This document shows, piece after piece, positions 1 to 64,000 of a stretch of DNA of 64,000 bases (the stretch's first letter is position 1; the number at the start of each line of letters is the position of its first letter). The stretch spans positions 6,300,001 through 6,364,000 of the forward strand of contig NZ_CP071839.1 in the NCBI RefSeq assembly GCF_017526105.1. The letters are read 5' to 3'. This DNA comes from Streptomyces cyanogenus. GTDB lineage: Bacteria > Actinomycetota > Actinomycetes > Streptomycetales > Streptomycetaceae. Position numbers and translations under genes: made by a program. Below the pieces are notes generated by a model, which had not been told where the DNA came from, did no database searches, and saw only the letters and a program-made list of their open reading frames with translations.

Positions 1-1418
<1,418 letters not shown>

Positions 1419-1486
1419 AGTTGCTCGCGTCCACTGTGTTGGTTCTGAAACCACGAACAGCCAACGGTTGTTGATTGTTTCATAGT

Positions 1487-1605
1487 GTTTCGGTGGTCAT
1501 AGCGTGAGGGAAACGCCCGGTTACATACCGAACCCGGAAGCTAAGCCTCACAGCGCCGATGGTACTGCAGGGGGGACCCTGTGGGAGAGTAGGACGCCGC
1601 CGAAC
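1487..1605 (+). rRNA. rrf: 5S ribosomal RNA
   Basis: A complete 5S gene of about 119 nt. It begins GTTTCGGTGGTCAT and ends GACGCCGCCGAAC, so the terminal helix can pair, and it contains the conserved CCGAACCCGGAAGCTAAG stretch. It lies about 70 nt after the 23S gene, in the usual 16S-23S-5S order, and is followed at once by a strong terminator. Confidence 0.96.
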
Positions 1606-1613
1606 AATTTTTG

Positions 1614-1655
1614 AAAGGTCGGATCCTGAACTTCGGTTCGGGGTCCGGCCTTTTT
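1614..1655 (+). terminator. rRNA operon rho-independent terminator
   Basis: A long stem: AAAGGTCGGATCCTGAAC pairs with GTTCGGGGTCCGGCCTTT around a TTCG tetraloop, and a T-run follows. It sits directly behind the 5S gene and closes the rRNA operon. Confidence 0.93.
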
Positions 1656-1703
1656 CTGTTGTGCGTAACGTGAAGTTCACGTTGCGCGCCCAGCATCCCA
1701 GAC

Positions 1704-2381
1704 ATGGGAACTGCAGCAATGCTCAGGGCCGCCGGCGTCGGAGCCGGTGACGAGGTCGTCGTACCGGCCTTCGGGAACGTCGAGGTCGCCGAGGCCGTGA
1801 CCCTGACCGGTGCGCTCCCGGTGTTCGCCGACATAGACCCGGTGACCTACTGCCTGGACGCGGACGCGGTCGAGGCGGCCGTAACGTCCCGTACGGCGGC
1901 GGTCGTTGCCGTACACCGCTTCGGCCGGCGTGCCGACATCGGGCGGTTGCACGCGCTCGGGCAGCGGCACGGGCTGCTGGTCCTGGAGCAGGGCGAGTCC
2001 GAGGCGCCGTACGACGAGATAGCGCAGCGCAGGCAGCGGGCCGCCTATCTCGACGCCAAGTTGAAGGGCGTACGGACGCCCGACGGCGGGGCCGGGCACA
2101 CCTATCAGCAGTACGTCGTGCGGGTGCCGGGCAACGGCCGGCCGGACCGGGACGCCTTCGCACGGGCCCTGCGGGCCAGGGGAGTCGAGTGCCGGGTGCC
2201 GGTGAAGACGCCCGTGCACCGGCTGCCGGAGTTCCGTCGGTACGTGTCGCTGCCGGAGACCGAGGCGGCCGCCGACGAGACGCTGGCGCTGCCCGTGGAC
2301 GCCGCGCTCACCAAGCGGGAGATGCACCGTGTCGTGTCCGCCTGCAACGCCCTGGGCGGTCTGCTTCAGCCCGCCTTCTGA
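1704..2381 (+). CDS. DegT/DnrJ/StrS-type aminotransferase, internally deleted
   Basis: A 225-residue protein resembling PLP-dependent sugar aminotransferases of the DegT/DnrJ/EryC1/StrS family. GAGDEVVVPAF, PVFADIDPVTYCLD and VAVHRFG match the family N-terminal half, and the C-terminal quarter also fits. Normal members have about 370 residues. Here the first 45 or so are missing and, more tellingly, the central block that carries the PLP-binding lysine (usually SFYPTKN-like) is absent: the chain jumps from LVLEQGESEAPYDE to QRRQRAAYLDAKL, which belongs near the end of the catalytic domain. The frame is intact, so it may still be expressed, but normal transamination is not expected. The start is uncertain; upstream in-frame codons run only to a stop at 1671. 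It lies alone between the rRNA terminator and a tRNA gene. Confidence 0.7.
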   Translation: MGTAAMLRAAGVGAGDEVVVPAFGNVEVAEAVTLTGALPVFADIDPVTYCLDADAVEAAVTSRTAAVVAVHRFGRRADIGRLHALGQRHGLLVLEQGESEAPYDEIAQRRQRAAYLDAKLKGVRTPDGGAGHTYQQYVVRVPGNGRPDRDAFARALRARGVECRVPVKTPVHRLPEFRRYVSLPETEAAADETLALPVDAALTKREMHRVVSACNALGGLLQPAF

Positions 2382-2398
2382 CCGGGCACCGAACGAAT

Positions 2399-2428
2399 TT
2401 GGGAACTGAGGCCCGCTCGGGGTACAGT
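2399..2428 (+). promoter_or_regulatory. Probable promoter of tRNA-Thr
   Basis: TTGGGA (2399-2404) and TACAGT (2423-2428) are separated by 18 bp, a fair match to the housekeeping sigma consensus. The -10 lies about 37 bp upstream of the mature tRNA 5' end, and no other gene starts here. Confidence 0.55.
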
Positions 2429-2465
2429 TTCTTCGTCGCCGCGAGGGAAACCTCGAAAACGACAG

Positions 2466-2538
2466 GCCCCTATAGCTCAGTCGGCAGAGCGTCTCCATGG
2501 TAAGGAGAAGGTCAACGGTTCGATTCCGTTTGGGGGCT
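2466..2538 (+). tRNA. tRNA-Thr (anticodon GGT)
   Basis: A 73-nt cloverleaf. The acceptor stem GCCCCTA pairs with TGGGGGC. The anticodon stem TCTCC/GGAGA encloses loop ATGGTAA, giving anticodon GGT for the ACC codon. The T-arm is AACGG-TTCGATT-CCGTT. CCA is not encoded. Confidence 0.97.
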
Positions 2539-2543
2539 CCGAC

Positions 2544-2575
2544 AAAAGGCCCCACCCTTTCGGGTGGGGCCTTTT
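2544..2575. terminator. Bidirectional terminator between tRNA-Thr and the phosphatase gene
   Basis: AAAAGGCCCCACCC and GGGTGGGGCCTTTT form a perfect 14-bp stem around a TTTC loop, with A- and T-runs on the two sides. It can stop transcription from the tRNA on the plus strand and from the phosphatase gene on the minus strand. Confidence 0.9.
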
Positions 2576-2584
2576 CGTGCTTCC

Positions 2585-5344
2585 TCACGCCTCCTTGTGG
2601 ATGCCCGGAACCCGCATCGCCAGAATGGCCATGTCATCTGAGGGGGCGTCCGAGGCGAAGCGCTCGACCGCGCGCATGATGCGGGCCGCGACCGCGCCCG
2701 CCGTCAGACCCGTGCACGTCGTGAGGACGTCGGCGAGGCCGTCGTCGCCCAGCATGCGCGTGCCCTCCCGCCGTTCGGTGACGCCGTCCGTGACGCAGAG
2801 CAGGACGTCACCCGGGTCGAGGCTGACCGTCTCCTCGTACAGCTCCAGGTCTTCGATGACGCCCAGCAGCGGCTGCGGTTCGGCCGCCGCCGTCACCGTG
2901 CCGTCCTGGCGCAGGCGCAGCGGGAGCGGATGGCCGGCGCAGACCACCTTCAGCTCGGCGCTGCCGTCCTCCTGCGGGCGCAGCTCGCCGTAGAGCAGGG
3001 TCAGGAAGCGGCTGCGGTCGCCCTCGTCGAGGATCGCGGAGTTCAGGCGCTCCAGCACGGCCGGGCCGGACAGGCCCTCGCGGGCCAGCAGGCGCAGGGC
3101 GTGCCGGGCCAGGCCGGTGACGGCCGCCGCGTTGGGGCCCGTACCGCAGACGTCGCCGATGGCGAAGCCGTACGCGCCGTTGCCGATGGGGAAGAGGTCG
3201 TAGAAGTCACCGCCGACCTCGTTGCCCTCGCCGGCCGCACGGTAGATGACCTCGACCTCCACGCCGTCGATCTGCGGCAGGCCCGGCGGGAGCAGGCTGC
3301 GCTGGAGGGACTGGCTGATGGCCGTGCGCTCGGAGTAGAGGCGGGCGTTGTCCAGGGCGAGGGCGGCCCGGCGGCTCAGGTCCTCGGCCAGTTCCAGGAT
3401 CTCCTGCCGGAAGTGCTCGTCGGTGGGCTTGCCGAGGGTCAGCATCCCGATGACGCGGTTGCGGGCGACGAGCGGCAGGACGACCGTCTCGCCGCCGACC
3501 GCGGAGGCAGTGGCGAGCGTCGGGCCGATGCCGGAGGAGACCCGGTGCGTGGGGCCGCCGGCCAGGCCGAGGCTGCGCATGGAACTGCGCAGGGCCGCCT
3601 GGTGGGCGACCTCGGCGGGAGCGGTCCACACGCGGGCGCCGGGCGTCGGTACCGGGTCCGGCGGGGGGATCTTCGACAGCAACGACTTGATGCCGTCGAT
3701 GAGTTCCTCGTCCTCGTGCAGGACGTAGGACAGGTAGGGCTCGGATGCCTGGTCGGCGATGGTGTACACCGCGCACCAGGTGGCCAGCGTCGGGACCGTC
3801 ATCTGGGCCATCAGGGCCAGCGTCTGGTCCCGGTCCAGGGTGCCGGCCAGCAGGTCGGAGGCCTCGACGAGGAAGCTGAGGGAGCCGCGGCGCAGCCGTT
3901 CCAGCTCGCCGAGGCGGGCGGACTCGACGGCCAGGGCGATGCGGTCGGCGGCGAACTGCAGGCGCAGCGCCTCCTCGTTGGTGTACCGGCCGGGCGCCTC
4001 GGCGGCGACGCCGAGGGAGCCGGTGAGGCGGCCCTCGACCTTCAGCGGGACCGTGACGACCGAGCGCATGCCGGTGCCGGCGAGCAGGGGTACGGCGCCG
4101 GGGACGGCGGCGAGGTCGTCGTGGACGGCGGGCATGCGGGCGGAGCCGTAGCGGCCGGGGCCCGCCTCGACGGGCACACGCGCGAAGCGCTGGCGGGCGG
4201 AGGGCAGGCCGGTGGAGGCGCGGACCTCTAGCTCCGTCTCGTCGTCGGTGGCGAGCAGCAGGAACGCGGAGTCGCCGTCGAGCATGTCGCGGGCGCGTTC
4301 CACCGTGCGCTGGAGGAGGCCGTCGAGGTCGTCCGGGGCGGGGGAGCCGATGAACACCTCGAAGGGGTCGGCGTTCTGCCCGTCGGAGGCCGGGGACTGG
4401 TCGGTGGCCGGGACGCGGGACGGCGTCTGCAGGACGGCGCGTTCGTGGTCCCGGACCAGGAGGCAGACGGTGGAGGGTTCGCCGCCGGTGTCACGGACCC
4501 GGAGGTGGGAGGCGTACACCTGGGCCACCCGGCCGTCGGCGCCACGGATGCCGTAGGTGCCCTCCCAGCGGGAGAGCTGGAGGGCCTCGGCGATGCCGGT
4601 GCCGGTGCCCGGCGTGTGCGGCCAGGCGGCCAGCTCGGTGAGGGGTTTGCCGATGACGGCGGCCGCCGGGTAGCCGAACAGTTCCTCCGCGTCCTCGTTC
4701 CAGGCGCTGATGCCGCCCTTCCGGTCGACCTGGAGGACGGCGACGCGGACCCGGCCGTCGGCCAGGGGGAGGAGGTCGGCGGGCAGGGCCGGTCCGGCGG
4801 TGCGGGTGCCGACCGGGCGTTCGGGCAGGTCGAGGTGGAACCAGACGTTCTTGTGGGTGGGGGTGTAGTCCACGCCCCAGCGGGTGGCCAGGGCCGCGCA
4901 GAGCTGGAGGCCGCGGCCGCCCTCCCGGTCGGGGCTGCCCATGGTGGCGGGGGAGCCCTGGAGCGGGACCTCGCGCTCGGGGTAGCGGTCGGAGACCTCG
5001 ATGCGCACGCCGTCCTCGGTGCGCAGGCACAGCAGGTCCGCGTGCGTGCCCGCGTGGACGACGGCGTTGGTCACCAGTTCGCTGGTGAGGACGACCGCGT
5101 CGTCGACGATGTCGGCGAAGCCCCAGCCCTGGAGGGTGTCGCGGACGAAGGACCGGGCGGTCGCGACCGATCGTCCGACGGGCTCGAAACTGGCAGCCGC
5201 GCGCGCGGTGATCACAGAACTCCTCGGCCGGTTGTCGACATGCAGGGCTGCGGGGCCGGCCGGCTCGCGCCGCTGCTGCGGCATCGGCTCGCCCGTCGGC
5301 TGTGGCTCCGGGGGCTGTCCCCCGGGGATCAGTCCGGTGGTCAT
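2585..5344 (-). CDS. Multidomain PP2C/SpoIIE-type protein phosphatase (RsbU-like) with anti-sigma kinase domain
   Basis: A 919-residue soluble signalling protein. Domains in order: an RsbW-like HATPase (about 45-175; ELVTNAVVHAG N-box and GGRGLQLCAAL), a PAS domain (about 195-290), two GAF domains (about 330-470 and 495-645), and a C-terminal PP2C/SpoIIE phosphatase (about 690-915; EVGGDFYDLF, GDVCGTGPNAA, LLCVTDGVTERR with metal-binding aspartates). Proteins of this design phosphorylate or dephosphorylate anti-sigma-factor antagonists in partner-switching pathways. No signal or membrane segment is present, and the signal it senses is unknown. The ATG at 5344 is preferred: further upstream only a TTG at 5431 is available in frame. 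It is divergent from osaA across a 411-bp region and is probably monocistronic. Confidence 0.9.
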   Translation of the reverse strand: MTTGLIPGGQPPEPQPTGEPMPQQRREPAGPAALHVDNRPRSSVITARAAASFEPVGRSVATARSFVRDTLQGWGFADIVDDAVVLTSELVTNAVVHAGTHADLLCLRTEDGVRIEVSDRYPEREVPLQGSPATMGSPDREGGRGLQLCAALATRWGVDYTPTHKNVWFHLDLPERPVGTRTAGPALPADLLPLADGRVRVAVLQVDRKGGISAWNEDAEELFGYPAAAVIGKPLTELAAWPHTPGTGTGIAEALQLSRWEGTYGIRGADGRVAQVYASHLRVRDTGGEPSTVCLLVRDHERAVLQTPSRVPATDQSPASDGQNADPFEVFIGSPAPDDLDGLLQRTVERARDMLDGDSAFLLLATDDETELEVRASTGLPSARQRFARVPVEAGPGRYGSARMPAVHDDLAAVPGAVPLLAGTGMRSVVTVPLKVEGRLTGSLGVAAEAPGRYTNEEALRLQFAADRIALAVESARLGELERLRRGSLSFLVEASDLLAGTLDRDQTLALMAQMTVPTLATWCAVYTIADQASEPYLSYVLHEDEELIDGIKSLLSKIPPPDPVPTPGARVWTAPAEVAHQAALRSSMRSLGLAGGPTHRVSSGIGPTLATASAVGGETVVLPLVARNRVIGMLTLGKPTDEHFRQEILELAEDLSRRAALALDNARLYSERTAISQSLQRSLLPPGLPQIDGVEVEVIYRAAGEGNEVGGDFYDLFPIGNGAYGFAIGDVCGTGPNAAAVTGLARHALRLLAREGLSGPAVLERLNSAILDEGDRSRFLTLLYGELRPQEDGSAELKVVCAGHPLPLRLRQDGTVTAAAEPQPLLGVIEDLELYEETVSLDPGDVLLCVTDGVTERREGTRMLGDDGLADVLTTCTGLTAGAVAARIMRAVERFASDAPSDDMAILAMRVPGIHKEA

Positions 5345-5755
5345 GGTGTCCGGCCGCCCCTCCGATGCCCGCTCGTACTCGTGCCACCGCCCAGGCCGGT
5401 CGGACCGGTGCGGCTGGACAGCCGCATGCAAGGTTACTTACCTTCGCCGTCCGAGCGGATGCCGGTCGGAGGTGTTTACGCCCCCAGGGTGTGCGGACGA
5501 TGTGCGAAGGTGCCGAACTGTTATGGCCTGGTTCGGCCGGGGTGAAACACTGGGCAGGCTTCTGATGGAGGTCGGGTCGGGCTGCGTGTGTTCCGTGTAC
5601 GGCGGGCAGCAGAGCCTGGTGTGGCCGGATCCCGTCTGGCAGATATACGCAGCAGTAACCGGTACGCGGAAGTAACCGGTATGCCGATGACCGGCACGCC
5701 GGGGCCGAAGCGGCCGAGCACAGCAGTAACGGTCTACCCCTCCGGGAGGGACACA
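5345..5755. promoter_or_regulatory. Divergent regulatory region with repeated AGTAACC elements
   Basis: A 411-bp region between the phosphatase gene and osaA with no credible gene. Near the osaA start the 11-mer AGTAACCGGTA occurs exactly twice (5654-5664 and 5671-5681, 17-bp period), and a shorter AGTAACGGT lies at 5725-5733. Near the phosphatase start, AAGGTTACTTACCTT (around 5430-5444) carries AGTAACC on the other strand. These look like binding sites for a regulator of both genes; the regulator is not known. Confidence 0.45.
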
Positions 5756-11218
<5,463 letters not shown>

Positions 11219-11500
11219 GCATGGCCGGCGGCGCGGCCGGGCATGCGGCACATGCCGGGGGAACCTCCGGCGGGTGCCGGGAGTTGCTGCATGATGAAGG
11301 CCGGAAGCGCGCGGAAGGCCGGATTCCGGGAACTGTCCGGGGCTCGGCCGCGTTTCCGGTACGTGCACAGTGACATCGCGGTGACAGGGTGTGGCGACAG
11401 GCGGGGTGCGGCTACGATGACCGGCACAAGGACGGGCGGCGAAAGGGAGTCGTCCCCTGGGGCGGCGCCCGGTGTACCGCCGGGGCGAGGAGGGCGGGCC

Positions 11501-12181
11501 ATGGTGCAGAAGGCCAAGATCCTCCTGGTCGATGACCGGCCGGAGAATCTGCTGGCGCTGGAGGCCATCCTCTCTGCGCTCGATCAGACGCTGGTTCGGG
11601 CATCGAGCGGGGAGGAAGCGCTCAAAGCACTGCTCACGGACGATTTCGCGGTCATTCTGCTGGATGTCCAGATGCCGGGCATGGACGGGTTCGAGACCGC
11701 CGCGCACATCAAGCGGCGCGAGCGGACCCGGGACATCCCGATCATCTTCCTGACGGCGATCAACCACGGCCCGCACCACACCTTCCGGGGCTATGCGGCG
11801 GGCGCGGTGGACTACATCTCCAAGCCGTTCGACCCGTGGGTGCTGCGCGCGAAGGTCTCGGTCTTCGTCGAGCTGTACATGAAGAACTGCCAGCTCCGAG
11901 AGCAGGCGGCGCTCCTGCGCCTGCAGTTGGAGGGCGGCGGCAAGGGCGGGGCCGCCGGCAAGGAGTCGGCCGGGCTGCTCGCCGAGCTGTCCGCGCGGCT
12001 CGCGGCCGTCGAGGAGCAGGCGGAGGCGCTGTCCAAGCAGCTGGACGACGACTCCGCGGACGCGGCGGCGGTGGCCACGGCGGCTCATCTGGAGCGCAAG
12101 CTCACCGGGCTGCGCCGCGCTCTCGACGCGCTGGAGCCGGGCTCGGACGGCGCGGGTGCCTCGGTGCCCTCGCAGAACTGA
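11501..12181 (+). CDS. osaB: Response regulator OsaB with coiled-coil C-terminus
   Basis: A 226-residue response regulator. The receiver domain (residues 1-125) shows the acidic pair in LLVDDRPENLL, the phospho-acceptor Asp in ILLDVQMPGMDGFE, the switch Thr in IIFLTA and the Lys in YISKPFDP. No DNA-binding domain follows. The remaining 100 residues are Ala/Glu-rich heptads, probably a coiled coil, so output is likely through protein contact. OsaB is known as the osmoadaptation regulator paired with OsaA in Streptomyces. It lies 282 bp after osaA. The ATG at 11501 has GAGGAGG about eight bases upstream, and upstream starts would add a low-complexity tail. Confidence 0.88.
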   Translation: MVQKAKILLVDDRPENLLALEAILSALDQTLVRASSGEEALKALLTDDFAVILLDVQMPGMDGFETAAHIKRRERTRDIPIIFLTAINHGPHHTFRGYAAGAVDYISKPFDPWVLRAKVSVFVELYMKNCQLREQAALLRLQLEGGGKGGAAGKESAGLLAELSARLAAVEEQAEALSKQLDDDSADAAAVATAAHLERKLTGLRRALDALEPGSDGAGASVPSQN

Positions 12182-12305
12182 CCCACGCCCCGACCGCAGT
12201 TGCGGATGAGTGTGCGTCAGTTCCGGGCCCCGGCAAGCACGACACGAACGGGTGAAGCTGTGGGCACACGTGTCCGCCGCCGTCTCCCCCGGTAATCTCA
12301 CATCC

Positions 12306-15050
12306 ATGGCCTCACGTCCCTCCGCAGCCAAGAAGCAGCCCGCCAAGAAGGCGGCTGCTCCCGTGAAGGCTCCGGCGAAGAAGGCCGCCGCGAAGAGGGT
12401 CCCGGCAAAGAAGGCGCCCGCCAGGAAGGCCGCGGTGAAGAAGGCCGCGCCCGCGAAGCCGGCACCCAGCCCCACCGGGGGCGTGTACCGGCTGGTGCGC
12501 GCCCTCTGGCTCGGCCTCGCGCACGCCGTCGGCGCCGTCTTCCGCGGCATAGGGCAGGGCGCGAAGAACCTGGACCCGGCCCACCGCAAGGACGGCGTCG
12601 CGCTGCTGCTGTTCGCTGTCGCGCTGATCGTCGCCGCCGGTACCTGGGCGGACCTGCGCGGCCCCGTCGGCGACCTGGTCGAGATCCTGGTCACCGGCGC
12701 CTTCGGCCGGCTCGACCTGCTGGTGCCGATACTGCTCGCGGTGATCGCCGTACGGTTCGTGCGGCACCCGGAGAAGCCGGAGGCCAACGGGCGGATCGTG
12801 ATCGGCCTGTCCGCGCTCGTCATCGGCGTGCTCGGCCAGGTCCACATCGCCTGCGGCTCGCCCGCGCGCAGCGCCGGCATGCAGGGCATAAGGGACGCCG
12901 GCGGCCTCATCGGCTGGGCGGCGGCCACCCCGCTGACCTACACCATGAGCGAGGTACTCGCCGTACCCCTGCTGGTGCTGCTGACGGTCTTCGGACTGCT
13001 CGTGGTGACCGCCACCCCGGTCAACGCCGTCCCGCAGCGGCTGCGCACGCTCGGTGTGCACCTGGGAGTGCTGCACGATCCCGAGGCGGACCGGCTCGTC
13101 CTGGACGACGAGGGCTACGACGAGCAGTGGCGCGAGACGACGCCCGCGCGCCCGCGCAGGCGCGCAGGCGCACCTCGGGCGTACGACCCGGAGCGCGCCG
13201 AGGAGGAGGCCCTCACGCAGCGCCGCGGGCGGCCCAGGCGCTCCGCGGTGCCACAGCCGGACCCGCAGCGGCAGCTGGACGCCGTGGACGTCGCCGCCGC
13301 CGCGGCAGCCGCGCTCGACGGTGCCGTGCAGCACGGCATGCCACCGTCCCCGCTCGTCGCCGACCTCACCCAGGGGGTGAGCGTGGGCGAACGCGAGGAC
13401 ACCACCCCGGTGCCCACACCGGCGCCCGCGCCCACGCCCGCACCGGCGGCGGTCCCGGCCGCCCGCCCCAGGCAGGAGAAACTCAGCACCGGCAGCGTCC
13501 CCGACCTCACCAAGAAGGCCCCCGACGAGCCCCGCGACCTGCCCGCGCGCGCGGAGCAGCTCCAGCTGTCCGGCGACATCACCTACGCGCTGCCCTCGCT
13601 GGACCTGCTGACCCGCGGCGGCCCGGGCAAGGCGCGCAGCGCCGCCAACGACGCCGTCGTCGCCTCGCTCACCCAGGTCTTCACCGAGTTCAAGGTCGAC
13701 GCGGCCGTCACCGGCTTCACCCGCGGCCCGACGGTCACCCGTTACGAGGTCGAGCTGGGCCCCGCCGTGAAGGTCGAGCGGATCACCGCGCTGACCAAGA
13801 ACATCGCCTACGCCGTCGCCAGCCCGGACGTGCGGATCATCAGCCCCATCCCCGGCAAGTCCGCGGTGGGCATCGAGATCCCGAACACCGACCGGGAGAT
13901 GGTCAACCTCGGCGACGTGCTGCGTCTGGCGGAGTCCGCCGAGGACGACGACCCGATGCTGGTGGCCTTCGGCAAGGACGTCGAGGGCGGGTACGTCATG
14001 CACTCGCTGGCGAAGATGCCGCACATGCTGGTCGCCGGCGCCACCGGCTCCGGCAAGTCGTCCTGCATCAACTGCCTGATCACCTCGGTCATGATGCGGG
14101 CGACGCCGGAGGACGTCCGGATGATCCTGGTCGACCCCAAGCGGGTCGAGCTGACCGCCTACGAGGGCATCCCGCACCTGATCACGCCGATCATCACCAA
14201 CCCCAAGCGGGCCGCCGAGGCGCTGCAGTGGGTGGTCCGGGAGATGGACCTCAGGTACGACGACCTGGCCGCCTACGGGTACCGGCACATCGACGACTTC
14301 AACCGCGCGGTGCGCGAGGGCAAGGTCAAGCCGCCCGAGGGCAGCGAGCGGGAGCTGCAGCCGTACCCGTACCTGCTGGTGATCGTGGACGAGCTGGCGG
14401 ACCTGATGATGGTGGCCCCGCGTGACGTCGAGGACGCGATCGTGCGCATCACGCAGCTCGCGCGCGCGGCCGGCATCCACCTGGTCCTCGCCACCCAGCG
14501 TCCGTCGGTCGACGTGGTCACGGGTCTGATCAAGGCCAACGTGCCCTCCCGGCTCGCCTTCGCCACCTCCTCGCTCGCCGACTCCCGGGTGATCCTCGAC
14601 CAGCCCGGCGCCGAGAAGCTGATCGGCAAGGGCGACGGCCTGTTCCTGCCGATGGGCGCGAACAAGCCGACCCGTATGCAGGGCGCCTTCGTGACCGAGG
14701 AGGAGGTCGCGGCCGTCGTCCGGCACTGCAAGGAGCAGATGGCGCCCGTCTTCCGGGACGACGTCACCGTGGGCACCAAGCAGAAGAAGGAGATCGACGA
14801 GGACATCGGCGACGACCTGGACCTGCTGTGCCAGGCGGCCGAGCTGGTCGTCTCCACCCAGTTCGGGTCGACCTCGATGCTCCAGCGCAAGCTGCGCGTC
14901 GGCTTCGCCAAGGCCGGACGGCTCATGGACCTCATGGAGTCCCGCAACATCGTGGGACCGAGCGAGGGCTCCAAGGCGCGTGACGTCCTGGTGAAACCCG
15001 ACGAGCTGGACGGTGTGCTCGCCGTGATTCGCGGGGAGTCCGAAGGGTGA
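12306..15050 (+). CDS. ftsK: DNA translocase FtsK/SpoIIIE
   Basis: A 914-residue membrane-anchored DNA pump that clears chromosomes from closing septa; in Streptomyces this is mainly the sporulation septum. The N-terminus is a Lys/Ala/Pro-rich tail (about 1-55), then come four or so hydrophobic helices (about 95-235), a Pro/Arg-rich linker, and the RecA-like motor with Walker A GATGSGKSS (near 580) and Walker B LLVIVDELADLMM. The C-terminal winged-helix gamma domain (VSTQFGSTSMLQRKLRVGF) recognises polar DNA motifs. Length is normal for the genus. The ATG at 12306 starts the basic tail; a longer start would add sequence that does not resemble the family. Confidence 0.95.
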   Translation: MASRPSAAKKQPAKKAAAPVKAPAKKAAAKRVPAKKAPARKAAVKKAAPAKPAPSPTGGVYRLVRALWLGLAHAVGAVFRGIGQGAKNLDPAHRKDGVALLLFAVALIVAAGTWADLRGPVGDLVEILVTGAFGRLDLLVPILLAVIAVRFVRHPEKPEANGRIVIGLSALVIGVLGQVHIACGSPARSAGMQGIRDAGGLIGWAAATPLTYTMSEVLAVPLLVLLTVFGLLVVTATPVNAVPQRLRTLGVHLGVLHDPEADRLVLDDEGYDEQWRETTPARPRRRAGAPRAYDPERAEEEALTQRRGRPRRSAVPQPDPQRQLDAVDVAAAAAAALDGAVQHGMPPSPLVADLTQGVSVGEREDTTPVPTPAPAPTPAPAAVPAARPRQEKLSTGSVPDLTKKAPDEPRDLPARAEQLQLSGDITYALPSLDLLTRGGPGKARSAANDAVVASLTQVFTEFKVDAAVTGFTRGPTVTRYEVELGPAVKVERITALTKNIAYAVASPDVRIISPIPGKSAVGIEIPNTDREMVNLGDVLRLAESAEDDDPMLVAFGKDVEGGYVMHSLAKMPHMLVAGATGSGKSSCINCLITSVMMRATPEDVRMILVDPKRVELTAYEGIPHLITPIITNPKRAAEALQWVVREMDLRYDDLAAYGYRHIDDFNRAVREGKVKPPEGSERELQPYPYLLVIVDELADLMMVAPRDVEDAIVRITQLARAAGIHLVLATQRPSVDVVTGLIKANVPSRLAFATSSLADSRVILDQPGAEKLIGKGDGLFLPMGANKPTRMQGAFVTEEEVAAVVRHCKEQMAPVFRDDVTVGTKQKKEIDEDIGDDLDLLCQAAELVVSTQFGSTSMLQRKLRVGFAKAGRLMDLMESRNIVGPSEGSKARDVLVKPDELDGVLAVIRGESEG

Positions 15051-15331
15051 GTGACGAAGGGCCGTTCGGCGGAAGTGGGTTACGTCGGCCGGCCGGATCG
15101 CCGTGATCCACCTGTTAGATGTCGGTGAGCAACCGTTTCCCTTTGTCGTACGTCAAGTTGAGCGAGAGGACAGGTAGGGCCCGGATCCTGGGGTATCTGC
15201 CTGTCACGTCCTCGGAATGTCGGGCCATTCCGATGGCGTACAAAGTCCCACCGCCCGGTTGCCCCACCCTTTCGTACCCCCCCTAGACTGAGCTTCCAGC
15301 ACAGGTGGCTACACGCTCGAAAGGCGCCCCC

Positions 15332-16174
15332 GTGTCCATCGGCAACTCCCCTGAAGACGAGCGTCCGTTCCGAGACGAGTCCCAGGAAGCCCGACCCTCC
15401 GTGGGCCGCGCACTGCAGCAGGCGCGGATCGCGGCCGGGCTCACCGTGGACGACGTCAGCAGTGCCACTCGTGTCCGTATCGCCATCGTGCACGCCATCG
15501 AGGCGGACGACTTCGCCCCCTGCGGCGGCGCCGTGTACGCCCGTGGGCACATCCGCACGCTGGCCAGGGCCGTCCACCTCGACCCCGAGCCGCTGATCGC
15601 CCAGTACGACGCCGAGCACGGCGGCCGGCCCGCGCCCACCCCCGCCGCACCCCTGTTCGAGGCGGAGCGGATCCGGCCGGAGCGGCGCGGCCCGAACTGG
15701 ACCGCGGCGATGGTCGCCGCGATCGTCGTCGTGATCGGGTTCGTCGGGTTCACCGCGTTCAAGGGCGGCGACAGCTCCGGCGACTCCAAGGCGCAGGTCG
15801 CCGAGGGCGCCACGGCCGCCACGGTGAAGTCCGCCCCGCCGAAGACGAAGAAGCCCAAGCCCGCCGAGCCGACCGGCGAGCCCTCCGACAGCGCCATCGC
15901 CGCCGCCCCCCAGGACAAGGTGACCGTCCAGGTCAGCGCCCCCAACGGACGCAGCTGGATCTCGGTCAAGGACCACAACGGCCGGATGCTCTTCGACGGG
16001 CTGCTGAAGAAGGGCCAGCACAAGACCTTCCAGGACAGCTCCAAGATCAACCTGATCCTCGGGGACGCCGGCGCGATCGAGCTGTACGTCAACGGCAAGA
16101 AGATCGAGGACACCTTCCGGCCCGGCGCGGTGGAGCGGCTCACCTACACCAAGGGCGACCCGGTGGCGGGCTGA
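15332..16174 (+). CDS. RodZ-like HTH membrane protein
   Basis: A 280-residue protein with a RodZ-type plan: an Xre-like helix-turn-helix (about 25-95; LQQARIAAGLTVDDVSSAT), a basic linker, one membrane helix (about 125-147; MVAAIVVVIGFVGFTAF), an Ala/Lys/Pro-rich linker and a C-terminal extracytoplasmic beta domain of the DUF4115 kind (VQVSAPNGRSWISVKDHNGR). RodZ proteins link the cytoskeleton to wall synthesis; whether this actinobacterial form does so is inference. The GTG at 15332 has GAAAGG at good spacing, while the GTG at 15305 has none. A TAGACT -10 candidate lies at 15284-15289. Confidence 0.82.
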   Translation: MSIGNSPEDERPFRDESQEARPSVGRALQQARIAAGLTVDDVSSATRVRIAIVHAIEADDFAPCGGAVYARGHIRTLARAVHLDPEPLIAQYDAEHGGRPAPTPAAPLFEAERIRPERRGPNWTAAMVAAIVVVIGFVGFTAFKGGDSSGDSKAQVAEGATAATVKSAPPKTKKPKPAEPTGEPSDSAIAAAPQDKVTVQVSAPNGRSWISVKDHNGRMLFDGLLKKGQHKTFQDSSKINLILGDAGAIELYVNGKKIEDTFRPGAVERLTYTKGDPVAG

Positions 16175-16264
16175 CGGCCGGGCGCGGCGGATGTGACGGA
16201 GTCGGCCACAATCGGCCAACCCCGTCGACGTGGGCTGTCAGTGAGACAAAGTAGTCTTGAGCCC

Positions 16265-17737
16265 ATGCCTGAACGCCGTACCGTCGCACTCGTCACTCTC
16301 GGCTGCGCTCGTAACGAGGTGGACTCCGAAGAGCTCGCAGGCCGTTTGGAGGCGGACGGCTGGCAGCTCGTCGAGGACGCAGCGGACGCCGACGTCGCCG
16401 TGGTCAACACCTGTGGCTTCGTGGAGGCCGCGAAGAAGGACTCCGTCGACGCCCTCCTGGAGGCCAACGACCTCAAGAGCCATGGAAGAACCCAGGCCGT
16501 CGTGGCGGTGGGGTGCATGGCCGAGCGGTACGGCAAGGAACTGGCCGAGGCGCTGCCCGAGGCCGACGGCGTGCTCGGCTTCGACGACTACACGGACATC
16601 TCCGACCGCCTGCAGACCATCCTGTCCGGCGGCATCCACGCCTCCCACACCCCGCGCGACCGGCGCAAGCTGCTGCCGATCAGCCCGGCCGAGCGCCAGG
16701 AGTCGGCCGCCGCGGTCGCCCTGCCCGGGCACGGCCCCACCGACCTCCCGGAGGGCGTCGCGCCCGCCTCCGGCCCCCGCGCGCCCCTGCGCCGCCGCCT
16801 GGACGGCTCCCCGGTCGCCTCGGTCAAGCTGGCCTCCGGCTGCGACCGGCGCTGCTCCTTCTGCGCCATCCCGTCCTTCCGCGGCTCCTTCATCTCCCGC
16901 CGCCCCAGCGACGTCCTGAACGAGACCCGCTGGCTGGCCGAGCAGGGCGTGAAGGAGATCATGCTGGTCTCCGAGAACAACACCTCCTACGGCAAGGACC
17001 TCGGCGACATCCGCCTGCTGGAGTCCCTGCTGCCCGAGCTGGCCGAGGTCGACGGCATCGAGCGGGTGCGGGTCAGCTACCTCCAGCCGGCCGAGATGCG
17101 TCCGGGCCTCATCGACGTCCTGACCTCCACCCCCAAGGTCGCCCCCTACTTCGACCTGTCCTTCCAGCACTCCGCGCCCGGCGTGCTGCGCGCCATGCGC
17201 CGCTTCGGCGACACCGACCGCTTCCTGGAGCTGCTCGACACCATCCGCAGCAAGGCGCCCGAGGCCGGCGTGCGCTCCAACTTCATCGTCGGCTTCCCCG
17301 GCGAGACCGAGTCGGACCTGGCCGAACTGCAGCGCTTCCTGAACGGCGCCAGGCTGGACGCCATCGGCGTCTTCGGCTACTCCGACGAGGAGGGCACGGA
17401 AGCGGCGACCTACGACAACAAGCTGGACCAGGACGTCGTCGCCGAGCGCCTGGCCCACATCTCCCGGCTCGCCGAGGAACTCGTCTCGCAGCGCGCCGAG
17501 GAGCGCGTCGGCGAGACCCTGCGGGTCCTGGTGGAGTCCGTGGACGAGGAGGAGGGCGTCTACGGCCGGGCCGCGCACCAGGCGCCGGAGACCGACGGCC
17601 AGGTCCTGCTCACGAGCGGCGCCGGTCTGAGTGTCGGACGTATGGTCGAGGTAAAGGTGGTCGGTACGGAAGGTGTCGACCTGGTGGCCGAGCCGCTGAC
17701 CGGTTCGCTCGCGTGTAGTGAGGAGGCCGGCAGATGA
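16265..17737 (+). CDS. rimO: Ribosomal protein S12 methylthiotransferase RimO
   Basis: A 490-residue radical SAM enzyme that methylthiolates a conserved aspartate of ribosomal protein S12. The N-terminal UPF0004 domain carries three cysteines (LGCARN, NTCGF, VGCMAE). The radical SAM core has [13 protein letters not shown], the CxxxCxxC motif for the second 4Fe-4S cluster, and a TRAM domain ends the protein. [11 protein letters not shown] is typical of RimO rather than MiaB; the true miaB is at 62462. Its stop overlaps the pgsA start by four bases (ATGA), so the genes are co-translated. Confidence 0.93.
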
Positions 17738-18501
17738 CCGGAGTCCCGGCATCCGCCGCGGGCGGCTCCTCCGGCGCGCAGGGCGCCCGGGGGTCCGCCG
17801 CCGCTGCCGACGCCGCCCGGTCCGAGATCTCCGGTTCCGCTGCCGGCCCGGCCACGGCTCCCGAGGGCGGCAGGCCCGCGCGCGGCGGGAAGATCGCGGC
17901 CGCGGCCGTCAACCAGGCGAGCGTCTGGAACGTCGCCAATCTGCTGACCATGCTCCGCCTGCTCCTGGTGCCCGCCTTCGTGGCGCTGATGCTGACCGGC
18001 GGCGGCTACGACCCGGCCTGGCGCTCCGTGGCCTGGGCCGCCTTCGCCATCGCCATGATCACCGACCTGTTCGACGGTCATCTGGCGCGCACCTACAACC
18101 TCGTCACCGACTTCGGGAAGATCGCCGACCCCATCGCCGACAAGGCGATCATGGGTGCGGCGCTGATCTGCCTGTCCGCCCTGGGCGATCTGCCGTGGTG
18201 GGTGACGGCCGTGATCCTCGGCCGGGAACTCGGCATCACGCTGCTGCGTTTTCTGGTCATTCGCTACGGCGTGATCCCCGCCAGCCGGGGCGGCAAGCTG
18301 AAGACGCTCACCCAGGGCGTGGCCGTCGGGATGTACGTCCTGGCACTGACGGGGTGGCTGGCCACCCTGAGGTTCTGGGTGATGGCCGTGGCGGTCGTCC
18401 TGACGGTCGTTACCGGCCTCGACTACGTGAGACAAGCCATTGTGCTGCGCCGACGGGGAATCGCCGAGCGCGCCGCGGCGTTGGAGGAGAAGGAAGCGTG
18501 A
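17734..18501 (+). CDS. pgsA: CDP-diacylglycerol--glycerol-3-phosphate phosphatidyltransferase (PgsA family)
   Basis: A 255-residue CDP-alcohol phosphatidyltransferase, expected to make phosphatidylglycerol phosphate in the cytoplasmic membrane. The signature begins [12 protein letters not shown] and continues [11 protein letters not shown]; its aspartates bind the metal ions. About six hydrophobic helices follow an Ala/Gly-rich tail of some 60 residues that is probably disordered. Actinobacteria carry several paralogues, so the exact product could differ. Translation is coupled to rimO upstream and cinA downstream by 4-bp overlaps. Confidence 0.88.
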
Positions 18502-19043
18502 GTTCCGCGGCCACCGAACTGGTGCGACTACTGACCGTGAGGGGCGAGACCCTTGCCGTCGCCGAGTCGCTGACCGGTGGCCTGGTAGCGGCGGAGATCA
18601 CCGGGGTGCCCGGGGCCTCCCGGGTGTTCCGGGGATCGATCACTGCCTACGCCACCGAGCTGAAGCACCGGCTGCTGGGCGTCGACGCCACTCTGCTGGC
18701 CCAGCGCGGAGCGGTGGATCCGCAGGTGGCGGGCCAGATGGCGGCCGGTGTGCGCAAGGCCCTGGGGACCGACTGGGGCATCGCCACGACCGGGGTCGCC
18801 GGCCCCGATCCACAGGACGGACAGCCCGTCGGAACGGTCTTCGTGGCCGTCGACGGACCCCTCACCGACCGGGTGGGTTCTGCCGGTGGCGGAAAAGTCG
18901 AGGCTCTGCGGTTGAACGGCGGCCGTGCGGAAATTCGTATGGAGAGTGTACGGAGCGTACTCGCAGTGCTCCTGGAGCAGCTTGCGGGCGAACAGACTGG
19001 GAATGAGCGGGCACAGGATACGGAACGGAACGGGGGGTTTTGA
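18498..19043 (+). CDS. cinA: CinA C-terminal domain protein (nicotinamide-nucleotide amidase family)
   Basis: A 181-residue stand-alone PncC/CinA-C domain. Family members deamidate nicotinamide mononucleotide in pyridine nucleotide salvage. Recognised segments are LAVAESLTGGLVAAEIT, GSITAYATELK and TTGVAGPDPQDGQPVGTVFVA. The N-terminal molybdopterin-binding-like domain of full CinA is absent, as is usual in actinomycetes. The GTG start overlaps the pgsA stop by four bases. The order pgsA-cinA-clgR upstream of recA is conserved in actinobacteria. Confidence 0.9.
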   Translation: MSSAATELVRLLTVRGETLAVAESLTGGLVAAEITGVPGASRVFRGSITAYATELKHRLLGVDATLLAQRGAVDPQVAGQMAAGVRKALGTDWGIATTGVAGPDPQDGQPVGTVFVAVDGPLTDRVGSAGGGKVEALRLNGGRAEIRMESVRSVLAVLLEQLAGEQTGNERAQDTERNGGF

Positions 19044-19152
19044 TGTTTGCAGCCCTGAGTGAACACGACATCGCTCCCCGCACGGCCGCGGCGCAAGGCG
19101 GTACGGTGGGGCGAGAAGGATGCGGCTACGCGGTCCGAGGAGGGAGCCACCG

Positions 19153-19527
19153 ATGATTCTGCTCCGTCGCCTGCTGGGTGACGTGCTGCGTCGGCAGCGC
19201 CAACGCCAGGGCCGTACTCTGCGCGAAGTCTCCTCGTCCGCCCGAGTCTCACTCGGCTATCTCTCCGAGGTGGAGCGGGGGCAGAAGGAGGCTTCCTCCG
19301 AGCTGCTCGCCGCCATCTGCGACGCGCTGGACGTACGGATGTCGGAACTCATGCGGGAAGTGAGCGACGAGCTGGCGCTCGCCGAACTGGCCCAGTCCGC
19401 CCGGGCCACCGAGCCCGTGCCCACGCCGGTCCGTCCGATGCTGGGTTCGGTGTCGGTGACCGGTGTGCCACCGGAACGGGTGACCATCAAGGCACCCGCG
19501 GAGGCCGTGGACGTGGTCGCCGCGTGA
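19153..19527 (+). CDS. clgR: Clp protease gene regulator ClgR
   Basis: A 124-residue Xre-family activator of clp protease and other stress genes. The helix-turn-helix covers about residues 10-65 ([32 protein letters not shown]). The C-terminus ends DVVAA; an Ala-Ala end is a known ClpP-dependent degron in ClgR, so the regulator is probably itself a Clp substrate. The ATG at 19153 follows GGAGGGAGC. It lies 109 bp after cinA, and a strong terminator follows. Confidence 0.92.
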
Positions 19528-19563
19528 GGTTCGTGTGCACGGCCTAGCGACCCGAGACGTGTG

Positions 19564-19614
19564 AAGCCCCGGCCGGCTGCTCCAGGGAGACCTGGGGAGC
19601 CGGCCGGGGCTTTT
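19564..19614 (+). terminator. Rho-independent terminator after clgR
   Basis: AAGCCCCGGCCGGCT (19564-19578) pairs perfectly with AGCCGGCCGGGGCTT (19598-19612) over a 19-nt loop, followed by Ts. It separates clgR from dps. Confidence 0.92.
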
Positions 19615-19709
19615 CGTCGCCCTTCACCCGTTGAGCGTCGGTTTGCCGGGGTTGTGCGGTGCGGTCATCGTGGAGGGACGTGACGGCGCCCGAGCACCGG
19701 AGGAAGCGG

Positions 19710-20180
19710 ATGTACGTCGTGAAGAGCCCGTTGGCCGACGCGGATCTGAAGACCGTGTCCGAGGCGCTGCAGGGTGCCCTGGTCGACCTGGTGGACCTCG
19801 CCCTGGTCGCCAAGCAGATCCACTGGAACGTCGTCGGCCCCCGCTTCCGCTCCGTCCACCTCCAGCTGGACGAGGTGGTCGACTCCGCCCGCACCCACAT
19901 GGACACGGTGGCCGAGCGGGCCTCGGCGCTGGGCATCCCGCCCGACGGGCGCGCCGCCACGGTGGCCTCCGGCAGCGGCATCGAGACCACTCCCGCCGGA
20001 TGGATCAAGGACGCGGCCGCGGTCGGGGCGATGGTGGACGCGCTGGGCGCGGTGATCACCCGGATGCGGGAGCGGGTCCAGGCGACCGGGGCGCCCGACG
20101 CGGTGACCCAGGACATCTTCATCGGGATCACGGCCGACCTGGAGAAGCACCACTGGATGTTCCAGGCGGAGAACGCGTAA
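19710..20180 (+). CDS. dps: Dps-family DNA-binding ferritin-like protein
   Basis: A 156-residue mini-ferritin that oxidises and stores iron and, in many species, compacts DNA under stress. The intersubunit ferroxidase motif is clear: HWNVVGPRFRSVHLQLDE, then D and AERASALG spaced as in Dps. It lacks the long Lys-rich tails seen in some Streptomyces Dps paralogues, so DNA binding is uncertain. The ATG at 19710 has GGAGGA five bases upstream. It is preceded by the clgR terminator, so it has its own promoter. Confidence 0.93.
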   Translation: MYVVKSPLADADLKTVSEALQGALVDLVDLALVAKQIHWNVVGPRFRSVHLQLDEVVDSARTHMDTVAERASALGIPPDGRAATVASGSGIETTPAGWIKDAAAVGAMVDALGAVITRMRERVQATGAPDAVTQDIFIGITADLEKHHWMFQAENA

Positions 20181-20307
20181 GCGGCCGGCCTCGTCCTCCC
20201 ACGCCGGACGGGCTGTTCTCCTCCCGGCGCTGCATCAGTGAGCCCTCGATGCGCCTCCCGGGCGGTCGGGGTGGCGGTCTAGCGTCCGGCTGGAGGTGGT
20301 GGCGGGC

Positions 20308-20586
20308 ATGGCGGGGCGGATAGTGCGCTGGGTGGTGGCGCTCGGACTCGGGGCGGTGTGGTGGTGGGCCGTGCTGCGGCTCGCCGCGGGCGGCGGCTCG
20401 GGCCTGCTGGAAGGCGCCGTCGTCGCCGGCGGGTGGGGGCTGAGCCTGCTGCCCGTGCACTGTGTGCCCGAGGAGCGCGCGACCGGGGCCGTGCCGGCGG
20501 GGCGCTGGGTGGCCGCCTGGCGGGCCGGTGACGTCACCAGGGCATCGCCGCACCCCCGTTCGGACGAAGTATCTGACCCGTCGTGA
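20308..20586 (+). CDS. Small predicted membrane protein
   Basis: A 92-residue protein of unknown function. Two hydrophobic stretches are visible (about 5-22, IVRWVVALGLGAVWWWAV, and about 33-50, AVVAGGWGLSLLPV), then a short polar tail. It starts just behind GGAGG, with an ATG at 20308 and GTG alternatives at 20296 and 20299. The tail overlaps the 3' end of the convergent SDR gene by about 50 bp, so its last codons should be treated with caution. Confidence 0.55.
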   Translation: MAGRIVRWVVALGLGAVWWWAVLRLAAGGGSGLLEGAVVAGGWGLSLLPVHCVPEERATGAVPAGRWVAAWRAGDVTRASPHPRSDEVSDPS

Positions 20587-21298
20587 AGGCCGACGCGTCC
20601 GACGCCAGGTACAGCACCGCGTGTGCGACGTCGTCCGGTTCGCCGACCCGGCCGAGCGGTGTCAGGCGGGTCATCGCGGCCTCCGTGTGCGCCTGCGCCT
20701 CCCGGTCGTGGCGGTCGGTCATGGGGGTGCGGATCCAGCCCGGCGCGACGGCGTTGACCCGGATGCCGTGCGGGCCGACCTCGGTGGCCAGTGTCCTGGT
20801 CAGCTGCACCACGGCCGCCTTGGCCGCGCCGTAGCAGAGCAGCCCGGCGCCGCCGGTGTCGACCGCGCCCGAGGCCATGGTGACGATGCTGCCGCGGGTC
20901 CCGTGGGCGAGCATCACACGGGCCGCCTCCTGGCAGGCGTACAGCACGCCCTTGAAGTTGACGTCCAGCACCCGGTCGAGGTCCTCGTCCCTGGTTTCCA
21001 GTACCGGGCTGCTGTGCATGATCCCCGCGATCGCCGCCAGCACGTCCAGCCGCTCGCAGGACCGGACCGCCTCGCCGAGCCGGGCCCGGTCGGTGACGTC
21101 GAGGACGTGGACGTGGGCCGTGCCGCCGTGCCCGTCGATCAGCGCGGCCGTGCCGTCCAGGCCGTCCGGGTCCCGGTCGGCGCAGTGCACCGTCGCGCCC
21201 GCCTCGGCGAGCAGCACCGCGCAGGCCCGCCCGATCCCGCCGGCGGCTCCGGTGACGAAGGCGGTGCGTCCGCTGAGGTCGTACGCGCTGAGGGCCAT
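20534..21298 (-). CDS. SDR family NAD(P)-dependent oxidoreductase
   Basis: A 254-residue classical short-chain dehydrogenase. It shows the cofactor motif TGAAGGIG (17-24), NAG-like AAIAGI, catalytic Ser in TMASGA, and YGAAK with Tyr and Lys. FTTGQILRPNGG ends the fold as in 3-oxoacyl-ACP-reductase-like members. The substrate cannot be predicted. No neighbour points to a pathway. It is convergent with the small membrane protein gene. Confidence 0.88.
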   Translation of the reverse strand: MALSAYDLSGRTAFVTGAAGGIGRACAVLLAEAGATVHCADRDPDGLDGTAALIDGHGGTAHVHVLDVTDRARLGEAVRSCERLDVLAAIAGIMHSSPVLETRDEDLDRVLDVNFKGVLYACQEAARVMLAHGTRGSIVTMASGAVDTGGAGLLCYGAAKAAVVQLTRTLATEVGPHGIRVNAVAPGWIRTPMTDRHDREAQAHTEAAMTRLTPLGRVGEPDDVAHAVLYLASDASAFTTGQILRPNGGAAMPW

Positions 21299-21397
21299 GC
21301 AGGCGACGGTACGAGCATTTCTGACGGGTCGTCAATTAGGCGGAGGAGCCAGGAGCCTGGAGCGTGGGGAAGCCGGCGGGCGGCGGGTGTCGGGCGG

Positions 21398-22243
21398 TCA
21401 GCCGGTGCGGCGGGGGTACTTGTCCCGCCAGCGCTGTGGTGAGCCCGGTGCCGGAGCGGGGCCCGTCTGGCAGGCGGGGCACCAGTAGGTCGGGCGCTCC
21501 TGGGAGCCGTCGCCCTGGTCGGCGACCCGGACGGGGGTGTGGCAGCGCAGGCACGGGCGGGGCGCCCGGCCGTAGACGAACAGGTCGTGCCGGTGCAGGC
21601 CGGTGGTCTGCCGGACCGGGCGGTCACGGTTCGCCTCCAGGAGCCGCTTGGCCAGACCGGGCAGCTTCTCGGCGCGGTCCGCGGGCAGCGCGCCGGCCGG
21701 CAACCACGGGGTCACGCCGAGCAGGAAGCACAGTTCGCTCTTGTAGATGTTGCCGATGCCCGCCAGATTGCGCTGGTCCAGCAGGGCCTCGCCGAGCTGG
21801 CGGCCGGGGTCGGCGAGGATGTTGGCCAGGGCACGCTCGGGGTCCCAGTCGGGGCCGAGGAGGTCGGGGCCCAGGTGGCCGACGACCCGTTCCTCCTCGG
21901 TGGAGCGCAGCAACTCCAGGACCTGCAGGCGGTAGCCGACGGCCGTCCGGTCGACGGTGCCGAGGACCGCCCGGATCTGGTGCGTCGGCCCGCCCCGCCA
22001 GCGTTCGCCGACGCCGTACACCTTCCACGTGCCCTCCATGCGCAGATGGGTGTGGAGGGTCAGGCCGCCCTCGAACCGGGTGAGCAGGTGCTTGCCACGC
22101 GGGATCGTGTTCAGCACCCTGCGGCCGGTGAGGTCGACCGTCGCGTACTTCGGCACGCGGAAGTCGCTACGGGTCAGCGGCTTGCCCGCGAGCGCCTCGT
22201 GCAGCCGCCGCGCGGCCTGCCAGACCGTGTCACCTTCGGGCAT
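21398..22243 (-). CDS. nei2: Endonuclease VIII-like DNA glycosylase (Nei2)
   Basis: A 281-residue Fpg/Nei family base-excision repair enzyme that removes oxidised pyrimidines and cuts the abasic site. The N-terminus after Met removal is PEGDTV, with catalytic Pro and Glu. A helix-two-turn-helix segment reads NLAGIGNIYKSE. A C-terminal zinc finger has CLRCH and WCPAC. PEGDT identifies Nei rather than Fpg (usually PELPE). It is downstream of the lhr helicase gene in the same direction, but a 319-bp G-rich gap separates them. Confidence 0.92.
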   Translation of the reverse strand: MPEGDTVWQAARRLHEALAGKPLTRSDFRVPKYATVDLTGRRVLNTIPRGKHLLTRFEGGLTLHTHLRMEGTWKVYGVGERWRGGPTHQIRAVLGTVDRTAVGYRLQVLELLRSTEEERVVGHLGPDLLGPDWDPERALANILADPGRQLGEALLDQRNLAGIGNIYKSELCFLLGVTPWLPAGALPADRAEKLPGLAKRLLEANRDRPVRQTTGLHRHDLFVYGRAPRPCLRCHTPVRVADQGDGSQERPTYWCPACQTGPAPAPGSPQRWRDKYPRRTG

Positions 22244-22562
22244 GCGTCAAGGGTGCCACGACGGGGTCGGGCGGGGTGGGGCGGTTGGGATGGCCGGTGG
22301 GGTAGGGCAGGGGGCAGCGGATCCGGGGGCTGCCCGGGCGGTGGATGCGGTGTCGGGTGGGATGGGGGTGGTGGCGCGGGCGGGGGTCGGTGTGCCGGGG
22401 CGGGTGAGGCAGGGTTGGTCGTGGCGGGCGGTGGACGCCCTGTCTGGCGCGGCAGGGTTGGGTGTGCCGGGCGGTGGGCGCGGCGTCCGGTGGGGCAGCC
22501 GGCGGTCGGTGTGCCGGACCCGGGGGCCGAGGTGGGTGACCGGGTGGTGGTGGCGGTGCCGG
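22244..22562. other. G-rich low-complexity intergenic region
   Basis: A 319-bp gap between nei2 and lhr. The plus strand is extremely G-rich, with degenerate GGTGTGCCGGGCGGTGG-like units repeated several times and many runs of three or more Gs. No start with a ribosome site, no terminator with a T-run and no RNA gene are visible. The plus strand could form G-quadruplexes; a minus-strand transcript would be C-rich. Confidence 0.5.
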
Positions 22563-25500
22563 TCATGCTCTCAGTCGGAGGCCGCGTGGTGTTGCCACGA
22601 AGCCCGCTGCCTCCAGGAGGGTGCCTATGGGGGAGGTCAGGGCCTGGGTGCCGTTGATCCGCTCGACCGTGACCGTGCCGAGCGAGCCCGCGCGGGCCGC
22701 CGCGGCCAGCGCCTCGGCTGCCGTACGCAGGCGGGGGTCGTCCGGTGCGGCGGGCCAGGCCAGCAGGGTCTTGCCGCCGCGCTCCATGTACAGCGTCAGC
22801 TCACCCTCCACCAGGACGACGAGCGAACCGGCCTTGCGGCCCGGCTTGTGCCCGGCTCCGGTCGGCGGCTCGGGCCAGGGCAGCGCGGAGCCGTAGGCGT
22901 TCGCGGGGTCGGCCGCGGCGAGGACCACGGCGCGGGGGTCGGAGGCGAGGGCGCCCGTGCGGCCGTTGCCGTAGCCGCGGTGCGGGGCCGTTCCGTAGGA
23001 GGCCGCCGGGCCGTAGGGGGCGGACGAGCCGTAGGAGGCCGACGAGCCTTGGCGGGTGGAGCCGCCGCCGCGGGGGCCGCCGTAGCCGGGGGAGGCGAAC
23101 GGGTCGGCTAGCTCGCGGGGGGAGGCGTGGCCGTCCTGGGTGGGGGAGTGGTCCTCCGGCGGCCAGGTGAAGTCGCCGTCCAGGCCGGGGTGGGCGAAAC
23201 CGGCGTCGGCCGCGTCGAAGGCGCCGGGGGAGGCGTGGCCGTGCGGAGTACCGTCCGTGTCGTCGAACGGGTTCGGGAAGGCCGGCTCGGTGAAACCGTT
23301 CGCGGCGCCCGGTGCGCCGAAGCCGTTCCGGCCGGCCGGTGCGGGCAGGCCCTCGGCCCGCTCGCGGGCGTTAGCCACCGCGCGGAGGCGGTCCACGGCG
23401 CCGTCCATGGCGAACTGCGCCGCGCCCAGCCCCTCGACCACGTAACCGCGCCGGGCCTGACCGCTCTCCTCGAAGACCGACAGCACCCGGTACACCGCGG
23501 AGAAGCCGCCCTCGACACCCTCGGCTGCGACCGCGCCGCGGGTGACCACGCCGTGCCGGTCCAGGAGAGTGCGGGCCAGGGCGTGCGCGCGCACGGTGGC
23601 GTCGGGCTCGGCCGCGGGCAGCAGGGACCAGCGGCCGGCCACGGTCGGCGGGCCGGTGCGGGAGGCGGTGCGTGCGGCCGCGGTGAGGGAGCCGTAGCGA
23701 CCGCGCGGGACGGCACGCTTGGCGCGGTGCGCGGTCGAGCCCGCCGTACGACCCGAGCCCAGAAGGGCGCGCATCGGCGCCAGCGTGTCGTTGGTGAGCC
23801 GGCCGGACCAGGCCAGGTCCCACAGAGCGTCCGCCAGTTGGGGATCCGTGACCTCGGGGTGCGTGGTCGCCCGGACCTGGTCGGCGATCTGCCGGAAGAA
23901 CAGGCCGTAGCCCCCGGAGAGGGTGTCGAGGACGGACTGGTGGAGCGCGGTCAGCTCCAGTGGGTGTGGTGCCGGCAGCAGCAGCGGTGCCGCGTCCGCC
24001 AGGTAGAGGGAGACCCAGCCGTCCTTGCCGGGCAGGGCGCCCGCGCCGGCCCACACCACCTCGCCGGCGGCGGTCAGCTCGTCGAGCAGGGAGGGCGTGT
24101 AGCCGGCGACGCGGGAGGGCAGCACCAGCTTCTCCAACGCGGAGGCCGGCACGGACGCGCCCTGCAACTGCTCGATCGCGCGCACCAGCCCGTCGATCCC
24201 CCGCAGCCCATGACCCTTGCCGATGTGCTGCCACTGCGGCAGGAACTGGGCGAGCGCGGCGGGCGGCACCGGCTCCAGCTCGTGCCGCAGGGCCGCCAGG
24301 GAACGGCGGCGCAGCCGGCGCAGTACGGCCGCGTCGCACCACTCCTGGCCGATGCCCGCCGGGTGGAACTCGCCCTGTACGACCCGGCCGGCCGCGGCCA
24401 GCCGCTGCAGGGCGCCCTCGGTGACCGCCACGCCCAGGCCGAAGCGGGCCGCCGCGGTGGCCGAGGTGAACGGGCCGTGAGTACGGGCGTACCGCGCCAG
24501 GAGGTCGCCCAGCGGGTCCTTGACCGGCTCGGTGAACGCCTCGGGCACCCCGACCGGCAGCGCCGTGCCGAGCGCGTCGCGCAGCCGGCCCGCGTCCTCG
24601 ACGGCCGCCCAGTGGTCGGTCCCCGCGATCCGCACCTTGATCGCCCGCCGGGCCCCGGCCAGCTCCCTCGCCCAGTGGGGGTCCGCGCCCCGCGCGACCA
24701 GCTCGGCGTCGGTCAGCGGGCCGAGCAGCCGCAGCACATCGGCGACGCCCTCCACGTCCTTGACCCGCCGGTCCTCGGTGAGCCACTGCAGCTCGCGCTC
24801 CAGCTCGGTCAGCACCTCGGCGTCGAGCAGTTCGCGCAGCTCCGCCTGGCCCAGCAGCTCGGCCAGCAGCCGCGAGTCCAGGGACAGCGCGGCGGCGCGC
24901 CGCTCGGCCAGCGGGGAGTCGCCCTCGTACAGGAACTGGGCGACGTAGCCGAAGAGCAGGGAGCGGGCGAACGGGGACGGCTGCGGAGTGGTGACCTCGA
25001 CCAGACGGACCTTGCGGGACTCGATGTCGCCCATCAGCTCGACCAGCCCGGGGACGTCGAAGACGTCCTGGAGGCATTCGCGGACCGCCTCCAGGACGAT
25101 CGGGAACGAGCCGAACTCGCTCGCCACCTGGAGCAGCTGGGCCGCCCGCTGGCGCTGCTGCCACAGCGGGGTGCGCTTGCCGGGGTTGCGGCGCGGCAGC
25201 AGCAGCGCGCGGGCGGCGCACTCGCGGAACCGGGAGGCGAACAACGCCGAGCCGCCGACCTGGTCGGTGACGATCTGGTCGACCTCGCCCTTGTCGAAGA
25301 CGACGTCGGCCGCGCCGACCGGAGCCTGCTCGCTGTCGTACTCGGTGCCGGCCTTCACCGGCTCCTGGTCGAGCAGGTCCAGGCCCATCAGGTCGGCGTC
25401 GGGCAGGCGCAGCACGATGCCGTCGTCGGCGTGCATGACCTGCGCGTCCATCCCGTACCGCTCGGACAGGCGGGCGCCGAGGGCGAGGGCCCAGGGGGCG

Positions 25501-27599
25501 TGGACCTGGGCGCCGAAGGGAGAGTGGACGACCACCCGCCAGTCGCCCAGCTCGTCCCGGAACCGCTCCACGACGATCGTGCGGTCGTCCGGGACGTGGC
25601 CGCAGGCCTCGCGCTGCTCGTCCAGGTACGACAGCACGTTGTCCGCCGCCCACGCGTCCAGGCCCGCCGCCAGCAGCCGCAGCCGCGCGTCGTCCCGGGA
25701 CAACGAGCCGACCTCGCGCAGGAACGCGCCCACCGCGCGGCCCAGCTCCAGCGGGCGGCCCAGCTGGTCGCCCTTCCAGAAGGGCAGCCGGCCGGGCACG
25801 CCCGGCGCCGGCGAGACCAGGACGCGGTCGCGCGTGATGTCCTCGATCCGCCAGGAACTCGTGCCCAATGTGAAGACATCGCCGACGCGGGACTCGTAGA
25901 CCATCTCCTCGTCCAGCTCGCCGACCCGGCCGCCGCCCTTCTTCGGGTCGGAACCGGCGAGGAAGACGCCGAACAGACCGCGGTCCGGGATCGTGCCGCC
26001 GGAGGTGACGGCGAGGCGCTGGGCGCCCGGGCGGCCGGTGATCTCGCCGGTCACGCGGTCCCACACCACGCGCGGGCGCAGCTCCGCGAACGCGTCCGAC
26101 GGGTAGCGGCCCGCGAGCATGTCGAGGACCGCCGTGAACGCCGACTCGGGCAGCGACGCGAACGGGGCCGCGCGGCGGACCACGGCGAGCAGGTCGTCGA
26201 ACTGCCAGGTGTCCAGCGCCGTCATGGCGACCAGCTGCTGCGCGAGCACGTCCAGCGGGTTCGCGGGCACCTTCAGGGACTCGATGGAGCCGGTACGCAT
26301 CCGCTCGGTGACCACGGCCGCCTGGACGAGGTCACCGCGGTACTTGGGGAAGACGACGCCGGTGGAGACGGCGCCGACCTGGTGCCCCGCGCGGCCCACC
26401 CGCTGCAGGCCCGAGGCCACCGAGGGCGGGGACTCGACCTGGACGACGAGGTCCACGGCACCCATGTCGATGCCGAGTTCGAGGCTGGAGGTGGCGACCA
26501 CCGCGGGCAGCCGGCCCGCCTTCAGGTCCTCCTCCACCAGGGCGCGCTGCTCCTTGGAGACCGAGCCGTGGTGCGCGCGGGCGATCACCGGGGGCGCGCC
26601 CTGGGCGGCGCCCGAGCCGCCCATCAGCTGGGCCGGGGAGTGGTGCTCCTCCAGGGTCTCGCCGGTCGCCCGCTCGTACGCGATCTCGTTGAGCCGGTTG
26701 CACAGCCGCTCCGCGAGGCGGCGGGAGTTGGCGAAGACGATCGTGGACCGGTGGGCCTGGACCAGGTCGGCGATCCGCTCCTCAACGTGCGGCCAGATCG
26801 ACGGCCGCTCCCCGCCCTCGGCGGCGTCGGCGGCCGGGGAGCCGCCCAGCTCGCCCATGTCCTCGACCGGGACGACGACGGAGAGGTCGAACTCCTTGCC
26901 GGACTCCGGCTGGACGATCTCCACCTTGCGGCGCGGGGACAGGTACCGGGCCACCTCGTCCACCGGGCGCACGGTCGCCGACAGGCCGATCCGGCGGGCG
27001 GGCTTCGGCAGCAGCTCGTCCAGCCGCTCCAGGGAGAGCGCGAGATGCGCGCCGCGCTTGGTGCCCGCGACCGCGTGGACCTCGTCCAGGATCACCGTCT
27101 CCACGCCCGTGAGCGCGTCGCGCGTGGCCGACGTCAGCATCAGGAACAGCGATTCGGGGGTGGTGATCAGGATGTCCGGCGGCCGGGTGGACAGGGCACG
27201 GCGCTCGGCCGCCGGGGTGTCGCCGGAGCGGATGCCGACCCTGACCTCCGGCTCGGGCAGGCCCAGGCGGACCGACTCCTGGCGGATACCGGTCAGCGGG
27301 CTGCGCAGATTGCGCTCGACGTCGACCGCCAGGGCTTTCAGCGGCGACACGTACAGCACCCGGCAGCGCTTCCTCGGGTCGGCCGGGGGTGGGGTCGACG
27401 CCAGCTGGTCCAGGGCGGCGAGGAACGCGGCCAGCGTCTTGCCCGAGCCGGTCGGTGCGACGACCAGCACGTCCGAGCCCGCCCCGATGGCATTCCACGC
27501 GCCCGCCTGGGCCGCGGTGGGCGCGGAGAACGCCCCCGTGAACCAGCCGCGGGTCGCGGGGGAGAAGCCGTCGAGGGCTCGGTGTGCGGAGCTGACCAT
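22563..27599 (-). CDS. lhr: Lhr-family ATP-dependent DNA helicase
   Basis: A 1,678-residue superfamily 2 helicase of the large Lhr type, a 3'-5' DNA-unwinding repair helicase. Walker A is APTGSGKT (49-56), the Walker B box reads ILDEVHAV, motif III is GLSATVRP, and motif VI is QRVGRAGHQ. A winged-helix/Lhr-core region and the long Lhr C-terminal domain follow. Family members have about 1,500 residues; the excess is a Gly/Pro/Ser/Tyr-rich, disordered-looking stretch at about 1,410-1,560 (for example GSSASYGSSAPYGPAASYG) inserted before the last conserved segment. The ATG at 27599 begins MVSSAHRALDGFSPATRGWF, a typical family start; longer starts add unrelated sequence. Confidence 0.93.
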   Translation of the reverse strand: MVSSAHRALDGFSPATRGWFTGAFSAPTAAQAGAWNAIGAGSDVLVVAPTGSGKTLAAFLAALDQLASTPPPADPRKRCRVLYVSPLKALAVDVERNLRSPLTGIRQESVRLGLPEPEVRVGIRSGDTPAAERRALSTRPPDILITTPESLFLMLTSATRDALTGVETVILDEVHAVAGTKRGAHLALSLERLDELLPKPARRIGLSATVRPVDEVARYLSPRRKVEIVQPESGKEFDLSVVVPVEDMGELGGSPAADAAEGGERPSIWPHVEERIADLVQAHRSTIVFANSRRLAERLCNRLNEIAYERATGETLEEHHSPAQLMGGSGAAQGAPPVIARAHHGSVSKEQRALVEEDLKAGRLPAVVATSSLELGIDMGAVDLVVQVESPPSVASGLQRVGRAGHQVGAVSTGVVFPKYRGDLVQAAVVTERMRTGSIESLKVPANPLDVLAQQLVAMTALDTWQFDDLLAVVRRAAPFASLPESAFTAVLDMLAGRYPSDAFAELRPRVVWDRVTGEITGRPGAQRLAVTSGGTIPDRGLFGVFLAGSDPKKGGGRVGELDEEMVYESRVGDVFTLGTSSWRIEDITRDRVLVSPAPGVPGRLPFWKGDQLGRPLELGRAVGAFLREVGSLSRDDARLRLLAAGLDAWAADNVLSYLDEQREACGHVPDDRTIVVERFRDELGDWRVVVHSPFGAQVHAPWALALGARLSERYGMDAQVMHADDGIVLRLPDADLMGLDLLDQEPVKAGTEYDSEQAPVGAADVVFDKGEVDQIVTDQVGGSALFASRFRECAARALLLPRRNPGKRTPLWQQRQRAAQLLQVASEFGSFPIVLEAVRECLQDVFDVPGLVELMGDIESRKVRLVEVTTPQPSPFARSLLFGYVAQFLYEGDSPLAERRAAALSLDSRLLAELLGQAELRELLDAEVLTELERELQWLTEDRRVKDVEGVADVLRLLGPLTDAELVARGADPHWARELAGARRAIKVRIAGTDHWAAVEDAGRLRDALGTALPVGVPEAFTEPVKDPLGDLLARYARTHGPFTSATAAARFGLGVAVTEGALQRLAAAGRVVQGEFHPAGIGQEWCDAAVLRRLRRRSLAALRHELEPVPPAALAQFLPQWQHIGKGHGLRGIDGLVRAIEQLQGASVPASALEKLVLPSRVAGYTPSLLDELTAAGEVVWAGAGALPGKDGWVSLYLADAAPLLLPAPHPLELTALHQSVLDTLSGGYGLFFRQIADQVRATTHPEVTDPQLADALWDLAWSGRLTNDTLAPMRALLGSGRTAGSTAHRAKRAVPRGRYGSLTAAARTASRTGPPTVAGRWSLLPAAEPDATVRAHALARTLLDRHGVVTRGAVAAEGVEGGFSAVYRVLSVFEESGQARRGYVVEGLGAAQFAMDGAVDRLRAVANARERAEGLPAPAGRNGFGAPGAANGFTEPAFPNPFDDTDGTPHGHASPGAFDAADAGFAHPGLDGDFTWPPEDHSPTQDGHASPRELADPFASPGYGGPRGGGSTRQGSSASYGSSAPYGPAASYGTAPHRGYGNGRTGALASDPRAVVLAAADPANAYGSALPWPEPPTGAGHKPGRKAGSLVVLVEGELTLYMERGGKTLLAWPAAPDDPRLRTAAEALAAAARAGSLGTVTVERINGTQALTSPIGTLLEAAGFVATPRGLRLRA

Positions 27600-27925
27600 G
27601 CGTCCATCCTGCACCCGCCCACTGACAATCGCCGTGACCTGCACAAACACGGAGGCCGACCTGCGCGGACGGGGAGGCTCCGCGGCGACACCGGCCGACG
27701 CGGGCCCGGGCCTGGTGGCAGTGCGGGGTGCGAGTCGCCGGGGGCCGATGAGCCTGGGGCCGGGTGTCCGTCCGGTGCGGTCCGGGGCGGATGCGGCGGC
27801 GGGAGCGTCCGTCCGGTGCGGTGCCGGGCGCGGAAACACGGTGGTGGCGGGGGTGTCCGCCGGTAGGGGTGCCGGAATCGGAGATGCGGTGCCGGCCTGG
27901 TTCGGTCACAGCGGACAATGGGCGT
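27600..27925. other. Divergent intergenic region between lhr and the AraC regulator
   Basis: A 326-bp region with no credible gene. The 15-mer GTCCGTCCGGTGCGG occurs twice, near 27767 and 27808. Promoters for both flanking genes must lie here, but no clear -35/-10 pair was identified. Confidence 0.4.
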
Positions 27926-28783
27926 ATGGCGGGTTCAGGGGAACGGGCGCGGCACTGGCAGTACGCGGAGCTACCCGGTGTCGACCTGCTGCGGGCCCGG
28001 TACATACGCAAGACCTTCACCCGGCACACCCACGAGAACTTCGTGATCGCGGCCATCGCCGACGGCGTCGAGGTCTTCCACCACCGCGGCTCCGACGTCT
28101 CCGCCGGCGCGGGAGCGCTCGCCCTGGTCAATCCGGACACCCCGCACACGGGCCGGGCCGGAGTACCCGAGGGCTGGCGGTACGGCGCGCTCTACCCGTC
28201 GCCCGACGTGGTCGCCGCGATCGCCGCCGAGACCACCACCCTGCGCGGCACACCGGGTTTCGTCAGCCCGGTCCTGGACGACCCCTACACCGTCCGTCTG
28301 GTCCACCAGGTGCTGCGCGCCGCCGACGAGGGCAACGCGCTGGCCGCCGACACGCTCCTGCGGGTCGCCGTGACCAGGCTGCTGCGGCTGAACGGCGGCC
28401 CGCTGCCCCAGCGGCGGAGCCGGACGGCCGGCGCGAGCATCGCGGTACGCGCGCGTGCGGTGCTGGAGGAACGGATGGCCGAGCCGCCGACCCTGCAACG
28501 GCTGGCCTCGGACCTCGGCACCAGCCCGTTCGCCCTGCTGCGGGCGTTCCGCGACGCCTACGGCATGCCGCCGCACACCTGGCTGACGGACGCCCGCGTG
28601 CGCCGCGCCCGGTTGCTGCTGGACGCGGGAACGGCCCCGGCCGAGGCGGCCGTCGCCGTCGGCTTCACCGACCAGCCCCACCTCAACCGGCACTTCGCCC
28701 GGATCGTCGGGGTGCCCCCAGGGGCGTACCAGCGCGAGCGCACCGGCGCGGGCGAGCGCAAGAACGTACAAGACGAGGGCTGA
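27926..28783 (+). CDS. AraC-family transcriptional regulator
   Basis: A 285-residue regulator. The N-terminal cupin-like arm (about 20-110; FTRHTHENFVIAAI, NPDTPHTG) is of the AraC_binding type. The C-terminal pair of helix-turn-helices (about 180-280) shows LQRLASDLGTSPFALLRAF and the motif AVAVGFTDQPHLNRHFARIVGVPPGAY. It lies 23 bp upstream of azlCD in the same direction and probably controls these exporter genes in response to a small ligand such as an amino acid. Confidence 0.92.
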   Translation: MAGSGERARHWQYAELPGVDLLRARYIRKTFTRHTHENFVIAAIADGVEVFHHRGSDVSAGAGALALVNPDTPHTGRAGVPEGWRYGALYPSPDVVAAIAAETTTLRGTPGFVSPVLDDPYTVRLVHQVLRAADEGNALAADTLLRVAVTRLLRLNGGPLPQRRSRTAGASIAVRARAVLEERMAEPPTLQRLASDLGTSPFALLRAFRDAYGMPPHTWLTDARVRRARLLLDAGTAPAEAAVAVGFTDQPHLNRHFARIVGVPPGAYQRERTGAGERKNVQDEG

Positions 28784-28806
28784 GAGCCGCCCGTACCGTC
28801 CGGAAC

Positions 28807-29562
28807 GTGGCACAGCACATAGCTCTCATGGACCAGACCGCCGAAGGAGCGGACAAGCCGGACTCGGCCGTCGTACGGGACGCTCTGGGAGTCGGTGTCG
28901 CCGTGGGCCTGTCCGGATTCGCCTTCGGGGTGACCTCGGCCGGCAGCGGACTCGGACTCCTCCAGACCTGCGCGCTCAGCCTTCTGGTGTTCACCGGCGC
29001 CTCCCAGTTCGCGCTGGTCGGGGCGCTCGCCGCCGGCGGCAACCCGTTCACGGCCGCCGCCGGCGCCTTCTTCCTGGGCGTACGCAACGCCTTCTACGGG
29101 CTGCGGCTGTCGCAGCTGCTCGCCCTCCCGCGCGCGCTACGGCCGTTCGCCGCCCAGTGGGTGATCGACGAGACCACGGCGGTGACCCTGGCGCAGCCGA
29201 CCCGGCGGCCCGCGCGCCTCGGCTTCACCGTCACCGGCCTCAGCCTCTACCTGTTGTGGAACCTCACCACGCTGCTCGGCGCGCTGGGCGCCCGGGCGAT
29301 CGGCGACACGCGCGCGTGGGGCCTCGACGCGGCGGGACCCGCGGTGTTCCTGGCGCTCCTCGCGCCCATGCTGAAGACGGTCACCGAGCGTGCGGTGGCG
29401 GCCCTCGCCGTCCTGCTGGGCCTCGGCCTGCTGCCCGTGCTGCCGGTCGGCGTGCCGGTCCTGGTGGCGGCCCTGGCGGCCCCGCTCGCTCTCTTCGTGG
29501 AGGGGCGGCGCAGGGACGGTACCCGGCAGGAGGAACAGGCGGGCTCGGAGGAGGACCGGTGA
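28807..29562 (+). CDS. azlC: AzlC-family branched-chain amino acid exporter, large subunit
   Basis: A 251-residue inner-membrane protein with about seven hydrophobic helices. Family features include GFAFGVTSAGSGL, FTGASQFALVGALAAGG and FFLGVRNAFYGL. AzlC with AzlD (BrnFE-type) exports branched-chain amino acids or analogues. The GTG at 28807 is used; an ATG at 28828 is the alternative and neither has a strong ribosome site. Its stop overlaps the azlD start by four bases. Confidence 0.9.
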   Translation: MAQHIALMDQTAEGADKPDSAVVRDALGVGVAVGLSGFAFGVTSAGSGLGLLQTCALSLLVFTGASQFALVGALAAGGNPFTAAAGAFFLGVRNAFYGLRLSQLLALPRALRPFAAQWVIDETTAVTLAQPTRRPARLGFTVTGLSLYLLWNLTTLLGALGARAIGDTRAWGLDAAGPAVFLALLAPMLKTVTERAVAALAVLLGLGLLPVLPVGVPVLVAALAAPLALFVEGRRRDGTRQEEQAGSEEDR

Positions 29563-29867
29563 ACACCTGGATCGCGATCGGCGTGACCGCACTCGGCTGT
29601 TACGCCGTCAAGCTCGCCGGCCTGCTCGTGCCGGCGCACACCGTCGAGCGGCCGTACGTGCGCCGGCTGGCCGCCCTGCTGCCGGTCGCCCTCCTGGCCG
29701 CGCTCACCGCCCAGCAGACGTTCGCCGACGGGCACGCGCTGGTGCTGGACGCGCGGGCCGCAGGGCTCGGTGCGGCGGCCGTGGCGCTGGTGCTGCGCGC
29801 GCCGTTCCTGCTGGTCGTGGCGGCGGCCGTGGTGGTGACGGCGGGCGTGCGGGCCGTCGGCGGGTGA
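29559..29867 (+). CDS. azlD: AzlD-family branched-chain amino acid exporter, small subunit
   Basis: A 102-residue protein, nearly all hydrophobic, with three or four helices. It begins MNTWIAIGVTALGCYAVKL, typical of AzlD, and has RLAALLPVALLAALTAQQTF. It is the obligate partner of AzlC, translationally coupled through the GTGA overlap and preceded by GGAGGA. Confidence 0.9.
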   Translation: MNTWIAIGVTALGCYAVKLAGLLVPAHTVERPYVRRLAALLPVALLAALTAQQTFADGHALVLDARAAGLGAAAVALVLRAPFLLVVAAAVVVTAGVRAVGG

Positions 29868-29879
29868 GACCCGCCGACG
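29855..29879 (+). terminator. Stem-loop over the azlD stop codon
   Basis: CGTCGGCGGG pairs perfectly with CCCGCCGACG around TGAGA, and the azlD stop lies in the loop. There is no T-run, so it is a terminator or stabiliser of the type common in Streptomyces between convergent genes. Confidence 0.5.
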
Positions 29880-29909
29880 GGATGGGCCGACCTCGCGCGC
29901 GGGGGCGGC

Positions 29910-30854
29910 TCAGCCCACGAAGCGGCCGTAGGCCCTCAGGGTGCGCAGCGCCTCGATCGTCACCAGCGGGCGGGCCTCCAGCGCCGGGGCGGGGGCCCAC
30001 CGGCGCCACCGGACCGGCCATCCACCGTCCTCCTGCTGCCCTGCGGCCAGGTGGTCGAGCGAGCGCGTGATCTCGTCGTCCGTGAACCACGCGCGCGCGA
30101 GCGAGTCCGGGCTCCGGGCGAAGTCGTGCGGGAAGTGGTGCTCGCCCGGGGCGTAGCCGGGAGCGACCGGGAACGCGTCGAGACGGTCCGGGTCCAGCGC
30201 GGCGAGCCGCTGCTCGCGCACCAGGCGGCCCAGCCGGTCGGCGGCGGCCTCCGCGCGCGGGCGGTCGGGAGCGGAGTCCAGGAAGGTGACGGCGGCCTGC
30301 ACCTCGTAGGGGTGGGACCTCTCCAGGGACTCCACCGCCTGCCAGCAGAAGTCGGTGGCCCGGAACAGCCAGGCGTGCCACACCTCGTTGCGGTGCAGCA
30401 GCCCGACCACCGGCCCGGTGGCCAGCAGCTCGCTGGGAGGGTCGTCCACGACCGGGACGAACGGTGCCGTCGGATACCCGCGCTGGCTGGGGTGGATCAC
30501 CGGCAGGGCGCCGTCCGGGGCCGAGACGGACGTCAGATAGCGGCACACCCGCTCCACGCGCTGCCCGCCGCAGCGCCCGACGGCGTCCAGCACGCGCAGG
30601 GCGTGCGCGGCGTGCAGGGGCTGGCTGACAGGTCCGCGCAGATCGGGCTCCAGGGCGTGCCCGTACCCGCCGTCGTCGTTGCGGTAGGCGTCCAGTGCCG
30701 CTTCCACCGCCTCCGGGCTGCCGTGCAGGAAGTGGTACGCGAAGAGATGCTGCTCCAGCACGCGCGCGGTGAGCCACACGAACTGTTCGGCGCGGAAGAG
30801 CGGGGAACGCGCCGGGGGCGTGGAGGGGAGTGGGGGAGCTCCTGTTTCGGCCAT
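29910..30854 (-). CDS. Prenyltransferase/terpene-cyclase-like alpha-toroid repeat protein
   Basis: A 314-residue protein of unknown function. Gln-Trp-like repeats suggest an alpha/alpha-toroid fold: YRNDDGGYGHALEPDL near residue 57 and LAAGQQEDGGWPVRWRRW near the C-terminus. No DxDD motif for squalene cyclisation is present, so a catalytic terpene role is not supported. No membrane segment is present. It is divergent from the DUF3046 gene. Confidence 0.7.
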   Translation of the reverse strand: MAETGAPPLPSTPPARSPLFRAEQFVWLTARVLEQHLFAYHFLHGSPEAVEAALDAYRNDDGGYGHALEPDLRGPVSQPLHAAHALRVLDAVGRCGGQRVERVCRYLTSVSAPDGALPVIHPSQRGYPTAPFVPVVDDPPSELLATGPVVGLLHRNEVWHAWLFRATDFCWQAVESLERSHPYEVQAAVTFLDSAPDRPRAEAAADRLGRLVREQRLAALDPDRLDAFPVAPGYAPGEHHFPHDFARSPDSLARAWFTDDEITRSLDHLAAGQQEDGGWPVRWRRWAPAPALEARPLVTIEALRTLRAYGRFVG

Positions 30855-30934
30855 GCGTCAGACCGTAGGGCGGAAAGCGGTCTCGGCAGGTGCTCCCGGG
30901 CAGGGCCCACCCCCAGGGGCGGGATACTGGAGTC

Positions 30935-31129
30935 ATGCGGTTGACGGTCTTCTGGCAGCGGATGGCGGAACACTTCGGTCCGGGGTACGCCGACACCTTC
31001 GCGCGCGATCACGTCATGTCGGAGCTGGGCGGACGCACGGTGAACGAGGCGCTGGACGCCGGATGGGCGGCCAAGGACGTGTGGCGCGTGGTCTGCACGG
31101 TCATGAACGTGCCGGGCGAGAAGCGCTGA
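30935..31129 (+). CDS. DUF3046 family small protein
   Basis: A 64-residue protein of the DUF3046 family, found upstream of recA in many actinobacteria. It begins MRLTVFWQRMAEHFGPGYAD and contains ARDHVMSELGGRTVNEAL and GWAAKDVWRVVC. Function is unknown; synteny suggests a link to the recA region. Confidence 0.88.
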   Translation: MRLTVFWQRMAEHFGPGYADTFARDHVMSELGGRTVNEALDAGWAAKDVWRVVCTVMNVPGEKR

Positions 31130-31225
31130 CCGGGCGACCGAAATGCCGGGCTTGCCGCAGAAGGAGTCGACGATACGGCACTGATCTGTCACGAAGATCG
31201 CCGGCGGGGTCCGGATGTCGGTGGC

Positions 31226-32518
31226 GTGGGCGAGACTGGGCGAGTGGCACCGACTGACGAGCACCCCCTGGCACCCACCGCCGAGGACGGCGAGCCGTCC
31301 CCCCGGCAGGCAGCACCGGCCGCGGCGACCCCGCCCGGCCGGTCCCCGGCCTCCGGCGCCGCCACTCCGGACGGCCGGATGCCGCGCTGGCTGCCACGCG
31401 CCATGGTGCTCGCGCTCGCCCTGATCGCCGCGTTCCAGCTGGGCAGCTGGGCCTTCCACCAGCTGACCGGGCTCCTGATCAACATCTTGATCGCGTTCTT
31501 CCTGGCCCTGGCGGTCGAGCCCGCGGTGAGCCGGATGTCGGCCCGTGGCATGCGCAGGGGCCTCGCCACCTTCCTGGTCTTCCTCGGCCTGACCGTCGCG
31601 GCCGCCGGGTTCGTCACGCTGCTCGGGTCGATGCTGGCCGGCCAGATCATCAAGATGGTCGAGGGTTTCCCGGGCTACCTCGACTCGCTGATCAACTGGA
31701 TCAACCACACCTTCCACACGGAGCTCAGACGGGTCGACATCCAGAAGGGCCTGCTCCACTCCGACTGGCTGCGCAAGTACGTGCAGAACAGCGCGACCGG
31801 CGTCCTCGACGTGTCCGCCCAGGTACTCGGCGGGCTCTTCCAGCTGCTGACGATCGCGCTGTTCTCGTTCTACTTCGCCGCCGACGGCCCCCGGCTGCGC
31901 CGCGCCCTGTGCTCCGTGCTGCCGCCCGCGCGCCAGGCCGAGGTGCTGCGCGCCTGGGAGATAGCCGTCGACAAGACGGGCGGCTATCTGTACTCACGCG
32001 GCCTCATGGCGCTCATCTCCGGGATCGCGCACTACATCCTGCTTGAGGCCCTCGGTGTGCCGTACGCGCCGGTTCTCGGTGTCTGGGTGGGCCTGGTCTC
32101 GCAGTTCATCCCGACCATCGGCACGTACCTCGCGGGCGCGCTGCCGATGCTGATCGCGTTCACCGTGAACCCCTGGTACGCGGTGTGGGTGCTGGTCTTC
32201 GTCGTGATCTACCAGCAGTTCGAGAACTACATGCTCCAGCCCAAGCTGACCTCCAAGACGGTCGACATCCACCCGGCGGTCGCCTTCGGCTCGGTGGTCG
32301 CGGGCACCGCGCTGCTGGGCGCGGTCGGCGCGCTGATCGCCATCCCGGCGGTGGCCACCCTGCAGGCGTTCCTGGGGGCGTACGTGAAGCGGTACGCCGT
32401 GACGGACGACCCCCGGGTGCACGGGCACCGCGGCCGGGGCGCGGGTGGTCCCGGGATGTTCATGCGCGCACGACGCCTCTGGGCCGGCCGCCGCCCCGGC
32501 GGACAGCAGCGGCCGTAG
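31226..32518 (+). CDS. AI-2E family transporter (PerM-like membrane protein)
   Basis: A 430-residue membrane protein of the AI-2E/PerM family. About eight hydrophobic helices are seen, with family segments TIALFSFYFAADGP, GLVSQFIPTIGTYLAGALP and VIYQQFENYMLQPKL. The N-terminal 50 residues are Pro/Ala-rich. Members act as exporters or Na+/H+ antiporters; autoinducer transport cannot be assumed. Start codons GTG 31221, 31226 and 31244 are all possible and none has a strong ribosome site. Confidence 0.85.
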   Translation: MGETGRVAPTDEHPLAPTAEDGEPSPRQAAPAAATPPGRSPASGAATPDGRMPRWLPRAMVLALALIAAFQLGSWAFHQLTGLLINILIAFFLALAVEPAVSRMSARGMRRGLATFLVFLGLTVAAAGFVTLLGSMLAGQIIKMVEGFPGYLDSLINWINHTFHTELRRVDIQKGLLHSDWLRKYVQNSATGVLDVSAQVLGGLFQLLTIALFSFYFAADGPRLRRALCSVLPPARQAEVLRAWEIAVDKTGGYLYSRGLMALISGIAHYILLEALGVPYAPVLGVWVGLVSQFIPTIGTYLAGALPMLIAFTVNPWYAVWVLVFVVIYQQFENYMLQPKLTSKTVDIHPAVAFGSVVAGTALLGAVGALIAIPAVATLQAFLGAYVKRYAVTDDPRVHGHRGRGAGGPGMFMRARRLWAGRRPGGQQRP

Positions 32519-32554
32519 GTCCCCTGCGGGGCGGCCGTGTGCCGCGTGGTGCGC

Positions 32555-32584
32555 TTGACACAAAAATCGAACATCCATTCTCAT
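32555..32584 (+). promoter_or_regulatory. recA promoter with LexA-type SOS box
   Basis: A consensus TTGACA lies at 32555-32560, with a poor -10 (TCTCAT at 32579-32584, 18-bp spacing). Between them CGAACATCCATTCT (32568-32581) matches the gram-positive LexA box CGAACN4GTTCG in its left half and less well in its right. This placement would let LexA block the promoter. The 5' leader to the recA ATG is about 150 nt. Confidence 0.7.
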
Positions 32585-32744
32585 GGAGGCTCAGGCGAGG
32601 CTTTCGGTTGGGGATTTCGTCCCGATTCGCGGGTGATGTCCCTCGGTTATCCACAGGCTGGGCCTGCGTCGGGGCGCATTGTCAGTGGCAGGCGTTAGCG
32701 TCTTTGACGTGAAGCGATCGACTCAAGCAAACCGGGTGGAACCC

Positions 32745-33872
32745 ATGGCAGGAACCGACCGCGAGAAGGCGCTCGACGCCGCGCTCGCGCAGATTGAACG
32801 GCAATTCGGCAAGGGCGCGGTCATGCGCATGGGCGAGCGGTCGAAGGAGCCCATCGAGGTCATCCCGACCGGGTCGACCGCGCTCGACGTCGCCCTCGGC
32901 GTCGGTGGCCTGCCGCGCGGCCGTGTCGTGGAGATCTACGGACCGGAGTCCTCCGGTAAGACCACGCTGACCTTGCACGCCGTGGCCAACGCCCAGAAGG
33001 CCGGCGGCCAGGTCGCCTTCGTGGACGCCGAGCACGCCCTCGACCCCGAGTACGCGCGCAAGCTCGGCGTCGACATCGACAACCTGATCCTCTCCCAGCC
33101 CGACAACGGCGAGCAGGCCCTGGAGATCGTGGACATGCTGGTCCGCTCCGGTGCCCTCGACCTGATCGTCATCGACTCCGTCGCCGCGCTCGTCCCGCGC
33201 GCGGAGATCGAGGGCGAGATGGGCGACAGCCACGTCGGTCTGCAGGCCCGTCTGATGAGCCAGGCACTGCGGAAGATCACCAGCGCGCTCAACCAGTCCA
33301 AGACCACCGCGATCTTCATCAACCAGCTCCGCGAGAAGATCGGCGTGATGTTCGGCTCCCCGGAGACCACGACCGGTGGCCGCGCGCTGAAGTTCTACGC
33401 TTCTGTGCGCATCGACATCCGCCGCATCGAGACCCTGAAGGACGGCACCGAGGCGGTCGGCAACCGGACCCGCTGCAAGGTCGTCAAGAACAAGGTCGCG
33501 CCGCCCTTCAAGCAGGCCGAGTTCGACATCCTCTACGGTCAGGGCATCAGCCGCGAGGGCGGCCTGATCGACATGGGCGTGGAGCACGGCTTCGTCCGCA
33601 AGGCCGGCGCCTGGTACACGTACGAGGGCGACCAGCTCGGCCAGGGCAAGGAGAACGCGCGCAACTTCCTCAAGGACAACCCCGACCTGGCCAACGAGAT
33701 CGAGAAGAAGATCAAGGAGAAGCTGGGCGTGGGAGTCCGGCCGGAGGAGCCCGCCGCCGAGCCGGGCACCGACGCTGCGGTCACCCCCGCGGCGGCCGAC
33801 GACGCCAAGACGGCACCCGCCCCGGCAGCCGCCAAGGCCACCAAGCCCAAGGCCGCCGCTGCCAAGAGCTGA
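32745..33872 (+). CDS. recA: Recombinase RecA
   Basis: A 375-residue RecA, the ATPase that pairs homologous strands and stimulates LexA cleavage. Walker A is GPESSGKT (66-73), Walker B is [12 protein letters not shown], and loop L2 is [16 protein letters not shown]. The C-terminal 45 residues are Ala/Lys/Pro-rich, typical of Streptomyces RecA. The ATG at 32745 is preceded by GGGTGGA. recX starts three bases after the stop. Confidence 0.99.
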
Positions 33873-33875
33873 CCC

Positions 33876-34688
33876 GTGACACGACGAACCGACTGGGCCG
33901 AGTACGAGTACGCCACCCCCGGTGCCCCACGGGGGAGGGGCACCGGGGGCTACCCGGACTCCGCCCCGGACGGGGACGACGGACACCGGGACGACGGGTA
34001 CGGGCGTGACGGCAACGCGAGCGGTGAGCCGTACGGGGGCGGTTCGCTCGGTGGCCGTGGCTCCGGGGGGCCCGGTGGCGCCCGGAGCGGTGGCCGGGGC
34101 GGCCGGCGGCGGCGCGGGTTCGGGGACGCGCCCGGTGAGGACGGAGGCGCCCCTTCCTCGGCGAGGGACGAGCAGGGGGAGTCTTCAGGGGACCCGGCTG
34201 AGCGGGCCCGGGCGATCTGCCTGCGCCTGCTCACCGGGACCCCGCGCACCCGCAAACAGCTCGCGGACGCCCTGCGCAAGCGGGAGATCCCCGAGGACGT
34301 CGCCGACGAGGTTCTGGAGCGGTTCCAAGAGGTCGGGCTCATCGACGACGGCGCCTTCGCGGACGCCTGGGTGGAGTCGCGGCACCACGGCCGGGGACTC
34401 GCCCGCCGCGCCCTCGCCCGGGAACTGCGCACCAAGGGGGTCGACTCGGCGCTGATCGACGACGCCGTCGCCCAGCTCGACCCCGAGCAGGAAGAGGCGA
34501 CCGCCCGCGAACTCGTCGCCCGCAAGCTGCGCGCCACCCGCGGGCTCGACCGCGACAAGCGCATCCGCCGGCTCGCCGGCATGCTCGCCCGCAAGGGTTA
34601 CTCCGAGGGCATGGCGCTCCGCGTCGTCCGCCAGGCCTTGGAAGAGGAGGGCGAGGACACGGAGTTCCTGGGGGACGGGGACTTCTGA
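33876..34688 (+). CDS. recX: RecA regulatory protein RecX with long disordered N-terminus
   Basis: A 270-residue RecX. The conserved three-helix-repeat domain begins near residue 106 (AERARAICLRLLTGTPRTRKQL) and runs to the end. RecX binds the RecA filament and limits its activity. The first 105 residues are Gly/Asp/Arg-rich and probably disordered, longer than in most bacteria. The DNA for this tail contains a perfect 13-bp inverted repeat (33916-33949). The GTG start follows the recA stop by three bases, so expression is coupled to recA. Confidence 0.93.
   Translation: MTRRTDWAEYEYATPGAPRGRGTGGYPDSAPDGDDGHRDDGYGRDGNASGEPYGGGSLGGRGSGGPGGARSGGRGGRRRRGFGDAPGEDGGAPSSARDEQGESSGDPAERARAICLRLLTGTPRTRKQLADALRKREIPEDVADEVLERFQEVGLIDDGAFADAWVESRHHGRGLARRALARELRTKGVDSALIDDAVAQLDPEQEEATARELVARKLRATRGLDRDKRIRRLAGMLARKGYSEGMALRVVRQALEEEGEDTEFLGDGDF
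33916..33949 (+). repeat. Perfect inverted repeat inside recX
   Basis: CCCCCGGTGCCCC and GGGGCACCGGGGG are perfect 13-bp arms around an 8-nt loop. The element encodes part of the disordered RecX tail (PGAPRGRGTGG). It could be a mobile palindromic repeat inserted in frame or a stem-loop that tunes translation. Confidence 0.6.
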
Positions 34689-34756
34689 CGGGGTTCTCCT
34701 ACGCGTCCTTCCGGCACGGTCCGCTCGGGGCGGCCGGTGCGGACCGGTGCGCGGGT

Positions 34757-34795
34757 GGGGTTAACCCCCGTGGCGGACGGGCGGGTTGACCCCCC
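34757..34795. promoter_or_regulatory. Paired palindromic sites upstream of the FtsX-like gene
   Basis: A perfect 12-bp palindrome, GGGGTTAACCCC (34757-34768), is followed 26 bp on by the related GGGTTGACCC (34783-34792). They lie about 120-150 bp before the FtsX-like permease start and resemble a dimer-binding operator. No regulator gene is adjacent. Confidence 0.4.
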
Positions 34796-34906
34796 TCGCA
34801 GGACACCGGGGCACCGCAGTGCTCTCCCGCCCCGCACCGGCGAGTCTGTAGGGGCGCCCAGCGCGCGACCCAGCCGACGCGTACAACAGAAGAGAGCCCC
34901 GTCCCC

Positions 34907-37435
34907 ATGATGCTGCGTTACGCCCTGCAGACAGTCCGCGCCCGCAAAGCGGGGTTTCTCGGCGCCTTCCTCGCCCTGATGTGCGCGGCGGCTCTGATCA
35001 CCGCGTGCGGCACCCTCCTCGACACCGGCCTGCGCGGCACCATCCGCACCGAGCGCTACGCCGCCGCTCCCATCGTGGTCTCCGCCGACCAGTACGTGCA
35101 CCGGACCACCGTCAAGCACAAGAAGGGCAAGACCAAGGTCAAGCACAAGGCGAAACCCATCGCCGAACGCGCCTGGCTAGCCGGGGACCTGCGCGGCACG
35201 CTCGCCCACACCCCCGGCGTGGCCCGGGTGATCCCCGAACTCACCTTCCCTGCCCAGCCGTTCACCCCGTCCGGCACCGGCGGCCGTACCGCCTACGGCC
35301 ATGCCTGGGACTCCGCCGCGCTCACCCCCTACCGGCTGACCGCCGGCCGCGCCCCCACCGCCGCGGACGACCTCGTGATCGACGGTGACCTCGCCGCGCG
35401 GGCCCGGCTGCGTCCCGGCGACCGGCTCACCGTGCAGTCCACGCAAGCCCCGCGCGGCTACCGGATCACCGGTATCGCCACCCCGGCCACCGCTGTACGC
35501 CACCAGACGCCCCTGTTCTTCTCCACCGCCGAAGCCCGCCGACTGGCCGGACACACGGGCAAGGTCACCGCGTTCGGTGTGCTGCCGGCCAAGGGGGCGG
35601 ACCCCGAGCGGGTGCGCCGGGCGGTGGAGCGAGCGCTGCACGGCACGACGGCGCAGATCAGCAGCGGCGACGCACGCGGACCCGTCGAATTCCTGGAGGC
35701 GGCCGCCGCCCGCACCCGGCTGGTCAGCATGGGCGGCGCCATGGGCGGCACCTCACTGCTGGTGGCGGTGCTGGTGGTCGTCGGCACCTTCGCGCTCACC
35801 GTCCAACAGCGCCACCGCGAACTCGCCCTGCTCCGGGCCATCGCCGCCACCTCCGGACAGATCCGCAGTCTGCTCGGCCGGGAGGCGCTGATCGTCGGTG
35901 CCGCAGCGGGCACCGCCGGCGCACTGCTCGGGTTGCCGCTGGGCGGCTGGCTGCACTCCCGGTTCGTCGCCCTCGGCGCCGTACCCGACACGCTCGAACA
36001 CACCGTCAGTGTCTTCCCGCCGCTGGTCGCTCTCGCCGCCACCCTGCTGGGCGCCTGGGCGGCGGCCCGCATCGCCTCACGCAGGGTCGCCCGGATCCGC
36101 CCGGCCGAGGCCCTGGCCGAAGCGAGGACCGAGCGCACCCGGCCCGCCTGGGGCCGCATCGCCGCCGGGCTCCTGCTGCTCGCCGGCGGAGTCGTCCTCG
36201 TCGTCGTGCTCACCTTCCTGCGCACCGAGCCCGCCTCGACCCCCGTGACCTTCCTCGCTGTCGTCGTCCTGTCCACCTCCGTCGCCCTGCTCGGTCCCCT
36301 CCTGGTCCGGGCCGCCGTGCTGCTGCTCGCCGGCCCGCTCCGGCTCACCGGTCACGGCGGCCGGCTCGCCACCGCCAACCTGCGCGGCAACGCCGCCCGC
36401 ATGGCCTCCGTCGTCACCCCCCTCACTCTGCTCGTCGGCATGACCTGCACCGTCCTGTTCGTCCAGGACACCCTCGGGAACGCCGCCCGCACCCAGGTAC
36501 ACGAAGGTGTCAGGGCCGACTGGGTGGTCGCCGCCCAGGGACCGGGCGTCCCCGGCGAGGCCGCCGAACGGCTGCGCGCACAGCACGACACCGTCACCGA
36601 GGTGGTCCGCACGACCGTCCGCGTCGGCCTCGACAAGTACCCCGCACAGGGCGTCACCCCCGCCGGCCTCACTCGCACCTGGGACCCGGAGGTCACCGCA
36701 GGCTCCCTCGACCGGCTCGGCCCCGGCACGGTCGCCGTCAGCGAAGTGGCCGCCGACCAGCAGCATCTGAGGCCGGGAAGCACCCTCGAACTCACGCTCG
36801 GCGACGGCACGCCCGCCACGCTCACCGTCGCCGCCGTCTACGCCCGGGGTCTCGGCTTCGGCGACCTCACCTTCGCCCACGACCTCGTGGCCCACCACGT
36901 CGACAACCCGCTCGCCTCCTCCGTCCTCGTCGGCACGACCCGTACACAGACACAACTCGCGACTACGCTCCGTGAGTTCCCGGGACTGCGGATTCTTTCG
37001 CCGTCCGACGCCGACGCCCTTCAGTCCGACCGGCAGCAGAAGAACGCCGAGGTCAACTACCTCGCCATGGGACTCGTCCTGGCCTTCACCGCCATTGCCG
37101 TCGTCAACACGCTGGCCATGTCGGTCGCCGAGCGTGTCCGGGAGTTCGCGCTGCTCCGCCTGGCCGGTGCGACCCGCCGTCAGGTGCTGCGCATGCTGCG
37201 CACCGAGGCGCTGGCCGTCCTGTTCCTCGCCACCTCGGTCGGCACCGGTATCGCGCTGGCCGTGCTCACCGCGTTCAGCGTCGGCATGACGGGCCGGGTC
37301 GCACCGGCGGTCACCCCGCTGCTCTACGTGGGCGTGGTCGCGGTCGCCGGCCTCCTGGCCCTCGTGGCCAGTGCCGTGCCCGGGCGCGCGGCGCTCCGGG
37401 TGCGGGCGGTGACGGTCGCCACGGCGAAGGAGTAG
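34907..37435 (+). CDS. FtsX/MacB-like ABC transporter permease
   Basis: An 842-residue membrane protein with two FtsX-type halves. Each half has an N-terminal or central membrane helix, a large extracytoplasmic domain and a three-helix FtsX bundle (about 280-410, QQRHRELALLRAIAATSGQ; and about 720-835, ERVREFALLRLAGATRRQ). Such permeases act in lipoprotein, peptide or macrolide export and envelope stress. An ATPase partner normally lies next door, but none is present here. Two ATGs (34907, 34910) are possible; the ribosome site is weak. Confidence 0.88.
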   Translation: MMLRYALQTVRARKAGFLGAFLALMCAAALITACGTLLDTGLRGTIRTERYAAAPIVVSADQYVHRTTVKHKKGKTKVKHKAKPIAERAWLAGDLRGTLAHTPGVARVIPELTFPAQPFTPSGTGGRTAYGHAWDSAALTPYRLTAGRAPTAADDLVIDGDLAARARLRPGDRLTVQSTQAPRGYRITGIATPATAVRHQTPLFFSTAEARRLAGHTGKVTAFGVLPAKGADPERVRRAVERALHGTTAQISSGDARGPVEFLEAAAARTRLVSMGGAMGGTSLLVAVLVVVGTFALTVQQRHRELALLRAIAATSGQIRSLLGREALIVGAAAGTAGALLGLPLGGWLHSRFVALGAVPDTLEHTVSVFPPLVALAATLLGAWAAARIASRRVARIRPAEALAEARTERTRPAWGRIAAGLLLLAGGVVLVVVLTFLRTEPASTPVTFLAVVVLSTSVALLGPLLVRAAVLLLAGPLRLTGHGGRLATANLRGNAARMASVVTPLTLLVGMTCTVLFVQDTLGNAARTQVHEGVRADWVVAAQGPGVPGEAAERLRAQHDTVTEVVRTTVRVGLDKYPAQGVTPAGLTRTWDPEVTAGSLDRLGPGTVAVSEVAADQQHLRPGSTLELTLGDGTPATLTVAAVYARGLGFGDLTFAHDLVAHHVDNPLASSVLVGTTRTQTQLATTLREFPGLRILSPSDADALQSDRQQKNAEVNYLAMGLVLAFTAIAVVNTLAMSVAERVREFALLRLAGATRRQVLRMLRTEALAVLFLATSVGTGIALAVLTAFSVGMTGRVAPAVTPLLYVGVVAVAGLLALVASAVPGRAALRVRAVTVATAKE

Positions 37436-37468
37436 CACCGGTACCGTCGGTGGGCGCGTCCGCGCCGC

Positions 37469-37506
37469 GGTGAACCCCGGGGCGGGTCCCGGGGTTCACC
37501 GCTTTT
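37469..37506. terminator. Terminator between convergent FtsX-like and rhodanese genes
   Basis: GGTGAACCCCGGG and CCCGGGGTTCACC form a perfect 13-bp stem with a 6-nt loop, followed by GCTTTT on the plus strand. It lies between two convergent stops. Confidence 0.85.
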
Positions 37507-37520
37507 CGCAGCCGACGGGC

Positions 37521-37982
37521 TCAGGCCGTCGCCGGCTCCACCGGCAGCCCCTGGGCGCGCCATGCCTGGAAGCCGCCCACCAGGTCCGTCGCCCGGTGCA
37601 GGCCCAGTTGGTGGAGGGAGGCGGCGGCGAGGCTGGAGGCGTAACCCTCGTTGCAGATCACCACGACGCGCAGGTCGTGCCCGGTGGCCTCGGGGAGGCG
37701 GTGACTGCCCTGGGGGTCGAGGCGCCACTCGAGTTCGTTGCGCTCGACCACGACGGCGCCGGGGATGAGCCCGTCCCGCTCGCGCAGGGCGGCGTACCGG
37801 ATGTCGACCAGCAACGCCTCACCGGACCGCGCCGCCTCGTGCGCCTGGCGTGCCTCGATGCGCTGGTAGCCCGCCCGCACCCGCTCCAGCAACTCGTCGA
37901 TGCCGAGCGGCCGCGCCCCGGGCGCGCTCGTCGGCACAGCGGTCCCACGGGGCACCACATGCCGCTCGCTGGTGCCGCTCAC
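37521..37982 (-). CDS. Rhodanese-like sulfurtransferase
   Basis: A 153-residue single-domain rhodanese. The active loop is CNEGYASS with the catalytic Cys, and LLVDIRYAALRERDGLIPGA and DLVGGFQAWRAQGLPV are typical. Its start overlaps the cysteine dioxygenase stop (ATGA), so the two are co-translated. A role in moving sulfane sulfur from cysteine breakdown is inferred from this pairing. Confidence 0.9.
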   Translation of the reverse strand: MSGTSERHVVPRGTAVPTSAPGARPLGIDELLERVRAGYQRIEARQAHEAARSGEALLVDIRYAALRERDGLIPGAVVVERNELEWRLDPQGSHRLPEATGHDLRVVVICNEGYASSLAAASLHQLGLHRATDLVGGFQAWRAQGLPVEPATA

Positions 37983-38524
37983 TGCCAGTCCTCCGGGCGT
38001 TCGACCTGCTCCAGGCGCAGTACCTGGCCCGTGCGACTGTAACGGCGGATCTGCGGCAACGGCGGGTAGTAGGCGTGCACCGAGATCGCGTGTCGCTCAC
38101 GGGACTCGTTGAGCACCTCGTGCACATGGTGGCGGCCGAAGGCGCGGCTCTGTCCGGCGGGCAGCCGGCGTACCCGGTCCACGCCCTCGGTGAGTTCCAG
38201 GGTCTTCCAGCCGTCGGTGGGCAGCCGGGCGGCGAGGGAGTACTCCGTGAGTTCCCCCGAGGCGGTCAGGAAGGCGCCGACCGAGTCGGCGTGGTCGTGC
38301 CAGCCGGTACCGGCACCGGGCGGCCAGCCGATCAGCCAGGCCTCGCTGCCACCGGGACCCTTCAGCCGCACCCAGGTGCGGCCCTCCGGGTCGAGTGGCA
38401 GGGAGGCGATCAGCTCGGCGTCGGCCGCCGTACGCCGGACGAAGTCGAGGAGGTCCGCCTGGGTGGGCGCCGATCCGGCGGCCGGGGACGCGGACGAGGA
38501 CAGGGAAGGAGAGGGGACAGACAC
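37979..38524 (-). CDS. Cysteine dioxygenase (type I)
   Basis: A 181-residue cupin that oxidises cysteine to cysteine sulfinate with O2 and non-haem iron. Iron ligands are visible in GTGWHDHADSVGAF (HxH) and in FGRHHVHEVLNES. The N-terminus is a short Ser/Pro-rich tail. The GTG at 38524 is preferred because AGGACGG lies eight bases upstream. A Cys-rich leader peptide gene lies 69 nt upstream, with a stem-loop between, so expression is probably set by cysteine supply. It forms an operon with the rhodanese gene. Confidence 0.92.
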   Translation of the reverse strand: MSVPSPSLSSSASPAAGSAPTQADLLDFVRRTAADAELIASLPLDPEGRTWVRLKGPGGSEAWLIGWPPGAGTGWHDHADSVGAFLTASGELTEYSLAARLPTDGWKTLELTEGVDRVRRLPAGQSRAFGRHHVHEVLNESRERHAISVHAYYPPLPQIRRYSRTGQVLRLEQVERPEDWQ

Positions 38525-38554
38525 GTGCACCGTCCTGAAAAGCGTTCGCGGAAA

Positions 38555-38574
38555 CGGGCGCACGACGGCGCCCG
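38555..38574 (-). promoter_or_regulatory. Attenuator-like stem-loop upstream of cysteine dioxygenase
   Basis: Read on the minus strand, CGGGCGC and GCGCCCG form a 7-bp stem around CGTCGT and are followed by TTTCC. It starts 20 nt after the leader peptide stop and ends before the dioxygenase ribosome site, the position expected for a transcription or translation attenuator. Confidence 0.55.
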
Positions 38575-38593
38575 GAAAGGAAGGGATGCGAAT

Positions 38594-38680
38594 TCAGCAG
38601 GACGGGCGACACACGCAGCCCGCGTAGCGGACGAGGTCCATGTGGACCCTCCGCCACAGGCGCACACAGGTGTCGGTCAC
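38594..38680 (-). CDS. Cys-rich regulatory leader peptide
   Basis: A 28-codon reading frame, GTG to TGA, ending RRVHMDLVRYAGCVCRPSC. Arg-x-His-x-Asp-Leu-x-Arg followed by a Cys-rich end matches the short putative leader peptides found before sulfur-metabolism genes in streptomycetes. Four Cys codons, three in the last seven, would make ribosomes pause when cysteinyl-tRNA is short. No ribosome site is visible, and the promoter -10 ends exactly seven bases before the GTG, so the transcript is probably leaderless. Stem-loop and cysteine dioxygenase follow. Confidence 0.72.
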   Translation of the reverse strand: MTDTCVRLWRRVHMDLVRYAGCVCRPSC

Positions 38681-38687
38681 GATCCGG

Positions 38688-38716
38688 AGTACAGCATGCT
38701 GCCGCAGCCCGGTCAA
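38688..38716 (-). promoter_or_regulatory. Promoter of the leader peptide-cysteine dioxygenase operon
   Basis: On the minus strand TTGACC (38716-38711), a 17-bp spacer and TGTACT (38693-38688) are followed by seven bases and the leader-peptide GTG. Spacing is ideal for the housekeeping sigma factor and puts the transcript start at or next to the GTG. Confidence 0.65.
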
Positions 38717-38856
38717 CCGAGTGTCACCCTGTGGACGGAGGGGCGGAGGGATACGTTCCGGCGTGCGCCGGCCGTCTCCGCGCGCACGGTCGGCGCACGA
38801 CCGACGTGCGTCGAATCGAGTGGCGACACGGCCTGATCGCACGCCCCGGCGCACGG

Positions 38857-40488
38857 TCAGCGTGCGCCCGAACCGGCCCGCGCCGCCGCCTGCTCCTCCC
38901 GCGGTTGCTCCTGCTCCACCCCTACCGCGCCGCCCAGCGTGGCCTCGGCCGCCGCGTACAGGTCTGCCGGGCGAACCCCGCTGAGCGCGGTGACCAGGTG
39001 GCCGTCGGGGCGCACGAGCAGCACGCTGTGGGCCGGCGCGCCCGGGTAGCTCTCGGCGACCAACAGCTCGGCAGGGTGCGGCAACGCGGTCACGGCCGCC
39101 GCGAGCCGGGGCATCACCCCGGCGGACACCCAGTGCTTGCGGTCCCAGACACCCGTACCGGGCGCGATCAGCACGACGAGCAGCGCGTCGCGGCCGAGCC
39201 GGTCGCGCAACTGGACGAAGGAACCGTCCTCCGCCGTGACCCGGACGTCGGTCACCGGTGCGCCGGCCGGGGTGTCGACCGCGATCTCCGCCTCCAGCTG
39301 CCGGGGCGCGAGCGGTGAGTCGGCGTACGTGCCGGGCGCGCCCAGCGGGCCGCGTCCCAGGTGACCGTCGCTGAGCAGCGTGTCGTGGTTGCGGGCCGCG
39401 CCCGGCAGGATCTGGCGCAGCCCGCCCCCGCCGCGCAGCACCGGCAGCACCTGGTCGGCGGCGCGCAGCCGGGCGGCGACCACCGCGCGCCGCTCGGTCT
39501 GGTAGCTGTCCAGCAGGGTCTCGTGCGGGCCGTGGTGCCAGGCCGCGGCCAGCTTCCAGGCCAGGTTCTCGGCGTCCCTGAGCCCCTCGTCGAGCCCCTG
39601 GGTGCCGAGCGCGCCGAGCAGGTGGGCCGCGTCCCCGGCGAGGAAGACCCGGCCGGCGCGCCACCGGCGGGCGAGGCGGTGGTGCACCGTGTGGACACCG
39701 GTGTCGAGCAGGTCGTACGTCGGTGTGGGCCCGTCCGACCAGCCCGTGAGGGTCTCGCGGATCAGGGTCAGCAGGTCCTCGGGCGTGACCAGGTCCTTGC
39801 CCGGCGGCAGCAGCCAGTCCAGGCGCCAGGCGCCGTCCGGGAGGGGGCGGGCGGTCACCTCCCCGGCCGAGGGCCCGGACGACCGCCACGGCGGCATCCG
39901 ATGGAGCAACGCCTGGCCCTCCCACGGAAGTTCCACGCGCAGCGCCGCGACCGCGTGCCGTTCCACCGCCGTCCGGCCCGGGAAGCGGATGTCCTGGAGT
40001 TTGCGCACGGTCGAGCGGGGGCCGTCGCAGCCGACCAGGTAACTGCCGCGCCACCAGGTGCCCCTCGGGCCACGGGTGTGCGCGGTGATGCCGGAACGGT
40101 CCTGCTCGATCGTGTCCAGGCGGCTGTCCACCGCCGTCTTCACGAGGGGCTCCCCGGCGATGGCCCCGCGCAGGAGACCCGTGAGGAAGTGCTGCGCGAT
40201 GTGCAGCGGGGCGGGTCCGGACGCGTCGAAGACGATCTCGCTCACCACCTGCCGGCGCCGCAGGGACCGCCATCCGGCCCAGCGCACGCCGTGCTCAGCG
40301 AGCGCGACGCCGGTCAGCCGCTCCAGCAGGGCGGCCGTCTCCTCGCGCAGGACGACGGTGCGCGCCGGGCGGGGTTCGTCCTTGCCGGGTCCCTCGTCCA
40401 GGACGACGGTCGGCACCTCCTGACGCGCCAGCGCCAGGGCGAGCGTGAGCCCGACGGGCCCCGCTCCGACGATGATCACCGGGTCCAC
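38857..40488 (-). CDS. FAD-dependent aromatic monooxygenase (PheA/TfdB-like)
   Basis: A 543-residue flavoprotein hydroxylase. The N-terminal dinucleotide fold is VIIVGAGPVGLTLALALA (4-21). The second FAD motif is GRVFLAGDAAHLLGALGTQGL, and a thioredoxin-like C-terminal domain completes the class seen in phenol and polyketide hydroxylases. NAD(P)H and O2 are the expected cosubstrates; the aromatic substrate is unknown. The GTG at 40488 has AGGGAG upstream and puts the fold at the N-terminus. It is divergent from the six-Cys peptide cassette; whether it takes part there is unknown. Confidence 0.9.
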   Translation of the reverse strand: MDPVIIVGAGPVGLTLALALARQEVPTVVLDEGPGKDEPRPARTVVLREETAALLERLTGVALAEHGVRWAGWRSLRRRQVVSEIVFDASGPAPLHIAQHFLTGLLRGAIAGEPLVKTAVDSRLDTIEQDRSGITAHTRGPRGTWWRGSYLVGCDGPRSTVRKLQDIRFPGRTAVERHAVAALRVELPWEGQALLHRMPPWRSSGPSAGEVTARPLPDGAWRLDWLLPPGKDLVTPEDLLTLIRETLTGWSDGPTPTYDLLDTGVHTVHHRLARRWRAGRVFLAGDAAHLLGALGTQGLDEGLRDAENLAWKLAAAWHHGPHETLLDSYQTERRAVVAARLRAADQVLPVLRGGGGLRQILPGAARNHDTLLSDGHLGRGPLGAPGTYADSPLAPRQLEAEIAVDTPAGAPVTDVRVTAEDGSFVQLRDRLGRDALLVVLIAPGTGVWDRKHWVSAGVMPRLAAAVTALPHPAELLVAESYPGAPAHSVLLVRPDGHLVTALSGVRPADLYAAAEATLGGAVGVEQEQPREEQAAARAGSGAR

Positions 40489-40758
40489 GAGGTGGCGCTC
40501 CCTGCTCGCGGCGATGCCTTGACGGACTGGTGTGAACACACTAGGGGAGCAGGGCGAACGATCACAGAACGTATGCAACCTATTGCCGGGGCCTCCGTCA
40601 AGCGAGGCGTGCGGGGCGGTGTGTGACCGTTCGGCGACGACGCGGGCCAGGGCCGTTGTCCGGCGCGGTCCGCGAATTCCCAGGGTACGTCATATTCCGT
40701 TTCTCTTACCGATTGTAAGGAGAGGGCCTGTCCGCCCTTCCGTTCCACATTTCGACAT

Positions 40759-40774
40759 AACGTTTGCAAACGTT
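40759..40774. promoter_or_regulatory. Perfect 16-bp palindrome, LacI-family-like operator
   Basis: AACGTTTGCAAACGTT is fully palindromic and extends as CA-N-16-N-TG on both sides. The CGTTTGCAAACG core resembles LacI/GalR-family operators. It lies 40 bp upstream of the -35 of the peptide promoter. No LacI-type gene is in the window. Confidence 0.6.
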
Positions 40775-40813
40775 GTGAGCCTGTCCGCTGAGTGTGCGCA
40801 CATTAGAAAGTCA

Positions 40814-40842
40814 TTGCCATGTCTCTAGCTGCTACATAGGAT
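40814..40842 (+). promoter_or_regulatory. Promoter of the six-Cys peptide gene
   Basis: TTGCCA (40814-40819), 17 bp, then TAGGAT (40837-40842), close to the Streptomyces housekeeping consensus TTGACN-TAGRRT. The start would be near 40849, giving a leader of about 114 nt. Confidence 0.65.
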
Positions 40843-40962
40843 CACTCGCAGTAGGTCGAAGTCGCGCGACGTTCCTACTACGGGGTGGCTCTTCCCTGCC
40901 TATTCGACCACGCGGGGCCGAGCCTTCCGGACAGACCATCCGGACACCAAAAGGAGAAGCAC

Positions 40963-41190
40963 ATGCTCCTCAAGGAAATGACGAACAAGCTGGGCGACCG
41001 ACTTCTCGGCCGCCTCGTTCCCAGCACCACCGCGGATGCCGACCAGTTCGAGTGCACCTGGGAGTACAAGTGCACCTTCCCGTACTGTGGCGGCGCATCG
41101 CGTCTCACCCGGTTCCGTCGGCAGGTGTGCGCGGAGAGCACCGGCGGTCCGAGCAAGGGCCCGTGGGAGAGGCTCGGCTGCTGCTGGTAA
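40963..41190 (+). CDS. Precursor of a secreted six-cysteine peptide (candidate RiPP/bacteriocin)
   Basis: A 75-residue peptide, not assignable to a named family by eye. Residues 1-26 form an amphipathic, non-hydrophobic leader (MLLKEMTNKLGDRLLGRLV) ending in TTADA, an Ala-x-Ala site for a type I signal peptidase. Cleavage would release 49 residues with six Cys at core positions 5, 11, 16, 30, 47 and 48, net charge about +2, and many aromatics; it ends LGCCW. An even Cys number suggests three disulfides. The spacing (C-x5-C-x4-C-x13-C-x16-CC) lacks CxxxC and CxC, so it is not a defensin-type CS-alpha-beta fold. AAGGAG lies six bases before the ATG at 40963; an earlier in-frame start has no such site. 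Redox, export and peptidase genes follow. Confidence 0.75.
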   Translation: MLLKEMTNKLGDRLLGRLVPSTTADADQFECTWEYKCTFPYCGGASRLTRFRRQVCAESTGGPSKGPWERLGCCW

Positions 41191-41217
41191 GCACGGCTGA
41201 TCACATCTGATTGACCC

Positions 41218-41259
41218 GGTCCGGTCGGCCCGGCGAGGGGAACACGGGCCGGCCGGACC
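41218..41259 (+). promoter_or_regulatory. Stem-loop between precursor and redox/export genes
   Basis: GGTCCGGTCGGCCCG (41218-41232) pairs with CGGGCCGGCCGGACC (41245-41259) over all 15 positions (one G-U) around a 12-nt loop. No T-run follows directly. It probably acts as a partial terminator or 3' stabiliser, so more precursor mRNA is made than mRNA for the downstream genes. Confidence 0.65.
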
Positions 41260-41298
41260 AGCCTGTCATGCCTTTTCTGTGAAACAGGGCCCGTTACG

Positions 41299-41838
41299 AT
41301 GACCTATCTGCACCTTTCATTGAGGCTGTCACTCGCGGGCGTTTTCCTTGTGTCCGGGCTGGCGAAAGCGCGTGCCATCGACGGTGCGGTTCTGATGTGC
41401 AAGAGCCTCTTCGGCACCTTCTGGCCGGCCCGGAAGAACTGGGCCGGGCCCGCCGCCCGCGCGCTCGTCGTCACCGAGGTGGCGACCGGCCTCGCACTCG
41501 TCGTCCCCGGCTCCGACGCCACCACCGCGCTCGGCCTGCTTGCGGCGATCGGCCTGCTCATGGGGTTCACCGCGCTGGCGGTCGTCACCTCGCGCAGACA
41601 GCTCGCGCTCGTCTGCGCCTGCTTCGGCCGTGCCGGCGCGCCACTGGGCCGGCGCCACGTCTGGCGCAACCTCGCCCTGCTCGCCATCGGCGCCTCGGCA
41701 CTGTTCCTCCTGCCCGAGGCCGGGAGCGGGACCTGGGACACCGGCGGGACCGGCGTGGCGGTGACTGCGGCGGCCGTCGTCACGCTTCTCACCTTCTATT
41801 ACGACGAGATAGCAGACCTGCTCAGCGGCAACTGGTGA
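41299..41838 (+). CDS. MauE/DoxX-like membrane redox protein
   Basis: A 179-residue protein with about four membrane helices. The MauE hallmark is present: CACFG (106-110) followed by a conserved RN pair (123-124, VWRNLALL), plus GLAK near the end of helix 1 and a third Cys at 34. MauE acts with thioredoxin-like MauD to form the many disulfides of methylamine dehydrogenase in the periplasm; here no methylamine genes are present. The neighbours, a Cys-rich peptide and a CxxC protein, point to disulfide formation in the exported peptide. This role is inferred. Confidence 0.85.
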   Translation: MTYLHLSLRLSLAGVFLVSGLAKARAIDGAVLMCKSLFGTFWPARKNWAGPAARALVVTEVATGLALVVPGSDATTALGLLAAIGLLMGFTALAVVTSRRQLALVCACFGRAGAPLGRRHVWRNLALLAIGASALFLLPEAGSGTWDTGGTGVAVTAAAVVTLLTFYYDEIADLLSGNW

Positions 41839-41878
41839 TCTGCCGCCCGCGCACGACGGAATCTGGAGTAATGCTGTA

Positions 41879-42403
41879 ATGGTATTCCTCGTCCCGGTCG
41901 TCGCCCTCATCGGCGCGTTGGCCGTGTTCAACCTGTTCCTCACTATGGCGGTGATCCGTCGGCTCAAACAGAATGCTCCCGACCTGGCCGAGCCGGATCT
42001 CCCGGAACTTCCACCCGGTAGCCGGCTCCCCGATTTCCACGGGGAATCCATTTCCGGAACACCCGTCACCGCCCACACGGTGGCGGGAACGGACTCGATC
42101 TTCGCGTTCTACGACACCGGCTGCTCGGCGTGCAAGACGACCATTCCTCAGCTCATCGGCTACGCCCAGGGCAAGGGCCTGAAGCCTGACCAGGTCATCG
42201 CGGTGGTGGGAGGCGACCGAGCGGCGGCCGACGTGTACGCCGCCGAACTGGACGGCGTGGCCACGGTGATCGTGGAGGACACGCTCGGTCCGGTCGCGTC
42301 GGCGTTCTCGATCTCCGGCATCCCGGCGTTCGTCCAGGTCGACAGCGGCGGCACCGTGGTGCGCTCGGGCACCGCGCGCGGTGTTCTGACCTCAGGGATC
42401 TGA
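41879..42403 (+). CDS. Membrane-anchored thioredoxin-like protein (MauD/TlpA-like)
   Basis: A 174-residue protein. One N-terminal membrane helix (about 3-24) anchors a thioredoxin fold facing outward. The redox site is CSAC (82-85) in FYDTGCSACK, and the cis-Pro loop is SGIPAF (Pro 149). MauD and TlpA family proteins exchange disulfides in the cell envelope. Next to MauE and a six-Cys peptide it is the likely disulfide catalyst or isomerase. GGAG lies about ten bases before the ATG; the gap to mauE is 40 bp. Confidence 0.88.
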   Translation: MVFLVPVVALIGALAVFNLFLTMAVIRRLKQNAPDLAEPDLPELPPGSRLPDFHGESISGTPVTAHTVAGTDSIFAFYDTGCSACKTTIPQLIGYAQGKGLKPDQVIAVVGGDRAAADVYAAELDGVATVIVEDTLGPVASAFSISGIPAFVQVDSGGTVVRSGTARGVLTSGI

Positions 42404-42416
42404 CGGGCGGAGGACG

Positions 42417-44297
42417 GTGTCCGCACGCATGCACAACGGTCCCGGCGAAATGGTCCGCCGTGGCCTGGAGGCACTCAGACTCACCTGGCAGGCGGGGCCG
42501 GTCACCGCTTCCCTCTACCTGTTGATCACGGTGGCGGAAGGCACCCTGCCCGCGGCTGTGGCCTTGCTGACCAAATGGCTCATCGACGGCATACAGCTGG
42601 GCGCCGCGGGCTCGGCCGACGCTCCGGACAAGCCCGCGGCGCCTGGCCTCACCCCCTTGCAGGCGGTCGTCTGGATCGGCGTGCTGAGCGCCGTCCTGGC
42701 GGCGCTTCCGCCCCTCAGGGAGTTCTGGAAGTCCCGGCTTCAGCGCGGTGTGAGCCTCTTGGTGCAGTACCGGCTGTACTCGGCGGTGAGCCGCTTGCAG
42801 GGGCTTGCCCGCTTCGAGCGCCCGGAGTTCCTCGACCGGTTGCGGATGGCGCAGCAGGCAGCCACGACCGCGCCCGAACAGGTGGTCGCCTCGTGTTTCG
42901 GGCTGCTCCAGGCCGGGTTGACGGTGTCCAGCTTCCTGGGCGTCCTCGTCTCGATCAGTCCGCTCATGGCGGTCGTCACCGTGGCGGCCGTCGTGCCCGC
43001 CCTGTTCGTCCAGCTGTCCATGAGCCGTCAGCTGTCCGACATGATGTGGGAGATGAGCCCGCGCAGCAGGCGGCAGCTCTTCTACCAGAGGATGCTGTTC
43101 GACCTCGACGCGGTGAAGGAGACGCGCCTGTTCGGGACGGGCCGGTTCCTGCTCGAGCGCATGCGCGTGGAGACCGAGGAGATCAACCGCGCGGAGGAGG
43201 CACTCGACCGCCGGACCGTCGTACGCCATGGACCGCTCTCCGTGCTGGGTGCCCTGGTCGCGGCGGGTGGCCTCGTCTGGATCGTCGTCGAGGCGACCGA
43301 GGGCCGACTCAGCATCGGCGACGTCGCCGCGTTCATCGCTGCGGTGGCCGGTGTGCAGGGCTCGCTCGGTGGCGCAGTGGCCGATGCGACGAGCGCGTAC
43401 CAGGCCCTGCTGCTGTTCGGTCACTACCGCGACGTCATCCGCGCGGAACCCGACCTGCCGGAGCCCGCCCGGCCGCGCGGCCTGGCCCGGCTGCGGCACG
43501 GCATCCACCTGGAGGACGTCTGGTTCCGCTACACGGACGAAGGCCCGTGGGTGCTGCGGGGGGTCACACTGACCATCCCGTTCGGTGGTTCCCTCGCTCT
43601 GGTGGGACTGAACGGAGCCGGCAAGAGCACCCTGGTGAAACTGCTCTGCCGCATGTACGACCCGACGAAGGGCCGCATCCTCTGGGATGGCGTCGACATC
43701 CGGGAGGTGGCCGTCGCGGACCTTCGGGAGCGCATCACCGCGGTGTTCCAGGACTTCACCGCCTACGACCTGACCGTGCAGGAGAACATCGGCATCGGTG
43801 ACGTCCGTGTCCTGGACGACCTGGGGAAGGTGCGTGCCGCCGCCGAGCAGGCCGGCATCCACCCCGTGGTGGAGAAACTCCCCCGGGGCTACCGGTCCAT
43901 GCTGTCCAGGATCTTCTACCAGGAGGGCGAGTCCGGGGAGTCGGAGCACGGCGTGACCCTGTCCGGCGGACAGTGGCAGCGCATCGCGCTCGCTCGTGCC
44001 TTCGTCCGCACCGGAAGGGATCTGCTCATCCTCGACGAGCCCAGCTCCGGCCTGGACCCGGCGGCGGAGCGGGAGGTGCACGACTCGTTGCGGGACTACC
44101 GCTCCGACGCCACCAGCGTGCTCATCTCCCACCGGCTGGGGGCGGTCCGGCAGGCCGACCGCATAGTCGTCCTGCGGCACGGACGGGTGGTCGAGGAGGG
44201 AACCCACGGCCAGCTGCTGCGGAAGGACGGGGAATACGCGCGGCTGTATTCACTCCAGGCGTCGAGTTATGTGGACGCCGTCGGCAGTTCCGAATGA
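42417..44297 (+). CDS. ABC exporter (fused membrane and ATPase domains)
   Basis: A 626-residue half-size exporter: six-helix membrane domain (about 20-335), then ATPase domain with Walker A GLNGAGKST (near 396), signature LSGGQ, Walker B LLILDEP (near 536) and an H-loop in LISHRL. Homodimers of this type export peptides and lipids. There is no N-terminal C39 peptidase domain, so leader removal must be done by another enzyme, presumably the signal peptidase encoded next. Start is uncertain: GTG 42417 or ATG 42429 behind GGAGGA. It follows the MauD-like gene by 13 bp. Confidence 0.93.
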   Translation: MSARMHNGPGEMVRRGLEALRLTWQAGPVTASLYLLITVAEGTLPAAVALLTKWLIDGIQLGAAGSADAPDKPAAPGLTPLQAVVWIGVLSAVLAALPPLREFWKSRLQRGVSLLVQYRLYSAVSRLQGLARFERPEFLDRLRMAQQAATTAPEQVVASCFGLLQAGLTVSSFLGVLVSISPLMAVVTVAAVVPALFVQLSMSRQLSDMMWEMSPRSRRQLFYQRMLFDLDAVKETRLFGTGRFLLERMRVETEEINRAEEALDRRTVVRHGPLSVLGALVAAGGLVWIVVEATEGRLSIGDVAAFIAAVAGVQGSLGGAVADATSAYQALLLFGHYRDVIRAEPDLPEPARPRGLARLRHGIHLEDVWFRYTDEGPWVLRGVTLTIPFGGSLALVGLNGAGKSTLVKLLCRMYDPTKGRILWDGVDIREVAVADLRERITAVFQDFTAYDLTVQENIGIGDVRVLDDLGKVRAAAEQAGIHPVVEKLPRGYRSMLSRIFYQEGESGESEHGVTLSGGQWQRIALARAFVRTGRDLLILDEPSSGLDPAAEREVHDSLRDYRSDATSVLISHRLGAVRQADRIVVLRHGRVVEEGTHGQLLRKDGEYARLYSLQASSYVDAVGSSE

Positions 44298-44357
44298 CAG
44301 GAGACGTCGGCTCTCCGGCCTCTTCCGTTCATCCTCTTTTTCGACGAGTTTCTGGCG

Positions 44358-44825
44358 GTGGTGCGGGTGCTGTGGCTGATGACGCTTGCTGTCCTGGGTG
44401 TATTCGCAGTCGCGATGGCCATCTTCTGGGCCCGGCGAAACCTCGTGGCGGTGACGGTGAACGGCCTCAGCATGAGCCCGACGTTCACCACGGGTGACCG
44501 GGTGCTCGTCCGACGGGGCACGGGAGGGCTGCGCAGAGACCGCATCGTGGTGGTGGCCCGGCCGGACCGCAGGAACGGCTGGGGCACGACACCGCTGATC
44601 AGCCGCGACGTGGATTCGAGCCGTTGGTACATCAAGCGAGCGGTCGCCCTGGGGGGCGACCGCTATCCATCTCAGGCACCTGCCGACGGTGTGGTACCGG
44701 CCGGCCACCTCATGGTGATCGGCGACAACCCGGTGAGCGTGGACTCGAAGCAGCACGGTCCGTGCCCCGCTCACCAGGTGCTGGGCGTCGTCGTCCGCAG
44801 GCTTCCGCGGCGCCTTCAGGGATGA
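44358..44825 (+). CDS. Type I signal peptidase (S26 family), cassette-specific
   Basis: A 155-residue serine peptidase with one N-terminal membrane helix (about 4-24). Catalytic Ser 38 lies in GLSMSPT and Lys 93 in YIKRAVALGGD; box E is GDNPVSVDSKQHGP. It is shorter than housekeeping Streptomyces signal peptidases (usually 230 or more). As the last gene of the cassette it probably cuts the precursor after Ala-Asp-Ala. Start is GTG 44358 or 44361, with no good ribosome site. It is convergent with the glu operon. Confidence 0.88.
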   Translation: MVRVLWLMTLAVLGVFAVAMAIFWARRNLVAVTVNGLSMSPTFTTGDRVLVRRGTGGLRRDRIVVVARPDRRNGWGTTPLISRDVDSSRWYIKRAVALGGDRYPSQAPADGVVPAGHLMVIGDNPVSVDSKQHGPCPAHQVLGVVVRRLPRRLQG

Positions 44826-44848
44826 TGACGTCCTGGTCGGCGGCCCCG

Positions 44849-45787
44849 TCAGGCCTGGGTCTCACGGTCGGTCGTGGGACCCAGCGGCCCCTTTGAAGCG
44901 TCGAGCACTCCCGGTGCTTCGGCGGGCTCGGCCGCTGCCGCGACAGCGACACCGGTCTTCGCACGGCGCCCTCGTCGTTCGATCCAGGTCGCGAGCGAGG
45001 ACAGGGCGAGGCACATCGCGATGTAGATCGCGCCGACGACGATGGTGACCGCCGTGAACGGGTTGTCCCCGTTGACGATGATGTTGTTGGCCATCGTCCG
45101 GGTGGCGAACAGAAGCTCCGTGTAGGTGATGACGTAACCGAGCGAGGTGTCCTTCAGCGTGACCACCAGCTGGCTGATCATCGTCGGCAGCATGGAGCGG
45201 ATCGCCTGCGGCAGCAGGAGCATCGTCATCACTTGGTACTTGCGCATGCCGAGCGCGTAGGCGGCCTCCACCTGTCCCTTCGGCACGGCGTTGATGCCCG
45301 CGCGGAACACCTCGGCCTGGACCGAGCCGTTGTAGACGGTGAGCCCGATGACGAGACCCCAGAACGCGGTGTAGTCACCGATCACGCCGAGGTCGGTCTT
45401 GTAGGTGAGGAACAGCACCCACAGGGCGTAGATCGTGATGAGCAGCGGGACGGCACGGAACAGCTCGATGAAGCCGGTCGCCAGCCAGCGGACCGGCCGG
45501 TGCTCCGACAGCCGCGCGACGGCGAGCAGCAGCCCGAGGACCAGGGACAGCGCCCCCGCCACGGCGAACACCTTCAGGGTGGTCAGCACGCCGTCGCGGA
45601 TGTTCGTGCGCACGCCGGCGTTGTTGAAGATGTCCCAGACCTTCGGATCCAACTGACCCTTGGCGTCGAGACGGTACACGGCGAAGGCGAGCAGGGCGAT
45701 CAGTGCCAGTGAGCCGAGCACCGAGTAGATGCGGTTGCGCACGCGGGCCTTCGGGCCCGGAGCGTCGTACAGAACGCTTGCAGTCAT
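44849..45787 (-). CDS. gluD: Glutamate ABC transporter permease GluD
   Basis: A 312-residue polar amino acid permease of the His/Glu/Gln type, with about five membrane helices and the EAA loop EAAYALGMRKYQVMTMLLLPQ. The C-terminal 40 residues are Ala/Glu-rich and cytosolic. It is the last gene of the operon; its start overlaps the gluC stop by four bases. The ATG at 45787 begins MTASVLYDAPG. Confidence 0.92.
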   Translation of the reverse strand: MTASVLYDAPGPKARVRNRIYSVLGSLALIALLAFAVYRLDAKGQLDPKVWDIFNNAGVRTNIRDGVLTTLKVFAVAGALSLVLGLLLAVARLSEHRPVRWLATGFIELFRAVPLLITIYALWVLFLTYKTDLGVIGDYTAFWGLVIGLTVYNGSVQAEVFRAGINAVPKGQVEAAYALGMRKYQVMTMLLLPQAIRSMLPTMISQLVVTLKDTSLGYVITYTELLFATRTMANNIIVNGDNPFTAVTIVVGAIYIAMCLALSSLATWIERRGRRAKTGVAVAAAAEPAEAPGVLDASKGPLGPTTDRETQA

Positions 45788-46431
45788 CGGGCAACCCCCA
45801 GGCGCCGCTCCAGCAGCCGGAACAGACCGCTGATCGAGAACGTGACGACGAGATAGCCAAGAGCCACCCACAGGAAGATCCACGCGATGGGGAAGCCCTT
45901 GTCACTCAGCAGCTTCTGCACCCCGAACAGCTCGGTGACGCTGAACGCGCCCGCGATCGCCGAGTTCTTGGTCAACGCGATGAAGATGGAGCTGAGCGGC
46001 GCGATCACGGCGCGCGTCGCCTGCGGCAGGACGATCAGCCGCAGGGTCTGCGAGAAGGTCATGCCCAGGGAGCGGGCGGCCTCCGCCTGGCCCATGGGAA
46101 CCGTGTTGATACCCGAGCGCACCGCCTCGCAGACGAAGGCCGAGGTGTAGAAGCCCAGGGCGAGCAGCGCCTTCGTCCAGGGGCTCAGACCGGGCACGAA
46201 GATGACCGGGACGACGAACCACGCGATGAGGAAGAGCAGGGTCAGAGGGGTGTTCCGGAACAGGGTGACCCACGCGGTGCCGAACATCCTGAGCGGAGGT
46301 ACCGGGGAGACGCGGAACCCGGCGATGACGACACCCAGGATCATCGCGAGGAGCCCGCTGGCGAGGGTCAGCAGGACGGTGCCTATGAACCCCTCGCGGA
46401 AGTCCGCGAGATGGTCGAGCAATACGTTCAC
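45784..46431 (-). CDS. gluC: Glutamate ABC transporter permease GluC
   Basis: A 215-residue permease with five membrane helices, the short partner of GluD. The EAA loop is EAARSLGMTFSQTLRLIVLPQ. The GTG at 46431 begins MNVLLDHLADFREGF, a typical family N-terminus, with GAGGA about seven bases upstream. It is translationally coupled to gluD. Confidence 0.92.
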   Translation of the reverse strand: MNVLLDHLADFREGFIGTVLLTLASGLLAMILGVVIAGFRVSPVPPLRMFGTAWVTLFRNTPLTLLFLIAWFVVPVIFVPGLSPWTKALLALGFYTSAFVCEAVRSGINTVPMGQAEAARSLGMTFSQTLRLIVLPQATRAVIAPLSSIFIALTKNSAIAGAFSVTELFGVQKLLSDKGFPIAWIFLWVALGYLVVTFSISGLFRLLERRLGVAR

Positions 46432-46596
46432 GGGGAGGTCCTCGTGGCGGTGTACGGGCAGGGAAGTCCGTTCCCGGGGCGGTGCGCGGGACGGCGGCGC
46501 CGGGACGGACCGTCCGGCGGCCGCCGACCCGCAGGGCACCGGGGTCGGCGGCGGTCGGCTCACGCGGCGTCGCGCGGGCGACGCCTCAGCGGCACG

Positions 46597-47514
46597 TCAG
46601 TAACGGTTGACGGCCGGCGGCTCCGAGTACGGGGAGCCGGAAAGGCCGAGGGTCGCCTCGTACGCCTTCTTGTAGTCGCCGTTCTTCTCGTGCTTCTCCA
46701 AGGCGTCGTTGACGGCGTCACGCAGGGCCTTGTCGTCCTTGTTCATGCCCACGCCGTACGGCTCCTCGGTGAACGGCTTGCCGACCACCTTCAGCTTGGT
46801 GGGGCGCTGGGCCGCGTAGCCCTTGAGGATCGCGTCGTCCGTGGTGACGGCGTCGACCTCGTTGTTGAGCAGCTGCTGGACGCACTCGGAGTACTTCGAC
46901 AGCTCGACGGTCTTCGCACCGTACTTGGACTTCTTGATCTCCTGGAGAGGAGTCGAACCCTTGATGGAGCAGACCGTCTTGCCCTTGAGCGAGTCGGGAC
47001 CGGTGATGCCCTTCTCGTCCTTGCGGACGAGCAGGTCCGCGCCGGCCTTGAAGTACGGCCCCGCGAAACCGACCTGCTTCTTGCGCTCGTCGTTGATCGT
47101 GTACGTGCCGACGTAGAGGTCCACCTCTCCCTTGGAGATCGTGGTCTCACGGACGTTGGAGTCGACGGTCTTGAACTCGATCTGCTCGGGCTTGAAGCCG
47201 AGGTCGGCGGCGACCATCTTGGCGATCTCGATGTCGAAGCCGGACCGCTTGCCGGTGGTGTCCTCGAAGCCGAGGTACGGCTGGTCGTTCTTGGCGCCGA
47301 TGACGAGCTTGCCGGCCTGCTGCGCCTTCTTCAGCGTGGACGAGTCGATCTTCACGCCCGTGGCGACGGAGTACGTCGGCAGCTTCGGCGCGTTCTTCTG
47401 GGTGCCGTCGCCCGCGGTCTGGTCCCCGGCGTTGCCGGATTCGCCGCCACAGGCGGTCAGGGCCAGGGCCAGGGTGGTGAGAACTGCCGCGGAGGCAGCC
47501 ATGCGGAGCTTCAT
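46597..47514 (-). CDS. gluB: Glutamate-binding lipoprotein GluB
   Basis: A 305-residue solute-binding lipoprotein. The lipobox LTAC places the lipidated Cys at 22, after a short signal peptide. The type 3 binding-protein fold is clear (GFDIEIAKMVAADLG, VGTYTINDERK). It delivers glutamate to the GluCD permease on the cell surface. The ATG at 47514 has AAGGA eight bases upstream; a start at 47523 is also possible. It lies between gluA and gluC. Confidence 0.93.
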   Translation of the reverse strand: MKLRMAASAAVLTTLALALTACGGESGNAGDQTAGDGTQKNAPKLPTYSVATGVKIDSSTLKKAQQAGKLVIGAKNDQPYLGFEDTTGKRSGFDIEIAKMVAADLGFKPEQIEFKTVDSNVRETTISKGEVDLYVGTYTINDERKKQVGFAGPYFKAGADLLVRKDEKGITGPDSLKGKTVCSIKGSTPLQEIKKSKYGAKTVELSKYSECVQQLLNNEVDAVTTDDAILKGYAAQRPTKLKVVGKPFTEEPYGVGMNKDDKALRDAVNDALEKHEKNGDYKKAYEATLGLSGSPYSEPPAVNRY

Positions 47515-47589
47515 CGTGGACATCCTTGGAGTCGGCGGGTTCGGTGGTGCACGGACCGGACACTCGCGGGGCGGGCGCCGGCGGCGGGG

Positions 47590-48366
47590 TCAGTGATGAA
47601 GGATCTTCGAGAGGAACTCTCTGGCGCGGTCGCTGCGCGGGTTGCTGAAGAACTGTTCGGGCGTCGCCTGTTCGACTATGCGGCCGTCCGCCATGAAGAC
47701 GACCCGGTTCGCCGCCGATCGCGCGAAGCCCATCTCGTGGGTGACCACGATCATCGTCATACCCTCGCGTGCGAGCTGCTGCATGACCTCCAGGACCTCG
47801 TTGATCATCTCGGGGTCGAGGGCGGAGGTCGGCTCGTCGAACAGCATGACCTTGGGGCCCATGGCGAGCGCCCGCGCGATCGCGACGCGCTGCTGCTGGC
47901 CGCCGGACAGCTGGGCGGGGTACTTGTCGGCCTGGGTGCCCACGCCGACCCGGTCCAGCAGGGCCCGCGCCTTTTCCTCGGCCTGCTTCTTGTCCGCCCT
48001 GCGGACCTTGACCTGGCCCAGCATCACGTTCTCGAGCACGGTCTTGTGCGCGAAGAGGTTGAACGACTGGAAGACCATCCCGACGTCGGCGCGCAGCCGG
48101 GCCAGTTCGCGGCCCTCGTGCGGCAGCGGCTTGCCGTCGATCGTGATCGTGCCCGAGTCGATCGTCTCCAGGCGGTTGATGGTGCGGCACAGCGTCGACT
48201 TTCCGGACCCGGAGGGCCCGATGACCACGACGACCTCGCCGCGGGCGATCGTCAGGTCGATGTCCTGGAGCACGTGCAACGCGCCGAAGTGCTTGTTGAC
48301 GCTCTTCAGGACGACCAGTTCGTCGGACGTGGCCGCGTCCTCCTTGGCCACCGTTACTTTGGTCAT
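47590..48366 (-). CDS. gluA: Glutamate ABC transporter ATPase GluA
   Basis: A 258-residue ATPase, first gene of the operon. Walker A is GPSGSGKST, the signature LSGGQQQR, Walker [13 protein letters not shown], and the H-loop [22 protein letters not shown] is typical of polar amino acid importers. It energises GluBCD. Confidence 0.95.
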
Positions 48367-48434
48367 CGCTCTCAGGCTCCGTCCTCCTCGGGTTTCCGAG
48401 GACAGTAATGAGGGGCTGTGACCTGCGTCATCAC

Positions 48435-48476
48435 ATCTGAGGGAGATCTGAGCATCACGATCCGATAGCAATCGGA
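48435..48476. promoter_or_regulatory. Direct repeats and palindrome upstream of gluA
   Basis: ATCTGAG occurs at 48435-48441 and 48446-48452, one helical turn apart, followed by the palindrome TCCGAT-AGCA-ATCGGA at 48461-48476. They lie 70-110 bp upstream of gluA and look like regulator sites. The gluA leader also has a 6-bp stem (CCTCGG-GTTT-CCGAGG). Confidence 0.45.
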
Positions 48477-48662
48477 CACGTGTCGTAGTACATGCGCCCG
48501 CCGTGCGTATCGGCCGGGTAACGGAAGTGGCAGGCAACCCGAACGCTCTTGACGCCGTCCTTAACCATCAGCGTCACTGCCATGGTGCACGCGCGCGTGG
48601 GCGCGATCTACAAGTCCGCCGAAAACCGAGACCGTACGACCGCTGAACCGGAGGGGGCCGGG

Positions 48663-49349
48663 ATGAGACTGCTGCTCGTCGAGGACGACAACCATGTCGC
48701 CGCGGCCCTGTCGGCCGTGCTCGCGCGGCACGGCTTCCACGTCACCCACGCGCGCAGCGGCGAGGAGGCCCTCCAGGCGCTCGTCCCCGAGGGCAACGGC
48801 TTCGGTGTCGTCCTGCTCGACCTCGGTCTGCCCGACCAGGACGGCTACGAGGTCTGCGGCAAGATCCGCAAGCGCACCAGCACCCCGGTGATCATGGTGA
48901 CCGCGCGCTCCGACGTCCGCTCCCGCATCCACGGGCTCAACATGGGCGCCGACGACTACGTCGTCAAGCCGTACGACACCGGGGAACTGCTCGCCCGGAT
49001 CCACGCCGTCAGCCGGCGCACCGCCCACGAGGACCCCACGACCGGCGGCGAGGACACGCTGCTCCTCGGCCCGGTCCGCATCGAACTGCCCACCCGCCAG
49101 GTCACCGTGGACGGCGCGGTCATCCAGCTGACCCGCAAGGAGTTCGACCTGCTCGCGCTGCTCGCGCAGCGGCCCGGGGTGGTCTTCCGGCGCGAACAGA
49201 TCATCAGCGAGGTCTGGCGCACCAGCTGGGAGGGGACCGGCCGCACCCTGGAGGTGCACGTGGCCTCCCTGCGCGCCAAACTGCGCATGCCCGCGCTGAT
49301 CGAGACCGTACGCGGCGTCGGCTACCGGCTCGTCGCCCCGGCTGCCTAG
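48663..49349 (+). CDS. OmpR/PhoB-family response regulator
   Basis: A 228-residue two-component regulator. The receiver has acidic residues in LLLVEDDNH, phospho-Asp near 53 in VLLDLGLPDQDGY, and YVVKPYD. The winged-helix domain (about 130-225) includes LTRKEFDLLALLAQRPG and GTGRTLEVHVASLRAKL. It starts behind GGAGGGGGCC and is followed nine bases later by its kinase gene. The nearby TAXI protein and glu operon are possible targets. Confidence 0.94.
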   Translation: MRLLLVEDDNHVAAALSAVLARHGFHVTHARSGEEALQALVPEGNGFGVVLLDLGLPDQDGYEVCGKIRKRTSTPVIMVTARSDVRSRIHGLNMGADDYVVKPYDTGELLARIHAVSRRTAHEDPTTGGEDTLLLGPVRIELPTRQVTVDGAVIQLTRKEFDLLALLAQRPGVVFRREQIISEVWRTSWEGTGRTLEVHVASLRAKLRMPALIETVRGVGYRLVAPAA

Positions 49350-49358
49350 CGGGGACGG

Positions 49359-50789
49359 GTGCGCACACGCCTCCTCCCGCTGCTCATCGTCCTGCTGGCG
49401 GCCGTCCTGCTCGCGCTCGGCATCCCGCTGGCCGTCAGCGTGGCCGCCGCCCAGCAGCAGCGGGTCGTCGTCGACCGGATCGACGACACGGCACGCTTCG
49501 CGGCGCTCGCCCAGTTCGTCACCGACGCGCCCGGCGGCTCCCGCCAGACCGCCACGGACGAGCGCCGGGCGAGCCTGCGCAGCGAGCTGGAGAGCTACCA
49601 CGGCGTCTACGGCATCAGCGCGGGCGTCTTCTACCGCAACGGCTCGGCGATGGCCAACGCGCCCGACGACTGGTTCGTACCGCAGACGGGCGAGGTCCGC
49701 AGGGCGTTCGACGAGGCGCTGCTCAGCCGGCGCAGCCATGACCCGCGTCAGGTGTGGCCCTGGCAGCGCGGCCGGCTCGTCGTCGCCTCGCCGGTGATCC
49801 GGGACGGGGACGTCGTCGCGGTCGTGGTCACCGACTCGCCCACCGGACAGCTGCGGTCCCGGATCCTGCGCGGCTGGCTGTTCATCGGGGCCGGCGAGAT
49901 CGCGGCCATGCTGCTCGCCGTCGGCGCCGCGCTCAGGCTGACCGGCTGGGTGCTCAGACCCGTCCGGGTCCTGGACGCCACCACCCACGACATCGCCACC
50001 GGCCGGCTGAAGTCACGGGTCGCGGCCGCGGGCGGGCCGCCGGAACTCAGACGGCTGGCCCGCTCGTTCAACGAGATGGCGGACAACGTCGAGGCCGTAC
50101 TGGAGCAGCAGCGCGCCTTCGTCGCCGACGCCTCGCACCAGCTGCGCAACCCGCTCGCGGCGCTGCTGCTGCGCATCGAACTGCTCGCCCTCGAACTGCC
50201 GGTGGACAACGAGGAGATCGCCTCGGTCCGCACCGAGGGCAAGCGCCTCGCACAGGTCCTGGACGACCTGCTCGACCTGGCGCTGGCCGAGCACGCCGAG
50301 GCCGACCTCCGGCTGACCGACATCGGAGCCCTGGCCGAGGAGCGGGTGGCCGCGTGGGCACCGGCCGCCCGGGCCAAGGGTGTGCGGCTGACCGGCGCGT
50401 GTCCGCCCACCACCGCCTGGGCCGACCCGATCGCCCTGTCCAGTGCCCTGGACGCGGTGATCGACAACGCCGTGAAGTTCACCCCCGAGGACGGCACGGT
50501 CGAGGTCTCCGTCTGCGTCGACGGCGACACCACCACGGTCGTCGTCACGGACACCGGCCCCGGCCTCACCGACGAGGAACTCGCGCGCGTGGGCGACCGT
50601 TTCTGGCGCAGCGGCCGGCACCAGAACGTGAACGGGTCGGGTCTGGGCCTGTCCATCAGCCGTGCCCTGCTCGCAGCGGGCGGCGGCGCGATCGAGTACG
50701 CCCACCACGAGCCGCGGGGGCTCCGGGTGACGGTGCGGGTGCCGCGGCATGCGGAGGCCGCCGGGGACACCGGGGACGCCGTCTCCTAG
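49359..50789 (+). CDS. Sensor histidine kinase
   Basis: A 476-residue membrane kinase. One helix at about 4-30, an extracytoplasmic sensor of about 130 residues, a second helix at about 167-190, HAMP, HisKA (His near 260 in DASHQLRNPL, with Gln instead of the commoner Glu), and HATPase (DNAVKFTPEDG, DTGPGLT, GSGLGLSISRALL). It partners the response regulator directly upstream. Confidence 0.92.
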   Translation: MRTRLLPLLIVLLAAVLLALGIPLAVSVAAAQQQRVVVDRIDDTARFAALAQFVTDAPGGSRQTATDERRASLRSELESYHGVYGISAGVFYRNGSAMANAPDDWFVPQTGEVRRAFDEALLSRRSHDPRQVWPWQRGRLVVASPVIRDGDVVAVVVTDSPTGQLRSRILRGWLFIGAGEIAAMLLAVGAALRLTGWVLRPVRVLDATTHDIATGRLKSRVAAAGGPPELRRLARSFNEMADNVEAVLEQQRAFVADASHQLRNPLAALLLRIELLALELPVDNEEIASVRTEGKRLAQVLDDLLDLALAEHAEADLRLTDIGALAEERVAAWAPAARAKGVRLTGACPPTTAWADPIALSSALDAVIDNAVKFTPEDGTVEVSVCVDGDTTTVVVTDTGPGLTDEELARVGDRFWRSGRHQNVNGSGLGLSISRALLAAGGGAIEYAHHEPRGLRVTVRVPRHAEAAGDTGDAVS

Positions 50790-50983
50790 CCAGGGGCTTT
50801 CTTCCGGACCGGGCCGGAGCGGCGAGTGGGGCTCGGGGCCTGCAGCGCCACGCGAAGGAGGGCGCCCTGGCGGAGTCGTGGCAAGCCGGCGACAACGCGG
50901 TGAGGCGCGGTGCCGGGGCCCCGTGAGCCCGGCACGGTGCAGACGGCCGGCCCCGCCCCCTGGTCGGGCTCTGGCCGCGTGCT

Positions 50984-51982
50984 CTAGGGCTTCACCGACC
51001 GGTAGTAGCGCCGGGCGCCCTCCTGGAGGGGGAGGGGGTCGGTGAAGATGGCGGTGCGCAGGTCGACCAGCTGGGCGGAGTGGACGTGGGCGCCGATGTC
51101 GTCGCGGCTCTTGATCACCGTGCGGGTCACCCACTCGGTCAGCCGGGGATCGACGTCCGTACGGGTCATCAGCACGTTGGACACGGCGATCGTCGGCACC
51201 TGGAGACCCTGCTGGACGTTCGGGTACGCCGACTCGGGGATGTTGGTGGCCCGGTAGTAGCGCGCGCCCTCGCCCTGGTCGTGCAGCCGGGTGATGAGGT
51301 CCTCGTCGATCGGCACGAACCGGAAGTCACGCTTCTGCGCCAGCGCGACCAGCCCCTTCGTGGGCAGTCCGCCGGACCAGAAGAAGGCGTCGATCTTCCC
51401 CTTCTGCAGCTGCGCCGGTCCGGTGTCGATGCCGTCGGCCACCGGCGTGATGTCCTTGCGCGGGTCGATGCCGGCGGCCCGCAGCACCCGGTCGGCGATC
51501 AGCCGCACCCCGGAGTCGGGCAGCCCGGTCGCCACCCGCTTGTGCTTGAGGTCGGCGACGGTCCTGATGTCCGAGTCGCTGGGTACGACGAGATGCACGT
51601 AGTCGTCGTAGAGGCGGGCCACACCGCGCAGCCGCCCGGCGCCGCTGCCGTGCCGCAGCTCGTAGGTCGCCACCGCGTCGGCCGCCGCGATGGTGAAGTC
51701 GGCCTGCCCGGTCGCCACCCGCTGGACGTTCTCCTGGGAACCGGCGCTGTTGAGCAGCTTCACCTTCAGGCCCGGCATGTCCCTGCCCAGCTCGGTCCGG
51801 AGCCGCTCGCCGTACTCCTGGTAGACGCCGCGAGAGGTACCGGTGCTGAACACGATCGTCCCGCTCGGCGGCTTCTCGCCCAGGGGCAGCAGCCACCACA
51901 GCAGCAGCCCGAGGACGACGGCACCGACGGCCGCGCCCTGCAGCGCTCGGCGCCTGCCGAGCCGGGGGAACACCTTGGACAT
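50984..51982 (-). CDS. TAXI-family solute-binding protein, membrane-anchored
   Basis: A 332-residue TAXI protein of the TRAP-transporter type. Segments IVFSTGTSRGVYQEYGERL, TGQADFTIAAADAVATYEL and FFWSGGLPTKGL are typical. One N-terminal helix (about 14-33) lacks a lipobox, so it is an uncleaved anchor or a signal peptide. The usual fused TRAP permease is not adjacent. It is convergent with the two-component genes and may feed their sensor; this is inference. Confidence 0.85.
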   Translation of the reverse strand: MSKVFPRLGRRRALQGAAVGAVVLGLLLWWLLPLGEKPPSGTIVFSTGTSRGVYQEYGERLRTELGRDMPGLKVKLLNSAGSQENVQRVATGQADFTIAAADAVATYELRHGSGAGRLRGVARLYDDYVHLVVPSDSDIRTVADLKHKRVATGLPDSGVRLIADRVLRAAGIDPRKDITPVADGIDTGPAQLQKGKIDAFFWSGGLPTKGLVALAQKRDFRFVPIDEDLITRLHDQGEGARYYRATNIPESAYPNVQQGLQVPTIAVSNVLMTRTDVDPRLTEWVTRTVIKSRDDIGAHVHSAQLVDLRTAIFTDPLPLQEGARRYYRSVKP

Positions 51983-52112
51983 GCGGGCGATCCTGCCAGG
52001 CGACGCGCGCCCCTGACCAGGGCCGGGGTCACTCCCGGGGAGCGGCGAAGCGGACGCTGGGGGTCCGCCCGGGGCGACGGGCGCTGTCGGTGGCGGCCGT
52101 TAGAGTCGCCGT

Positions 52113-52520
52113 ATGAGCTCTTCGCCCGCCCGCCTCGTCCGTGAGTTCCACCGCGCCTTCGGCCTCGACGCCCGCACCACGCCGACCGAGGTGGACCCGC
52201 GGTTGGCCGCCCACCGGGGCGAACTGCTCGCCGAGGAGGCCGCGGAGGTCGCCGAGGTCGCGGTGGAGGGGCCGCTGGACCGGCTCGCGCACGAGCTGGC
52301 CGACGTGGTGTACGTCGCCTACGGCACGGCCCTGGTGCACGGCATCGACCTCGACGAGGTGATCGCCGAGATCCACCGCGCCAACATGAGCAAGCTCGGC
52401 CCGGACGGGACGGTGGCCCGCCGGGCCGACGGCAAGGTGCTCAAGGGGGAGCACTACCGGGCGCCGGACGTCTCGGCCGTACTGCGCCGCCAGGGCTGGA
52501 TACCGGGCGGGGCGGCCTGA
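52113..52520 (+). CDS. MazG-like nucleotide pyrophosphohydrolase
   Basis: A 135-residue all-alpha NTP pyrophosphohydrolase. The metal-binding EExxE/ExxD pattern is seen in ELLAEEAAEVAEVA and HELADVVYVAYG. Small MazG-like enzymes remove non-canonical nucleotides or lower (p)ppGpp. The substrate is not predictable. Confidence 0.82.
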   Translation: MSSSPARLVREFHRAFGLDARTTPTEVDPRLAAHRGELLAEEAAEVAEVAVEGPLDRLAHELADVVYVAYGTALVHGIDLDEVIAEIHRANMSKLGPDGTVARRADGKVLKGEHYRAPDVSAVLRRQGWIPGGAA

Positions 52521-52535
52521 CGCCTCGGCGCGGGC

Positions 52536-53990
52536 CTACGAGGACAGGGAGCCGCCCGCCAGCTTCCACTCGCGGTGCAGCGCACCCAGCGGGATGCTCC
52601 GCTGGATGACGGGGGTGCCGAAGACGGACAGCTGGAGCCGCAGGGTGCCGGACAGGTCCACGCCGCCGTAGACACCCCAGGTACCCGTCGCCTTCGGTGT
52701 ACTGCCGTCGGAGGCGGCGGTGAGCGTGCCGGTGGCCTCGCCGCGCAGGTACGGGGCCAGGTCGGCGGTGACGCCCACGGTGCCGTAGAGGCCGACCGTG
52801 GCCTCGGCACCGAGCGCCGTCTTCACGCTGCCGGCGGTGGCGACGGAGGCGCGCACGGGGGTGCTGGTCATGTGCGAGGCGCTCACCGGCGTCCACCCGT
52901 GGCTCAGGCCGAAGGTGCCGCCCGCCTTGAAGTCGCCCTTCAGGCTCTGCTCGACGTCGACCGTGGCCCGGCCCTCGGCGCTGATCTGGAGGTAGCAGGT
53001 CAGATCGAGGTTGACGACGACGGGCACCGGGCCGACCTGCAGGACGGGGTCGGCGTGCAGCTTGGCGAACGGGATGCGCAGCGGGGTGCCGGTGGCCGCC
53101 GCGGCCCGGCCCTTGACCGCCCAGCCGGAGGTCCAGTCGCCGGACACGCCGAGGTACGCCGAGCCGGGCGGGGCGTCGCTGCCGGTGCCGCCGTAGGCGA
53201 AGTCGACCTGCGGGGCGACCTGGACGAAGCCGTGCACGGAGGCGGTGGCCGACGCGCCGGAGCCCCCGGTGGTGGGCACCTCGGCGCCGACGTCCAGCCG
53301 GAGGCTGCCGAGCGGCACCGTCGCGCCCTTGGGGCCGGCGTGCACGTCACCGGTTTTCGACCAGGACACCTTCACGTCGGGCAGCAGCTTGTCGACGGTG
53401 AAGGACGACGGGTCGACCGGCACGTCACCCTTCGCCGTCGCGTCGCCGAGCAGCGCGTTGAGCGTGGCCGGTTCGGTCTGCACCTCGGTGCCGCCGTCCG
53501 TCTCGCCGATCACCTTGGTGACCTTGGCGAGCAGTCCGCGCGGGGCACCGGGCGCGGGCGCACTGGCGATCACGTCGCCCACGGCGGTCCGGTGCGGTGC
53601 GGCGGAGGAACCGGTGGACGGTGCGGACGGCGCGGTCGGTGTGGACGGCGCGGTCGGTGTGGGCGAGTGCGGTGAACTCCCGTTGGAGTGCTCGGAGATG
53701 ACGGCCCGCCGGGTGCGGCCGTCGTACGAGCTGACGGTGAGCGTCGTCCTGTGTGCGCGCTGCCCGGAGCCGCCGCGCGGGCTCGCCACGGCGGTCGCGG
53801 TGGCGGTGGGAGCGGCGGCGACGGTGAGCGAGTGGTCCGTGCCCTCGGCGGCGGGCTGGGTGGCCCGGATCTGCTGTTCCTGTCCGGCGGCCGCCCGCTG
53901 GGCGGCCTGCGGTGCGGGCGAGGAACAGGCCGCGGCCAGGAACAGCGAGGTCACGGCGAAGGCGGGCAGCAGGGCACGCCTGTGCCTCAT
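52536..53990 (-). CDS. Secreted lipoprotein of unknown function
   Basis: A 484-residue exported protein. The signal peptide ends in LAAAC (Cys 22), a lipobox. A Thr/Pro/Ser-rich spacer (about 95-125, PTAPSTPTAPSAPSTG) leads to a beta-rich domain without a recognised family. Repeating Gly-containing strands (GTWGVYGGVDLSGTLRLQL) suggest a beta-structured surface protein. ATG 53990 is used; a TTG at 53990+12 has a better-spaced AGGA and is a real alternative. Confidence 0.7.
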   Translation of the reverse strand: MRHRRALLPAFAVTSLFLAAACSSPAPQAAQRAAAGQEQQIRATQPAAEGTDHSLTVAAAPTATATAVASPRGGSGQRAHRTTLTVSSYDGRTRRAVISEHSNGSSPHSPTPTAPSTPTAPSAPSTGSSAAPHRTAVGDVIASAPAPGAPRGLLAKVTKVIGETDGGTEVQTEPATLNALLGDATAKGDVPVDPSSFTVDKLLPDVKVSWSKTGDVHAGPKGATVPLGSLRLDVGAEVPTTGGSGASATASVHGFVQVAPQVDFAYGGTGSDAPPGSAYLGVSGDWTSGWAVKGRAAAATGTPLRIPFAKLHADPVLQVGPVPVVVNLDLTCYLQISAEGRATVDVEQSLKGDFKAGGTFGLSHGWTPVSASHMTSTPVRASVATAGSVKTALGAEATVGLYGTVGVTADLAPYLRGEATGTLTAASDGSTPKATGTWGVYGGVDLSGTLRLQLSVFGTPVIQRSIPLGALHREWKLAGGSLSS

Positions 53991-54191
53991 GCGTCTGCGC
54001 AAGGTGGGTCCTGTGGGATGGGGGGTGGCTGGGAGGTACCGGCCTCGGTGCTACTGGTGAGTAGAACCGGTCGGTAGCTCGGAGACGAGCATGAGCATGC
54101 CACGGCATGCGCACAGGCCGCACACAATCCGGCCACCCCCCAACGTGAGCTGTGCCACGGGGAGTTGCCGTGGTGGCCGACGCGCCAGGGG

Positions 54192-54635
54192 TCAGCGTCC
54201 GGACAGCCCCGTACCGCCGAGGCGCGTCAGCAGCGCCGCGAGACCGGCGACGTCCGTCGCCGGCCAGGCCGGGCCGGCGAAGATCTCGGCGGCGGTCTCC
54301 TCCGCCGTGGCCAGCATCTCCGTCAGCCGCCGCCGGCCCGTCGCGGTCAGCGCCGCGTACGCCACGCGCGCGTCCCGGGCGTCCGGCTCCCGGGTCACCA
54401 GTCCGATCCGCTCCAGCGGCGCCAGCCCGCGGGTGACCCCGGAGGCGGTCAGCCCCAGCGCCTCGGCGAGGTCGACCCGGCGCATCCGGCCGCCGGGCGC
54501 CTGCCCGAGCCGGAGCAGCAGGGTGAAGTCGGCGAGGCTGACGCCGTGCAGCCCGCTCAGCCGGGCGTCGAAGCGCCGTACGAGCGCCGTCTGGGCCCGT
54601 ACCAGCCGCAGCGCCGTGTCCAGGGCGTCACTCAC
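54192..54635 (-). CDS. MarR-family transcriptional regulator
   Basis: A 147-residue winged-helix regulator. LSGLHGVSLADFTLLLRL and MRRVDLAEALGLTASGVTRGLAPLERIGLVTRE form the DNA-binding region, with the wing at EPDARDARVAYAALT. A palindromic site lies just upstream, which fits autorepression. The DUF6204-like gene upstream in the same direction may be in the same unit. Confidence 0.9.
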   Translation of the reverse strand: MSDALDTALRLVRAQTALVRRFDARLSGLHGVSLADFTLLLRLGQAPGGRMRRVDLAEALGLTASGVTRGLAPLERIGLVTREPDARDARVAYAALTATGRRRLTEMLATAEETAAEIFAGPAWPATDVAGLAALLTRLGGTGLSGR

Positions 54636-54657
54636 TCGCCTCGCCTCCTCCCCATCC

Positions 54658-54682
54658 CTTGAGTTGTCCTTGACTACTCAAG
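54658..54682. promoter_or_regulatory. Likely MarR operator
   Basis: CTTGA-CTAC-TCAAG (54669-54682) is a palindrome with a 4-bp centre, and a second CTTGAG half-site lies at 54658-54663. The site is about 30 bp upstream of the MarR start, in keeping with autoregulation. Confidence 0.55.
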
Positions 54683-54696
54683 TTTATGCGCGGGTT

Positions 54697-55056
54697 TCAT
54701 GCGCCGGCGCCGCGGGCGGCGCGGCGCTGTCGCTTGCCCAGGGGTGCCTGGGAAAGGTCCTCGGCGGTGGTCCGAAGGTGCTTGAAGCTGTAGCCGCGCT
54801 CGGTCAGCCAGGCCTTCGCCGCCCCCTCGGCCCGCTCCGTCGCCTCCAGGATGTCCTCCTCCTTCTCTCCCGTCGCGGAGAAGCGGAAGACGAAGGCGGG
54901 CCGGGCGGCGATGTCGTAGGTCAGGGTCCCCTCGGGAGTGAAGGCCGCGCGCAGCACGTCGTGTTCGGCGGCGTCGGCCAGCAGGGCGGCGCGCTGGGCG
55001 TCGGTGAGGGCGTCGAAGGCGCCGCGGACGGTGATACGGAAGGTTCGTGTACTCAT
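54697..55056 (-). CDS. DUF6204-like protein
   Basis: A 119-residue protein resembling the streptomycete DUF6204 family. It begins MSTRTFRITVRGAFDALTD and has a beta-alpha pattern with FTPEGTLTYDIAARPAFVFRF. The C-terminus is Arg/Lys-rich. No catalytic motif is visible and function is unknown. Confidence 0.7.
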   Translation of the reverse strand: MSTRTFRITVRGAFDALTDAQRAALLADAAEHDVLRAAFTPEGTLTYDIAARPAFVFRFSATGEKEEDILEATERAEGAAKAWLTERGYSFKHLRTTAEDLSQAPLGKRQRRAARGAGA

Positions 55057-55176
55057 TCCGTGACCCTAGGCACAGCGGGGTTTCGTCCTCCACCGGGTTT
55101 CCGGGGCTGCAGGGAGCGGGGGCGCGGATCGCCGAGGCGGAGTGGCCGTGCACGGCGGCTGTGAGAGGTTGAAGCC

Positions 55177-55752
55177 ATGACGACGTACATCGCGCTGCTG
55201 CGCGGGATCAATGTCGGCGGCAGCGCCAGGATCGCCATGAAGGACCTGCGTACGCTGTTCGCCGGCATGGGGTTCGAGGACGTCCGGACGTATCTGCAGA
55301 GCGGGAACGTCGTGTTCCGCGCCCCCGCCCCGGACACCGCCGGCCCCGCCGCCCCGGGCACGCGGCGCCCCGCCGGCCTCGCCGCGGGCATCGAGAAGCG
55401 GATCGCCGACGACCTCGGCGTCTCCTGCACGGTCCTGCTGCGCACCGGCGACTCGCTGGCCCGCACCCTCGCCGCGAACCCGTACACCGGCCGGGACGAC
55501 GACCCGGCCAAGCTGCACGTCACCTTCCTCGCCCGGGAGCCGACCGCCGAGGAGGCCGCCCGCCTGGAGCTGCCGGCCGGGGAGACGGCCGTGTTCACGC
55601 TGGTCGGCGACGAGATCCATCTGCACGTCCCCGACGGGTACGGCAGGACCAGACTGAACAACGCCTTCATCGAGCGCCGCCTCGGCATGCGGGCCACCAC
55701 CCGCAACTGGAAGACGGTCACCGCGCTGCACGAACTGGCCGCCGGGGACTGA
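55177..55752 (+). CDS. DUF1697 family protein
   Basis: A 191-residue protein of the DUF1697 family: YIALLRGINVGGSARIAMKDL at the start, TYLQSGNVVF, and TRLNNAFIERRLGMRATTRNW at the end are all characteristic. Function is unknown. An Ala/Pro-rich loop (about 52-70) is longer than usual. Confidence 0.9.
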   Translation: MTTYIALLRGINVGGSARIAMKDLRTLFAGMGFEDVRTYLQSGNVVFRAPAPDTAGPAAPGTRRPAGLAAGIEKRIADDLGVSCTVLLRTGDSLARTLAANPYTGRDDDPAKLHVTFLAREPTAEEAARLELPAGETAVFTLVGDEIHLHVPDGYGRTRLNNAFIERRLGMRATTRNWKTVTALHELAAGD

Positions 55753-55770
55753 GCCGGAACCCGGCGGGGG

Positions 55771-57036
55771 TCAGCGTTTGGCGGCGGGCGGCCGGGCGTC
55801 GCGGGCCGGCCGGACGAGGTGGTGGTCGGCGAGGGGACGCGGCTGGAGCACCGACAGGAGCGGTCCGGCCATCGCCGTGGTCACGACGGCCATGGCGACC
55901 ATCAGGGAGTACAACCGCTCGTTGAGGACGCCGAGTTGCAGACCGGCGGTCAGGATGATCAGCTCGGTCAGGCCCCTGGTGTTCATGAGGGTGGCCAGAA
56001 CCGCCGACTGGCGTGCCGTGACACCGTGCGCCCGGGCGCTCAGGAACGCGCCGAGGAACTTGCCACTGACGGCGACCAGCAGAATGAGGGCGAAGTCCAG
56101 CCATCCGGACCGCCCCAGATCCGACAGGTCGACTTTCAGGCCCACGCTGATGAAGAAAACCGGCAGCAGCAGGTGACTGCTGACATGCCCGACCCGGTCG
56201 GTGATGTCGGCACGCAGCTGCTCGGTGGATTCCTTGGGCATCACCACACCGAAGAAGAACGCGCCGAAAATGAAGTGCAGGCCCATCTTCTCGGTGACCG
56301 CGCCCGACACGAGCAGACCGGCGAGCACGGCCGTCAGCGCCGCGGGACTCAGCCGGGAGGTGCCGTCACCCGCGGCGAGCAGCCTGCGCAGCAGCGGGCG
56401 CACGACCCAGAGCATCACGCCGGTGTACGGCAGGAGCAGCACCAGATACCACTGGTGGCTGCCGCCCCCGCCGGCCAGCGCGACCACGGCGGCGAGCATG
56501 CACCAGGCGAGCACGTCCCCGATCGCGGCGCAGGCCAGTGCCAGGCCGCCGACCGGGGTGTGCTGCATCTTCCGGTCCGTGAGAATGCGGGCCAGCACCG
56601 GAAAGGCGGTCACCGACATCGCCGTGCCCATGAAGAGCACGAAACCGAGTCGGTGATCCGGGGCATTGTCCTCGGCCAGCAGCAGGGCGAGCAGAGCGCC
56701 GAGTGCGAACGGCAGGAGAATGGAGGACAGCGACACGGTGGCCGCCAGTCGTCCGGTGCCGCGCAGGATTTTCCGGTCCAGCTCCAGGCCCACGATGAAC
56801 ATGAATACGGCCATTCCGACGTCGGCGAGTGCGGTGAGCATCGGCCGGATATCGGTCGGGAAGAGGAATTCGGACACCCTGTGCCCCAGTAAGGTCGGGC
56901 CGAGCATGATGCCCGCCAGTACTTCGCCGATGACCGCGGGTTGGGAGAATCTGCGTGCCACGGCACCCAGGAGCTGCGCGAGGACGAGTATGAGGGCCAG
57001 GTCGGAAAAGAGCGCGAACAATTGGTTCGTGGCCAC
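55771..57036 (-). CDS. CPA2-type cation/proton antiporter
   Basis: A 421-residue membrane protein with 12 or so hydrophobic helices (Na+/H+ exchanger domain). Family segments are PAVIGEVLAGIMLGPTLLG, AVFMFIVGLELD and LMNTRGLTELIIL. The GTG at 57036 with AGGGA just upstream gives a normal N-terminus; longer starts add unrelated sequence. The ion is not predictable. Confidence 0.9.
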   Translation of the reverse strand: MATNQLFALFSDLALILVLAQLLGAVARRFSQPAVIGEVLAGIMLGPTLLGHRVSEFLFPTDIRPMLTALADVGMAVFMFIVGLELDRKILRGTGRLAATVSLSSILLPFALGALLALLLAEDNAPDHRLGFVLFMGTAMSVTAFPVLARILTDRKMQHTPVGGLALACAAIGDVLAWCMLAAVVALAGGGGSHQWYLVLLLPYTGVMLWVVRPLLRRLLAAGDGTSRLSPAALTAVLAGLLVSGAVTEKMGLHFIFGAFFFGVVMPKESTEQLRADITDRVGHVSSHLLLPVFFISVGLKVDLSDLGRSGWLDFALILLVAVSGKFLGAFLSARAHGVTARQSAVLATLMNTRGLTELIILTAGLQLGVLNERLYSLMVAMAVVTTAMAGPLLSVLQPRPLADHHLVRPARDARPPAAKR

Positions 57037-57545
57037 CGGTCCCTGCCTTTTTGTCGTTTTGCGGGCGTTGCCCGGAATTCCATGAGGTGCCGCCGACGTG
57101 CCTTCGCCATGCTTCGTTGTACAGATGGTCCTTGTCAACGGCGACCTTGCGGACGCAGGAATCTCATAAGGGGCCGGAAATGCTCTTGACATGGAATGTG
57201 TCGGCGGAGTCGGATACCGGGCGCATATGGTGATCGCGGAAGAACGCCGGTGACCGTCCGGCGCGCGTCACCGCCCTGACCGCCACCGCCCGTACCTTTC
57301 CGGCCGCCGTCGGCGGGGGCCGCCGGGTCCGCGGCGCTCCCGGGTCCGCGGGGGAACCGGCACCGGAGGCGGACGGCGGGAGTGGCCCGGAAGCCGCCGT
57401 TCCAGGACGGCCGCGCCGACCGGCCCGGTTGGCCGGTGCGGACGCTGGCCGGAAGTCGTCTGCAGTGGATCAACGGGCTCTAAGCTCGGAGGCGTCTGGC
57501 GACCCAGGCGAAGTCGGTGATCTCGGTGAAGGGGCCTGAACTGCG
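57037..57545. other. Intergenic region between antiporter and SDR genes
   Basis: A 509-bp divergent region without a credible gene. The half near the antiporter (57037-57240) has lower GC and several TTGACA-like hexamers on both strands (for example TTGACA at 57186), but no matching -10 at the right distance. The rest is GC-rich coding-like sequence with stops. Confidence 0.4.
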
Positions 57546-58382
57546 GTGGAGGACAAGCGCGTTGTCGTCGTGACCGGTGGCGGCTCGGGTATCGGGCAGG
57601 CCACGGCCCGGCTGCTGGGCGAGGAGGGTCACCACGTGGTCGTCTCCGGCCGGCGTGCCGAGCCCCTGGAACGCCTCGCGCAGGAGACGGGAGCGCTGGC
57701 GCACCCCTCCGACGTCGGGGACCCCGACGCGGCCGAGGGGCTCGTCCAGGCCGCCCTGGCCGCCTACGGACGGCTCGACGGACTGGTGCTGAACGCGGGC
57801 ATCGGACGCGGCGGAGCCGTCGGCGACATGTCCCTGCGGGACTGGGACGAGGTGATGCGCACCAACCTGACCGGTCCGCTGCTCCTGCTCCGCGCCGCCA
57901 TCCCGCACCTGTTGGAGTCCCAGGGCGCCGTGGTCGCCGTCGCCTCGGTGTCCGCGCTGCGCAACGGCACGAGCAACGCCCCCTACGCCACCTCCAAGGC
58001 GGCCCTGCTCCAGCTGTGCCGCTCCGTCGCCGTCGACTACGGGCGGCAGGGCGTGCGCGCGAACATCGTGTGTCCCGGCTGGGTGCGCACCGAGATGGCC
58101 GACCGGCGCATGGCCCGCTTCGCCGAGGAGGCGCAGCTGCCCGGCGGCGGGATGGAAGCCGCCTACGAGGAGGCCACCCGCCTGCTGCCCCAGGGACGCC
58201 CCGGTGAGCCGCGCGAGATCGCCGAGGCCATCAGCTGGCTGCTGTCCCCGGCGGCGTCGTACGTCAACGGGGCCGTGCTCACCGTCGACGGCGGGGCCAC
58301 CGCCCTCGATCCCGGGACCCTGGCCTTCGACTACCACATCGCGCCCCGCGGCGACGAGAACGGCTCCGTCGCTCCCCGCTGA
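57546..58382 (+). CDS. SDR family NAD(P)-dependent oxidoreductase
   Basis: A 278-residue short-chain dehydrogenase. Cofactor motif TGGGSGIG, NAGIGRGG, catalytic Ser in ASVSA, and YATSK with Tyr and Lys. INGAVLTVDGG-like ending VNGAVLTVDGG is typical. The C-terminus has a 25-residue extension. Substrate unknown. The start is a GTG. Confidence 0.88.
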   Translation: MEDKRVVVVTGGGSGIGQATARLLGEEGHHVVVSGRRAEPLERLAQETGALAHPSDVGDPDAAEGLVQAALAAYGRLDGLVLNAGIGRGGAVGDMSLRDWDEVMRTNLTGPLLLLRAAIPHLLESQGAVVAVASVSALRNGTSNAPYATSKAALLQLCRSVAVDYGRQGVRANIVCPGWVRTEMADRRMARFAEEAQLPGGGMEAAYEEATRLLPQGRPGEPREIAEAISWLLSPAASYVNGAVLTVDGGATALDPGTLAFDYHIAPRGDENGSVAPR

Positions 58383-58421
58383 CCGGGCCTCGGCAGCGGC
58401 CGGGCCGGCGCTGACCGGGCG

Positions 58422-59579
58422 TCAGCGCGGCCGCGCCGGCGACGTCCGGTCGGGGCAGGGGAGTACGCCGGTCATGGCGGGCCACATCCGGGCGATGCCC
58501 AGCAGTGTCTCGGGACTGCCGTGCGTCACCCCGGGCAGCGGGTGCGGGTCGGACGGTTCCGCTCCGCTCAGGACGGCCCGCCGGGCCTCGTCGACGGCGC
58601 CGGCAAGCGCCGCGGACGCCAGCCGGTCCTCGCGCACCCCCGCCTGCCGGGCGTACCGGTGCGCCCTGTCGTAGGCGTCCGGCCGCACGTACTGCTGGAG
58701 TGTCAGAAGGGCGTCGTACGTCTCGATGGTCTGCCGGTGCGCCTGCAGCGCCAGCGGATGGCGCGGCCGGAGCAGCTCCAGGAGCCGGGTCCGCCGGGGC
58801 CTGGCGAGGGCCACATGGGGCACCGCCGTCACCAGGTCGCGCCACAGCGGCCACAACCGCCAGATGGTGCGCAGCGCGCCGGCCGACCGGGCCAGGGCGC
58901 TCGCGGTGGGGACCAGCAGGGACGCCGCCCGCAGGAAGCCGTGCACGCCGATGATCACGGACAGGTAGGGCAGCAGTTGCGGGTCGGGGTCGTAGAGATG
59001 GAACAGGTAACCGGACCAGAAGACGAGCGCGAGCACGCTGCCCGCCGCGAACAGCCGCAGTGACCAGACGAGGTCGCGCTCCGTCGTGCGCCGGCTGTAG
59101 GCCCAGCAGACCACCACGGCGACGGCGTCACCGGCGAGGTGGGAGCCGATGAGGATCAGCCAGTAGGCGGACGACGCGGACGCGGGCCGCTGCGCGGACG
59201 CCGTCCCTCCGCTCGCCTGGTCCACCTGGAGCAGGTCCAGGACGAGCAGCGAGACCAGGGCCGCGGTCAGCCCGGCCGCCACGGACAGGCGCAGCCGCGG
59301 AGTGCGGCTGGAGTCGATCACGAAGAGGAGGACCAGTCCCGCGCTCAGGACGCCGATCAGGTTGCGGGCCAGGGACACCGAGTGGACGTCGATCCCGGCG
59401 GACGCGAGCCGGCCGACGATCCGGGGCTGGAACAGGGTGATGGCGGTGGTCGCGGCCAGCACGGTGAGCCACAGCCCTCGCAGGTGGGGCTGGCGCAGCG
59501 CGGACCGGGCCCGCCAGACCAGGGCGAACCACAGGGCCAGGACGCTGGCGAGTCCGACCTGCGCCGCCAGCTCACTCAC
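58422..59579 (-). CDS. MAB_1171c-like multi-pass membrane protein
   Basis: A 385-residue protein with about seven membrane helices in the first 230 residues and a soluble Arg-rich C-terminal region. It resembles the streptomycete MAB_1171c/DUF6545 putative transporters. Its start overlaps the end of the ImmA/IrrE-like protease gene by eight bases, a pairing seen elsewhere in the genus. The pair may work as membrane sensor or partner and protease. Confidence 0.75.
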   Translation of the reverse strand: MSELAAQVGLASVLALWFALVWRARSALRQPHLRGLWLTVLAATTAITLFQPRIVGRLASAGIDVHSVSLARNLIGVLSAGLVLLFVIDSSRTPRLRLSVAAGLTAALVSLLVLDLLQVDQASGGTASAQRPASASSAYWLILIGSHLAGDAVAVVVCWAYSRRTTERDLVWSLRLFAAGSVLALVFWSGYLFHLYDPDPQLLPYLSVIIGVHGFLRAASLLVPTASALARSAGALRTIWRLWPLWRDLVTAVPHVALARPRRTRLLELLRPRHPLALQAHRQTIETYDALLTLQQYVRPDAYDRAHRYARQAGVREDRLASAALAGAVDEARRAVLSGAEPSDPHPLPGVTHGSPETLLGIARMWPAMTGVLPCPDRTSPARPR

Positions 59580-60126
59580 CGGCGTCCGCCGTCACCCCGA
59601 GAAACGCGCCGAGCCGTCCCAGGGGGCCGGCCACCCGGCCGGTCGTCCCGGCGCTCTGGATCAGGGTGGCGATCATCTCGGCTTCCTGTTCCTCGGTGTT
59701 CGTGTAACTGGTCCTGGCCATCATCCGCGCCACGAGATGGGGCTGGAGGCCGACCAGGAGGTCGCCGTCCGGCTGTTCGCCGTCCTCCATGAGGCTGCGG
59801 TGGTGGTCGCACAGCACATGGCCGATCTCGTGGAGGATGATGTGCTCGCGGTGCAGCGGGGCGGTCCGGGCCTCGTAGAAGACGTAGTCGGCTTTGGCGG
59901 TGCCCAGCCACAGCCCGCAGGCTCCGGTGGCCGCGGCCTCCTCGGGCAGCTCCCTCAGTACGAGCGGACGGCCTCTGAGTTCCTCCACCCGCGCCCGGAC
60001 GGCGTCCAGGGACAGCGACCGCTGCACCCCGAGGTCGCGCAGAATCGCGGCGCATCGGCGCCGTAGCGCGGCGTACTCGCCCGTTCTCCTCACCTGCCGT
60101 GTCACCCCGTTCGGGCGAGAAAGCAC
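59572..60126 (-). CDS. ImmA/IrrE-family metallopeptidase
   Basis: A 184-residue zinc peptidase with the HExxH site in ILHEIGHVLCDHH and a third acidic residue downstream (EEQEAEMIA). Members cleave repressors or antitoxins, as in ImmA of ICEBs1 and IrrE of Deinococcus. The usual Xre-type partner is not adjacent here. The GTG at 60126 has GGAG seven bases upstream. It is coupled to the following membrane protein gene. Confidence 0.82.
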   Translation of the reverse strand: MLSRPNGVTRQVRRTGEYAALRRRCAAILRDLGVQRSLSLDAVRARVEELRGRPLVLRELPEEAAATGACGLWLGTAKADYVFYEARTAPLHREHIILHEIGHVLCDHHRSLMEDGEQPDGDLLVGLQPHLVARMMARTSYTNTEEQEAEMIATLIQSAGTTGRVAGPLGRLGAFLGVTADAGE

Positions 60127-60272
60127 TTCCCGCTCCAGCGGACAAGCCGTGGGTCACACCTAAGCAGGTCGCCCGCCCCCTTGCCCACGCCTGCCCGGGC
60201 TTTCGGTCGCCCTTTGGCGAAAAAACCTCCTCCTGCGGACGGGCCGGTGAACCGGTGACGGACGTCCGGGGA

Positions 60273-61139
60273 TCACTCGTCGAAGCCGACCTCCCGGCTG
60301 ACCGGCTCCCAGGTCAGCAGTTCGTCGCGGACGCTGTCCAGGTGACCCTTGAGCGCGTCCACGGAATCGCTGCCCAGCGGCAGGCGCAGCGGCGTCCTGT
60401 CGCTGTCCAGGGCGCGCAGAATGGCCGCGGCGGCCTTGGCGGGATCGCCGGGCTGCGTGCCGTGGGCATCGCCGATCCCGGCGCGGGTGGGGCCGACGGT
60501 CGCCTCGTACGCCGGAAGGGACACCGACTCGTGCAGGGCGTCGCCGAAGAACCGGGTGCGGAAGGCACCGGGTTCGACGATGAGCACCTTGATGCCGAGC
60601 GGGGCCACTTCCTGGGCGAGCGCTTCGGACAGCCCCTCAAGAGCGAACTTGGTCGCCGAGTAGGCGCCGAATCCCGCGACGGACAGCTGCCCGCCGTAGC
60701 TGCTCATCTGCACGATGGCGCCCGACTTCTGCCGCCGCATGTGCGGCAGTACGGCGCGGACCAGCGCGGTGGGGCCGAAGAAGTGCACGTCCATCAGGTC
60801 GCGCAGCTCGCGGTCGGTGGTTTCCTCGACCGCGCCCACCTGGCCGCGGCCCGCGTTGTTGACCAGTACGTCGATCCGTCCGTACCGGCGGACGGCGTCG
60901 GCGACCACAGCGGCGATACGGCTGTCGTCCGTGACGTCCAGTCGGACCGCCACCGCGCGGTCCGGGTGGGCGGCGATCAGGTCGTCGAGCGTCTCCGTCC
61001 GGCGGGCGGTGGCGACGACGGTGTCCCCCGCCGCCAGCGCGGCCTCCGCAATGGCCTGTCCGAAGCCGGACGACGCACCGGTGATCAGCCAGACGCGGCC
61101 CTCGGCGCGATGGGTGGGCGAAGGGGTATCGGTGGTCAC
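60273..61139 (-). CDS. SDR family oxidoreductase
   Basis: A 288-residue short-chain dehydrogenase: TGASSGFG, NNAGRGQ, Ser in QMSSYGG, and YSATK. It resembles the ketoreductase subgroup often annotated as oxidoreductase/short-chain dehydrogenase next to LysR genes. The GTG at 61139 is preceded by GGAGGA. It is divergent from the LysR gene, which probably controls it. Confidence 0.88.
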   Translation of the reverse strand: MTTDTPSPTHRAEGRVWLITGASSGFGQAIAEAALAAGDTVVATARRTETLDDLIAAHPDRAVAVRLDVTDDSRIAAVVADAVRRYGRIDVLVNNAGRGQVGAVEETTDRELRDLMDVHFFGPTALVRAVLPHMRRQKSGAIVQMSSYGGQLSVAGFGAYSATKFALEGLSEALAQEVAPLGIKVLIVEPGAFRTRFFGDALHESVSLPAYEATVGPTRAGIGDAHGTQPGDPAKAAAAILRALDSDRTPLRLPLGSDSVDALKGHLDSVRDELLTWEPVSREVGFDE

Positions 61140-61246
61140 TACATCCTCCAAGTCGGTGGGTACGCCTCCCAGTTGTGTCAGCCGCCGGGGTGTCCTGTCC
61201 AAGACAGAAGATCACTTACTCGATAGAGACGATTTATGATCGCTGG
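61140..61246. promoter_or_regulatory. Divergent SDR-LysR control region
   Basis: A 107-bp gap, AT-richer than its surroundings, with CGATAGAGACGATTTATGATCG (two CGAT/ATCG half-sites) just before the LysR start. This layout is typical of LysR autoregulation and control of a divergent target. Confidence 0.5.
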
Positions 61247-62176
61247 GTGGAGTTACGTCAGCTGCGCTATCTCGTGGCGATCGCGGACGAGGGGAACCTG
61301 AGGCGTGCGGCCGCAACGCTGTATGTGACCCAGCCCTCCCTCTCCTACGCCCTCAAGGCCTTGGAGTCCGAGCTCGGCGTACGGCTCTTCGACCGGCATG
61401 CCGGCGGGGTGACGGCCACCGCGGCGGGCCACGACATCGTGGCGGAGGCCCGCCGCACGCTGCGCCAGGCCGACCGCATCCGGGTGGCCGCCGAGCGCCA
61501 CCGGCCGTCGCACAGCCAGGTGCTGCGTGTGGGTTTCGAGGCCAGTGGCGCCGGTGAGCTCACCACGCGCGCCCGCAGCGAGTTCGCGCGTCGCCGGCCC
61601 GGCGTCCGGGTCGACCCCAGACGGTTCGACTGGGGCGAGGAGGTGACGGCACTGCGCGACGGCCGGGCCGATGTCGCCTTCATCTGGCTGCCGGCCGATC
61701 TCACCGACCTGCACACCGAGGTGATCCACTGCGAGCCCAGGGTCGTCGGCCTGCCCCGGGGGCACCGGCTGGCCGCGCGCGCCGGGGTGACCCTCGCCGA
61801 CGTCAAGGACGAACCCCTCACCTGGACGGAGCGGGCTCCCCGCGCCTGGGTGGACTGGTGGGCGGTGAACCCGAGGCCCGACGGTTCGTCGCCGCGCTGG
61901 GGCCCGGTCAACAACAACGTCGAGGAGATGCTGGAGCACGTCGCGTCCGGGGAGGCCATCTGCTTCGCCCCGGCCGGCACGGCCCGGTACTACGCCCGTC
62001 CCGACCTCGTCTGGGTCCCCCTGCTGGACGTCGAGCCCATGCGGGTCGCGATGGCCTGGGTCCGGGGCGAGGAGACCGATCTGGTCCGGGGGTTCGCGGA
62101 CACCGTACGAGACCTCGTCGCGGACGTCGCGGACGTCGCGGACGTCGCGGACACGGGCACGGGCACAGCGCGGTGA
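61247..62176 (+). CDS. LysR-family transcriptional regulator
   Basis: A 309-residue regulator. Helix-turn-helix at about 3-60 (ELRQLRYLVAIADEGNLRRAA, TQPSLSYALKALESELG) and an effector-binding domain to about 295. The C-terminus has four Val-Ala-Asp units from a 9-bp DNA repeat. The GTG at 61247 gives the standard MELRQLRYLVA start. It is divergent from the SDR gene. Confidence 0.92.
   Translation: MELRQLRYLVAIADEGNLRRAAATLYVTQPSLSYALKALESELGVRLFDRHAGGVTATAAGHDIVAEARRTLRQADRIRVAAERHRPSHSQVLRVGFEASGAGELTTRARSEFARRRPGVRVDPRRFDWGEEVTALRDGRADVAFIWLPADLTDLHTEVIHCEPRVVGLPRGHRLAARAGVTLADVKDEPLTWTERAPRAWVDWWAVNPRPDGSSPRWGPVNNNVEEMLEHVASGEAICFAPAGTARYYARPDLVWVPLLDVEPMRVAMAWVRGEETDLVRGFADTVRDLVADVADVADVADTGTGTAR
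62117..62153 (+). repeat. 9-bp tandem repeat at the 3' end of the LysR gene
   Basis: GCGGACGTC is repeated four times head to tail (last copy partial) and encodes Ala-Asp-Val. GGGCAC follows twice. Copy number may vary between strains by slippage without changing frame. Confidence 0.75.
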
Positions 62177-62461
62177 CCACGCAGGCCGACGCTCACCGGT
62201 TGCGTGTGCTCTCGGGGCAGCCGGGCGGCCGGGCGGATGGACACCGGGGCGCCCGGGCGGCCGGGCAGACGGGCGCCGCGGCCGGCGGTTCGCACACGCA
62301 CGGAGCGCGACGGCATCGGGTGGCCGTGGCCCCGCCGCGGAGACCGCCGTCTGCGGACGGAGGACGGCTCGCCGAGTCGCCGCGGCCGGTGAGGCGCCGG
62401 GAGGCGTCCGCCGCACGGAAACCGGGGACAGGGTCTTCCGCGGAGCGCCTACCCTTGAGGA

Positions 62462-63988
62462 ATGACCAGCAGCAGCGACCGGAGCACGGCAGTGGACGTT
62501 CCCGCCCCCAAGAGTTACGAGATCCGCACCTACGGGTGCCAGATGAACGTCCACGACTCCGAGCGGTTGGCCGGGCTGCTCGAGGAGGCCGGATACGTGC
62601 GGGCCCCCGAGGGCTCGGACGGCGACGCGGACGTCGTCGTCTTCAACACCTGCGCGGTCCGGGAGAACGCCGACAACCGCCTCTACGGCAACCTCGGCCG
62701 GCTCGCCCCGAAGAAGGCCGGCCGTCCCGGCATGCAGATCGCGGTCGGCGGCTGTCTCGCGCAGAAGGACCGCGACACGATCGTGAAGAAGGCGCCCTGG
62801 GTGGACGTCGTCTTCGGCACGCACAACATCGGCAAGCTGCCCGTCCTGCTGGAGCGCGCCCGCGTCCAGGAGGAGGCGCAGGTCGAGATCGCCGAGTCCC
62901 TGGAGGCCTTCCCCTCCACGCTGCCGACCCGGCGCGAGAGCGCGTACGCGGCCTGGGTGTCGATCTCCGTCGGCTGCAACAACACCTGCACCTTCTGCAT
63001 CGTCCCGGCCCTGCGCGGCAAGGAGAAGGACCGCCGCCCCGGCGACATCCTCGCCGAGGTCGAGGCCCTGGTCGCCGAGGGCGTCTCCGAGATCACCCTG
63101 CTCGGCCAGAACGTCAACGCGTACGGCAGTGACATCGGCGACCGCGAGGCCTTCAGCAAGCTGCTGCGCGCCTGCGGCACCATCGAGGGCCTGGAGCGGG
63201 TCCGCTTCACCTCCCCGCACCCCCGCGACTTCACCGACGACGTGATCGCCGCCATGGCCGAGACGCCCAACGTGATGCCCCAGCTGCACATGCCGCTGCA
63301 GTCCGGCTCGGACACCGTCCTGAAGGCGATGCGCCGCTCCTACCGGCAGGACCGCTATCTCGGGATCATCGAGAAGGTGCGGGCCGCCATCCCGCACGCC
63401 GCGATCACCACGGACATCATCGTGGGCTTCCCCGGCGAGACCGAGGAGGACTTCGAGCAGACCCTGCACGTCGTCCGCGAGGCCCGCTTCGCGCAGGCCT
63501 TCACCTTCCAGTACTCCAAGCGCCCCGGCACCCCGGCCGCGACCATGGACGACCAGATCCCCAAGGAGGTCGTGCAGGCGCGCTACGAGCGGCTGGTCGC
63601 CCTCCAGGAGGAGATCTCCTGGGAGGAGAACAAGAAGCAGGTCGGCCGCACGCTGGAGCTGATGGTCGCCGAGGGCGAGGGCCGCAAGGACGGCGCCACC
63701 CACCGCCTCTCCGGCCGCGCTCCCGACAACCGCCTGGTCCACTTCACCAAGCCGGAGCAGGAGGTGCGCCCGGGCGACGTCGTGACCGTCGAGGTGACGT
63801 ACGCGGCACCGCACCACCTCCTCGCCGAGGGCTCCGTCCTCGGTGTGCGCCGCACGCGCGCGGGCGACGCCTGGGAGAAGCGCAACGCCGCGGCGGCCGC
63901 CAAGCCGGCCGGTGTCATGCTCGGCCTGCCGAAGATCGGCGTCCCGGCCCCGCTGCCGGCGGCGGCGAGCGCCTGCGGCTGCGACTGA
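62462..63988 (+). CDS. miaB: tRNA-2-methylthio-N6-dimethylallyladenosine synthase MiaB
   Basis: A 508-residue radical SAM enzyme that adds a methylthio group to isopentenyl-adenosine 37 of tRNAs. The UPF0004 domain has three Cys ([17 protein letters not shown]), the radical SAM motif is [13 protein letters not shown], and a TRAM domain and a Pro/Ala-rich tail follow. [11 protein letters not shown] and [10 protein letters not shown] distinguish it from RimO. A 285-bp gap with no visible gene precedes it. Confidence 0.96.
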
Positions 63989-64000
63989 GGTCCCGGCACA

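What the first reader, a model, noticed from the sequence alone, without database searches (positions are those of the whole stretch)
40963..44825. Self-contained cassette for a disulfide-bonded, signal-peptidase-processed peptide
Five genes in one direction encode a 75-residue precursor with six Cys, a MauE-like membrane redox protein, a membrane-anchored CSAC thioredoxin-like protein, an ABC exporter without C39 peptidase, and a short S26 signal peptidase. Known: MauE and MauD make disulfides in methylamine dehydrogenase; S26 enzymes cut at Ala-x-Ala. Inferred: the ABC protein exports the peptide, the MauE/MauD pair forms three disulfides, and the peptidase removes the leader. No LanB/C/M, YcaO, radical SAM, lasso or C39 gene is present, so it fits no named RiPP class I know. 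The ABC/peptidase/redox set suggests a bacteriocin or signal peptide.
Basis: partly seen in the sequence, partly recalled or inferred. Interest (0 to 1): 0.92.

Follow-up and report, generated by a model that had tools for sequence, protein, structure and literature searches.

The report
Widespread actinobacterial disulfide-peptide export cassette
Streptomyces and relatives carry a compact, swappable five-gene kit that apparently makes, exports, oxidises and trims small cysteine-rich peptides; the peptides vary enormously but always carry an even number of cysteines, as expected if every cysteine is paired in a disulfide bridge.

Summary
Window 40963-44825 encodes a 75-aa six-Cys precursor, MauE (CxCFG), a membrane-anchored CSAC thioredoxin-like protein, an ABC exporter without C39, and a short S26 peptidase. 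The five genes alone fill a clean ~4.3 kb insertion absent from three congeners.
The family is large. Among 101 actinobacterial loci, 75 have all four partners, in shuffled orders; 72 of these have a precursor found by its leader alone. The leader (~24 aa) is invariant at Pro -7 and ends in Ala-x-Ala; the cores are hypervariable. All 90 distinct intact cores have 4, 6, 8 or 10 Cys, never odd (58 clusters at 50% identity), strong evidence that the cysteines end up paired. Loci with the MauE/MauD/ABC module but no S26 have precursors without Ala-x-Ala, which ties S26 to that site.
Best explanation: a RiPP-like pathway in which ABC exports, MauD/MauE oxidise and S26 removes the leader. Export direction, oxidation and bioactivity are inferred, not shown. 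decRiPPter (PMC7794033) listed three mauE-bearing, >=8-Cys Streptomyces candidate families in 2020 without characterising them. Added here: the leader, the S26 link, Cys parity, island boundary and breadth.

The parts
40606..44938 (.). accessory island (whole unit); relatives have only ~180-230 bp here between the FAD monooxygenase gene and the amino-acid ABC permease gene
   Evidence: blastn collinearity with L197, L198, L199; GC 0.679 vs 0.713 for the window
40963..41190 (+). precursor peptide gene, 75 aa, six Cys
   Evidence: leader profile score 36 bits
40963..41040 (+). leader, residues 1-26, amphipathic, ...LGDRLLGRLVPSTTADA, ends Ala-x-Ala
   Evidence: Pro -7 in 78/78, Ala -3 in 73/78, Ala -1 in 77/78 precursors
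41041..41187 (+). predicted 49-residue core DQFEC...LGCCW, six Cys
   Evidence: sequence; even Cys number in all 90 distinct intact cores of the family
41218..41259 (+). 15-bp hairpin between precursor and mauE, candidate attenuator or processing stem
   Evidence: dG -48.3 for the 111-nt gap, z -2.4; function inferred
41299..41838 (+). MauE/DoxX-fold membrane protein with CACFG (Cys106, Cys108)
   Evidence: PF07291 E 1.2e-17; CxCFG in 74/75 loci; AF2 model pLDDT 90
41879..42403 (+). membrane-anchored thioredoxin-like (MauD/ResA-like) protein, CSAC
   Evidence: CxxC in 75/75 loci
42417..44297 (+). ABC exporter, fused TM and ATPase, no C39 peptidase
   Evidence: 44-56% identity to counterparts at other loci
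44358..44825 (+). short S26 signal peptidase (Ser38, Lys93, GDN motif)
   Evidence: PF10502 E 3.4e-18, TIGR02227 57 bits vs cut-off 47; SMxP in 75/75 loci

Best explanation
The cassette is a minimal biosynthesis-and-export pathway for a disulfide-stapled secreted peptide. The precursor is made with a short amphipathic leader that is not a Sec signal. The ABC protein recognises that leader and exports the chain. On the outer face, the CxxC thioredoxin-like protein oxidises the cysteines in pairs and hands the electrons to the CxC pair of MauE, which re-oxidises it. The S26 peptidase cuts after Ala-x-Ala and releases a 49-residue, three-disulfide peptide. Shown by sequence: gene set, conserved leader, even Cys number, conserved catalytic motifs, S26/Ala-x-Ala co-occurrence, island boundary. 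Inferred: direction of export, oxidation rather than reduction, order of steps, and the role of the product (most likely an antibiotic-like or competition peptide).
For: 75 of 101 loci hold all four partners in many different orders. 72 of those have a leader-profile precursor, against one weak hit in 222 kb of control DNA. The profile saw only leaders, yet all 90 distinct intact cores have 4, 6, 8 or 10 Cys (58 clusters at 50% identity, 2^-58 = 3.5e-18; 37 clusters at 40%, 7e-12); other residues show no such parity. CxCFG 74/75, CxxC 75/75, SMxP 75/75. S26-less loci with this ABC have precursors without Ala-x-Ala (Fisher 2e-9 to 3e-8). The leader is less hydrophobic than a secretion signal from the same window (best 8-mer 1.1 vs 2.3) but amphipathic (moment 0.51 vs 0.31 shuffled). 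Seven six-Cys precursors lie around one cassette in Rhizohabitans.
Against: No product, expression or activity has been observed. The family is counted mostly by profiles seeded from its own members. Some loci scatter the genes. No immunity gene is in the island. The S26-less cases are few (seven loci, perhaps two evolutionary events). MauE and the MauD-like protein could in principle work as reductants.
Confidence: 0.74

Rival explanations
1. The redox pair keeps the cysteines reduced or supplies reductant, and the product is a secreted metal-binding (metallophore or metallothionein-like) peptide.
For: The thioredoxin-like protein is closest to ResA-type proteins among solved structures; the cores are 16% Cys.
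Against: Metal sites do not demand even Cys counts, yet all 90 distinct intact cores are even; His is rare (1.6%) and no metal transport or regulator gene is in the island.
Confidence: 0.1
2. The cysteines end in thioether or other enzyme-made cross-links from an enzyme encoded elsewhere.
For: The same MauE/MauD/ABC module is found with graspetide maturases at three loci, so it can serve other peptide chemistries.
Against: No modifying enzyme is in the island or recurs at the loci. Cys-to-Ser/Thr or Cys-to-alpha-carbon bridges would not force Cys parity.
Confidence: 0.07
3. The peptide leaves by Sec and is cut by a housekeeping signal peptidase; the ABC protein imports, senses or gives immunity, and the S26 gene serves something else.
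For: Ala-x-Ala after a Pro is also the ordinary signal peptidase I site (general knowledge).
Against: The leader has no hydrophobic core; S26 is tied to Ala-x-Ala across loci.
Confidence: 0.12
4. The pathway is as proposed, but the mature peptide is a signal or developmental morphogen rather than an antibacterial.
For: No immunity gene in the island; AraC and HTH genes lie near the S. clavuligerus locus.
Against: Hypervariable cores, tandem paralogues, plasmid and island location, and nearby SARP-type regulators look more like competition peptides.
Confidence: 0.3

Closest known systems
decRiPPter mauE/mauD candidate RiPP families (2020, PMC7794033)
   Same: Streptomyces clusters with mauE (one also mauD), a transporter, a peptidase and Cys-rich precursors; probably overlapping with this family
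   Different: That paper reported precursors with at least 8 Cys; the window has 6. It described no leader, no S26/Ala-x-Ala link, no Cys parity and no wider distribution for them, and made no product. Identity of the families could not be checked because the strains and the supplement were out of reach
Disulfide class II bacteriocins with thiol-disulfide accessory proteins (pediocin PedC/PedD type)
   Same: ABC export plus a dedicated thiol-disulfide oxidoreductase acting on a small Cys peptide
   Different: Double-glycine leader and C39-ABC there (general knowledge); Ala-x-Ala leader, separate S26 peptidase and MauE here
Actifensins and other bacterial defensins (PMC6989792, PMC11561630)
   Same: Actinobacterial six-Cys, three-disulfide secreted peptides
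   Different: Different operon (several ABC genes, subtilisin-like protease, LuxR regulator), leader ending G-x-E, and Cys spacing not matched by the window core
TMcin (PMC13252029)
   Same: RiPP whose reported maturation is leader removal, a disulfide and export
   Different: Transmembrane helix in the product, DUF3267 site-2-type protease; studied in Staphylococcus
Graspetide loci with MauE/MauD/ABC (Micromonospora L168, L169; L133)
   Same: Same MauE/MauD/ABC module and exporter family
   Different: ATP-grasp maturase and its target peptide, no S26, no Ala-x-Ala leader

Membership tests
RiPP (ribosomal, leader plus core, modified, trimmed) | Genetically encoded precursor with conserved leader and variable core | tested here: met
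   Leader 39% vs core 24% mean pairwise identity; invariant Pro -7, Ala-x-Ala
RiPP (ribosomal, leader plus core, modified, trimmed) | Post-translational modification of the core | not testable with these tools
   Cys parity predicts disulfides; needs mass spectrometry
RiPP (ribosomal, leader plus core, modified, trimmed) | Proteolytic leader removal | tested here: inconclusive
   S26 gene and Ala-x-Ala co-occur; cleavage itself not shown
decRiPPter mauE candidate families | mauE (and in one family mauD), transporter and peptidase in the cluster | tested here: met
decRiPPter mauE candidate families | precursor with at least 8 Cys | tested here: not met
   Window has 6; 27 of 90 distinct intact cores in the family have 8 or 10
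decRiPPter mauE candidate families | regulator in the cluster (strict filter) | tested here: not met
   None in the island; BTAD regulator near 37 of 80 loci
C39-ABC class II bacteriocin | Double-glycine leader and C39 domain on the ABC protein | tested here: not met
   Leader ends Ala-x-Ala; no C39 domain in the Pfam scan
Actifensin-type defensin | C-X5-12-C-X3-C-X9-10-C-X4-5-C-X-C | tested here: not met
   Window spacing is C-X5-C-X4-C-X13-C-X16-CC (motif from PMC6989792)
Lanthipeptide, thiopeptide/LAP, lasso, sactipeptide, graspetide | Class-defining enzyme in the cluster | tested here: not met
   The island genes carry only MauE, redoxin, ABC and S26 domains; enzymes elsewhere in the genome not tested
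Signal peptidase I (S26) | Ser-Lys dyad boxes | tested here: met
   SMSP 38, KR 93, GDN 122; TIGR02227 above cut-off
MauE | PF07291 match with conserved Cys-x-Cys | tested here: met
   E 1.2e-17, above gathering score; CxC invariant in the alignment
MauE | DoxX-like helical-bundle fold | tested here: inconclusive
   Model best matches TMEM35A/NACHO, Z 12.3, rmsd 2.3 over 122 residues, next row 6.7; below the level that settles a helical bundle
mau methylamine dehydrogenase locus | mauA/mauB structural genes | not tested
   None among the island genes; the rest of the genome was not searched

The most novel reading that the evidence does not exclude
A large, uncharacterised class of actinobacterial secreted peptides defined by a shared Pro/Ala-x-Ala leader and a portable MauE-MauD-ABC-S26 kit. 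The kit tolerates almost any core as long as its cysteines pair: a natural display system for disulfide-rich scaffolds with 2 to 5 bridges, in which a dedicated signal-peptidase-like enzyme replaces the C39 domain.
Probability: 0.55. Interest if true: 0.88.

Novelty: new variant of a known kind. Interest (0 to 1): 0.78.

Why it matters
About 15% of Streptomyces genomes (60 of 393) and many genomes of one other actinomycete family carry this kind of MauE; at most examined loci in the upper score range it sits in the cassette, whose precursors no curated family library names. If the mechanism holds, it gives dozens of new disulfide-rich scaffolds, a two-protein oxidation module for actinobacteria, and a leader rule that lets genome miners find such peptides without a known modifying enzyme. 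The tests are simple, because the whole pathway is 4.3 kb.

Tried and rejected
Searching the genome collection with the single MauE protein found nothing, and the wide MauE alignment had no searchable stretch; a closer subset worked. ABC-profile searches of whole genomes failed twice on the server, so MauE was used as the anchor. One early precursor hit, L006/L010, is a spurious match inside another coding region, without the partners. Structure prediction of the precursor alone was poor (pLDDT 50), so no disulfide topology is proposed. Foldseek gave no significant PDB match for the MauE model; the structural aligner's best row is the DoxX-like protein TMEM35A. No sign of an anti-phage defence role: only the ABC ATPase matched, to generic ATPase models. 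Literature searches for S26, MauE and RiPP combinations gave only decRiPPter as directly relevant.
Full report
What is there. The window lies at 6.30-6.36 Mb of an 8.77 Mb single-contig genome; named carriers of close cassettes are mostly Streptomyces. Five + strand genes run from 40963 to 44825: a 75-aa precursor, MauE, a membrane-anchored thioredoxin-like protein, an ABC exporter and a short S26 peptidase. Pfam and NCBIfam confirm the last four and find nothing for the precursor; the ABC protein has no C39 domain. A 15-bp GC-rich hairpin lies between precursor and mauE, a usual place for an attenuator in peptide operons (inference).

The unit is a clean insertion. In three congeneric genomes, homology is collinear with the window up to 40605 (end of a FAD monooxygenase gene) and resumes at 44920-44952 (an amino-acid ABC permease gene), with about 180-230 bp between. 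In this genome 4.3 kb sits there, and it holds exactly the five genes. No regulator, immunity gene or modifying enzyme came with it.

It is a family. The precursor alone found three congeneric genomes with the same cassette, plus one spurious hit. A profile of those precursors, run over 393 congeneric genomes, gave hits down to E ~1e-3; nearly all of those fetched sit beside MauE, MauD-like, ABC and S26 genes, although the profile knew nothing of neighbours. A MauE profile over 395 genomes of the class extended this to other families, with up to eight MauE matches per genome. Of 101 unique loci examined, 75 hold all four partners and 72 of these a leader-profile precursor. Two of the other three have variant Ala-x-Ala precursors seen by eye, and the third is cut by the contig start. 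Gene order varies widely, with precursor-mauE-mauD-abc-s26 commonest, 23 of 64; the set, not the order, is conserved. Named carriers include Streptomyces clavuligerus pSCL4 (two precursors), S. atratus and S. nigrescens plasmids, S. roseoverticillatus, S. eurocidicus, S. netropsis, S. hainanensis, Nocardia sp. CDC159, Virgisporangium ochraceum and Rhizohabitans arisaemae, which has seven precursors. Sixty of 393 congeneric genomes have a MauE of this type at E <= 1e-22; synteny was not checked for every one.

Leader and core. Aligned on the leader, Pro is at -7 in 78 of 78 precursors, Ala at -1 in 77 and Ala at -3 in 73. The leader is amphipathic and lacks the hydrophobic core of a Sec signal. 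Cores are 28-75 residues, rich in Cys, Gly, Tyr and Trp, and far more variable than the leader. The leader profile gave one weak hit in 222 kb of control DNA and none in shuffled proteins.

Even cysteines. The 90 distinct intact cores have 4 (3), 6 (60), 8 (20) or 10 (7) Cys; none is odd. The only odd case (7) is at a degenerate locus, L055, with a run-on frame and no MauE. Grouped at 50% identity there are 58 clusters (2^-58 = 3.5e-18), at 40% 37 clusters (7e-12). Relatedness makes these numbers approximate, but other residues in the same cores are even about half the time. Metal binding, lanthionines or free thiols would not force parity; pairing into disulfides would.

S26 goes with Ala-x-Ala. 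Seven loci have MauE, a MauD-like protein and this ABC family but no S26 nearby. Four (genus g37; L143, L144, L170, L171) carry an 8-Cys peptide (SVFAP....RDCPPDC... or a close variant) whose leader lacks Ala-x-Ala. Three (L133, L168, L169) carry an ATP-grasp graspetide maturase and its likely target peptide. Against 74 of 75 S26-bearing loci with Ala-x-Ala precursors this is p ~2e-9; a stricter table gives 3e-8. The seven may be only two evolutionary events. The graspetide loci also show that MauE/MauD/ABC is a portable module. L120 has the module, a BTAD gene and an unclear six-Cys ORF, and was left out of the argument.

Catalytic residues. MauE CxCFG in 74 of 75, CxxC in 75 of 75, S26 SMxP in 75 of 75 complete loci. 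The MauE model (pLDDT 90) resembles the DoxX-like protein TMEM35A (Z 12.3 over 122 residues, next row 6.7); for helical bundles that is suggestive, not proof.

How it probably works. The leader addresses the precursor to the ABC exporter. Outside, the CxxC protein oxidises Cys pairs and MauE recycles it, by analogy with the need for MauE and MauD in methylamine dehydrogenase maturation (as cited in PMC7794033). S26 cuts after Ala26 and frees a 49-mer with three disulfides. The sequence shows the parts, their linkage and the parity; direction, order and redox sense are inferred.

What it does is open. Hypervariable cores, tandem paralogues, plasmid and island location and a BTAD (SARP-type) regulator near 37 of 80 loci (background rate not measured) favour an antibiotic-like role. 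The missing immunity gene leaves room for signalling.

What is known. decRiPPter named three mauE-bearing candidate RiPP families in Streptomyces, one with mauD, with precursors of at least 8 Cys, and did no further work on them in that paper. They probably overlap this family, whose members reach 8 and 10 Cys; that could not be checked. Class II bacteriocins with C39 exporters, actifensins and TMcins differ in leader, protease and gene set. So the kind had been glimpsed; I found no description of the pathway.

Noticed in passing
L133, L168, L169: Graspetide clusters (TIGR04187-type ATP-grasp maturase plus likely target peptide) carry the same MauE/MauD/ABC module without S26: the module is shared between peptide classes.
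   Followed up: partly
L143 7246-7431, L144 6478-6666, L170 7480-7665, L171 7533-7718: Variant in one genus: 8-Cys peptide with no Ala-x-Ala and no S26, beside an FtsX-type permease and an ABC ATPase gene (possible immunity or second exporter).
   Followed up: partly
37 of 80 loci, e.g. L126 10531-12468, L090 551-3361: A BTAD (SARP-type) regulator gene, often with NB-ARC or TPR parts, lies within about 7 kb of the cassette at nearly half of the loci, but not in the window island. Background rate not measured.
   Followed up: partly
L165 973-6686: Rhizohabitans arisaemae has seven precursor genes around one cassette, all with six Cys in different cores.
   Followed up: partly
window 34692-37519: Another stretch absent from the relative L197, holding an FtsX-like permease gene (34907-37435).
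   Followed up: no
window 52033-62445: About 10 kb absent from relatives L197 and L199, with a Na+/H+ exchanger, a DUF6545 protein and a short-chain dehydrogenase.
   Followed up: partly
G137:C1 4347469 and 4360111: One congeneric genome has two inverted copies of the precursor and mauE about 12 kb apart, suggesting a duplicated cassette.
   Followed up: no
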